Part shown: one piece after another, positions 1 to 64,000 of the stretch
Layout of the letters: every line of letters begins with the position of its first letter
Position numbering within the stretch: position 1 is the stretch's first letter
DNA from: Telopea speciosissima
Taxonomy: Eukaryota > Streptophyta > Magnoliopsida > Proteales > Proteaceae
Length of the DNA: 64,000 bases
NCBI RefSeq assembly: GCF_018873765.1
Contig: NC_057922.1
Coordinates: 13,777,563-13,841,562, forward strand
Reading direction: 5' to 3'
Translations under genes and position numbers: made by a program
Notes under the pieces: model-generated
Seen by the model: only the letters and a program-made list of their open reading frames with translations
Databases searched by the model: none
What the model was told of the DNA's origin: nothing

Positions 1-566
1 GGTAGGTTCTTTGCAACCTCCAGCGAAGTGGTTGACGGTCTGTAATCTTGCTGTGCCACTACCACTCCCAGTCTCAAACACAAAGGTTAAGGTTCTCTCG
101 TACGCGAATCAGGTTTCTCTCACACCTCTGCAACCTTCGCTGTCGGAGCTCTTTGCGGACCTCTCTCTCACTTCTCTTGACAAACCCTTACCCTCACTCC
201 TTTCGCTTTGTCGGAGTGCCCGTCGGAACAAAAAACCAGCGGAGGATCTCTCAATTTCTGCTCCCACTCTCAGGTTTGAGTTTTTTCTCTCACTCCTCTC
301 TCTCTCGCTCTGTAACCATTGCTCCATCTTCTACATTAACAGAGTTAAAAATAATAGGATAATAAAGGATAATTTGGATCTCTTCCAATCTTTCAAGAAA
401 ACCCAAAGATGGAATGTGTATTTTTCTAGTGATATCATGCCTTTGGTTTCTCATAGAGCTTCTCTAATTTCAATGTCTTATTATGGGGAATTCATGGATA
501 GGAAAGTTATCGTTCAAACCAAGTCATTTTAGTTTCAGACGCATTGCCCGTCCTGCGGTGCTGCGT

Positions 567-647
567 AGACACAACAAGGCCAAAAAATGATCGCCGTACC
601 CCCACTCGGCCAAGGATAAGGTGGCCATTTCACTCCTTGCTGTGTCT
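567..647. repeat. Small foldback (MITE-like) element
   Basis: The left arm AGACACAACAAGG (567-579) is matched in inverse by CCTTGCTGTGTCT (635-647) with one mismatch. The 81-bp unit has no coding capacity. It is a short terminal-inverted-repeat element or hairpin; I could not assign a superfamily because no target duplication was clear. Confidence 0.5.
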
Positions 648-692
648 GATAAGATTCCAACTGATTATTATTAAGGAGAAAGTTTTCTCTCC

Positions 693-842
693 AGGAGTGT
701 GGCCTAGGCCAACACTCTCATGAATCTATCTCTCTCCTCCCCATATGAAAAGATACCTCTACACCCTTGTTTTGAGGAGGAGAGAGATAAATACATAGGA
801 GTGCTAGTATAGACCACACTTTCGGACAAAAAACTACTTCCC
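693..842 (+). repeat. MITE family A, copy 1 (GTGTGGCC ends)
   Basis: The unit begins with GGAGTGTGGCC and ends near CCACACTTTCGG, so its ends are inverted. Inside, a pyrimidine stretch (TCTCTCTCCTCC) is mirrored by a purine stretch (GAGGAGGAGAGAGA). The same order of motifs recurs at 13756-14036 (+) and 45430-45590 (-), including CCTCCCCATATG in the middle. This shows a dispersed non-autonomous family. Confidence 0.65.
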
Positions 843-1433
843 TTATTATTAAATGGATTTGATTAATCGCTGTTCTCAACTCTCAATTCTCAATCAAATA
901 ATTATTTCTTCATTTTTTAAAATATCATTAATAAAGGAAAAGAGAATGCTACCTGCGTGCAGTGTGCTACACCTCACAAGGGTGTATAAAATGACCACCA
1001 CACCCATAAAAAGCTGGAAAAATCTGGGGCTGCGGTGGTCATTCCTCTCTTCCGTGTCGAGGCGTAGGGACTCACTCATCTCACCGTGCCGCAGGTAGAG
1101 CGTTATTTCTCCAATTAATAAAACGTTGATTTTAAGAAGTCGTAAGCATTACTGTACCTAACTTACATACAAAACGCGTGTTCGAAGCCTCAACCAAGCA
1201 TTCCTCACGCCCAAGCAACAGAGTTGAGTCAAGGTCAAACTCAAACAGCTTCTAGAAGAGTCCTCTTCTGGGTTAAAAAGGGTAAATTCGTCATTTCAGC
1301 AACAACAATTATGTGATTCTGTAATATTAACTGCACTTGAAGGCTATTTTCGTCATTCGAGCCACGAAATTCGTTATTCTTTTTCTCAGATTTGTTAGTT
1401 CTAAAAATAAAGCACTTTTTCGTGGGTGATTAA

Positions 1434-1442
1434 AAACCCTAA
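1434..1442 (+). promoter_or_regulatory. Telo-box (AAACCCTAA) in the cytochrome c promoter/leader
   Basis: AAACCCTAA lies 71-79 bases upstream of the cytochrome c ATG. Telo-boxes are known in promoters of plant genes for ribosomal, cell-cycle and mitochondrial respiratory proteins, often close to the transcription start. Its role here is inferred from motif and position only. Confidence 0.5.
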
Positions 1443-1512
1443 AAAGTTCTGGTTCTCAGAGGCTCAGAGCTGTGGAATTGAAGGAGAGGAAATCCTAAGT
1501 TTGTGAGGAGCA

Positions 1513-6963
<5,451 letters not shown>

Positions 6964-9900
6964 AGTGCTAAGTCTAGGACAGTTAGTTTCATTCATTTTG
7001 CGGCAATTAAAGGGTGTCTTGTTGCAGAGACGGATAAGAAACAATATTTTTTCAGAATAAGACCACCAGAGTGTGCCATGGTGTTTCTTCCTAAATAGAG
7101 AAGAGTAGGAGGATTAATTACCTCTTTTGGAAGGAGGGCATTGCCACTGGTTAACGATTTAAATTCAATATGAAATTCTACCTCATTCTTGGATGATTTT
7201 TATCCCCCGACACTTCAATGATCAGTTGCTGATATTGCTTAATTGTTTGGTTTTGTTAGACTTCTTTAGTAAGTGAAATGATATTACATATTTTATATGT
7301 GATGCTAGAGAGTTCAATGTTGAGCTCAATTGGTTTCTTCAATTATGCTCTTTCCTAAATAAACTTCATTTATGACTTGGTCAGAGCTTTCTGATTTTTT
7401 GGGTTTTTTTTTTTGGGGGTGGGGTGGGGTGGGGGTGTGTTGGTGTTTGGTTTTGGTTTGTTGTTGGTTGGCGAGGGCGAATAGCTTCCTGATTCTTTAA
7501 TTTCATGGCAAAATCGATTTTATAACTTAGCCCCTTTGTATAATCTCCCAGTTCGTGATCTTCCCTGTTATCTTCTTGAGTAATGTGATCAATGCTTGTT
7601 TTGTTCAAAAGAGAAACAGCAGGCATTGCGTAAGAGATTGGTGTTTTGAGTATCAAATAGTGTCGTAAATAACACCAGTAAGTGAGATAGAGGGCTAATT
7701 TATTAATTTAATGAATTCAATATGTTTTTTATCTAGTGAAGTATAGAGCTTTGCAGATTTGTGACGGATCTGATCCCTTACATGACTCAATTGAACGCTG
7801 ACACAGCCCCTCCCCCCGTTATTGGTTTGTGTTCAAAGATCTGATTTGCTATTTCTCATCAACGATAGAAATTTTGAAGCTGCAAGTTTTTTGTCAGAGT
7901 GAGAAGCATTGCCAGCACAATCGGAAGAATATCTTGTGTGATTTTCATCAATATATATAGGTTATCGACTTATTTTCTTTTCATTCTATAGCTGATCGGC
8001 GACGCTAGATCTGAGATCTTCTTGCCGCCATCGTTGCCGTGCAACACTGCTTCACTGATCAGCCGACTCTTCCGTTACTGTAACCATACGAACAGGTTTT
8101 TTCAATAGCTTGGATAGTTACTCGATCACCTTAATGCATTTCAAGTCTTCAAGTTGCTCATGCATTCACCACCATCTATTATTCAAACGGTTGCTGGATT
8201 AAATGTATTTAATTTTGGGGGATTCAACAAGTGGGTACATCACTTTATACCCTTCAAATGGCGCCATCTCTTAGTGCTTACCAAATGGTTTCAACATTTG
8301 GTGTCGATCAAGTGGGTTGTTCGTCATTTAGTACTCATCAAACAATATCATTACTTGGTGTCCATTATGACTTTTCTCATCATTGTATAAGACATTTTTT
8401 AAGGCATGCCCGTTGCAACTCCGCTTTTGCTCATGTTCATGTCATTGTCCATCCTTCATCTCTATTGTTTCGGTCTAGTGTTTCATGAATTTGTGTCGGA
8501 AGTTCGTCGAAACTACAATGGTCCATCTTCCTTGGAAAATTGTCATCACATCAATGGATTTTGTGTCAACTCTTCCCATCATGAGAAACTTGAGGACGCA
8601 GGACATAGGTCCAATGGTGGAGCCAAATCCGGAGTAGATGTCGAAAAAGAAGACCGGAGAATCTCAAGGCCAAACCCAATTGTTTGCCCTATTCAAGTTA
8701 CAAATGGTCATTTTAGATCATTAGGATCAAAGAAATTTTATGATATTAAAGTAGATACCCATACGACTTTGGCTACCATTGCTACTCCACTAGTGGTTTC
8801 TTTATCTCCCAAGAATATTTTTCATATATCTTTTTATTTTGTTGGCTGTGTATATAGCTTTGTTTTTAGGGAATTTATTGATGTTACCAATCCCCTAGTC
8901 TCGGAAGTCATGTCGGTGATATGTGAGACACTTTGACCATATTCTATTCCTTGATTTTTTATATTTTGTATCCAAACCATGTATAATCCATATCGTTTAT
9001 TTGAATACAACTACTTTTTACCACAAAAAAAGTAGGTCCTTCCATTTCTTGCTTTTTATTAATTTAATATATTTAATATGTTTTTAAATTGTTTACCGTT
9101 TTTACATATCATACTCATTATGTCAAAGATGTGACCTATCTTTCTATCAATGATGCGGGTGCTCATGAGTGCTGATTGATGTGGTAAGAAATAGTAAATA
9201 CAGAATGCCTTATTTATTTCTTTTTATGAATATATGGATGAAAGCTGATATTGGATGACATGTTCGTGAATGGAGTCAATTGGATATGGCAAGTAATCTT
9301 CTGAAGTGAAATCACAAAAGCGGGCAGCAATAAAAGAAAGCAGAGAACAAACTCATTAAGCCATTGGGTTTGCACAATCATATAGAATTATGTAATAATC
9401 AAAGTTAGGCCTTACAGGTTCTTCAATCTAAATACCCAGCTTGCTGAAGGCACTAGACAGCCATCATTCATTGCTTTTTACTTCTCCAGATGGTAACTCT
9501 CACCCCTTAGATAATGGGTCCCTACCCAAGGTAAACCAATTCCTACAAATAAGGCACTTCTAAAGTCCTAGTCCCCATTCTTCTCTACTAGCAATGTGGG
9601 ACTAAAGATGAGAGAACAAAAAAATTTTAATTACTTGTCAAAACACAAGGAGGAAACATGAAATTCAAATTTCATGTGATTAAGGAGAGATATAAGCAAG
9701 TCAAGACAAGAGAAGTCAAAACAAAACAAAACCAACTCAGTATTATTTATAAATTTGAATCTCAAAAACACTTAAAGCACAACAATTGGATGTGAAGAGA
9801 TTCACCTCCAAAGTTGAGGGAAGCAAAAATTTCACACAAGGGAGGTCCCAACTACTGTATTGTAATTAGGCAAGGCTCCTCCAGGCACCATTTTTTTGTC

Positions 9901-10467
9901 CAAACCAAATTATGGACAATGACTAGTCAATATTAAGTTTCCTGTTACCTTTTGAATAGAATGCACCAACTCCTCTGAGCTTTGTTGAGCTCTTTTGGTA
10001 ATGTTTCCAAACTTCAATGAGCATTTCTAGCACACATTCCTCTTCAATGAGAATCAACTGCAGTCATGTTTTTGCATTAGAAATAGAAATAGTTTAAAAG
10101 TGATAACAGGAAAAACACACACACACCCACAATTTTTTAAAGGCATTCGGCTCATCAAAGAGAAAGGCACAAAGTCCCCCTAGAAAAACCAATAAATCTA
10201 GAACTAATTTACAACCTTATCTGCTCCTTCACATGTGGGCTTTAAAGATGCATAAATTGTTCTTCAATTCTACAATAATCAAAATCATTTTTACTAGTTT
10301 TAGATTTGTATCCATAACAAGTATGGGCATAGATAAGAGTATCACAAAGGAACTTTTTCATGATTACCAAAAAGGGAGGGAAAAACTTACCAAGCTCATT
10401 TTATTCTTTATCATCAGATCCTATGGTGTTCTACATTGTTAACAAAATAGGTTTCCTCTATAAGTTA
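6964..10467. other. Region between cytochrome c and the PPR locus
   Basis: The first ~200 bases are the likely 3' UTR of cytochrome c. A G-rich low-complexity stretch follows near 7400-7440. From about 7780 to 8940 the base composition changes and an unrecognised ORF occurs (listed separately). From 9000 to 10467 I see only AT-rich, non-coding sequence. Confidence 0.4.
8406..8936 (+). other. Unrecognised 176-residue open frame, possibly transposon-derived
   Basis: An open frame of 176 codons starts at an ATG. The translation has hydrophobic stretches near both ends and a middle rich in His, Asn and charged residues. I recognise no domain. Overlapping open frames upstream (from 8154) suggest a decayed longer coding sequence. 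It may be a degraded retroelement, an orphan gene or chance; nothing in the sequence decides. Confidence 0.2.
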
Positions 10468-10963
10468 CTAACCAATGCAAGAGTAAACTCCATCGTTAAA
10501 GTGGTAGAACCGATGGACATTTCTTGCCCCATGAGCTTGGAAATGAGTTGGTATCTTTGTGGCAATCACAAAATACATAAGAGGTTTCTGGTGATCCTGA
10601 TGCCCGTCTCGGGAGCTACTTTGGTAACAGCCAAAGCAACGGCCAGCCACTAACTTTGATCCCAGAGCATATTTTCCTTCACCTCTTCTCCATCATAAGC
10701 ACAGGACTTATATCAGGGGCATGTGACTGCTGTTTCTTGTATTATCAGAAAACTGCCGTTTCTTGGAGTGTTCAGACTTCAATTTCTGAGGTTGAAGCAA
10801 TGGTGCATGAGGGTGATCTCCCAGCCTCCTTGAGAGTCCAAGTCATGTCTTCCACCTTGGAATATACACTCTCTGACTGGGTATGACTTGTACAACGAAC
10901 TGCATTTTCCAATTCAACATAACTGCATCCTGGTTCTTTCTTTAGACCCTTTGGAATAAAATT
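10468..10963 (-). pseudogene. Partial tandem duplicate of the PPR gene's DYW C-terminus
   Basis: On the minus strand this segment parallels the last ~430 bases of the adjacent PPR gene (10979-11409) in order, from the region coding GCSYVELEKV to the end. RFYHFNDGVYSCIG here corresponds to RFHHFKNGICSCGDYW there. The copy has frameshifts, lacks the final DYW, and has about 90 extra bases near 10731-10819. It lies only 15 bases beyond the stop codon of the functional gene in the same orientation, so it is probably the remnant of a tandem duplication. It cannot encode an editing domain. Confidence 0.85.
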
Positions 10964-10978
10964 TTGGTCAATAATTAC

Positions 10979-13132
10979 TCACCAGTAATCTCCACAAGAA
11001 CAAATACCATTTTTAAAGTGGTGGAACCGATGGGCATCTCTCATGATAATCTCTCGACCCATGTGCTTGGAAATGAGTTTAGTCACTGTGTGACAATCAC
11101 AACATATTCGGAGGTTCTTGGTGATCATGATGACTGTCCCAGGAGCCGTGTTAATAAGAGCAAAAGCAATGGCTAGGCGCTCGCTGTGATCCCAAAGCAT
11201 CTTCTCCTTCACCTCTTCATTGACATCATATAACACAGAACTTGTATCAGGGGTGTACCCAGCCTCTTTGAGTTGCCAACATAAGTCTTCCAACTTGGAA
11301 TATATACTCTCTGATTGTGGGTGTGACTTGTCGCCAACTAGAAAACAATGAACCACCTTTTCCAACTCAACGTAGCTGCATCCTGGTTGTTTCTTCAGCC
11401 CCTTTGATCTCACAGTGGCTCTCACTCTTTCCACATCATCCCATCTTTTCTCCACGGCATAAATGTTTGAGAGAGAAATGTATGGAACTACAGCTTTTGG
11501 GTTCAAATCAAAAGCATTCAGGGCCGCAATCTCTGCTAGCTTGACATTGTGGTGGACTCGACAAGCAAACAAAAGTGAAGCCCATATATCAAGTGTAGGT
11601 TTTACTTCCATGGTTGTGATCAACTTATATGCTTGATCTAGATGCCCTGCTCGGCCAAGGAGATCCACCATACAGGAATAATGCTCAACTATATGCTCCA
11701 TATTGTACTCCTTAGCTATTTTGTAGAAAATATCACATCCCTCATCCACTAACCCTGCATGGCTACATGCTGACAAAACTGATGTGAAGGTAACCTCATC
11801 TGGCCTAATATTCTTTGCCTCCATTTGATTAAAAACAGCTATAGCCTCCCTTCCCTTCCCATGCAGCCCATATCCAGCAATCATAGCACTCCAAGAAATC
11901 AAATTTATCTCAGGCATCTCCTCAAACACTTGACAGGAACAACCCAAATTCCCGCATTTTGCATACATGTTTATAAGTCCAGTCCCCACAATAGTATATA
12001 TAGCAAATCCTTTTCTAGTGAGCAAAGCATGAACAGACATGCCAAATTGCAAAGCTGTAATTTGATCACAAGCTCCAAGTACAGCCATGAGAGTAACTTG
12101 ATCAGGCTCTATACCTTCTAAGAGAATTTGGTTAAAAAGTCTCAGGCTTTCAAAAGCATCTCCATTCCTAGCATAACCCAAAATCATGGAATTAAATGAG
12201 ACAGTATCTCTCTCAAACATCTCAAATAACGACCTTGCATAGACCATAGAATTGCAGTTACAATATACATAAATGAGAGAGTTTGTCACAGAAATATCAA
12301 GTCCACAATTATTTCGAATAACAAAACCATGCATTTGTCTACCCAGCTGCAATGCCCTCATATTGGCACAAGCAGGGAGGATGGTGACCAATGTTGCACA
12401 ATCAGCTCTTTCTCCAGATCTAGCCATCAGACTAAAAATCGATAAAGCCTCTTCTGGGTCACCATTCTTTGTGTACCCTGAAATCATTGTGTTCCAAGAA
12501 GTTAAGTCTCTAATGGGCATTCTATCAAACAGCTTCCTAGCAGCCTCCATGTCCCTAAATTTTGAATACACTGACAGAAGAGAATTACCCACATAGATAT
12601 CAGACTCGAACCCACGAATGACTATCTCAGAATGGATCTTCCTTCCAATTTTCACATCCAACAGATCACCACACGCCTTGAGAACAAAAGGGTATGTAAA
12701 ATTATCTGCCTTTTGACCAAACCACAACATGTCACGGTACAGAGCAAGGGAATCCAAAGAAAAACCATTGCAGGCATAGCCCCTGATCATGCAATTCAAT
12801 AAGAATGAGTTTTTCAATATGATATCATCGAAAATAACACGGGCTTCACTCATGCTACCACAGATTGCATAAAAGGCAGAAAGTTTGGTGTTTAGATAAG
12901 TGTTTTTGACGAGAAGGCCCGAAGAAACCATGTGGGCATGGAGCTGCTTGCCTTTATGGTATGATTTGGAGTTGGTAAATGATTGTAAGAGAGTTCCACA
13001 TTGCAGAGATGTAAGAGAATGTGTCTGAGCTTTTTCTTTTGTGAGTTGGGTGATGTAGTAGTCGATTTGAAGGAGATATTGGAGTTTTCTCGGGTGGGGT
13101 TTGAAGGGTTTACGAATAAGAGCGCCATTCAT
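10979..13132 (-). CDS. PLS-class DYW pentatricopeptide repeat protein
   Basis: A single uninterrupted exon encodes 717 residues, typical of plant PLS-DYW proteins. Repeats run from about residue 50 to 520 with recurring units such as SWNTMISGYTKNGDPEEAL and SWSAMIAGYGLHGKGREAI. The E-type region follows, then the PG box (GCSYVELEKVVHCF) and the DYW cytidine deaminase domain with the zinc-binding HSE (649-651), CCDCH (677-681) and the terminal DYW. These proteins bind specific organelle transcripts and edit C to U in chloroplasts or mitochondria. Targeting is expected from the basic N-terminus, but which organelle and which site cannot be read here. The ATG at 13132 is followed shortly by the first repeats. 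A decayed copy of its 3' end sits immediately downstream. Confidence 0.93.
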   Translation of the reverse strand: MNGALIRKPFKPHPRKLQYLLQIDYYITQLTKEKAQTHSLTSLQCGTLLQSFTNSKSYHKGKQLHAHMVSSGLLVKNTYLNTKLSAFYAICGSMSEARVIFDDIILKNSFLLNCMIRGYACNGFSLDSLALYRDMLWFGQKADNFTYPFVLKACGDLLDVKIGRKIHSEIVIRGFESDIYVGNSLLSVYSKFRDMEAARKLFDRMPIRDLTSWNTMISGYTKNGDPEEALSIFSLMARSGERADCATLVTILPACANMRALQLGRQMHGFVIRNNCGLDISVTNSLIYVYCNCNSMVYARSLFEMFERDTVSFNSMILGYARNGDAFESLRLFNQILLEGIEPDQVTLMAVLGACDQITALQFGMSVHALLTRKGFAIYTIVGTGLINMYAKCGNLGCSCQVFEEMPEINLISWSAMIAGYGLHGKGREAIAVFNQMEAKNIRPDEVTFTSVLSACSHAGLVDEGCDIFYKIAKEYNMEHIVEHYSCMVDLLGRAGHLDQAYKLITTMEVKPTLDIWASLLFACRVHHNVKLAEIAALNAFDLNPKAVVPYISLSNIYAVEKRWDDVERVRATVRSKGLKKQPGCSYVELEKVVHCFLVGDKSHPQSESIYSKLEDLCWQLKEAGYTPDTSSVLYDVNEEVKEKMLWDHSERLAIAFALINTAPGTVIMITKNLRICCDCHTVTKLISKHMGREIIMRDAHRFHHFKNGICSCGDYW

Positions 13133-13755
13133 GAGGGAGGTTGAGAACCAAGAAATTTTAATGGGTTGAAAGATCTAGTTTTATTATTTTTTTCTGAACT
13201 TTAAACAGTTCTGTCTTTTAAAAGGAGGTTGGTGTTCAATTTAGAAGACCGAAAGCTCAAACAGTAGGGAAAGCGTTTTCCTGGGTTTATAAATCTCTTT
13301 CTTAATTGTTCACGACTTCACGTCATGGGCAAACATGGGTGAGCCTGTGCTACAACACTCCAAAGTCAACAACCATTCAATTGTGGTCTGCTCCTACCTG
13401 GTACCTGCAACTTCAGGGGTTTACCTTTAGATTGGTGCTTCTTGATTGAATTCCCAAATGATCTGGACTTGTTCCTGCAACTTACAGGCCTGGGATAGAG
13501 GGTTGTAGAGATCAGAAAGAACTTCTCCTGCGCTGGAATTTCAGGTTCGGTTGGTTAAAGAAAGGTTTCTTCCTTATTACCCCCATAAAAGACCTATTTT
13601 CTGTTATTTACATCCAAGTCCCTATATTTTGTAAATCCATTTTATTTCACTCTCTTTTAATTGAATTCCAGAATTGCATCCTTCATTTAAGTTAATTACA
13701 GATTGTCCCTTACTTTTTTGATAGGCTTTGAGATTTTATTTATGGGAAAAAAAAC

Positions 13756-14036
13756 TCTCGGGGAGTGTGGCCTATATCAGGAGAATGGATCAATTGCACG
13801 TACCAACAGGTGAATGTACATTTAAGAATCAATCACATTTTAATTTTGTTTTCATAAAAACCCTTCCTCCCCTTGTAAATGGTAAAAATAGGACAGGTGG
13901 TTGGCTCTCACATGTATGTTCACCTGTTGATACGTGCAGAGGAATCGAACTCCTACACGAGACCCTTCATGAGTCTCTCTCTCTTCTCCCCATATAAAAA
14001 GATTTCTCTGCCCCTTATTTTGAGGAGGAGAGAGAT
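13756..14036 (+). repeat. MITE family A, copy 2, interrupted by another MITE
   Basis: It starts GGGGAGTGTGGCCTATA and resumes after an insertion with CATGAGTCTCTCTC, CTCCCCATAT and GAGGAGGAGAGAGATA, the same order as in the copy at 693-842. The interruption at 13795-13938 is itself an inverted-repeat element. Confidence 0.6.
13795..13938. repeat. MITE nested inside family A copy 2
   Basis: The left end TGCACGTACCAACAGGTGAA and the inverse of the right end (TGCACGTATCAACAGGTGAA) match with one difference, and the match continues into about 25 bp. The unit is about 144 bp without coding sequence. It splits a family A element, so it is the younger insertion. Confidence 0.7.
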
Positions 14037-14778
14037 AGACCTATTTTCCTTTTTTTGTTGTTCTTTTCTCCTTTGATGTATTTTTTTTTTTTTTGGTAAG
14101 ATTGCTTTGGTATCTATTTTAAATTGGGCAGAGAAAGACCTACATAGTAGAGAGAGAGAGAGGTATTGTTAGATTCCTATGTTACTTTCCTCGAATTATA
14201 GATGGTAGGCAGCTTAAGTCGGGCAAGGGTTCTACACGCCACTCGCATGTAATGGCATTTCTCATGCCAAGCCAAATCAACATGATTAGAGAGGAGAGAG
14301 TATCAAAAGAGAGAGTGACAGTTTCTCTTGAAAAGAAATCGTATTTTAAAAAGAGAATAAAAGACGTGGAGAAAGATAAAAGAGGCAATGCTTAGGTTTC
14401 TAAAAAGGTATTTTCATCAAGTGAAAAAAAGTACCCAAATATTTTGGGAGGAAGAATGCTACCCGATCACGCTGTTCTGCTCTTTGATATAATGGCACGT
14501 GAAATAATTACCGCACCCTTGGTCATTTCTAGAGTTTCAAAGGATGTGTGGTAGAAGCAAGATGATACTTTCCGATGCTCCTGTGTCTAGGCACAGATAC
14601 CCTTTTTTTTCTTTTTTTTACTTTTTTGGATCTTCTCAAGTTTGGCGTAAGCCCTGAAAGCAAAAAAACATCTTGGCTTTACATGGGATTCACTCATTTT
14701 TTAAAATGACCTAAATTTTTTATGGTAACAAGCTAACATCCAACGGACACTTGGTCTTCAACATTGTTTAAAAGGCTC

Positions 14779-14892
14779 ATGTTCTCTGTGCCGCAGCGCA
14801 GGCTGCGCCCAGACACATGGGCCTGCCACTCAAGGGGTCAGGGTGGTCATTGTGCCCCACCCCATGTGTCTGAGCGCAGGCACAGAGAACAT
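14779..14892. repeat. Foldback element with long inverted arms (ATGTTCTCTGTGCC)
   Basis: The left arm starts ATGTTCTCTGTGCC (14779-14792) and continues through CCCAGACACATGGG. The right arm carries CCCCATGTGTCTGAGCGC and ends GGCACAGAGAACAT (14879-14892). Apart from about 10 extra bases in the left arm, the arms pair over some 35 bp. It could form a stable hairpin and may be a small-RNA source. Confidence 0.75.
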
Positions 14893-15707
14893 TCTCCCTT
14901 GTTTAAAATACTTTATATTAAAACAAATGCTGCTCATTAAGGACCAGAGGCCCATAACTCAGTATCCACTGGGTCATGGGAGGAATAGATTGGGGTTGGT
15001 CATCACTTTCAAGTTTCAACAGTTCTGGCATGAAGTGGACACCGTTGGACTCGAACCCAATGCATCTTCATGCCGGCAGCACAAGCTTTTACTATTGCAC
15101 CAAGTTTTCCCCTCAGCATTCATTGTGCAGTTTCATCTACATCTGATAACTGATGTCCTGAATGTTAAGAAATGTTATCATGACAGCAGCCTTCAAAGTA
15201 ACTGAAAGCCACACTTGAAACCCGACCACAGCCTCTACTTCCATGAGAAAAAGTAAATTATACAGCAACTATTGATAAGAAACTGGCAAGTACAAAACTG
15301 ATTGTAGATTACAGGATCTTAGACATTTCAGTTCTAATTAATCACTGTCACCAGAATGCTATTATAATCGTAGGTGCCATCTTGCTCGAGTAATATATGG
15401 TAGACGTTGTGTATGTATCTCCAAAGTTCAACTCTCATTTGAGTGCAATAAGCATTCTATTTAACTTTTGCAGGTGCAGCAAAAAACCAGTGTACAAAAT
15501 ATGCAAACAAACCTTGTTGAGACTAACTTTAAAAGGGTATATCTGCATGGAAAGCTTGCTCCAACCCTCTTTAAATTGCTATCCTACCTGAACTTACAAA
15601 TAAAATTAGTGGATTCAGCCTTGACATTACAATTTCATCTCAGATGTTTTTCAAAAACAAGCAACTGTGCCCCCTGCGTGAGTCGTTTGATATCAATCAC
15701 AACATTA

Positions 15708-18700
15708 TTATTGTTGTGGCCGACGTAGCCCTGGGATCTGTGAAACATTTGAAACCAAAGAACAGCAAGGTATAAATCACATTTAGATTACATTAGAAAA
15801 AAAAAAAAAACACTTGCTAACAACATGCAGAATGAAGTGTTTCCCGCAAAGTTCAACAATGGAAAGGTGAAGCATAAGAAGACAACAAAATACATCTCAA
15901 GTTGGGGCTATTGTGTAGGGTCTACTACAGAGTTACAAGTAGTCAGTAATGCCATTAGTGGGGGTATAAATTTGTCAGTCATGCCTTGTGAGGGTTTCAC
16001 AGAGTTTAAGTAGCTCTTCCACTTCCAGGACAAATTCTCCTGTTTGTGCCTCATAAAAAGAACTAGCAGGTTGGTGTATCATTACCCTGATGATATAACA
16101 TAATAAAAACTTTTCCTATCTCACATGATGGGGTGAAGGTGATATTCTTTTGGTTCATTAGTTGCTTTGCCCTTTTTCTAGGCTCCATATAGAGAAAATA
16201 TATTTATTACTTGTTCTTCACTTTTAAACATTCTCACTTGTCAGAGGCTACTCACCAGCAAAAGCATTTTCTCATTTCCTGGTTCTAATAACCAGAGGTG
16301 TCTTATATTCTTGAACATGTTCTCATCTTCTTTCTCTATTTTTGCTTTCTTTCTATTCATTAGAGGGAGAGAGAGAAAAAGAAAACCTCACGACCAGCAG
16401 TCACACCACAACCACAGTAAACAAACTCAACAATCTTCTCTATCCACTCCACCGATGGATTAAATTGCATATTAATAGGAATATAAAACTCCTATAACAT
16501 AGTAACTCTTAAACAAGGAAAATTGAAAACCAAATTCATGATATTATTTAGATAACCATTAAAAGTCATGAGGATTAGGTTACAAAGCAACTTGGGCCCG
16601 AAGTGTAGGGCTTGGTTTAAATTGATCATGTGTCAAATTTCAAAGCCAAATTCAATCAAATACCACTAGTGCATGGCAATTCAGTTGAATTTTCAGCTAT
16701 CCTTATATTTTCAACAACATTTCAAAAGTTTCATTTTGGTTAACAGATGTTCAATGCTTTATTACTACGTGGCTAACTCCATCTGGGATAAAACTTGATA
16801 TGTGAGTAGGGGGCCTTGAGACCCACTTATCCACAAAATTTAGCCACTAACCAACCTGTATATTTACATTCATTACCAACAATCTTGCCACATCAACAAC
16901 CCTGCATGGCTTGCACATACAAGATTTTGCTAGTTCATTTCATATAGATTGAAAAGGTACAACACTGATTTGGGGCTTGAAGAAAATTCATTACTTTAGC
17001 TTGTAAAGAAAAAGAGATGACCTGGAGGTGAATAAGAAGAAACTTCTGAAAATTATAATTGATTTAGATAACAAACTAATGTAGTGAAGAATTCAATATT
17101 GTGGGGAACCACTTCACATGAGGTAGAGCACTAACCTCAATGCCATGGGGACCAATTCGATTACGAGAGATAAAGTTAAGTACAAGAGAAGCAAATTCAT
17201 CAGGGGCATCTTCCTGCATTATTTAGGGGTTGAAATAAACCAACTAATTTAAAGAAACATTAATTAATGAGCAAGAAAATATACAACACACACACACACA
17301 GAGATAGAGAGGGAGAGAGACCTGTATAGCATGCCCAGTGTGTCGCACAACTACCATTTGAAACTTGCCTTGCATTTGACCTATTGTAAGGGTTCTGTTG
17401 AAGTACAATGCAAAGAATTCTTCAACATAGCTAAATCATACTTTGATAAGAACCTGGATACAAGTCCACTATTTCAAGTAGGTCATAAGCTTTGTCAAAT
17501 CAGAAAGGAAGAATTTAAATCCAGAATACTAAGTGGTAACCCTTTTTTTTTTTTGGGGGGGCGGGGGGGCATAGTACGAGGTCTTTGCGAGATCTCAGCC
17601 ATCTTGTCTCGGTTTCGTCAAGTTTCGAGATGAGATGGGTTACGATACTGAAATAGTACATTTTCTCGGCCGATATCTCAGAAATCATCTCGCATCGAAG
17701 TTTCGTCTCGGCGAAACTGTTACAAACCACATATAAAAGGTGCATTATTTCGGTCGAAAGCTCAACCAGTTTCTCTGCTCTCGGTGAGTTTCGACACTGC
17801 CTTCCCAAAAACTCTCCATTTGTTCAATTTTTTATCAAATACAAACCACTCTTGCTTGCGTCCATTAAATTTCTTGCCAAACAACAACATTTGGAGGAGA
17901 TTGCAACTTGAAGGTAATGCACATTTAATGGTTTATAATTTGATATCTTTTCATTCCTAATGCTTATTTAGGTTTTTTACTTGGAGTATGTGTTCTAGTA
18001 CTAAAGATTGTATGAGATAGGCCATATCACTGTATATATACAGTGTAGACTACCAACCATAGGTCCAAAGTCAAACTATCATTTTGAGTGAGTTTTTTTA
18101 AAATATAAGGGTTCCACTATGTTTATAAGGCCTAAAATAGGCTGGACAGCAACTTTCATGGCCTAATTAGGTCATATGGCCACTGAAACCAAGGGCCGGA
18201 AAAAAAAATACAACTCAGCCTAGATATCGGATCTTGGTCATCTCGTCTCAGTTTCAGGACTGACTGAAACCATATCTGAAACTGAGAGCTCGAACCTTGG
18301 GGGGGTGGGTAAGGATACACACATACTCAAATTTATGCAACTTAAAATCAATGTAAATTGGTTAAAATTTAAAATATTTTAACATTTTATGCCTAACATC
18401 TGCTAGAACTTTCTACACCCATAAACTAGTTGACTCCACTGATGGCTATTTCTCTAGAGTCAAAATAGGTTGAAGTAATAACAAGAAAAGTTGCTAGACT
18501 ACTAATACCTGCCAACCTTTAAGATTTGGGATACTTGCCTGGGATAAGACTTTATGCAAGGGTAACATTGGGCCCAAAGAAACAGTTTTGTATCACCAAA
18601 TTCTCCATCAGAAACCTAGGGTTTTATTCTTAGTTTAAAAACACGATTCATTTTTGTTTCAGTCTGGTGCTTTTGTGTATTCAATCTGTTTTGGCAGTTT

Positions 18701-19446
18701 TGGCCTGTTTCAATCGTTTCGGCCTGATATGGGGGCTTTTACTGAAATGCATATCAGATGCTGATTTGGAATCTTTCATGTTGATCTTATTTGTTAGCCC
18801 ATTTTAGCTCATGTTGTGGTGGGATTTAGTACCTTAGATTTGCATTATAAATGTGGTGCGGTAAAGTTATTCATTTTATTTATATTTACTAGGGTTCACC
18901 GATATCATTGAAACACTGAAATATTTCATTTTGAGACTCATGCCAAAGTGGCAACCGAAATAAACTTTGCACCTAAGGTTATAATGGCTAAAATCCTCAA
19001 GAGCAAAAGAAGGAAACCCCCTTAAGGCTCCGTCTGGATACAAGAAGGGGAATGAAGAGAAATCAAAATAATATAAAAAAGGAAAATAGAAATCTTGTAG
19101 TCATGATTGCAATTGCGTAGCTAGAAGTCTTTCAAAAAAATGGTAATTAAAGTTTATAAATAGATTCTTTATTTTCCAAAAATGGTAATTAGAGTTTATA
19201 AATTACCTTAGGTGTTTTTATAAACTCTCTTACCCTATTCAGACCTGATACTAACTAGGAATCAGAGTTGTCAAGGCGTCACCTTGTTGGTGACTTGGTG
19301 TCACCATGTTTTTTTCCCTCCGCCATCGCCTTGTCGCCTTGACAACTATGCTAGGAATTATAAAATTACCCAATAAAAAATTCTAAATTAATTAAATCCT
19401 GTCAGAGATTAAGACCCCATCAGCAAATTGATAAGTTCCCCCCAAC

Positions 19447-19525
<79 letters not shown>

Positions 19526-22500
19526 TATATATATATAACTTGTAATAGCAAGATCTGGGCCTGATGGGATAGATAACAAACTTTCAAATACCACAAAAAT
19601 CATGCAAGGTGAATTAAGTTATGACCTTAAAAACAACCCCCAAAACAAAGTGATGGAACTAAGTTTTCTGAAACTTTTTGAATTGAAGATTGCGAATTCC
19701 AAGTCTCAACCCAATGGATAGAGCTGATAATGTTAAGACTAGGTTACTAGTCCCAAAAACCCACAAAATAAAAAATTTGGAATAAACTCAGAATTAGAAA
19801 CTTAAGATTTCCAGCCAAGCCAGCCATGTGCTGGTGATCAAACTTGGATCGAATGTAGAGGTTGGTAAGAGGATCCTTGGCTCCAAATCTCATTTAATTG
19901 TGATGGTTGGGTGTTGAGATATAAGAGAAACACCAAATTAGAAGGTTATGGAAAACCTTCAAAATAGAACTGATCTTGGACTCCAATGGCAACCGAGTGT
20001 AGACCTTAATGGTAGGAGCTCTGTCTACAAGTTTGGGTCATTCTTGATGGCCAAAAGTGGAGATGGAGGAGGGAGAATGAAAATAGAAAGTTAATGGATA
20101 TGGAAGGTTTCAGCCTATGGAATGGGGTGAAATAGGACATCGAGTGGAGGGAATAGAAGGGGGATGTTGTGTTTCAAAACCCAGCAGGAATGGTGAAGGA
20201 TTGGGGAAGTTATGGATTTAGTAACTTGCAGCCAAAGGGATTGCAGAGGTGCAGCAACAGCTCCAATCGATGGAACAACCAGCAGCAGCAGTAGCACTTG
20301 AGTATCCTTCTCAATGGTTGGGGCAGTCACAATAGCACCGCAGCACTCAGAGATCGATGCAGGGACAGAGAAGATAGAGAGGATAGAAAATAGAAGGTTG
20401 GGGGATAGGTGGATTAGGCTCTCTCAGCCAGGCTCCCTTCAGCCCTTCAAGTTACAATCAAAACTTGAGAAAGGCATCATAACTTTGCTAAAGCAATCTT
20501 CATTCAACTGTAAATCGTGGGGGGCTTCTAAAAGCCATTACAAATATATAGAGGGCTATGCTTGCACCTCAAGTTAAAAGAAAATAGAAACTTAACATAA
20601 TAGACTTGCAACATGAAAATAGAAAATACTTTAAATAACTAGGACTGAAAGAAAATAGCAACAAAATAAAATCTTCACTCTCCAAAAGGTGCAGCCGAAA
20701 TCTTCATGTCGTCCCCACCAAAGATACCATTCGGCCAGACTCAAAAATTGGCAATTGAAATTGACATTTATACCCTTCACTTAAAGACTTGAAGTAGCTA
20801 ATAATTAAAGACTGATCTGCCCCACGATTCTTCTAGAAATATTCTCACCAAGCCAAATTAAGAGGCTGTGACACTGTTCACGTGAACAGTGTTTTGGCCT
20901 CCTCTTCTTCATGTTTTGATCTACATCATCTGAACCATCTCAGATCTCTCTTATAGGATCTGAAGCTTATGAATCAACAACTTTTGATTCATAATCTTCA
21001 GTCCCCTCCACCTGGAAGGAACTTTACTTGGTTTATTGAATATTGGCCTTGTTGAAGTGTATATGCAAGGTTATTATTGTCATTTTCATATTGTGGGGAC
21101 ATGCGGGTATTATGGGTCTATTTAAAAGGGTAAAATAGACTTTTCAGTTTTTTCCAAGTATAAAAAAAGATAGAAAGCTACGGCTACTCCAACACGGTTC
21201 CCTCATCTCCTCTTTTTCCTCTTTCACTTTGCTTCTTCTGGTTTTCTTCTTCATTTTGTACTGTTATCTGTTCTTAGAAATCAAATTGGTATTAGTTATT
21301 CACCCAAAAAAAAATTGGTATTAGAACAGGCAATTTTGATTGCCAATTAGGTTTCTCTCATTATCCTGTGGAATGTTGAAGGAAGATGTGAACCCAAGGT
21401 TCCAAGATTTCTTGAAGGATGACAGAAACAACTTAGAGGAGCCAGACAAGTCCAGAGACAGCGATTTGTTAACTTTTTCGCAACCTTATAAAATAGTATT
21501 GATGTGATCATGTCCTCCCAGCCATCCAGGGTAGTTCCGCCAATACTATCTGATGTAATATCAGAATTTATATAACCAGATTAGAAGAAGAAAAAAACAG
21601 AGAAGAAGAAGAAGAGGAGAAGGGAAGGAGAAGACACAAATCCGAGAGAAGAGTTGGACTTGTGGTAGAACAGAATGTTCTATCGCAAGTCACATAAAGT
21701 CTTTTATATCAATAATAAGTAAGGACAAAAGTGCCCTTACATCAGACGGACATACATAAAGCATAATAATAAGATGTTCAATGACCTATCTACCCTTATC
21801 TACTCCAACACTCCCCCTCAAGCTGGAGCATATATATCACCCATGCTCAACTTGTTACACAAAGACCGAAAACTAGGAGCAAACAAGGACTTGGTGAATA
21901 CATCAGCAATCTGATCAGACGAAGAGACAAAAGGTGTCTCAACAAGCTTCTTCAAAACGGCACTGCGAACAAAGTGACAATCCACCTCTATATGCTTAGT
22001 TCTTTCATGAAAAACAGGGTTACTGGCAATATAGATGGCTGCCTGGTTGTCACAAAACATCTTCATAGGAGTTGGAATTGAAAATCCCATCTCAAGTAGG
22101 AGGGACCTAACCCACATCAACTCTGCAATAGTATGAGCCATGGCTCTATATTCCGCTTCAGCACTGGATCTAGCAATCGTGGTCTGTTTCTTGCTTCGCC
22201 ACGTTACTAGATTTCCCTCGACGAACGTACAATACCCAGTAGTAGATCTACAGTCACTAGCTGAACCTGCCCAATCTGCATCAGAGTAGGCAACAAGCTC
22301 CATATGCTTATTGGGTCGATAAATCAGCCCCTTCCCAGGGGGCCCCTTCAAATACCGAAGAATCCGAATGGCTGCATCCCAATGAGACTTACAAGGAGAT
22401 TGCATAAACTGGCTGAGAACACCAACAGCATAAGAAATATCTAGTCTAGTGACAGCCAAATACAACAATTTCCCAATCAAGCTTCTGTAGGAATGAACAT

Positions 22501-25500
22501 CCTTCAGACCCTCACCATCATCAGAGCCAAACTTGTGATTCGGATCCATAGGAATATCTACTGGTTTGGTAGCCAGCATACCAGTTTCAGTCAAGAGATC
22601 TAACACATACTTCCTTTGAGACAGACTGATTCCCTTCTTACTTCGAATAAATTCAATCCCAAGGAAGTAGTGAAGCTGTCCCAAATCTTTAGTTTGAAAG
22701 TGCTATTGTAAGTAATTTTTCACCTCTGTAATTCCATTCTCATCATTCCCTGATACAATAATGTCATCAACATACACAACAAGTAACACCAATTTCTCCC
22801 CTTTGCGACGAACAAACATAGAGTGATCTGAGAAGCACTGAGTGAAGCCAAAACCAGTCACAACTGAACTAAACTTCTCAAACCAAGCACAGGGAGGCTG
22901 TTTCAGCCCATAAATGGCCTTGTGTAGCCTACATACACGACCACTATTCTCCCCCTGAGCAACATAGCCTGGAGGTTGCTCCATATAGACCTCTCCAAGA
23001 AGGTTACCATAAAGAAAAGCATTCTTGATATCCAACTGGTATAAGGGCCAATCAAAGTTCACGGCCAGAGAAATAATGAGGCGAACAGAGTTCAGTCTAG
23101 CCACAGGAGAGAAAGTCTCAAAATAATCAACACCATAAGTTTGGGTATACCCTTTAGCTACCAGGCGGGCTTTGAGCCGCTCAACAGACCCATCAGAGTG
23201 ATACTTAATAGTGTACACCCAACGACACTTGACTAGGTCTTTTCCAAGAGGTAAATCCACCAACTCCCATGTATGCCGAGTCAACAAAGCATCCATTTCC
23301 ACATCCATGGCCTTTTTTTAGGCAGGATTGATAAGAGCCTCAGTGTGAGTGTGAGGGACAGTATAAGAAGATAAAGAGGTAGCAAGACTATGATGGCAAG
23401 ACTGAAGATGAGATAAGGAGACGAAATTCTCAATAGGATAAGTAACTAAAGATTTTTTAGTACATGAACGTTTACCTTTCCGAGTGGCAATGGGTAAATC
23501 CTCAGGATCCAGATCAGCTGGTAAGTCAGGAACAACGGTTAAGACTGGATCTCCACCAGAAGTTGAGGAAGGTACAGGCAGCGATGCAGAAGGGCCAGTC
23601 TGATCTGTATGGAGCTGCCCAAAATGCCTCTTGCGCCGGTACACCTATAGTGAAGGAGTCATAGGTACAATGGCAGGAATGGGAGGAGGGTGAGACACAG
23701 CTAATGGATCACTAGACACGGTGGGCGGAGTAGAAAAATAAGAAGTACCTTCGAAGAAGGTGACATCCGCACTCACAAATTGCCTGCGAGTGAGAGGGTC
23801 ATAACACCTGTATCCCTTCTGGGTCCTAGAGTAACCCAGGAAGATACATTTGGTTGACCGAGGGTCCAATTTATCCCCATAAAGATGAAGATTATGAACA
23901 AAGCAAACACACCCAAAAATTCTCAGAGGCAAACTAAAACTCGAAACACCGGGAAACAAAATAGAAAACGGTGTTTTATCACCAAGAACAGAAGAAGGCA
24001 TCCGGTTAATCAAAAAACACGCAGTAAGAAATGCATCACACCAAAAATGTTTGGGCACCTGCATATGCAACATGAGGGCCCTGGCACCTTCAAGCAAGTG
24101 CCTATTTTTACGCTCCGCTACCCCATTTTGTTGGGGAGTATAGGAGCAACTGGTTTGATGAATGATCCCATGAGTAGTAAAAAAGGAAGATATCTCAGAT
24201 TAAACAAACTCCAGAGCATTATCAGACCGAAAAACCTTAATAGAAGCATTAAACTGATTTTTGATTTCATTGCAAAAAATAGGAAACACATTTAAAAATT
24301 CTGATCTATCCTTCAAAAGATACAACCAAGTACTTCTGGAATAATCATACACAAAAGTCACAAAATACCGAAAACCATGTCTATTACTTGCCCAACAAGG
24401 GCCCCACACATCTGAATGCACTAATAAAAATAAAGAAGTACTACAGGGCAAAGGGCGAGAGGGGAAAGTAGCACGATGATGCTTGCCCAACTCACAGCCC
24501 TCACACTCTAATTTATTTAAAGACTTTAACTGGGGAAACACAACTTTTAACCGAGACAAAGCTAAATGGCCTAGCCTACAATGCCATTGAAACGGAGACT
24601 TTCCACCAACAGTAGTAGCTGCAGCTGAAGCTGACGGGGCAGCACCAGTCAGATAATATAGTCCATCTTTCTCATATCCCCCACCAATCGTCTTCCTAGT
24701 GTGAAGATCCTGAAAAAACACAGGAAGAAGGAAAAAAAGTTACGGAACAATTCAAATTCTTGGTAAGTTGACTAACAGAAAGAAGACTTAAAGAAAATTG
24801 GGGAACATGTAAGATAGACGTCAGAGAAATCTGTGAATTAAGAGGAACAGTACCATGTCCGGTAACAGGAGTGGAGGAACCATTGGCCACAACAACAGGA
24901 GGGATATGAGAGCTAGAGGAAATAGAACTAAAAACAAAGGACTTACCAGTCATGTGAGCAGAAGCCCCCGAATCAATGATCCAGGGTGTGGAAGCAGTGG
25001 AAAAAAGAGTAGCAGGTATACCTGCATGAGCAAGAGTGGCAGTAGTAGTGGATGCCCCAGAAGTGGAAGTGGATGATTCCAGACTCTTGATGCGTCGCAT
25101 GAGTTGTTGCATCTCATCACGGATGTTGGTAGAAAAATCTCCCATAGTCGAACCAGCCTTAGTATCACTAGATGTGACAAAATCAGAACCATCTTCAAAA
25201 GTTGCATGATTGGCCAAGTTTTGAGCCCATTCGGGTTTCCCATGCTTGGACCAGCATGTGTCAACAGTGTGGTTTGTCTTTCCACAATAAGAACACAACC
25301 GGGCTGCTTTATCAATATGCTGCCCACCAGAATTACAACCACCAAAGCCACGCCCTCCCCCTGAACCACGGCCTCTAGTAGTAGTAAAAGCAGAATTTTC
25401 CTTGGGGTTAGTGTTAGGCTTGGAGCTAGGAGAGGTAATGCGCTGCAGCCTAGAAAAGTGTCATTCAAGGTTGGGACAGATTCACCAGCCAACAAATGTC

Positions 25501-28500
25501 CTTCAACAGCCTTGAGACTAGGATTCAAACCAGCCAGAAACTTACATACAAAAAATTCATTCCGTTGAGCCTTCAACTTCTCAATGTCAGTAGTAATAGG
25601 TTGGAAAACATTTAGTTCCTCAATCATGCCTTTAAAAGCACTGTAATAGTCTTGGAGAGACTTGTCTCCCTGCTGAAATTGAAACAACTTCTCGTAAAGA
25701 TCAAAAATACGTGTCATACTCTTCTCTTGAGAATAGGTCTCCTTGAGATCATCCCAAACTCCTTTGGCCGTGTTATGAAACATAACATTCGTTGCGATAT
25801 CTGGTTCCATGCTGTTCCATAACCAGATCAAAATAATAGCATTCTCTTTATTCCACTCCTTGGATTCAGTTGCAAGGGGAGGAGAAGTAATATAGCTAAG
25901 TTTGTCCTTAGCCATGATGTAAACTCGGACAGCTTGTGCCCACAATAAGTAGTTGGAATTCCCCTTCAATTTTATGGAGGTAATCTAAACATTGACATTG
26001 TCGTGGAGGGTCTTCAAATCACCCATAGTAGGCAGTCTCCAAAAAAAATAGATAAGAACAAGCCCCAAGGTAATCGAATCTGAAGAAGGACAAGTAGGGA
26101 GGAAGCAACCAGCAACCAACAACCAGCAGTAGAGACAAGAAAAAAAGGAGATAACTAATTTCAGTCAAGGCATAAGTAAGTGACAGCACCAATATCACAG
26201 CAAGTAGGAGCAGCCAAGGCCAGATATAAGGCTGAAATCGATCCCAGTGTGAGGATTTCTGGGAAGAAGAATGAAAACTTCAAATAAGCAGCACCATTAG
26301 GCAAACAGCATGACAATAACCTCCAAAAAGACTGCGCACCATGTAGATATAGGCTGGAAATCAAAAAAAACTTGAAAGACAAACTTCCCAAGGAAAGTCG
26401 ATATCTTTCAGGGTTTTCTTCTGGCATCGATCTCAGCAATCTTCAAGAGTATGTGAGGGAAACTTCCAATCAGTCATTAAGTAAGATAGATAACAATAAA
26501 ACTCACTCCATTAATCCTTCGAAGGAGTGTGATTACATCACAGAGATAGCAGCAATAGGTGGCTGCACACCACAAGCAAAACACGATAAAGTGAACTCAG
26601 AAGAGAATCATGAGAAGGGCTCCAATCTGGTTAAATATGCTCTGATACCATGATGTAATATCAGAATTTATATAACCAGATTAGAAGAAAAAAAAAACAG
26701 AGAAGAAGAAGAAGAGGAGAAGGGAAGGAGAAGACACAAATCCGAGAGAAGAAGTTGGACTTGCGGTAAAACAGAATGTTCTATCGATTTCCAAAGGCAA
26801 AACTATCCAATATGATAATTAGCTCTGTGCCGATCCTTTTCGATTTCCAAGGTGGTCCATCCCCAATCCGGTATCATGCACTTTTTTTTTAAATAGAAGT
26901 ATCATGAACTTAAACCATAAAGACAAGGGCCAAGTTTTAAATACATCTATAGAGTTGTCATTTAGATAATCCCTTACTAAATTATATCATACCAGGGGTA
27001 AATATTTATCCATTATGCTAGTAATAATGGAACAGTTTTGTTCGGGGGAACAAGGAGAAGCATATCTATACTATACCAAATCGATAAGGATCGGCACAGA
27101 GCTAATTATTGGATAGTTTTGCTATCGGCAAACAACCGCTAGCTCGGTTGGCTGGAGGCATTGCAAGTTGGTGCATGCCCCCCAGGAGGTCAAGGGTTTT
27201 TTTTTAGGTGAATAAAAAATTCATTACTAAAAGCAGCCCTCAAAAAGGAGGGAAGAAACAAGAGACAAGGACCAGCAAAAAAGGCTCAAACAGCGGAGCC
27301 CGCTGGCGTAAGGGTGATAGAAGAAAGGCCCCAGGATACAACAATGAATCCGTTCCTTGGGGTGTCAATACAAGTAGAAGGAGCAGCTAAACTAATTTTA
27401 GTTTTGATTTCAAAAGAGATGGAATCCCAAATCTGGTTGGTAGATCTCGATTTGGAGGTCCATTTCCTAAGATTTCTCTCCATCCAAATGTGGTTGATAG
27501 CCGCCGAGAAAGCCGATCTCCCAATCATATCACAGATAGTAGAGCCACCAAAAGTCATATCAACCCAAATCCACTCACGATCAAAAGGAAAAATCCTCCT
27601 GTTTGACGGCCAGCATTTGGAAAGGATGCCCTTCCAGATAGAGCGAATGAAGGGGCAGCCAAAGAAGAGGTGATTTGTATCTTCAGTCCCATTCCAACAA
27701 AGGCCACAGTTGGAGGAGACCATAATGTGCCGGTGTCTGAGGAAAGCTTGCGTTGGGAGGCAGTTGGATAAGACTCTCCAGACCGTGAAGCTGTGTCTTG
27801 GAATGTGGTGCTTGTACCAGACAAGTTTCCTCCAAGGGACAAGCGGAAGGCTAGATCTGACAAGGTCCCAAGCTGATTTAGTGCTGAACTTTCCCGAAGT
27901 GCTAGGCATCCAAGAGACACAGTCTTCCCTGTTGAAAGTTCTTCTGGAGATTGTAGGAAGGAGAGCCCAAATAGAAGTAAGAGTAGCGGAAATGGAGTCA
28001 GGGGGGTCCCATCCATCTTCATTTAGGATATCAGCCACCAAAGCATTTCTAGGAAGCCCCGAGTCATAAATCATTCTAGGGGTAACCTGGTGAAGCAGAA
28101 TGCCCCTAGGATGCCAGTGGTCCAGCCAGAGCAAGGTGGTATTCCCATTACCAATGTGAGAACATATAGATCCAAGAGTCAGAACTCTATTCTCAAGAAT
28201 CTTGCGCCAGGTCCAAGAAGCATCTGAATGTATTTGGACCGACCAAATAGAGTCTGAGCGGAGAAGACCTGAATATATCCAATCCACCCAAATACTTTTG
28301 GCCCTAGAAACAATCTTCCAAAGAAGCTTGATAATGCCAGCAGAATTCACATCTTTGATCCTTCTAATTCCCAAACCTCCTTCCTCTAAAGGATGACAAA
28401 TCAAGTTCCAGCTGATAGGCCGGAGGAATCTAATGGCATCAATGCCTTTCCAAAGGAAAGAAGCCATGAGGGTCTCCAAAGACTGAATGGTGGACTGAGG

Positions 28501-31500
28501 CAAGCCATAGATACCCGACTCTCCTGGAATGCATTTGTGCCAAAAAAAAGGCACCTTTCTCCCCCTCCCCCCCCCTACCCCCTTAGTTGTAGATTGTGGG
28601 CTTGTCTTAGCCTTTCCCTTAGTTTGTAGTTGGCCTATGGGCCCTTGAGTAGGATAGACCCAAAAAAAAAAATGTTCTATCGCAAGTCACATAAAGTCTT
28701 TTATATCAATAATAAGTAAGGACAAAACTGCCCTTACATCAGACGGACATACATAAAGCATAATAATAAGATGTTCAATGACCTATCTACCCTTATCTAC
28801 TCCAACACTATCTTTTGGATTTTTCTTCTTTTTTTTGGGAAAGGGAAGCATCTGATATCGAACCTGTACTCAAGGTTACATAGGATCTCTCTTTCAATCC
28901 CCTATGGAATGAATTCTCAGATGTTACTCAAATGGCAGTTCCACCAGTACTATCTTTTGGGGATTCGGTTCGGTTCCAAGTAGTGGCAGCAGGATCCAGA
29001 TCCGGACCAGGTCCCGCATCGGTTCTAGAATTGGATACTTTAACCAAACCTGGTCCGTTCGGTTCGGGATCTGGTTATAATTCAGTTCCTGTATTCGGTT
29101 CTTATTTGGTTACTTTACCCAGTTCTTATCTGGATACATTCGAGTCTCATGAATCATTATTTTCTACAAAATAGTGATACTACAACAACAACAGCAACAG
29201 TACATCATACAAGGACTACGCACAAATGCACAATGGCTGGTATGGCTCCTGTAGACTAGGGACCACCCTACACGTAAATATTCATGATGGAATATCATTT
29301 CCAAAGCACAGTCTTGGTCGAACAACCCTGGTTTTGCCAAATCATCAGTCACCTTGGTCTTAATAACCATGGAAATCAACATCTGAGTACTTCAGATATT
29401 TTTGTTTATTGTCTTCCATTTTAAAATTTATGCGACTTCTATAATTTTGATGTTAATATAATCAATAGGCATTTATTTTACTGCAGTTTCCCCATTTTAT
29501 CTGGACCTAGAGAGCTGCAAAAAATATTATAAATACCAGCTGCTTTGAGCAACAAGATGATCAGATAATCATGATATAAATCAAACAAGAAATCCAAGAT
29601 TTGTTTGAGAACTCTGAGCTCTTAAAAGTCCAAAAGTCAGAAAAATGTGCCAAGACAACCATCATGAGATTAAAATATTATACTATACAACAGTTTTAGT
29701 ATACTAATACATGTGCTTTTCCATGTCAAAAAATATTATTGAAGAAAAAGTTACACTATATTGGAATAAATGCTGCAGAGTACCTGTCCAGTCTATCAGT
29801 TCCAGCCAACAATAAAAGCTTTGGCACAGGACAAGACAAGAACTTTTCAGAAAGACCCTCATACCTGGAATACAAAGTACAGATTTTCCAGGTTTGTAAC
29901 TAATGTGTTGGATGGCATTAACTCTTTTACAGAAACATTCAAAATGTGGACAGAAATTACTGAAAAACACAGCAAATGAAAACAAACTCATCAATCTTAT
30001 TTTATGCACACATATCAAAAAGTCATGAACTCATGATATGTAGTCAATTTAACCAGAAAATCCAGGCAATAAAGCATATATACCAAGGCATCCAAGCTAC
30101 ACTAAAGAAGAAAAGGGACAACTATCGAATTTTGTACAGAAGAAAAGGGCCAGCTATTACATTTTGAATCGACTGTAAATTTTGTTTCCTCACCTTGTTC
30201 ATGAATTCAGGCCTTGAAATTGTTAAGGCAAGCACCAAAAAAACTCGATGAAACAAACAAAAGCAAAGATGACAGAGAGATTTAACGTGGTTCACACACC
30301 AATATGATGTATTACATCCACAGGTGAAGCTGAAGATAATTCACTATGTAATGGAAGAAAAGTACAAGGGAGATCTCTCAAGAACACCCAAAAAAACGCA
30401 GCCAAGAACTTCCCACAGAAACCCTCAGTCAAAAATCCCCAAATCCCACTTCTTTCACTTGCTTACACAACAAGACAATAAAACATATAAATACTCCTCC
30501 AATTCAGTTTCCAAATTCTGAACTAAAATTCTAAACAGTATTTGAAAGAAAGATTTAAACATACCAGCCTCTCCAATAGCTTTCTGTTTCTTCTAGCCGT
30601 GTTCGGTATGTATAACTGCGTAACACTTAAAAATCAGGATATACTTGTTCAATGTAGAATGTGAGGCTCTTTAAGCATAGAAAAATACCAACAAAAAAGT
30701 ACATCTAATTCATCCAAATCTAGATTGTGAAGGCATCTAGGCGACCCAAGGTATTGGAGGGCCACCTAGGTGCTTAGGCGACAAGGCACCCGCTTAGGCG
30801 TCACTTTGGCGCCTTAGTAATCTTTTTATGTATCCATTATATCTAGTATAGCAATAATATAATTATGCTTATAGCATTACAGCAACAACAACATAGATTG
30901 AATCTATGCACTGATTTACCATTACATCTAGTAACATCATTACAACATTACAGCAACAACATTATGTAAGAAACAATATCATTCAGAGTGGGGAAAAAAC
31001 TAAGTAAACAAGAGAAGGAGAACAGGGGAAGTGAACTAGTGAAGTTCGATTTCTTTCTTTTTCTTTTTTTTTTTTGGCTAAATGATCTCATGCTTCTCAC
31101 CTATACACAAACTTGTACACAACCAATAAAATATTAGAAACAGCATTATCTAGAGGGAAAAAACGTAAGTTTAAAAAAAAAAATTCTACCCAGGGTCCCA
31201 AGATGCCCGCCTTGTTAAGTTAGAATAAGGCGGGCGACTGCCTAGCCCTTGGAAACCCACCCAGACACCACCTTGACAACTATGATCCAAATTTAATGTG
31301 ATACAGTGGAGGGACATAACTGACTGTTATGGAACATTAAAGTTCTTACCATTTCTTTGAATCGTCATACTTCAATGTTGATGGAACCGAAAGACGAGCA
31401 GACTCAATGTTCCTTAGAGAGCCACCTTTCACACTCCATTCAATCTGAGTAGAAATTCAATTTTTCAAATACATTATACAGATTATACCAGTTCCAATAG

Positions 31501-34500
31501 ATGAACAATACAATATGATACCCAATACAAAAATATTTATTCATTTGAAAAGGGAGTGCAAAATAAAACTCTCCTCAAAAGACAAAGTAGCAAACCTTAA
31601 CCAATTGACCTAATTCATGTGATACCATATATTAAGACAAGATTTGCTATTACCATTGGAATAGGAGTGGCAAATGATCAGACAAATCTGGGTCCAGGTT
31701 GAACACGCTACATCCATCGCTATCTGTCCAACCCGAAAGAGTACAGATGTCCATGTCTGGCATGGTTTTAATCCTTTTTTCTTTTTCAGATAGCCATATG
31801 GTTCTAATCCAAGTTGTCGATTTCTGATCTCGTAGGGGGAAAATTTTTTACCAACCGTCAACTTTGGAATCAAAAGGTTTTAGTATAAGTAGAACAAAAA
31901 CAGAATATATGGTGTGTAACTTCAGTAACAATAGGACTGATAATGAGGAGGTAAAAATTGATGATAGGGAAATCCCACAAGGTGAACATTTTAGGTACCA
32001 GGCTCAATCATAAATAAAGAAGGAGAAATAGAGGATGATGTTGCACAAAGAACTAAACAAGGATGGATGAAGAGGAGAGGTGTGTCTAGAATGTTGTGTG
32101 ATCGACGAATTCCTTTAAAACTAAAGTGAAAGTTTTATAGGACGGTCATACGACCGGCAATGATGTATAAAGCTGATTCTTGGGCAGTAAAGAAACAACA
32201 TATAGATAAACTTAGTGTAGATAAGATGAGGATGTTAAGATGGATGAGTGGTAAAATTAGAAAGGATAAAATAAGGAATGAACAAATTAGAGCTAAATTA
32301 GGAGTAGCTCCGATACATGATAAGTGGCGAGAAAGTCGTTTGAGGTGGCATGGACATGTGCAACGGAGACCTTTAGTTTCTTCAGTACGGATGAGTGATC
32401 TGATTCAGATTGAAGTAGCTAAAAAAGCCAGGGGTAGTACTAAAATGACTCTAATAGAGCTGATTGGAGAAAAAGGATCCATGCAGCCAACCCCCTTTAT
32501 TTAGGATAAGGCTAAGTTGAGTTGAGTTCAGTTGTCTGCTAGATTTTGTCCAATCCAGTTAAAACCAGGTCCACACACACAAAATATATGTATATATGGT
32601 GTCCAAAACCGAGTTTAGACAAGGATAACTTAGTCTGAATTTAAAAAGAGGAGAATCTCACAGAAACAGTTTAAAAAACTGGAAAATGCAATCATGAAAT
32701 TGTGACTATGGCCTGAGCCAGTACATGTATATGTAGACATGAGACTTGATTCTGGACACAATCACACACTGAATTGGAATTACTAAAATCATACACTCTG
32801 CAAAATTTGAAGGAAAAAAACTTGCCATCAGCTATAATGTATACTAAGGGTGTCAATCGGGTGGTTCGATCGGTTTTTTCGGATTCGGTGTGAGTTTAAG
32901 GGAAATCGAAACCAAACCAATAAGGACTTTTCGGTTTCGGTTCGGGTTGGACTCGGGTTCTGTTCGGTTCGGTTTGAAACCTGGGTATAGGCTGGTTTGG
33001 GTAGGAATTAGGTAGAGTTTTTTGGGGGTTGGTTTTAGTGTTCGGTTTGGTCCTATCGGGCAGAACAATCAGTGGCCCGTCGGTTTAGCCCGAACCAAAC
33101 CGAAACCGAATTATGTTCTAACCCGGAAAAAGAAGCCGAACCGTTAAGACATCAGTTCGGTTTGGATCGGGTTTTACCGGTTCGGTTTAGGTTTTGACAC
33201 CCTTAGTGTATACCAATCAATGATAAGTAGAATGAAGACGGAGTATATGATGTGTAACTTTACTTACACTAGAACAAATAATGAGGTGGTGAAAATTGAT
33301 GAGAGGGAGATTCTGCAAAGTGATTATTTTAGGTATCTAGGATCAATCATAAATAAAGAAAATGATATAGAAGATGATGTTTCACAAAGAATTAAAATAG
33401 GATGGATGAAGTGGAGAGGAGCATCCGGAGTATTGTGTAATCGGTGTATTCCTTTAAAACATATAGGAAAGTTTTATAGGACAGTCATATGACCAGTTAC
33501 GATGTATGGTGCAGAATGTTAGGTAGTTACGAAGCATCATATAGATAAACTCAGTGTAGCTGAGATGAGGATGTTGAGATGGATGTGTGGCAAAACTATG
33601 AAGGATAAAGGAGCGATCAAATTAGAGGTAATTTGGGAGTAGCTTTCGTACTTGATAGGCTACGAGTGGCCAAGTTCAACGGAGGCCTTTAGATGCTCCA
33701 GTACGGAGAAGTGATTTGATTCAGACAGAAAAAGCTAAAAGAGCCAGGGGCAGACCTATAATGATTAGGGAAGCATTGGTAAGGAAAGGCATGCACAGCT
33801 TAGGCCTTGTATCAAGTATAACCTAAAATAGAGCTGATTGAAGGGTAAGGGTCCATGTAGCCGACCCCATTTAGTTGGGATAAGGAGTTGTTGTTTTATA
33901 GCACAAACCATCAAGACATTGGGTGCTGAGTTAGGTTACTGAAGTGAATTAGGAAAATGGTGGATGGTTGTTCTGAAAAGAGAAATAACAAGATAAGCAG
34001 GTTGACCAGAGGATAGAATGAGGACTAAAAGTTGCTGGTGGATAGAAAATGCCTTGATAACATGATATATATAATCTCAAACTCCATACAAGTGAAACAT
34101 TAAAGGAAATAAGTAGATAGGAAGAATACAAAATTTTAAAGGTATGGCAGATACCGCTTTTTCAATGGCGTGAAAATACTGCATTCTGCTTGATAGGATC
34201 TTTTGCATGTGAATCAATGAAGCCATTGCTGTTCCCTGAATTTCACTTACTGATCAGTATAGCTGCCATTTACCATATAGTTTCAGGAACTCTTGAATGA
34301 CTTCGCTGAAATAACAAACCTCTACAACATCTACAACAATCAGCCCAGCCAAGCTTGAAATTGCCTTCCTTGCAGCAACATGCACTGCAACTGAACCTCC
34401 CATGCTGAAAACAGGCAGTAATGAACATGAATCCAAGTCAACATGAATGATACAATGCGAAGGAGCATCAAAAGGTCCTAGATATTCCTCTAGTAACATG

Positions 34501-37500
34501 TTTTATCAAGTGAGAGCTTGATTAAAGGATTAAAATCACCATCAACAATCCCTTTTACAAAAATTCATTTGAGATTAGTAAAAATATATCTATGTTGCAC
34601 ACTAGATTTTATTTTTTTATTTTTTTATTTTGGGGGGGGGGGGGGGTGTGTGCATGTGCAAGCACAATTGCACCTTAAGGCTTAAATCACAGGCCATGGC
34701 ATAGATCATACTCAGAACAAACATCATGTTTTTAATACTCCATAAAGAAATACTACTGCAATGAAATATTTTAACTACATTAATTTACTTCTGTATAGTT
34801 AGGAACACAGCAACCCCAAAATGAGGTTAGGAAAAAGCAATGAAGACCCAGAGAGAAATATTTCCACCATCATAAAAACAATCAGTTAATTATGTCAATA
34901 GAGATTAAAGACCAAAAAGCAACTGAGTGACCTTCAAAAAATTCATTATACCAACATAGATTTAAAAACCAAAGAATCATGCTCCCAAACTTTCTTGGCC
35001 TCAGGAAGTCATTTCGGTACCTAAACAAACCTAAGAAACCTTTCAAACCATTTCTTAAGTAATCTCATGAAGTTCAGGAGAGAACGTAAATTTAAGAAGT
35101 TCTGTTTGTCCTCATCTAGTAGTGTCTTTTCATGACAAAAAAATTATATGGCAAGTGTATAGGGCTGAGGAGTTGAGGTGTCCCCCCTCCCTCATATAGT
35201 GGGTCCAATTCCAAACTACTTTGTATAGCATCCTGCGAATATTTTATACAGGTTTTTTTGTAATATTAATTAAAATGCCTCATCTTTCCTCAGAAAAAGA
35301 AAAAGAAAAAGAAAACTACATATGATGGCCTGAAATAACACTAGGATTGAAAGGGTGAAAACCTGTGGCCAACAAGCACAACTGCAGGAGGAGTATCTCC
35401 ATATGAAGTCTTCAAAACAGCCAAAACATCATTGCATAGAGTCTGCAAACAATCATGTGCCATTTTATTTTTATGCGAAGTGATGATTTATGGGAAGCAA
35501 CCCAAACTAGTCAATTTCAAGACACGACGAAAAAAATGAGAATAAGCATTCTTGGTAGAACTCATTCTCAAGTAATATCTACCTCAATAGATAGGTCCAA
35601 ATCATTTTCTGTGCATGACTTCCCATGTCCTCTCAAGTCCATAGCAACTACCCGAGCCTTCTCCTTAATCTTACTAGCTGCCAAGGCAAATGAAAGCCTG
35701 ACAAAGAAATAATAATTTCAACAAATAGACCATGGAAAAATCTTGGCAAAATTAGTGAATTAGTAGGCAACACATAAAAGCTTGAGAAAACATATAAACA
35801 ATAATTACTACGGCAGAAAGTGTTATAAATAATTTGGATATAAAACAAGGGTACCACGGACTATATAAAATTCATATGTGAAGCTACTACTGGAGTATTA
35901 ACTCGGCCACAGTCTTTAGCTAATAAAGATTCCAAATTTAAAAAGAAAAAGAATAAAAACATGATAATTGAATCAGCTCTGCAGGGAGATTTGATGATCA
36001 GATAGCCTCTTGACCAAGAGCATCTTCAGCAGACACATTGAGCTGAAAAGGTTTATCATGCAACCATCAGGGGGAAAAAAATCTAAATAGAAAAAATAAA
36101 CCCAAGACACATTGATCTGTTTTTCAAAACCAATTCAAGAAATATCTGTTTAGAAAACCCAAATCATGCTTTGAAAGGTGGGCAGGGGTCGCAACCCAAA
36201 AGAAGGGGGAAACCCCCAAAAATATACAATGGGCATACAATAAAATGGTCTGCTATCAATCAAAATTATGGACCAACATGGCAACATCTAATACCATACT
36301 CAGCCCATGTGCAATACTACAATGTTTACATCAATTAGCACCTCTTAGCTGCAAATGGAATTTAATGTGCAGGTGGGATGTCAACTGCCATATGAAGCTT
36401 ATCAGCTGAACATAGTTTCCAATTCTGATTCTGCCCAAAGATACCCTGAGGTTCTACCTTGTGGGTGGATTCTGTAGTTTGTTGTTTCTAAACCTAGAAT
36501 CCTATTACAGATAAGTTGCCTTTGCATTTACAGTTTAATCATGATTGACAAGCTAATTAATTAGGGTTTTTTAAGTTTCTGATTTTAATCTTTTGAGCTA
36601 ATATCTTCAATTCACAATTCTGTGGTGTATCCTTTGTCAAATTTACAATTTACTCATAATACTTTATCTGCTTTCAGCATCCGAGATTAATTCTCAAGTT
36701 TTTCTTCCCTTACAGCTCTGACTCTTGAGGTTAGATTCAGATACAACTCTGAAACATACATACAACAGAATTTAAAATCAGTTGAGGCTTTTTCCCTTCT
36801 ATTTTGTTATTGATGATTACCCTGCATAAAGTGTGGAATTTCAGCAGCGGTTAAAAACTATATAATTTTGTTGTACATGAATTTCGAAAAGGAAACACAG
36901 TTAGAATTGATATAGCCACAACCCCCCCCCCCCACCCAAAAAAAAAAAAACCTATATACCAACTATACCTCAAAACAGTGGGAAACAGGAAAATTACATC
37001 AATCATCGAGCAAAAAAACACCAGCTTGAAGAAAAATAGTTTCTATCTCCCCCCCCCCCCCCCCAAGGAAAAACAAAAAAAGAATTCTTTTGAAGTCAAA
37101 GCCAACACAATAGATACCGGCCAATATCAGCGCAAATTCTGGGGAAAACTCAAGCTTACCTATTGATCAGATCTCTGTATCCAGATTGATTTGAACGTGT
37201 ATTAATTGAATTCTTGCAGTTTCATTGCTCTCCAAAAGCCCTCTCTAATACTTTGAAATTCAAATCAATTTAAGAGTTTTGGATCTTTTTTGCTTTGTTA
37301 GTGTTTTATTATGGTGGAGAAATGGTGATTTGCCTGTTTTGCACTCTGTGATCTTAGAACCACATCACAGGCTTCCCCAATGTCTCATTTGAGGTTTCTA
37401 TATGCATCACACTTTTTGTTCTTGAATTGCAATTTTTCTGCTAGCAACCCAAGAAAGAATGCACTTTCAGGCTTGCAGCATAATACTCCAGTACTGTGAT

Positions 37501-39141
37501 GATATTGTATTCATTACTTCCATTAGGTGTGTTTGCATGGAATAACAAACAGAAAACCCCCTACAAACTGATAATTAACAGATAGATTCCTCCTTCATTA
37601 ATTAAGCCAGTCCAAAATTTTCTTCTTTTGATATTGATAAGTGACAATTGACAAGCATTTTCAAGCAGCCAACATGTTTGAGTGTCATTATCAAGCATGC
37701 ACTCATCCACTCAAGAGTAAAAATAATATATGCTGGTGTTTGTAACTGGACGTAGAAGCGTATACCCTGAATAACCACCTCCATGCAGACAAAAAACAAC
37801 TGGTCCTTCAGATCCTGCTACATATACATGAAATACCTAAACAACAAAAAAGACATTAGATGATTAGAGATATGTTATACACGTTACATGTATTTATATT
37901 TAAATAATTAATGTAGAGCAACTACTCACATCATTTGAACCTGGAATGCAAATATCCTCCTCTCGATCGAAATATCCAGACCATTCTAAAGGGGAGTATT
38001 TTTGTAATGATGTCCTACATGCATATTACCAAATTCGTGAGATAAATAACCCCAGTTAACTGGGGAGAGAGAGAGAGAGAGAGTATAAACATAGAATATA
38101 TTGACCAATTGCATAATTTTCTCAAAGTAACATCATAACGCTACCTTGTTCTTTTCAAATACATAATAAACAAGTATAATAAGGACTTCAATTCCCTATT
38201 CTTACCAACCAGTTATCAACTAGTATTGCTGCCATGACATGACAAATCCAATCCTTAGAAGAACATTATTCACTTAGTTGGCTATTTGTAGCCTAAGAAA
38301 ATATATTGGTTGCTCACACGTATATACACAAAATTATGGTCAAGGGACACAAAAAACAACTGACAGTTGACTGCTACTTGATAATTCAGCAGCTTTGCAC
38401 AGGTTAAGGAGTTAGTTATTGAACCCATTTGTTAAATAATTTGGCTACCTATTAGCCTGAAATTTTACCAAAGTTGCAATACAAGGACAATGAGATCCTT
38501 GTCTATTTTTACTTCTTTTATTTTTTTTTATAAGCAACATAAGGTACCCTTTATTAAAATAAAAGAGAAACAGCCATACATCAAGGTGAACAAAATTTGA
38601 TAAAAATGTAGAATGGACAGCATTGTTAGGAAAAGTTACATGGAGTGCATATCATCATTAAAAAGCAAAACATTAAGAAATGGAAATCTAAAATCAGTTT
38701 AGCCCATTCAGACCGAAAATTAACTTTCTACACGCTACATAGTTATGTCCTTGAATAAACCCGACTAAGTACATCATAACATTATATGGTTTCTCTTATT
38801 CCAAATACCCCAAGTGATCGCTTCACAAACCATCTTCCAAAACAAACAACCATTTCTTCTCAAAACGGATCATCTGTGTCCCATGATGATGCACAGTCAA
38901 ATCCAAATAGACATTTAAAAAGTAATCCACAAGTTTGGGATCAATATCACAGGCAAGAGAACAAAAATTGGACAGATAATTTTGATTTTTTTTTAAAAAA
39001 AAAAAAAAAGGTCAGAATCAGAATGGAACGAAGAACTTACTGCGTTGCTGGACGATTGGGAATGTTGGAGAAAGCTGAGAGCTTTTGAGGCTCTTCCTCT
39101 GAGATATCCTCCGGAAGAGAAGTGAGACTCGAAGTGTCCAT
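15708..39141 (-). CDS. PPME1: Protein phosphatase methylesterase 1 (13 exons over 23.4 kb)
   Basis: Exons: 39141-39041, 38014-37930, 37836-37766, 35697-35583, 35442-35363, 34404-34320, 34235-34155, 31444-31350, 30615-30565, 29864-29784, 17394-17322, 17213-17136, 15737-15708. All join in frame with GT-AG sites and give 341 residues, close to known plant PPME1 length. The alpha/beta-hydrolase signals are HGGGYSG (80-86, oxyanion hole), GHSMGG with nucleophile S151, D176 in VVDVVEGTAM, and H303 in GHAIQED. The Ser-Asp spacing of 25 matches human PPME1 (S156, D181). The enzyme removes the methyl ester from the C-terminal leucine of the PP2A catalytic subunit and so controls holoenzyme assembly. 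Introns hold a Copia element, LINEs and MITEs; intron 10 is about 12.4 kb (17395-29783). No exon is broken. Confidence 0.95.
15864..16189 (+). repeat. Dispersed repeat family C, copy in PPME1 intron 12
   Basis: It shares its ends (AAGGTGAAGCATAAG and CTAGGCTCCATA) and internal blocks with 3867-4018. This copy is about twice as long because of an extra middle segment. It lies antisense to PPME1. No class could be assigned. Confidence 0.55.
17575..18300. repeat. Repeat-like segment with TCTCGGTTTCG motifs in PPME1 intron 10
   Basis: The segment begins with GAGATCTCAGCCATCTTG and many variants of GTTTCGTCAAGTTTCGAGA and ends with CATCTCGTCTCAGTTTCAG and GAGCTCGAACC. The related motifs at both ends suggest one non-autonomous mobile element of about 700 bp. 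No reading frame or clear target duplication was found. Confidence 0.4.
19267..19346. repeat. MITE family B, short copy (GTTGTCAAGGCG ends)
   Basis: The 12-bp ends GTTGTCAAGGCG (19267-19278) and CGCCTTGACAAC (19335-19346) are perfect inverted repeats around a short centre. A longer member with related ends lies at 30725-31280. Confidence 0.7.
19450..19537. repeat. (AT)n microsatellite
   Basis: About 88 bases of almost pure AT dinucleotide repeat with a single AAAT interruption near 19520, inside PPME1 intron 10. Its length is likely to vary between individuals. Confidence 0.95.
21551..21810 (-). repeat. 3' LTR of the Copia element
   Basis: On the plus strand it reads TGATGTAATATCAG to CTACTCCAACA, so in element orientation it begins TGTTGG and ends CATCA, the usual TG...CA ends. 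It is intact and about 98% identical to the split copy at 26651-28807. Confidence 0.92.
21811..21824 (-). promoter_or_regulatory. Polypurine tract of the Copia element
   Basis: The plus-strand sequence CTCCCCCTCAAGC is the complement of a purine tract next to the 3' LTR. This is the place where plus-strand DNA synthesis is primed in LTR elements. The same motif flanks the LTR at 60548. Confidence 0.75.
21818..23308 (-). pseudogene. Copia reverse transcriptase and RNase H (broken)
   Basis: Positions 23308-22703 encode the Copia reverse transcriptase with the substrate-binding segment [12 protein letters not shown] and the catalytic YVDD. A stop follows, then 22684-21818 continue with [12 protein letters not shown], the connection region and the RNase H domain ([36 protein letters not shown]). 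The stop codon between the two frames means no full protein is made without readthrough. Confidence 0.93.
23318..24721 (-). pseudogene. Copia GAG-pre-integrase and integrase region (broken)
   Basis: The pre-integrase zinc motif ([21 protein letters not shown]) is followed by the integrase core ([26 protein letters not shown]). A stop near 24198 precedes [19 protein letters not shown] and the C-terminal integrase part. Another stop near 23643 separates the linker to the reverse transcriptase. Confidence 0.9.
24696..25969 (-). pseudogene. Copia gag and protease region (frameshifted)
   Basis: The gag part starts near 25969 with [16 protein letters not shown] and the Copia gag pattern ([20 protein letters not shown]). 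A frameshift near 25430 separates it from the zinc knuckle [15 protein letters not shown] (25298) and the aspartic protease motif [13 protein letters not shown]. Confidence 0.88.
26639..26650 (-). other. Primer-binding site of the Copia element
   Basis: On the minus strand TGGTATCAGAGC follows directly after the 5' LTR end. It is the standard complement of the 3' end of initiator tRNA-Met used by plant Copia elements. Confidence 0.9.
26798..27121. repeat. Foldback element nested in the Copia LTR insertion
   Basis: The left arm CAAAACTATCCAAT...AATTAGCTCTGTGCCGATCC is mirrored on the right by GGATCGGCACAGAGCTAATT...GGATAGTTTTG. The arms match over about 45 bp apart from a short indel. The inside is AT-rich and non-coding. 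The exact ends and target duplication are not resolved. Confidence 0.65.
27130..28670 (+). mobile_element. Probable tRNA-derived SINE split by a LINE
   Basis: A tRNA-like A box, TAGCTCGGTTGGC (27140-27152), is followed about 35 bases later by GGTCAAGGG, the start of a B box. The sequence is then interrupted by a LINE fragment and resumes near 28551 with CACCTTTCTCC and a C-rich stretch. It ends in a poly-A run just before the 12-bp target duplication at 28671. A plus-strand retroposon with pol III promoter boxes and a poly-A end is the simplest reading. No full family consensus was available to confirm it. Confidence 0.5.
27196..28554 (-). mobile_element. L1-like LINE 3' fragment with zinc-binding RT domain
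   Basis: On the minus strand an open frame of 422 codons encodes the end of a plant LINE reverse transcriptase: [19 protein letters not shown] and [12 protein letters not shown], then the zinc-binding domain around [18 protein letters not shown] and [18 protein letters not shown]. The 3' end has a short poly-A (poly-T on plus at 27196-27204). The 5' part of the element is missing, as expected for truncated target-primed insertion. The frame is still open over its whole length, so it is fairly young. Confidence 0.88.
30725..31280. repeat. MITE family B, longer copy
   Basis: The left end TTGTGAAGGCATCTAGGCG and the right end ACCTTGACAAC resemble the perfect ends of the short copy at 19267-19346. 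Repeated GGCGAC and CTTAGGCG motifs lie near the left end, and GGCGGGCGACTGCCTAG near the right. The centre is AT-rich and non-coding. It is in PPME1 intron 8. Confidence 0.6.
31863..32530 (+). mobile_element. RTE-type LINE 3' fragment, copy 1
   Basis: The plus strand encodes the C-terminal part of an RTE-clade reverse transcriptase, with [27 protein letters not shown] and [12 protein letters not shown]. An open piece runs from 32160 to 32504 (114 codons) and more of the domain lies upstream in other frames. It ends with ATTTAGGATAAGG and a GTTGAGTT tail. It is antisense to PPME1 in intron 7 and is not functional. Confidence 0.85.
32845..33205. mobile_element. hAT-like MITE in PPME1 intron 7
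   Basis: The ends TAAGGGTGTCAA and TTGACACCCTTA are perfect inverted repeats. The 8-bp flanks are ATGTATAC (32837-32844) and GTGTATAC (33206-33213), one mismatch, as expected for a hAT target duplication. The inside is full of TTCGGTTCGG-type motifs typical of this non-autonomous family. Confidence 0.8.
33214..33898 (+). mobile_element. RTE-type LINE 3' fragment, copy 2
   Basis: It encodes a homologous stretch to copy 1 ([18 protein letters not shown], then RRCIPLKH-like and RMLRWM segments) with stops and frameshifts after 33492. It ends with the classic RTE tail CCCATTTAGTTGGGATAAGG followed by TTGTTGTT. It abuts the hAT-like MITE on its left side. Confidence 0.85.
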
Positions 39142-39492
39142 CTTTGTGGAAAAATATAATTCCCTTACAGAGACACTTCGGTTTCGGAAGAGTTGAGAAT
39201 TGGATCTGATTGAGTTTTATTCTTGGCGTGTCTCAACTTTGAAAGCTTCTTTCTTTCCACGGTTCCACTTCCACCAGTTTTCCCTTCTTATTATATACTC
39301 TCTTTTTTTTTTAATAATAATGAAATTCCTTCCTTGTTTTATCCTTGGTTTATCTACTGGTTATACAGAGTCGGGTTTCTACATCTCCTTGCCTTAAGTG
39401 TCAGTTCTATCCAAATTAAAGAATACGGTCTGTTTGGTCTGTTTGGTCTGTTTAGCGGAGAGTGTGGGGTGGGAGAGTGGTGGGATTTTGGC

Positions 39493-39799
39493 TAAGAGTG
39501 TCAAAATCAAATCGAAATGGAATCAAATCATTTAAATCAAAATTGTAAAACTATTTAATAAATGATTCGATTATGATTTCAAAATTAAAATCGTCTAATT
39601 AAACGGTTTAAATTGAATTTGATCGTTTAACCAAATAAACCGTATAACACTCTTAAATGTACATAAATGTACCAAAATCAAATAAAAGCCGCTAATTGAA
39701 ACCGAATCGAACCGTTTAATAAATGACCCGGTTATGGTTTCTAAATTGAAACCATTTAATTAAACAGTTTAACCGAAACTGAACCATTTAATACCCTTA
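39493..39799. mobile_element. hAT-like MITE in the PPME1 upstream region
   Basis: The ends TAAGAGTGTCAA and TACCCTTA are related to the intron copy at 32845-33205. The flanks ATTTTGGC and GATTTGGC are close to a direct 8-bp duplication. The inside carries repeated ATTAAACGGTTTAAA-type motifs. It lies about 350 bp upstream of the PPME1 ATG and could affect its promoter chromatin. Confidence 0.6.
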
Positions 39800-40149
39800 G
39801 ATTTGGCCCACATGTTATGCAATGATACATTCCAATTTGGGTTTTGAAAAACAAATCGATTTTGGTTTAATCGAAAACCATCGGTTCAAAACCAATAAAC
39901 CGGTTAAATATTTGATTTAGTCACTCAGGAAGGAAGGTTTTGCTGCCTGAAGCGGATCACCAAATGGATCTGAATTAGCAAAAATACAGGAAAGACTAAA
40001 CTTGAAACTGGAATTGTTGCAATTTTTCCAAATTTCCAACACAATGAAAGCAATTAAGAGTCCAGCTGAGGATTGTAATTAGTGATCCAATATCTTAGAC
40101 TGATTAAACCAATCAACTAAATTGAGTGAGTAGGATTGGTCAAGTTTAA

Positions 40150-40930
40150 AACCTAAGAGAGAGAGATAAACCAAACAACTCTTGCCATGGGACAAAGAAC
40201 AGTAGCATGAAGAGTAGTCTCCTTGTCTTCACCACAATGCGAGAGCATTTAATTACCATCAACCCAAGCTCTCTTCTTAAGGAGATTAACCCACTTCCTT
40301 GCAGAATCTCCAAATGAAATTTTAATTTTGGAGGAGTTTAATTTTCCAAATTCTACTTTAGTTAGAACATCTTTAATTGGTTTTGGATGACTAATTGTAG
40401 ATGTGCTAACGATGGATCTGGGATCTTTATCACCTCCAGTTTGCTGACCGGCCCAGTTCCCCAGTTTCTCTAACAAAGGGGGGCTGAAATGACCTCTCTA
40501 CCCATGCCCAAACACCCTGCCCGGGTGGGGTCCGCCATCCCCCATTAGAGGAACTGGGGAACTGGGCCGGTCAGCAAACTGGAGGTGATAATTTCCATGT
40601 ATCTGCGCGCTTTCATGAGTCTTCCCAATGTGATAGCCATTTTTTACTGGAAAACAACCATTCTTGCTGGGAGTTCATTCAGGTTTATCATGACCTCTAA
40701 AGAAACTAGAAGGGATTTTCAAAATTTGTTGGGCTCTAAGAGGGCTAAAGGTCATCCTAATGAGTAATTCATTAAACCAAATTAATATTTGTGTGAGGAG
40801 GCTTGGAAGAAGAAATTATGTGATTTGGGAGGCCAAGAACCCATGCACCATTCCAAACATGAACTCTAGAGCCATCACCAATAATCATTAATGAAGATTT
40901 TTTATTAAAAGATCCTCTCATAGTCACTTT
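40150..40930 (-). pseudogene. Decayed LINE reverse transcriptase fragment, split by a MITE
   Basis: Read on the minus strand, short matches in order are IGDGSRVHVWNGAWV (near 40880), then ILKIPSSFFRGHDKPE with a stop, then TPSKNGCFPVKNGYH (near 40640). After a MITE come ARKWVNLLKKRAW (near 40280) and CGEDKETTLHATVLCP (near 40210). These are the consecutive landmarks of plant LINE RT ends including the zinc-binding motif. Stops and losses show it is dead. Confidence 0.75.
40427..40591. repeat. MITE with ~45-bp near-perfect inverted arms
   Basis: TTATCACCTCCAGTTTGC at the left end is the exact inverse of GCAAACTGGAGGTGATAA at the right end, and the pairing continues through GACCGGCCCAGTTCCCCAG. 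The 165-bp unit sits inside a LINE remnant, so it inserted later. No clear direct target duplication was seen. Confidence 0.85.
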
Positions 40931-41449
40931 CAAATTGTTTTGATCGAAAACCCTTTTTTATCTTGATTGAAAGAACTTTTGAAAATAAGATAAAGAACGA
41001 TCAAAAGAATATTACAAATTTTAAATGGGGAATTATTAACACAACAAGGGTTTGTTATTTATCCAAACATAATAAGACACCAATTACCCTCTTGGAACTA
41101 CATTAGAGGTGTAATTGAAAATAAATTTTTGTGGATAATTGAGTAAAATCGCATTCACGGTTGAAAATTAAAAGAAAATCATAGAAAACCAATAATTTTA
41201 ACTAGATTTTATAATTAATCGAGCACAGCCCATCTTCCCCAAAATCTATCCATAGTCTCTCTTGTCCAACCTGGATATTTCTCCTCCAAGGTTCCCCAAA
41301 TCTGTAAGTTCTTGTAAGTACCCCTTAGAATGTCTGTCTTGTTTTAATCTTACGATCAAAATTGATTTCTAAACTTAACCATGGTTCAAACCCAACCCTC
41401 TCATCTCTCCTCTCACACTCCTCTCCGGTGGTAACCTCTCCTCTCTTCT

Positions 41450-41451
<2 letters not shown>

Positions 41452-41484
<33 letters not shown>
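41452..41484. repeat. (CT)n microsatellite
   Basis: About 33 bases of CT repeat in a wider C+T-rich region, roughly 490 bases upstream of the 41973 ATG. Such tracts are common in plant promoters and 5' leaders. Confidence 0.9.
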
Positions 41485-41489
<5 letters not shown>

Positions 41490-41972
41490 CGAGTAGAAGA
41501 AGGGTAATAACAGTCGCCTCCCCTGCTATAAATCTCACAAGAACCGTCCCTTCCACCGTAAAAAATCTCTAGCATCTCACCACGATCCGCCTAGGCTGGA
41601 TCTTTTTATGAGATCCAAATACAGTGATGAATGGAAATATAAAGCTTCAGTCGAGAGTTAATGGTCAGATGAGAGACAGTAACCTCTTATTTTCATCCAA
41701 CAGTGTGTGTACTGGATGCAAAAGCTTCAGTCACTACTCGTTTGTCTATGCCGACTTCCACTTCATTATCTCTCTCCTTCTCTGCCGTTTCTCTTTCTAA
41801 ACTCCCGCCCTTCGCCCATCTCCCTCTTGTTGCTTTTCTTGATCTGTAATCTGTCGATACCCAATAAAGAAATACCAGAGAACGAGATAGTTTGCAGGGC
41901 CCTTTTATAGAGTGTTAAGGAGAAGAACTCATCACCATCATCTTCACATACAGTAACCCATAATACCTCTTC

Positions 41973-42230
41973 ATGCCATCAGGTGCAAAGAAGAGAAAGC
42001 AAGATAAGAAAAAGAAAGAAAAAGCCGCCAACAACCATTCCTCTTTTTACGGTTTCTCCTATTTAGTTTTTTGGGTTTTTTTTTTCTGTTAATGTTTTGT
42101 TGGATTGATTTCACTTCGTTCGTTAATTCAATTAGTATTAGGAATTGATGATCTGAAAACCGATGAAGAGAAAGAGAGTGACGGTGGTGAAATCAGTTTC
42201 CCTAAATCACAACCAGGACATCGCTCATAA
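41973..42230 (+). pseudogene. Two-exon fragment of the plant MPSGAKKRK-type protein family
   Basis: ATG at 41973 opens MPSGAKKRKQDKKKKEK, a Lys-rich N-terminus I know from an uncharacterised plant protein family. A splice from 42051 to 42142 (GT-AG) continues in frame into GIDDLKTDEEKESDGGEIS, which also matches that family. The frame then stops at 42230 after about 55 residues, whereas the family proteins are much longer. The intron is retained, so this is a DNA-level fragment, not a retrocopy. It may be the 5' end of a truncated gene; transcription as a short peptide cannot be excluded. The family identification is from memory of its N-terminus. Confidence 0.55.
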
Positions 42231-42646
42231 ACGGAGAACGAACAACAGGGGGAGGTGGACAGGCAGGGTTGAGATTCTCATACTTCTGCGTCGGTTGTGA
42301 GGGAGAAGCACGCAGGAACTGTAATTGCAATCGTGTATTAGAGAGGTAGTGTAGATTGTTAAATGACAGAAATATCCTTTTAAAATATTATTTTACATTA
42401 TAAATATGAGATTTTAATAAAATAATGAAATATCCAAATTGTCCTACTTAATGATCCTTATTTGTTCTATTTTTTATTATATAATAGTCTTTTCACTTTT
42501 TTATTATATTTGGAAAAGTAACCCACCCTTGTTACGCTAATAACAACCCAATTTAAATACACCTATAGAATCCCATATATATTAAAAGATTACAGGATTA
42601 AACAGTAATTGTCTCTATATGGCCATTTTCTACATGCATATGATTT
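42231..42646. other. AT-rich spacer 3' of the AAA-ATPase gene
   Basis: AT-rich sequence without coding signals. The part near 42600 should include the 3' UTR and polyadenylation site of the AAA-ATPase gene, which reads from the right. Confidence 0.5.
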
Positions 42647-45074
42647 TTATGATGGGATCATATTGAGATCTTCCTTTTCTTGCTGGTCTTGTGCCTCTAT
42701 CTCTGGTTCTGCGGTATTGACTTCATCGTCATGTTCTTTCTTGTATCGGAGCAATTCAATTAGACCTTCAAGTGCAATTTTGGGATTCTCATTCTTCATG
42801 AGTTCCTCAGCAACCGCTGCAGGGGTGACCTTCACTTTCTCTATGAGCTCTTCAATCTCTTGGAAGAGTTCATGTTCATGAATTTGAAGATAATTAAAGG
42901 CAAGAAGCTTGAACCCGCAAGGTGTGCAGAATGACATGTGAACATGCATGTCCATGCGGCCGGGGCGAAGCAATGCTTGGTCTAGCCGATCCTTGTGGTT
43001 GGTTGTGAATACAATGATCCGCTCATCTCCACAACTTGACCATAAGCCATCCGTAAAATTTAGTAGCCCTGATAGTGTCACCTGTGGTTTTGGATGATCA
43101 AGCCACACGCAAAATTAATCATAAAGCATATCTAATTGAAAAGTGAATTAAGAAAATGGGAATAAAGATTTGGCATCAATGAAAGTTTGAAGCCATTTTT
43201 TTTTGGTTCTATCAACTAATTTGTCACATGACCGTGTTTGTTGCATTTGTGTCTACTTATCATTATAACCACATACATGAAAAACTAACTTCACAATGTG
43301 TCATGATAATACTATGAAAAAATGTTTGAAAAAAAAAAAAGCTAACCAATGAATCTCTCTCTCTCTCTCTCTCTAAATAAATAAATTAATTAATTAAACC
43401 AAACTCTTAACGGTTCAGTTTCGCTTTGGATTTTTTAGAAAGTTGCACAAAAACTGAATCAATCGAAAACTAAACCCAAAAAATTGTTTTTTGTTTTGTT
43501 TTTGGGGTTCATTATATATATGAAAAATTGAAATCAAATTAAACCAAAACTAATAGCAGACCGATAAGAACCTGTTACAAAAAATCGATACAAAACCAAA
43601 ATCGATCTTTATCTTAACAATTTGGCCCAATGCATGTCTAAAACAAATTCATTCCAATCGAAATCAGACTGGACCAAAGGATTGATACCCCTATCTTCAT
43701 GAAACCTCTAACCTTGGTAAGTTGAGCTTGCAACTAGGGTTTTAAAACACGGAATTGGGGAATCCAGACCAGAATCGATATTCAAGAACCTTAGAATCAG
43801 TCCTTAGATACAAAAACAAGGAATTTCTAGGGTTTTTGGGTGTGAATCGATCATGTTGGATCTGTGGAAATCGGGATCAATTACAGCCGATTCCAATCCG
43901 AATCGACTGTTTCACCAATACGATTCCCGATTCTTAAAACCCTGCTTGCAACTATCTCTCTGTCTCTAGATCTCTGGTTTCCTTTATTAAGAAAAGGTAC
44001 TGTGCGGGTAGTTGGGAAATGGGAAGAGACACTAACCTGGCCGTTGCCCTCATGAAATCTAAGCGGTTGTGTGGCGGCTCTGGCCTTAGCAAGCCGATCT
44101 TGCAACTCAATCGTGCAATCGATGTCTTCAACAACAAGTATAGATCGGTTTGCTGTTGCAAGCAACAATCTTCTCAACTCTGAGTTGCAGCGAAGGTCAG
44201 TGAGCTCCAAGTCATAGATATCGAAGTTGAGGTAATTGGCCATGGCAGCGATCAAGCTTGACTTGCCCGTCCCAGGTGGACCATATAGCAGATACCCACG
44301 TTTCCAAGCCTTTCCGACTCTCCTATAGAACTCTCTTCTCTGAACAAATCTCTCCAAATCTTCCATTATCTTCCGCTTGAGCTCCATATCCATCGCCAGT
44401 GTTTCAAAAGTTGCTGGATGATCCAAATTCACGGAACTCCAAGTGTCTCCCAAATTATGGTACACACGTTCATATTTCACGGTGAAGAGCTTCACTGTCT
44501 TGTTCTCTTCTTTCATGGATTTCGATTTCTTCAATATATGTGGCAAGTAAGAATCAAACACCATATCCTTGTACTTTTTGTGAAAATTGAACTCAAAGGA
44601 TCGGATCTCAGATCGAAATGTTGAATTGAGATCACGCGGGTTGTGGAAAACCTTGGATTCAACTTGCCTACAAACCAATCTCCATTTGAATTGAATACCA
44701 TCGAAGGTATCCACAATCTCTTCGTTTCTTCCCATTGCGATCTTGATGTTCTTCTCCTTATCGGATTTGCTTATTCTTAGGGTTTGGCGATTGGAGGGCG
44801 AGACCTTGTTGCCTAAGTAAATCTCAACAGCTTCATAGATTTGATTGTTGGTGAGCTCATCGAATTCTTCAATGACGATGGTTTGTTGAGAGGAGAAATT
44901 GTTGATCAGTTTCCGGAGACCAGAGAAGATGTAATCTTGAACTTCGTGAGGTAAGAAGTCTCGCATTATCGTTCGAACGAGCATAGCTGAAGCTGCAAGA
45001 GAAGCAGCCATGGGTAGAAGGGTTTTAGTAATTGAAGCCATGTTGGTGGTGTTGGGTGAGAAAGACAAAGACAT
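42647..45074 (-). CDS. AAA-ATPase of the plant BCS1-like/AATP1 family (2 exons)
   Basis: Exons 45074-44037 and 43081-42647 join in phase 0 with GT-AG sites, giving 490 residues. A hydrophobic N-terminal anchor (about residues 15-36) precedes the AAA-associated domain (to about 130). The ATPase domain has Walker A GPPGTGKS (265-272), Walker B ILVVEDID (312-319), sensor-1 FTTNH and the arginine-finger segment LLRPGRMD. Plants have many such proteins on mitochondrial, ER or other membranes, often induced by stress or pathogens; yeast BCS1 is the distant relative. The first ATG (45074) or the one 11 codons later could be the start. The 955-bp intron contains a Mutator-like MITE. Reading through the donor site would give a 397-residue protein lacking sensor 1, which I regard as unspliced. 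Confidence 0.94.
43736..43943. mobile_element. Mutator-like MITE in the AAA-ATPase intron
   Basis: The ends AGGGTTTTAA and TTAAAACCCT are inverted repeats. They are flanked by a perfect 10-bp direct repeat GCTTGCAACT (43726-43735 and 43944-43953). A 9-10-bp duplication points to the Mutator superfamily. The inside has no coding sequence. Confidence 0.8.
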
Positions 45075-45157
45075 CGATTCTTCTTCTTGATTTGCTTTGA
45101 TGATTGAAGAAGGATTTGGGTTTTGTGTTTGATCTCTTGGCTCTCTTGATTGGTTTG

Positions 45158-45165
45158 TATTTATA
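45158..45165 (-). promoter_or_regulatory. TATA box of the AAA-ATPase gene
   Basis: TATAAATA on the minus strand lies about 85 bases upstream of the ATG at 45074, a usual distance for a plant TATA box with a short leader. Confidence 0.6.
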
Positions 45166-45429
45166 ATCTTGATTTATAGACTAGAATTGGAAGATAGTGA
45201 GATCGTCTCTGTTCTTACTTCTTTTCTTTCCTGGACTCTGGTCTCTGTAATAATTAAATGAATTTTGACTTTGAAGTTCCATTAAGAAACTCCATAAGTT
45301 CTTAGGAAACCTCTCCATGATATGAAGAATGACCAGAGACGTCTGATATGGGTTATGACGCTGGAGCATTAAATTACATTTTAGAGAGAACAAGAATGTT
45401 TGTTTTTTTTTTTTTTGGTTTTAGGAGAG

Positions 45430-45590
45430 GTGAGCGGAAGCAGTTTTCTGTCCGATAGTGTGGAAAAGTACGCTTGTACTCCCATTTGTCTCTCGTTCTT
45501 AAAATAAGGGGGTAGAACTGTCTTTCCATATGGGGAGGACAAAGAGAGACTCATGGAAGTGCTGGCGCAGGCCACACTCCCTGGCTGAGT
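45430..45590 (-). repeat. MITE family A, copy 3
   Basis: On the minus strand it reads GGGAGTGTGGCCTGCGCCAG, CATGAGTCTCTC, CCTCCCCATATGG, then CACACTATCGGACAGAAAAC. The order and spacing match the copy at 693-842, including the TCGGACA stretch beyond the right end. It is about 350 bp upstream of the AAA-ATPase ATG. Confidence 0.65.
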
Positions 45591-46309
45591 TCTTTTCCCC
45601 CTCAATTTATTAGGAGAATATGTTGCTTGTCATCAAAGGGATTTTTCCAGAGCCGCAAGAGCTTGGAAATGGTATCGCATTTTGAGTATAAAGGGTATAT
45701 AGGGAGAAAATACGCCATCCCATTGTGTAGTGTGACTCGTTTCTATACCCAGACATAGTTGCGTACGAAACGATCGATGTATCCTTTGAAAAAGCGAAAA
45801 GGACCAGGAGTGTGCTACAGAGCACTGCAAATATGGGCATTTGTGGAAAACAAAATTTCCCCCTTTCTGGAACCTTTTCGACCTCCCCGTGTACTTTTCT
45901 ACCATTGATTACATGAAAAAATACTAGTAGCATACCTCACAAATAATTGTATTAGCTAATCATGCAGGCAGCTTTCCTCTAACGAGGTTGTGCGTGGATT
46001 GTGGAAGTGGTTCTGGTCTTTTGGATAAGGGCATGGAGTTGGAACCATGCTCCCAAGAGAAACACAGATTAAGAAAACAAAAACATTGGATGGCTCAGAG
46101 TTGTTTTGTGACCATAACTAGAGCTACAAGAGATTTTTCACCTCAGCTAGGGGGGGGGGGGGAGCATGGATTGTAATCTCGGATTGGATTGACTAATATT
46201 GGCCGAATTAGATTGGTATTGGTCATGATCGATCATATCCAGGTTTCATGGAATGGTGGTTGGATTGAGTAACCCGCTTGGATCAGGCAATCCAATACGC
46301 ATGATTTGC

Positions 46310-46650
46310 ATAAAAGGGTTTTAAAACCCAGATTTTTCTCTTGTTCTTTGTGCTGAGCTTTTCAAGCCGTGATTCATAGATTTGGGTCAAATCCGTGAGA
46401 AAAAAAGGGGGATCTTACTGTTTTTGATCGGGGAATCGATTAAGGGAAGATATCATTCCATGCAAACATTGATTTGCTTCACAAGTCACAATATTGCATG
46501 GTTAGGGTTTTAACTTGGATTCGTCTTGAGCCTTTCAAGCTGTGATTCATAGATTAGGGAGCTTCAAATCCACAAGAAAAAGGGGGGATCTTACAGTTTT
46601 TGACTGGAAAATCAATTAAGCGAAAATTTCATTCCATGAAAACGTTAATT
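46310..46650. repeat. Imperfect tandem duplication (~185-bp unit)
   Basis: The blocks GTGATTCATAGATT, GGGGGATCTTAC and TCATTCCATG occur in the same order in 46310-46470 and 46500-46650. Divergence is moderate. Confidence 0.65.
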
Positions 46651-46794
46651 AATAGGAAACTATCAAAATTGAACCCGCAAACCTGAAAAACCTTCAATAA
46701 CCAATACCTTGAATCGGGGTGGGGGGGGGGGGGGGGGAGGGTTGTCTTACAACATAAATGTGAAACATGAGAGTTGATTCAAATTGACCAAATA

Positions 46795-47460
46795 GTTATT
46801 TACAAATCAAGTAATTATATATCAAGTATTTGAACCAATATTCACAAATTATTATTATTAGTTTTTGTGGCATTTGGACCAAGTTTTCCTTCACCAAATT
46901 GATTTATCATGGCCGTCACCATCACCAATATCGAGGGGATTCTTCTTCCCCCATTGATGAAGAAAACTTGTCTTTTTCTTTCGTTTTTTTTCCTTAATGT
47001 TCGGAGAATGAAGACTTCCCAAGTCATTTTACTAGTAGTCAAATGAATAAGAATAGACAGTGTAGATTAAGAAAATTAATATAAAATTGAATGGCTCAGA
47101 TTTATCTTATGATTGTCAAAAATATTATTTTCCACATGGATAACTATCATCATCATTTAGAGAAGGGCATAAGAGGCATGCAAATATGTGAATCAACCGG
47201 CAGGCCTTTTCTGGTCAAACAAATGGCAATGAAGTACTTACATGTCAAGTTTTTGAACCAATATTCACGCTAATTTTTTTTTTATTGGACCAAGTTTTTG
47301 TTCACTAGAATTGCTTTTTCATAGACTTCAGTATCAATATATGCCCAAGGATAGGGATGGGAGTTTGCGAGTCTCATCACCAATAGCTAAGGGATTCTTC
47401 CTCTCCCGCTGGTAAAGGAAAACTTTTGCCTTTTCTTTTTGTCTGTTTTCTTATCTATCT
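46795..47460. repeat. Imperfect tandem duplication (~425-bp unit)
   Basis: Blocks such as GAACCAATATTCAC, GGACCAAGTTTT, ATCACCAATA, GGGATTCTTC and AAAACTT recur in order in 46830-47040 and 47255-47460. A third, shorter piece follows at 47575-47690. Confidence 0.6.
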
Positions 47461-49520
47461 TTGGAGTAGATATTGACTCATTGTATCCATTATAACAAGA
47501 CTTGGGAGCCGGGTGGGGGGGGGGGGGACTTCCTAAGTCAGTAAGTCTTCCCTTGGCCAAATGAAGACTTAGATGTCAAGTTTTTATACCGACAATTACG
47601 TTTTGTCCTTTTTTTTCTTTTCTTTTCTTTTCTTTTTTCCCTATTTTATTTGGAAGGATACATTGACTCATTCTATTTAAGGGGCATCCATCGTTATGGT
47701 ATTGGAAAATTGCTATAGTTTTAATTCAATATAGAAAACAGAAAGTAAATATCAAAACCGTATCATACCTAATACAAACTTCATTTTCAATACTGATATT
47801 GTACCAACTTGATACATATTTTATTCGGTATGAAATATGATTTCGATCAACACATACTATCACTTTCTTATTCGATATAAAATAAGTTAACTTCACTTCG
47901 AAACTCCGGTTACAACCGGATTGATTACAAACAGCTTTACCATTTAAAAAAAAAAAAAGAGGAGTATCTAAATGACACCTAAGGCCGGTGTATTTAAAAT
48001 TTGATACTTTCTTTTAACTCCACTTGTCTTATTTTCAAAAGTCTTTTAAGATAGAGATATAAACAGGTTTTAAAAAATACATGGAGAGCGACATATCATT
48101 ATGTCACTATTAAAGCATATCATTGTCAATCCCATCTGAAATATGTGAAATGACATTATTACCCTCAGTAATCACATTTAGTATTGCAACTTATGAGATT
48201 AGAGAGTTGTTTTATCTTGGAGGTATAAATTTGATACGATTCAATTCTACTACCTTCTATTCCAACGATACAAGAAGACATATATTGGTGTTGTCAATCC
48301 CTATTTCAACTTCTACAAAGATATTTCGATGACATACAAACTGTCATACAAAACAGATAAATCTTATACTACTGGTTGTTACATTATACATATTTTTAAT
48401 AATCTTAAGGTTTTTAAATAGGTATATGACTGTAGAATTGTTTGATTACTAACTTAGAAATTATATTTACCATTGTAACAAAAGGTAGATAATATTTATT
48501 ACTGTAGGAAGTAGTATGATATATCCATTTAAGGTTAAACAATGTTAAAAGAAAATATTTTCAAAATATGCATTTGCACTAGATGGTTAGGGTCAACCGA
48601 GCAGTGTAATTGCTTGATGAGAATTTAATCATTTGTGGAGAAAACACTAAAGCACCAGTCCATTGTAGCCTTGTAGGTGCTTTTTTGTGGAGTTTGAATT
48701 AATGAATTTTTTTTCTAAGTGCCTTATGATTGTTGATTTTGGGTTAAAATATGCGACTCATTACCAAAAGGTGTGATTTTTTTTCTTCCAAAGTGCTTGA
48801 TGATTGTTGATTTTGGGTTGATAACCAAATAGTGCAACACATTAATTGCCATGTTAAGTTCATGATAGCCCTATAGGGTTGGGTGGAAGCCACCTTTTCA
48901 TAAGAGGTGTGACCCTAGTTAGCAAAAATGTGTTTAAAACTCGTTTTAAATGTATTTTTAGTTTGTTTTTTTATTATTTTAAATACGTTTTATCGTATGT
49001 TTCTCAAATATACAGAAAAAAAATGGCAAACAACAAGCATTCTTATTTTAAACACGTTTCAAATATGTTCCCTTTTTTTTTTTTGTATTTTGTAAGACTT
49101 TGGACTTATTAAACAATGGCTTACTTAATTGACCATATCTCTCTCTTGAACTTCAATCGACCTGATTCTTTCATCTACGTACAAATGACTCAAAGGGCTA
49201 CATTTCTCATTATATCACCTTTACCTTAAATTCAAGGTCGATGCGTGGACCCTGAAATTGAGTTACAAATTGATGCATTTACTCAAAAGGGTTTCTAAAG
49301 TGATGACTCCCAACTCCAATTGAACATGCATCGCTCCATGAGTGTGTTGGCTATGTTTACAACAATAAGCAACAACATAGTCAAGCTAGCCACATTGCTC
49401 AAGAAGACATTGGACATTATGGTGTCTAATTTGGGAATTAGTATTGAATGATATATTTTAGATGATATTAGATGACATGTCTTGGACGAAAAGCAGATTC
49501 TGGTTGATTCGACCTAGAAA

Positions 49521-49850
49521 TTAAGAGGCATTAATATTTTTCCAAATTTCATGACCTTGTAAAGCATAAACAACCTTTTTTATTGGTGTGAGGAGGTGGT
49601 TAAGAAAAATGGAAGTGGTGAAAGACTTTATATCTTTTGCTAAGACCCTTAGGAAGAGAAAACTCCTTTTGGTCTTCAATAACAGGTTTTCCAATTGTTG
49701 CAAGATTATCACAAATTGACTTAACAGTATTGTAAATAATCTTGAATGGAGAGGTCTTCCATACGAAGAAAATGAAGCTGTGTGTTTCTAAGTAGAAAGC
49801 CCTTTCTTGAGAATCATGAGAAAATGGCTCTCCATTCACTAACAACTAAA
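49521..49850 (-). pseudogene. Copia gag (UBN2-type) remnant
   Basis: On the minus strand the translation contains VKSICDNLATIGKPVIEDQ and then GLSKRYKVF, the order found in plant Copia gag proteins. No LTR or pol sequence was found next to it. It is a short relic. Confidence 0.65.
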
Positions 49851-50444
49851 CTAAGCATGTTTTCTTTCACATACATGATTTTTGTCTTGACCATCTGGTG
49901 TCAAGAGGAGTGTGCCGGTCGGTGTTCCTCAAGAGCAATGTTCCTCAATCGATGGTGGTGATGATGGTAGAGAGCGCGAGAGAGAGGAGTTGTATTGTAT
50001 GATAAATCCACCAGTGCAGAAAACCAAAACCTTGGGTTACTCGAGAGAAGAAGAAGAAGAACTTCTCCGATAATAATCTTCCCCTCCGGCAAAAATCTCA
50101 CTCTTTATCAACAATTTCCATCTTTGGCTACAGTTCTGATTTTGTTATATTAAATGATTTAATGAATTGAGGTTCAAACTACTCTATCCTGCTTTGGAAT
50201 TAATTATTTTCCCTCCCACAAAACTTGCACTTTTGATTTCATGGGATTTGCTTTTGGGCAATGCATTTTTTGTGTGGGATGTTTAGTCCTACATTGGAAG
50301 TAGATGATAAAATAAGAGTTCTTAAAGGGAGGTATCCCTCCTTCCACGTGTCGGGGTGGATCTAGGGTTCTTTCTCACACGCACACGCACACGCCGAGCT
50401 GAGCTAAGATGCTCTTGCTCTAGTCATGGCATGGCATGGCATGG

Positions 50445-50803
50445 CGAGGCAAGGTGTGGTGTGGTGGCCCAGCCCATATTTATCTTTTTGGTTCACTGTT
50501 GGGCCGATTTTGGGCTTGGTCATGCATTAATCCTTTTGGATTGTACTTGAGTTGACTACTTTGGGCTTGGACTCGGGCCCATGTGGCAAGGAATCATTAC
50601 TTGGACAGGCCTGGTCAGCTCGTAGTGTGGCGAGGTGCAGTGCAATGTGGTGTGGTGGCCAGCCCATATATTATCTTTTTTGGTTCTCTATTGGGCCAAT
50701 TTTGAGTTTGGTCACGTATTAGTTAATTCTTTTGGATTGGACTCAATTGACTATGTTTGGGCTTGGATTCGGGCCCATGTGGCAAGGAATCATTACTTGT
50801 ATA
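50445..50803. repeat. Imperfect tandem duplication (~190-bp unit)
   Basis: GTGGTGTGGTGGCC, AGCCCATAT, TTGGGCC, TTTTGGATTG, GGGCTTGGA and CGGGCCCATGTGGCAAGGA recur in the same order in 50445-50613 and 50635-50803. The start is next to a short (GGCAT)n array at 50428-50450. Confidence 0.8.
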
Positions 50804-51956
50804 GACATCTCTCTATAAAGACATACCCATACATATAATAGACATATCCATTCATACAGGCAAGGTATACTTACATAATGGACTTTTCTCTTTGCATAGA
50901 CATATACATTAGTGCAGGTGTGATCCGAGCACTTGGATTGGAATCTTTTACACTTCCCTAAGAATCAATGGACACATCCATTCCTTGGGGTGCTTTGAAA
51001 ATGTTGTACACTCCTCTGTAAATAGAGAAAGTGAGTGCCTTCAAAATACACTGAAAATGTTGAGTTTAAAGTTTAAACCCCTCTATCTCTTCATATACTC
51101 ATATATTGCCTCAATATTAACACAACAAAAACCACAATTTGGTTTTGTCGATTGCAAGTTCGTTTGTATCTTGTGGCCTGAGCACAACTTCGACGTACTC
51201 AAAGGGGCGCATCAACGAATGCACATACACTGCCAAAAACCAAAAATTGTTCTATCTTGGAGCCAGTTTTGCATTCAAACCCGATTACAAAATGAGACAA
51301 ATACTAACTTTAGTAGAATGTCAAGTGGTAGGTCTCAGCTTTCATCAACATCTTGGAACATCAACTTTAGTTTGATATACTCTCATAAGTCCTTTTCCAT
51401 CAACACAACAGATAAATAATTCTCATATAAAACCAACTCTATTATTATTACAGATTTCTTCTTTGACAATAGTTTACTCGACGACATTTACCTTGGGTTA
51501 CTCAACAGAAGAAGAAGAAGAACAATTTTTTCTAGCAACAATCTTCCCTTTCGCCAACAATCTTCCTCTCTGACTACAATTTTGATTTCTTCTACCTATG
51601 GCAACAGTCTAGCCTTCCAACAACCAGATCAAATCAGATTTCTATCTAGGTTTTTATAAATTTCAAAACAATTCCACCCAAATACTTATGTACTAGATTT
51701 GAAGTTTTCCTTATACTATATTGGATGTTCATATTATGGTATCTATATTAATCTTGGTCTATCAATATTAAATGGTATCTGTATTAGTTTTGTATTTATT
51801 TTACACATGAGCTGTATTATATGTCTAGATGAAATTATATTATATGATTTAACTCATGAGATCATATTCAATGGCTTAGATTTAATGATTCTCATCTGAC
51901 ATGTCCTAAAAAAAGTTGTTTTTTGAGTAATCATGGAAGAATTATTGGAAAGGACC

Positions 51957-52088
51957 TTTATCCGCTGCTGTGCGCATCGTGCGGTGCAGCAGCGGCCATG
52001 TGCGCATAGTGAGGTCCATTGTGCATACATGGTCATTGCTGTACCGCACGATCCGCACAGCAGCGCTCCAGTTATAGCAGGGGATAAA
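51957..52088. repeat. GC-rich foldback element upstream of the VTT gene
   Basis: CGCTGCTGTGCGCATCGTGCGG on the left pairs with the inverse CCGCACGATCCGCACAGCAGCG on the right with one mismatch. The outer TTTATCC and GGATAAA may be its ends. It lies about 180 bases upstream of the VTT-gene ATG and is a MITE-like hairpin. Confidence 0.75.
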
Positions 52089-52267
52089 AATTCTCAAATT
52101 TTCATCACCCACTGGCTGACAATCTTCCAGGTGGACACACTGGGCTCTTCTAAAATGTTTGAGACCTTAGGAGTTCCTGGTTTTCTTATCCAATTCTGAA
52201 GGCCTAAATTACTAACTTACATGGCATTCTTCCAACAGCTCTTAGCATACACTCACCACTGCTTAAA

Positions 52268-55200
52268 ATGCGCACCCTGAGGCCCTGCCTCACCTACCCA
52301 TCTTTCCAATCTCATCTAATTCCCTTCAGACGCACCTTACTTCTTTCTCCTTGTTCTTCTTATTTCTTATTAAACTTCAAACCAAAGCGTTTTCATGTCC
52401 TCAAGCCATGTTCATCTCTCAAAGAAACCAAGAAACAGACCCTCAAGAATTCCACTGGCATTCCACAGAGCCTGAGAAGGTTTGGTAATCCCAAGAACGA
52501 CGGAAATGACTCTGATGAAGGCCGTGACAAGCGTTCTGGAGAGGGAGATTTCGGTTTGGAAGGAGAAACTGCAGCTAAAGGTACCTTTTTGGCAGGTCTT
52601 TTTCTTATTGGCGTTGTTGGCGGGTTCGGGGTAGTTGGGTATATCTACAAAGACCAGCTCAATGCAATCCTGACGCAGCTTTCAGGTTTCATTGAAGGTA
52701 ATTTTGTTCGAAACAATTGCAATTGTTTGAGAATTCCTTAAATGTGTTCTCTGCTTTCAGTCTTAGCTTTCTGGTGTTCGTCTAGAAATTTATTATTTTT
52801 TTTTTTCAATTGGGAAATTGGTTTCTTTCTTGTTTGATTTATACTGTATTTGAATTTCTTGCTTCATGTTTGAAAACCGACTGCTGATGAAATGCTTGTA
52901 ATACAGTTCCTTGGGGCTTTGAAGATTTAAGGGATTGGCACTATGCATACTGTCGTCTCATATTTCCGTAGAATTTGTATTTCCAATTTAAGAATCGGAA
53001 GTGTTTAGTTTCTGATTTTCAAATGGGTTTTTCTACGAAGTATTCTAAGTGCGCAATTTTGGTCTGCATTGGAAGATTGGACCGCTTTATCATGTTCAGT
53101 AAATTGTTTTGGACTTATTTGGTTTCGGTTCATTTTTGTCGTCGTTCATGATTTGGACTTAGTGTTTTTTTCCCCCCAATTGAAGAAAGTAATTTGGTAT
53201 CCACAAGAAGAGCTTGGCATTTGATGTTTCAGAAAAAGTCAGTAAAACTAAAAGGGTGTCTGAAAACATGTAGTACAAACATGTACATCTATCCCTAACT
53301 ATTTCTGGCTATTAGTAAACTTGTAAGAATTCCAGTCTAGGTTGAAGACTTCTGCAGTTGTAAAGAATAGAGGCGTTTTGCTTTGCTCCATAGTCTTGGT
53401 TCATATTCCATGAAGTAGGCTTCTTGGTCTATGGTCTGATTAACACACACACTTGAAATGTTTAGGAGAATGCAGATAGTATCTCTAGAGTTACCTGGCA
53501 TAACTAAGTAGTACTCAAAATAGTATAAATAGAGGACAGATTAACTAGCCTAGTGTGGAGAAATAAAAAAAAAATTCAGCCAAACACAGCCAAGGTGATC
53601 TGGAACTTCAAACAACAGCTACATGAGACTCGAAGAACTGTGCGGCACAAGAAAGAAACCTTTCTCTCATGTCCTGGTATGTGATTTGTATGTTTTAATT
53701 TCAGAGAGAAAACTCAAGAATAGGCAATAGGTATAGGAAAAATATAGATGCCACGAAACGTAAATGAATTGCCACCAATTTAACATGGTCACAATTTCTG
53801 CCATTTGGCATGCTTCAGTGGATGTGGGTAGGTTCATGTGATAGAGGACTCCACACTTATCTCACCACTGAAGTTTCAGGCCAGTACACATATGTAACAT
53901 TGCAAAACATGCTTCAAAATTGCAAACAATCCATAACCTTCAATATGTAAGCACTAATTGAGATTAGTTGTTGTAATTTTTCACAACTTTGGACGAGCTT
54001 TCAACACATGCTCATTTTGGTTTCAAATTTGATCAATGAGGTGGTGTGGGGTCTTCTATCACATGGACCTACCCATCTTAGCTGATTCGGCATCAGTGAC
54101 AATGGTGGCAATTCATTAACCATCCTGATACTTATCAGGACCTGGACATATGCTTAAGTCAATAGAATTCAAAGGAACTCGAGTAGAACATTTATCCTGG
54201 CATACTACTACAAAATATTCAATAATAAAGCCTAAACAAGAGCTCTACAACTCAGAGGGAGAGAAATCTAAGTTGAAAAGGTCAACTAGAACTTGAAAAG
54301 ATAGGATCTCAAGTCTGAGCTGAATTTGAGTTTGTAGGGAGAACTTGAGTTTCACCTCTTTTTTCTCCTTTTCTTTTAGGTTCTGGGTCTATTTGGTCTT
54401 GAAATAGTTGAGGGAGGACACAAAGCGCAAATAGGCTCTTAGGCAACCTTCAAATTCAGAGTGAAATAATCAGCTTGAACTTGAAAAGCTTCAACTAGCA
54501 AACAGCAACTAGAAAAGGATAATAACGCAACTCAATCTGGCTGTCACCCATGTAATATGCAAGGACTCAACCAGAATCACCACATGAGTTCCCAAACAAT
54601 TCCTCTACTAACTTCCAAACGTATGCCATTACATCTGGGACCAATGGTCTATTTTTAAAAATAAATGCTTATTGTCAGTAAAAAATCTTCCTAGGCTCTA
54701 AATCATAAAAGATAACTGACATAGACTCCAAGGCAGACTCTTAACATGACTAAACCACTTAAAGACTTTTTTTGGGTGAATAATATATTCATTACCAAAA
54801 AAGGAGAAAAAACAGGGAACTCCCTAGGGGGAAAGAGAGAAAAAACAATGATACATACAAGAGAAGAGCATGGGGAGAGCAAAGAAGAGTTAAGACTCCA
54901 GGATACAACAATATGCATGTTCGTTGGGGAGGTAATACAACTAGTGGAGAGCCTAAAATTTTTTCTATTGATATAAAGAAAGATGGAATCCCAAATCTAA
55001 CAAAGAGGTATAGAGTTGGAGGTCCATCTCTTGAGGTTGCGATCCATCCAAATGGAGGATATGGTTGCTCCGAAAGCAAGCTCCCCAATCATATCACAGA
55101 ACGTATTTCCAGTAGAAGGCATGTCCATCCATAACCACTCTCTGTTAAAGGGAATAATTCTTCTCCTCCTAGGCCAACATCTTTCCAGAACTCCTGCCCA

Positions 55201-58200
55201 AATGGATGAGGAGCAGGTGCATTCAAAGAAGAGGTGATCAACATCTTCAGTGGCATTCCAGCAAAGACAGAAAGAAGAGGACATAGGAATATGCCGGTCT
55301 AGGAGAAACCACTGAGTTGGGAAGCAATATGAGAGAGCTCTCCAAACACAAAAGCTGTGGCAGGGAATATGTCCTTTGAACCAAACAAGCTTTCTCCAAA
55401 GGCATATGTGGCCCTGAGATCTGACATGGTCCCAAGAAGACTTGGTACCAAAGATGCCCGTAGAAGAGGGGGGACCAAGTGAGAATGTCTCCAGAACTGG
55501 AAGGTCTTCTAGGGAAGGAAGGGAGAGCATTCCAAATTTCTGCAAAGGGGGAGGGGGGGGGGGAGGGAAGAGGTATCCATTCACGTAAAGACTAAAAAGA
55601 TTTAAAAAGGTAAAAGAAAATTTTTATTCCTCATAAGCTACACAATTCTAGGCTTATATAAGTTAGGCGCATTACATAATAACCCATGAAATAAAAGACC
55701 AATATATTACCCAGCCCTAATGTCAGTTGGACTTATCTCAACCTCTTACGCTGGGTCTGGTGGCTAGACCATGGGCTGACATAGCTTGGTCTCCTATGTG
55801 CTGGCAAATGAAGCCAACATTGCCTCTTTGCATGGGGTGGTCTGCTTCTCCTACTTTTATATGGTTCTCTAATTTTGAATTCCTTATTATGTTGCAATAA
55901 TTACTCTTTAAGCTTATAAGATGCTCTCTGTGAACAGGTTATGGCACAGCAGGGTATGCTTTATTTGTTGCTGTTTATGCTGGATTAGAGGTACAAATTT
56001 GTCTCGTTCTTGAAATATTTGGTTTGAGGCCTTTTTCAGTGATCAACCGTAAAGTTTTAGAAGGATCTGCATCACATTCTAGATGCTTAATACAACAAAC
56101 ATTGCCTAACTCTAAAGAGCACTTCATATACTAAGAATGGTTGGAAGTCCACCTTACTACCTTGTTGAGTTTACTTGCTAATGCTAAGCCAAGCCATACT
56201 GACTAAAAAATTTGGTTTGATTTGACTTAGTTTGGTTCTGAGCTTGCTCTAACTTTGAATAGTTCATATTGTGTTAGGTCCTTGCAATTCCAGCCATCCC
56301 CTTAACCATGTCTGCTGGCCTTCTATTTGGAACTGTAACTGGAACTATCATCGTCTCTATCAGTGGAACGGTAAGATGGTTACCATTTAATTTGAAACGG
56401 AAATTTAGCAGTCAAAGACACTTATACTAGTACTTCTATGTTTTCAGGTGGCAGCAACTGTTGCCTTTCTCATTGCTAGATATTTTGCTCGTGAACGAAT
56501 ACTTAAATTGGTTGAAGGAAATAAGAAATTTCTAGCCATTGACAAAGCAATCGGAGAAAATGGTTTTCGAGTTGTCACACTTCTCCGTTTGAGTCCTTTG
56601 CTGCCTTTTTCTCTAGGGAACTATCTGTATGGATTGACATCTGTGAAGCTTGTTCCGTATGTATTGGGCAGGTTAGTTTCTTGATCGTCCAAATATTAAG
56701 TTTTAAGTTGAGCGTTCATATTATTATCTTGTAGTCTTTGTTACTTGGATGCTTGCTCAATTAATCATCTGAGATCTCAATAATCTGGATGGGCTGCTGG
56801 CTGACTTGGAACCTGATGTCATTTTGGGTTACAATGGTATTCGACACAAAGTAGAAACTCAGTCAAATCCAGTGCAAGCTGGGAGAATTTTTGCAAAATT
56901 GTCTTTGTGTTTGAACTAAACAGTTCATTAAAATTTTTGAAAAAAGAAGAAGAAGAAGAAGAAGAAAGATGATAACTTGAAACGTAAATTTTAGAATTAG
57001 GGGAAGATTGGTGCTAGTATTAACAACAACAGCAGCTCCGTCTTATCCCAACTAAACGGGGTCAGCTATTGGTGCTAGTATTAACTAACACATTAATAAA
57101 TGGGTCCATTAGTATATTTTTAGTAGGCAGTTAATTTTCGAACTTCTGAAGACTTGCATTGTCAAATGAGTTATTTATAGATATTAGTTGTTAATTGAAT
57201 CTACTTTTAATACAAGATAAATAATAATTTATACATGGACATATGAAGTATTTTATTTCTTTTTACATAGAAATTTTTGTTGTGTGGGTTTTCAAAAATG
57301 TTTAAATTCAATCCTCCTCATTAGATAATTTAATCTGCTTTTAATATAGAGGCAAGTGGTAAGTTATTGTTACCAATTAACTCTCTTACAAAAAATAAGT
57401 GGCACTGTTACTTTTTACCCATATGTGCTATTCTTTTCAATATAGTAATGTAATGTAAATAAATATGAAAAGAAACTATTTGATTTAGTGAGATCATCAT
57501 GCCAATCTGCATTGATGTGACACTCGTAGCCCCAGCTCTATCTCAGAGTGCACTCCAGGTCTAATTTTTAAGCATTGAACATCATTTCAATGTAACAGTG
57601 GCACTAATACAGGTACCAGTGTCCTACACAACATTCATGGATATGATATTGTTGTATACAGAAAGCTAAGTGTTGGTGTTAACATTGGTGTCTGGGATTC
57701 TGACAACCCCAATAGAGTGACCCTTTCTAGCCCTTGAAGTGCACCAGCAGCATCTTTAAAAATTCTTAAGAGTTGATCAGATTGGACCTAGGAGATGTGT
57801 GGAAGATTAGATTCTGGAAAACCTTTAATATGCTGACCAACTGTTCTCTACTAGATATTCCATACTTAACTGAATTGTGACAAATAAGAATTGAAGTTGT
57901 GGCCTGAATTGTGTCTTAGACTCAAGATGGTTTGCTTGGTGATTTAGGCTTCAGAATGCGTCTGAGAGACTTTGAGGTTCCTATTGTTAATTCTTTGGCG
58001 TTCTTGAGAATGTTTTTTGGTCTCCTAATGATGAAGATTCTAGGTTTTGGATCCTCGGCCTTCACTGGCAAAATTTCATCATCATCTTCTGCCCAACCCA
58101 TGTGAAGGAAAAAGTTTCCCTACAAGATACATTTGGAAATGAAAGGATGCACTTAATCTTTTTACACACTGTGATTTTGCTAGAAAGGTGTTAAACTACT

Positions 58201-61200
58201 TTCTTGACCTCTTTGTTCTAGATGGTTTTCTATGACATAGTTGACTTTGCGAGGGCTTGGTATCCTCCTCTAAAGGTAGGAGGTAGGTTGTTGTGGTGCT
58301 CTATCTTACTAGAGTTTGAAGTCCCTTCTTTGTGGGAAGTGTTGGAGAGGAGCAACTGTTTCTTTAGGGACACATAAATCAACTGGTCATTGATACATTG
58401 GTCTCAAGGTCAGCATGGTGGACTTCAGTTTTAACCATTTTCCTGCAATTAGAAGGGACTTGATCATTCAGGCCTTGAGGATAATTATTCACTTTAGTCA
58501 GTTGACTGATATGATCCAAAACAAGTTGTTCCCTCCACCTGATGCATTGAACATGAATTCCAATTGTAGTTCACACCTATTAGGTGTTAAAGAGTTTGAA
58601 CAGATCATTTGGTAAACTCTTGGTGAATTTCTCCGGACCAACAGCCAATAGGAGAGTAAGACTTGCTTGAGGCTGAACTAGGAGCTGCACTCTTGGGGTT
58701 TGGTAATTTCTAGAAGGAAAAAAAAATCAGCAGGTAACAAGTGGAAGTTGGCTTCTGTTATACTATCACTGAATGCCTTGACAGAGAGCCCTTGGACATC
58801 TCTTCAATATCAGAAAGGTACTTGGCCTATCTTGTGGATATATTGTCCCATGGGAGGTCTTAGTCAGGCGACATGGTAGCAGATGAACTTGCGAAGGATG
58901 GGATCAACAGACAGACCTGGTGTGTTGGTCACATCCTTAACCTTAGCAGTCTCTCTTATTTTTATTGCTTTACTGCTACCCTTTATCACATTTTACTGTT
59001 TTCTTGTTTACGTTTTGTTATTGTTTTCTTGTATGCCACTTTAAGGATTGCCAGGCTTTATCCCTTGCTAATAAATTCCTTGATGGTGATTGCACAAAAA
59101 AGGAAGAGGGGGACAAAAGGAAAAAGAAGTATTGGCGTAAGTGTCTGAAATAACAAGTTTTGACAAATGAACCTTCCTCTGTTCTTTTTTTATTATTATT
59201 ATTATTTAGGATAGATAACTAAATAAATTTATTACTTGGAGAAAGAAATATACAATAGCAGTAGTATGCGACTACTACCATAGGGGAACAACCCCGAGGA
59301 AACTCACAAAAGTGGCTACACAATAGGATAATTTCCCACAAACAAATTCCTTCTGTTTATCCCTTCCATGGCAAGTTCATCTGCTAGAGGTTTTGCTGAC
59401 CAAAACCTCCAAGAGTGGGGAAAGTTCATATGCTCAAATAATGACCTGGCTTCCCTAATCAGGTGGGGAGACCTCCATGATCAGATGATTTTTCTTTACT
59501 TCCGTGCACTTTTAAGTGGGTGTGTGCATTTTCCCGCAGAAATTCGTTGTTTTTTGGTGCCCTTACCTTATCACTGTGTGAAATATACTTGCTTCTGATC
59601 TTTGGTTGCTTGAGGTGGAATCCAGCTTGGACATAGGATGGATAAAAACTTTGAATGAAATTTTATGTAGACCTTTGGATCAACCAATCTGTATCAGGTT
59701 GGCAATCACCAATCCAACTGATGATGGCTGATCTGCAGATTTTTGGCCAATCTGCTGCAAATATTGGCTGGTATCTGGCTGGATCGGCAGCCACAGATCT
59801 GACCTCTGATACCGCTTTCTGACTTCTTGGTTGCACATGTTCATATTCAACCATGATTTTTTGGATGCAGTTGGTTGGGAATGCTTCCAGGAACGTGGGC
59901 TTATGTCAGTGCTGGAGCATTTGGCCGAGCAATCATTGTAAGTTATAGATTTTCTCTTATTGTTATTTATATCGTTACATTGTAAAGGCATTCGGGAAGG
60001 GAAGAAAGGACAGCTTCTGGGCATAGGAGGGAGAGAGAGATCCCAAACAATAGATAAAAAAAATTTTATAAAGCTTTCTCAAGAGAAAAAAAGAAATTCA
60101 ATAAAATATGAGTTCATATTCAAAATAATTTCACCAGTCCGTGAACTAATACATCCAAATGTGCCATATCTCACTGGTCTCCAGTGACTCTTGGGAACAA
60201 TGAAATAAAAGTTAAACACCCTAAAAATCCTAATTGTTATTCACTACTTTCCAAACTTGATACTGTGACAAAATCAAACTGAAATAACCAGGATCAGATG
60301 AGAAGAAGAAAAGAAGACAGGGAGAAAAGTAGAAGAAAAGGGGAGGAGGAGAGAAAATGAGAGAGAAGAAAACAAGCTCACAGTTGGACGGAATCCCATA
60401 ACCGTGAGCAATATTGAATAAAAGACACAATTACAAGTATAACCCTGGTCTATAAGCCAATACATTTAATGATCTATAAACCCATACAAATAAGTCCATA
60501 TGCCCAAACTACCCTCTACGGTAGTAGTACATACAAGAATCTCAACACTCCCCCTCAAGCTGGAGCATATCCAAAGCTCAAACTTGGAACAACAACAACA
60601 ACAGACTTAAGCAGACTTGCACAAATAAATCATTCGTAGGAGCTAGCCAGCAACCATATAAACTTGCAGCAAATAATGTAACCACTGAAATAACTTCCTT
60701 CCAGTCGCAGCACCAACAAAAACATGTCAGCTACTGGCAGCAACAACATAGAAAATTCTTCGTGAAGAAGAAACCCAGATAATAAAAAACAATATAGGCG
60801 GCAAATAACATCAACCGCAGGCCAGAAAATAGAGGCAGTAGAAGATGAACAAATCATCTCTCCAGACCAAAAGTCTTGAACAATAACAACAGAAATAGCA
60901 AATGCCCAGAGAAGAGCAGTAGAAGGAGGTGAATGAATCATCGTTGCGGGCAAATAACCTCCAACACGGAAACGGACAAATAATCTTCATGAGGAAGACA
61001 AAATATCTTCACAAAGATGACTGCTAATAATCGTCATAAGGAGACGGAGACACAAAATATTCACAATGAAGATACAAGTAGAAAATCTTCAATAAGAAGA
61101 AATAATCTTCAACATCTCCAATCTCCTCCTCACCGTGTAGCACTACACATAGACAGATAATGAATGCAGGGGAGATAACAATAAAAAACCCATCATCATA

Positions 61201-63823
61201 GTGCAGCAACAAGAAGCATCAACAGGACATAAGCCAGCAAATAAGATCTCAAATCAGTAAGATTTAAATAAATCTGAGCAAATAAAAACTCCAATAATGC
61301 CAACAACACAACAGTTACAAGATTTAGATGGCATCAACCATAGAAATTGCAATAGCAATGGATCAGAACAAAGTAGATATTAATGAACCAGTCTGCAACC
61401 TTGTAGATAACCATTATAGATAGAGAAATCCCAGGTCCAGGGTGCTTGAAACATTTCTAACTGAGAATCTACAAGTATTTTCCTTGTCACAGTCAATGCC
61501 ATGGATGTTAGGGTTTATGTTGAATTTTCTACCTAAGAAACTACAAGTATGTGCTTGCTAAGGCAGCCTGATATTTGGAAATCAAGTGTACAACTTTTTT
61601 TGTTGCTGCTGGCTGTTGGGTTTATGCTGAATTTTCCTTTGCCGTTTGTAATTTTCATAGGAACTGTTAAGCAGTGCAGTTTCAGTAGTGATCATTGAAA
61701 CTTGAACTGCATTTAATAAGCATTTGCAGGGTATCTAATGCCGACTGAGAAATCAAAGAGTATGATTCTCGGTTGTGGACTGGTTCCCTGGTAGACTGTT
61801 AAGGAAGGAAAAGAGCAAAGGAAAGTTGATGAGAGGAAAGAGAACCTGTTAGCAAGGTGCCGTAGGTGGGGGAGGAGAGAGAAAAGAGATCACGAGGAGG
61901 ATGGGGAGCTCTCACACATTACTTTTCAGTACTGAATTCTTAATCCATTCAATTGATTCGATGGGGAATGGGTTTACAATCTTTAAATAAGATAAAGTAT
62001 TGGTTCCCTTTCCTTTCCCCCTCTTGGGGTTCGGTAATATATTCATTTACCAAAAAAAATCTTTAAATAAGAATAAACAGCCAGAATTCTAGTCAATCTA
62101 AACTTCCTAAAGTAATAATCCAAAACCAATAAAAGAAGACTTTTTAGAAAGAATAATATACTCCTTAATCCTAACTTACGGCCAGATTGGGCCCCACTTG
62201 TACTGAAAGCTGTCTAAAATATTTTAAAATAAAATAATCTCTTACTAACCACTAGTGGACCCGTCATAATCTCTCTCTCTCCACTGGGGGTGATGAATTT
62301 ATACTTGGATGGAATTCATAAGTATTTATGCATTAACTGCCTCTTCTACAAAATTTGGTGGAGATTAGTTCAGCCTTGTCATCTTATGTTCCTTGTTTCC
62401 TTGAGAGTAAAAGAAAGTACTGCTTGAGATTCATGTTATCTTAATTTCTCAGCAAGAAGAATCTGATGTTGGACTACCTCGAGGTAACAATCAGTTACTG
62501 ACACTTGGACTGGGGCTCTTGGTGACAGCAGTGGCTGCAGCTTATGTAACTAAGCTTGCCAAAGTAAGTCCCTTTATGGATTTCCATTTTAATAGAAGTG
62601 TCATTAGTCATTAGTTTCCTAACAGTGATTTCTGAGGTAGCAGCACTGAATTGTATTTATAATGATAATTGATTCTACCATGGAGAATGCTGGGCCCAAC
62701 CAAGTGTAAATAGATAAAAACGGTATTGATCAATAAAAGGAATAGATTCTTTACCATTAGCCACAATTCTCCAGGAGAAAGGCGTCTGATTTTGCGCAAG
62801 TCAATTGTTAGGTCCAGATCACTGAGCATGTGGGCCAGCCTAATGTGGAGAAACCCTAGGTTTTGTTAACATTACATTGGTAGCGTCCAACCCTTTAGTT
62901 CTATTAAATGGCCATAATTTTAGTGTCCTTGAAAACAAGTAGATAGCATTCTCTTTATGTCTCTCTCTATACTATATTTTTACTTCAAACTATATAGACA
63001 TTTTTAATTTCCATGTAATTCGACTGAATCAACATGGCATAGCTCAATCAAGATTGTTTTGACATGCTGCTGTTTTCCTATGGTTGCCTGTTCTACTGTG
63101 GTTCAACTGAGGAGCATAATTTGCCATCCCCCACCCCCATGAACTTGAAGGAAATGAAATTTCCTAAACATTAAATATGCAAGGTTAAAGTACTAACAAA
63201 GAGCGATTTGGAACCCAAAAGCACAATAGGGCAGAAGGCAGCCTATGCAGGCAAAGCAACTCACCATTATCCCTTTTGAGAGACTTTTTCAAAGAGGTAT
63301 GGACATATCTTTAGAAGTAGGTCTCCATTTGTATGAGAGATGCTTCATTGAAGAACTGAGCAAATCCTGAACAGCTCGACTTCACCAGAAAAAAAAAATA
63401 ATGGCATGAGGAATCACCAATTCTTGGGGTTTAGCAAACTCAGTGACTGTGGTGCAACCACTGGCTAAAACTGGGTATGTTGATTGCGTGCAGTGAATTG
63501 GCTTGTTTTAACAGGGGCTCAAACTTATGAATTGGAAATTCCAAAATTAATAATGCTTTATATGGTAGACCATTTCTGAGAAAAGAGATTCTCTGAGTCC
63601 CTACAATTCATGTCAGTATTCCAAGTTCAGCAGTACTTGATAAAATTCTTCTTCAAATCATTATTGAGTATAGATGTCTTAACCTTCAATCTTCTTTGTC
63701 TAAAACTTAATTATTTCTGTCTAATGTTTTCACTGTTCTATGACAGTCGGCATCATACTATGGTTGTTGACTCATTATTTTTGGCTGTTTGTGGTGCAGG
63801 ATGCTGTAAAAGATATTGAGTAG
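52268..63823 (+). CDS. DedA/VTT (SNARE-associated Golgi-type) membrane protein, probably plastidial (7 exons)
   Basis: Exons 52268-52697, 55938-55990, 56278-56370, 56448-56671, 59871-59937, 62453-62563 and 63800-63823 join in frame, giving 333 residues. The first ~50 residues are rich in Ser, Arg and Lys with no acidic residue, like a chloroplast transit peptide. A membrane segment follows at about 106-127. The VTT domain includes AIPAIPLTMSAGLLFG and the hallmark LRLSPLLPFSLGNYLYGLT (about 238-255) with GTWAYVSAGAFGRA, and a last membrane helix lies near 305-320. DedA/TVP38/VMP1-type proteins act in membrane lipid scrambling or ion transport; the plastid members are little studied. Introns 1 and 4-6 are long and hold LINE, RTE and LTR pieces. 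No exon is disturbed. Confidence 0.92.
54768..55581 (-). mobile_element. 5'-truncated L1-like LINE with 12-bp target duplication
   Basis: The minus strand encodes a LINE zinc-binding RT end (KLVWFKGHIPCHSFCVWR, CLCWNATEDVDHLFFEC) homologous to the one at 27196-28554. A T-run at the left marks its poly-A end. The flanks CACTTAAAGACT (54756-54767) and CACGTAAAGACT (55582-55593) are a 12-bp target duplication with one mismatch. It lies in intron 1 of the VTT gene, antisense to it. Confidence 0.88.
57025..57067 (-). mobile_element. 43-bp RTE LINE tail with an 18-bp target duplication
   Basis: On the minus strand the insert contains GACCCCGTTTAGTTGGGATA, the RTE 3' end also seen at 33860-33890, followed by a GTT-rich tail. 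ATTGGTGCTAGTATTAAC flanks it perfectly at 57007-57024 and 57068-57085. It is an extreme 5' truncation. Confidence 0.85.
58360..59115 (+). pseudogene. LINE 3' remnant, RNase H end (plus strand)
   Basis: Near 58873 the translation VADELAKDGINRQTW is the typical C-terminus of plant LINE RNase H domains. It is followed by a T-rich 3' UTR and a terminal CACAAAAAA near 59098. The upstream limit is uncertain, as only scattered open pieces are seen from about 58360. Confidence 0.6.
59188..59560 (-). pseudogene. LINE 3' remnant, RNase H end (minus strand)
   Basis: Read on the minus strand, FWSAKPLADELAMEGINRRN is again a LINE RNase H C-terminus, followed by a 3' UTR that ends in an ATT-rich run at 59188-59210. 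It faces the plus-strand remnant ending at 59115, tail to tail, in intron 4 of the VTT gene. Confidence 0.65.
60258..60547 (-). mobile_element. LTR of a second, truncated Copia-type element
   Basis: The segment TGATACTGTGAC to CTCAACA has TG...CA ends and is followed by CTCCCCCTCAAGCTGGAGCA, the same polypurine tract as the 21.8-kb Copia element. About 700 bp of internal, non-coding, CAACAA-rich sequence follows. No second LTR or primer-binding site was found. It lies in intron 5 of the VTT gene, antisense. Confidence 0.7.
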
Positions 63824-64000
63824 GAACTAGTTCTCACAGACCTATGAATAATTTAAATGTAAATTAGACAGGCACATCATTGCCATGTAATTAATTAATT
63901 AATTAATTGAAGTTTATAAAGTATTCGATTTTGTAGTGTATTTCGATGTTATCCGCATTTTTCTTTTCGGTAAATCTGTTTGTAACGGTGATGGTTAAAA
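63824..64000. other. 3' UTR region of the VTT gene
   Basis: AT-rich sequence directly after the stop codon with a short (TTAA)n run near 63890. It probably holds the polyadenylation signal; the window ends here. Confidence 0.5.

Follow-up and report, generated by a model that had tools for sequence, protein, structure and literature searches.

Judging by its exons and the protein that they encode, the locus at 15708..39141 on the minus strand is an ordinary, intact-looking plant PPME1 gene (PP2A methylesterase), and its product is predicted to demethylate the PP2A catalytic subunit. Here and below, positions refer to the window, that is, the whole stretch of 64,000 nucleotides of Telopea speciosissima DNA that was analysed. 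We put at about 87% the probability that the gene functions in the ordinary way: the 23.4 kb would be transcribed, the introns, including intron 10 of 12.4 kb, would be spliced out, and a working enzyme of 341 residues would be produced. Intron 10 carries a copia-type LTR element, and the upstream LTR of this element is itself interrupted by an insert.

Exon structure and identity of the encoded protein

The gene consists of 13 minus-strand exons that form one open frame of 1026 coding bases (341 residues) from the ATG at 39141 to the TAA ending at 15708. All 12 introns are of the GT-AG type, i.e., all 24 splice dinucleotides are canonical, and their lengths from intron 1 to intron 12 are 1026, 93, 2068, 140, 958, 84, 2710, 734, 700, 12389, 108 and 1398 bases. 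Exons 1–12, when joined, give 996 bases with no internal stop; exons 11–13 comprise 181 coding bases, remain in frame and end in the stop codon. The assembly reproduced the model proposed in an earlier sequence-only reading, including its coordinates, its coding sequence of 1026 bp in 13 in-frame exons, its splice sites and an intron 10 at 17395–29783, whose length was given there as about 12.4 kb and was measured as 12,389 bases.

39041..39141, minus strand: exon 1 with the start codon, residues 1–33 (placed by frame and donor site only; in-frame stops upstream; no homology support in the PDB chains)
37930..38014, minus strand: exon 2 (tblastn homology and frame)
37766..37836, minus strand: exon 3 (tblastn homology and frame)
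35583..35697, minus strand: exon 4 (tblastn homology and frame)
35363..35442, minus strand: exon 5, with the first two bases of the Ser151 codon (tblastn homology and frame)
34320..34404, minus strand: exon 6, with the last base of the Ser151 codon (GHSMGG) and Asp176 (VVDVVEG) (frame and alignment)
34155..34235, minus strand: exon 7 (tblastn homology and frame)
31350..31444, minus strand: exon 8 (tblastn homology and frame)
30565..30615, minus strand: exon 9 (tblastn homology and frame)
29784..29864, minus strand: exon 10 (tblastn homology and frame)
17395..29783, minus strand: intron 10, 12,389 bases, GTACTC...AACAG (exon assembly)
17322..17394, minus strand: exon 11, which codes for His303 (tblastn homology and frame)
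17136..17213, minus strand: exon 12 (tblastn homology and frame)
15708..15737, minus strand: exon 13 with the stop codon, last 9 residues; the weakest exon (frame and splice sites; no homology support in the PDB chains)

A phmmer search against PDB sequences matched the predicted protein to PME-1 chains with E = 1.4e-97 (3c5w_P), 7.6e-95 and 5.5e-93, and the next match had E = 3.9e-09. We assume that the matched PME-1 chains are the human ones. The BLASTP alignment with the 3c5w core showed 51.5% identity over 295 columns (query residues 37–327) and crosses the intron-10 junction. In addition, Pfam assigned the protein to Abhydrolase_6 (E = 1.3e-27, exceeding the curated cut-off), in agreement with an alpha/beta hydrolase fold. 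A tblastn search of the window with the 3c5w core found eight collinear minus-strand pieces of 31.2–46.6 bits at exons 2–12, and all remaining pieces scored at most 21.9 bits. The best scores in 20 mononucleotide shuffles of the window, a control that preserves base composition only, were 20.0–23.5 bits. Chance assembly of the exons was rejected on the grounds that the collinear scores exceed those of the shuffles and that phmmer matched PME-1; the PPME1 identity given in the sequence-only reading stands on the same phmmer and tblastn results.

The homology support covers exons 2–12, and exon 1 together with the last 14 residues, including exon 13, rests on frame and splice sites. When the window was searched with the gene's own protein using tblastn, exon 13 was matched only at E = 0.42, and nothing outside the gene fell below E = 1.6. 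A second copy of PPME1 exons in the window was rejected, since E = 1.6 was the best value of any outside piece. Note that exon 12, if left unspliced at 17136, can be read for 19 further codons before a stop, which leaves the precise C-terminus as the least secure point of the model.

The sequence-only reading had also named a catalytic Ser-Asp-His triad. In the phmmer alignment, Ser151, Asp176 and His303 correspond to the Ser, Asp and His of PDB 3c5v; the Asp and His positions agree with both printed PME-1 chains, and at the serine 3c5w has Ala. We take these Ser, Asp and His positions to be the catalytic residues of PME-1. The predicted protein thus resembles PME-1 (PDB 3c5v, 3c5w, 7soy) as an alpha/beta hydrolase with this triad at the 3c5v positions and the 3c5w identity given above. 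It differs from 3c5v in lacking a short loop near query residues 232–239, and its N- and C-terminal ends are left uncovered by the PME-1 match.

Other features were recorded around the gene. Just downstream of PPME1 and on the same strand, an uninterrupted protein of 717 residues with PPR, E, E+ and DYW deaminase domains is encoded (10979–13132, minus strand); this is presumably an organelle RNA editing factor. Upstream of PPME1, an At3g28540-like AAA-ATPase with AAA_assoc, AAA and lid domains lies in two frame pieces (42647–45074, minus strand). A dispersed short repeat was found at 694–841, 13967–14037 and 45436–45580, in both orientations. Rfam at gathering thresholds and ARAGORN with the bacterial code gave no matches in the window. 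In a search for IMG/VR relatives, four stretches fitted a pattern, and tblastn confirmed none of them.

Nested insertion in intron 10 and repeats in other introns

The repeats that were delimited in introns 10 and 7 are as follows.

21551..28807, minus strand, the gene's own orientation: Ty1/copia-type LTR element with a nested insert (LTRs, domains and target duplication)
21551..21810, minus strand: downstream (3′) LTR, 260 bases, uninterrupted (repeat comparison)
21818..25969, minus strand: copia coding region in broken pieces, namely gag, pre-integrase and integrase, SH3-like and reverse transcriptase (Pfam), with an RNase H-like end
26651..28807, minus strand: upstream (5′) LTR, interrupted by the insert (repeat comparison)
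26787..28670, no strand assigned: insert in the 5′ LTR, 1,884 bases with a 12-base duplication, or 1,886 bases to 28672 with a 10-base duplication (repeat comparison)
27286..28554, minus strand: LINE-type reading-frame fragment with a zf-RVT domain, within the insert (Pfam zf-RVT, E = 4.2e-22)
31445..34154, minus strand: intron 7, 2,710 bases, with two diverged copies of one repeat (repeat comparison)

The copia-type element is flanked by a 5-base target duplication, CTATC, at 21546–21550 and 28808–28812, and both LTR copies have TG...CA ends on the minus strand. The stretch TGGTATCAGAGC adjoins the upstream LTR at 26650 on the minus strand, and we take it to resemble the initiator-tRNA primer site typical of copia elements. 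Reverse transcriptase was recognised by Pfam with high significance (RVT_2 in 22703–23308, E = 4.1e-57), and the integrase match (rve in 24200–24721) had E = 4.6e-05 and 24.0 bits, under the curated cut-off of 32.6. The RNase H label on the end of the coding region is our own assumption. In the 5′-to-3′ direction of the minus strand, the domains follow the copia order: gag, integrase, reverse transcriptase. The Copia element that the sequence-only reading had placed in this intron is borne out by the paired LTRs, the domains and the target duplication. An open polyprotein frame was not found: six separate pieces of 150 residues or more make up the coding region, of which five share a frame and one lies in a second frame. 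This copy is therefore probably not autonomous.

Together, the copia element and its insert account for 7,257 of the 12,389 bases of intron 10 (59%). The sequence-only reading had called the intron mostly repeats, which was shown for this portion. Removal of the insert and one copy of its duplication leaves a copia element of 5,361 bases, and removal of the element with one target copy leaves an intron of 5,127 bases. Intron 10 also contains a run of AT dinucleotides of about 90 bases (19447–19542). Elsewhere in the window, at 60295–60570, parts of the copia LTR and of its inner border recur as short matches (79% over 77 bases; 28 exact bases), which suggests a related element nearby.

The LINE-bearing insert evidently arrived after the copia element. 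It may not be one simple LINE copy, because the A-run next to its right-hand duplication is on the plus strand, whereas the coding strand is the minus strand, and because it includes an inner inverted pair. The members of this pair, 26797–26846 and 27078–27122, are about 50 bases long and 88% alike; the segment 26797–27122 is possibly a small DNA element. A second LINE fragment occurs in the window with a zf-RVT frame at 54997–55584 (minus strand), and its DNA at 54883–55436 is 68.6% alike to 27319–27872.

In intron 7, the two repeat copies (31885–32448 and 33223–33764) are 76% alike over 566 columns, and their plus-strand frames are presumably LINE-like, of the RTE type. Four uncertain intron frames, two in intron 7 and two in intron 10, were submitted to Pfam: three had no match, and the fourth had a weak viral match (E = 0.038) under the cut-off. 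Stop-to-stop frames were scanned in introns 1, 3, 7 and 12 and in the parts of intron 10 on either side of the element, six regions in all; the longest frame, of 124 residues, lies in intron 7. The statement of the sequence-only reading that the gene is stretched over 23 kb by transposons is accurate as regards the nested insertion in intron 10 and the two repeat copies in intron 7, but the load is mainly in one intron.

Age of the insertion and predicted expression across intron 10

The two LTRs of the copia element, with the halves aligned separately, differ at 4 of 260 sites and by one gap. The corrected divergence is 0.0156, with a Poisson 95% range of about 0.004–0.040 (computed on 259 sites). 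At substitution rates of 1.3e-8, 6.5e-9 and 2.5e-9 per site per year, the age of the element would be 0.6, 1.2 and 3.1 million years, respectively, with an overall range of 0.16–7.9 million years; these dates are orders of magnitude only, as the rates are assumed. With so few LTR differences, the element looks fairly young.

A neutral simulation was performed with 4000 trials at 0.0078 substitutions per site and an assumed indel rate of 0.12 per substitution. Exons 11–13 and their 12 splice bases remained intact in 78% of the trials. The share was 52% at 0.02 (approximately the upper LTR bound per lineage), 19% at 0.05 and 4% at 0.1. About 1.4 substitutions are expected in the 181 coding bases of exons 11–13 since the insertion. 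Thus, with a young element and 78% intactness under neutrality, the intact exons say little about splicing since the insertion and are weak evidence for continued splicing or tolerance. The sequence-only reading had seen here a clear example of a conserved gene that bears a heavy load of intronic elements; the exons are indeed intact, but the wording is too strong.

The same low LTR divergence bears on the idea that PPME1 is already dead or split, i.e., that transcription does not cross intron 10 any longer and the downstream exons are a relic that has had too little time to decay. The divergence permits few changes, in line with the roughly 1.4 expected substitutions, but 13 exons share one frame, all 24 splice dinucleotides are canonical and no other PPME1 copy is apparent within the window. 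We consider such a relic very unlikely.

Motifs in intron 10 raise another possibility. On the sense strand, AATAAA occurs at 29477 and 29410, i.e., 306 and 373 bases into the intron, and six more times further on. Against the ordinary reading, the two early motifs could stop transcripts prematurely. If exon 10 is read into intron 10, 8 residues are added before a stop, which gives 290 residues in all; this product would keep Ser151 and Asp176 and would lack His303, which is coded in exon 11, directly past the intron. Intron 10 is therefore the place where early ends would disable the enzyme. Accordingly, the intron could be imagined as a switch in which part of the transcripts would be terminated at poly(A) sites of the intron or of the element, and full-length mRNA would depend on an IBM2/EDM2-type pathway that suppresses early ends. 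Control of this kind over element-bearing introns has been reported for Arabidopsis and rice (PMC10241880, PMC7145194), but AATAAA is short and would be expected often by chance in AT-rich introns, its presence is no evidence of use, and nothing specific to this locus indicates regulation. Such a switch seems improbable to us. A more specific version, in which the copia insertion itself would have made intron 10 choose between the full enzyme and a truncated PME-1 of 290 residues that lacks the catalytic histidine but may retain binding to PP2A, with PP2A methylation being tuned through silencing of the element, is a long shot indeed.

We therefore favour an ordinary PPME1 with an enlarged intron. 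An intron 10 of about 5.1 kb would have received the copia-type LTR element in sense orientation, and the LINE-bearing sequence would then have inserted into its 5′ LTR. The whole 23.4 kb would still be transcribed, and accurate removal of all introns, intron 10 included, would yield the active 341-residue enzyme. The excess intron length would be neutral and most likely without a function of its own. We infer that transcription crosses intron 10, that splicing is accurate, that the enzyme is active and that the insertion is neutral.

Relation to known element-filled introns

Long introns filled with elements are a well-known kind, and their frequency differs greatly between plants; the Telopea PPME1 gene adds no more than a further example. 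Among published cases, grapevine comes closest: 2,697 introns of 3–100 kb in 2,563 genes were reported there, which are over 80% repetitive and in which Copia elements and LINEs abound, Copia outnumbering Gypsy by about 6.5 to 1 (PMC3058033). The same source gives 20 introns of 3–100 kb in Arabidopsis and 54 in poplar; such introns are far from universal in plants, a point against the ordinary reading. The Telopea intron is similar in size and in its Copia and LINE content; it differs in being predicted from the DNA, whereas the grapevine introns are EST-supported, and in lying late in the gene. Among the large introns of the 39 grapevine genes that were compared, more than 40% are introns 1 and 2 (PMC3058033). 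Heterochromatic introns, which were described in over 10% of rice genes, show a 5′-end, promoter-proximal bias (PMC7145194), whereas the Telopea case is intron 10 of 12. This late position, set against the 5′ bias of the rice and grapevine counterparts, also counts against the ordinary reading.

Chloranthus and the magnoliids offer a second comparison. Genes longer than 20 kb numbered 876 in Chloranthus, 2 in rice and 0 in Arabidopsis among 2,184 selected orthologs (PMC8626473). The Telopea gene shares the length above 20 kb, and LTR elements were the main contributor in Chloranthus; that work was a genome-wide survey with RNA-supported introns, whereas here a single locus is described from its DNA. 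Like the heterochromatic introns on which IBM2 (Arabidopsis, rice) and EDM2 (Arabidopsis) act by countering early ends, intron 10 carries an LTR element within a gene (PMC7145194, PMC10241880). In grapevine, clusters of a single EST made up 46.0% in large-intron genes versus 32.8% (PMC3058033), and by this likeness a lower expression of PPME1 is possible.

A literature search found no paper on the introns of a plant PP2A methylesterase gene. We take AT4G10050 to be the Arabidopsis orthologue of this gene. AT4G10050 appears as a map marker in PMC4321030. The name PPME1 is used for AT1G69940, a different gene, in PMC8108470 and PMC4926471 (a pectinesterase in one of them), so name-based literature searches mix two genes.

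Annotation errors of this sort are on record for grapevine: each of 188 EST clusters corresponded to several gene annotations, and the authors put this down to one gene having been split at a large intron (PMC3058033). By analogy, the danger of a split gene model at intron 10, which the sequence-only reading had pointed out, is plausible. The locus is a clean worked example for annotation, in that 12.4 kb separate the final three exons, which encode the catalytic histidine among other residues, from the rest, and a model cut at intron 10 would resemble a hydrolase without its histidine. Premature transcript ends in this intron would likewise disable the enzyme. The case illustrates, too, why the intactness of exons next to an insertion says little about tolerance by the gene when that insertion is young.
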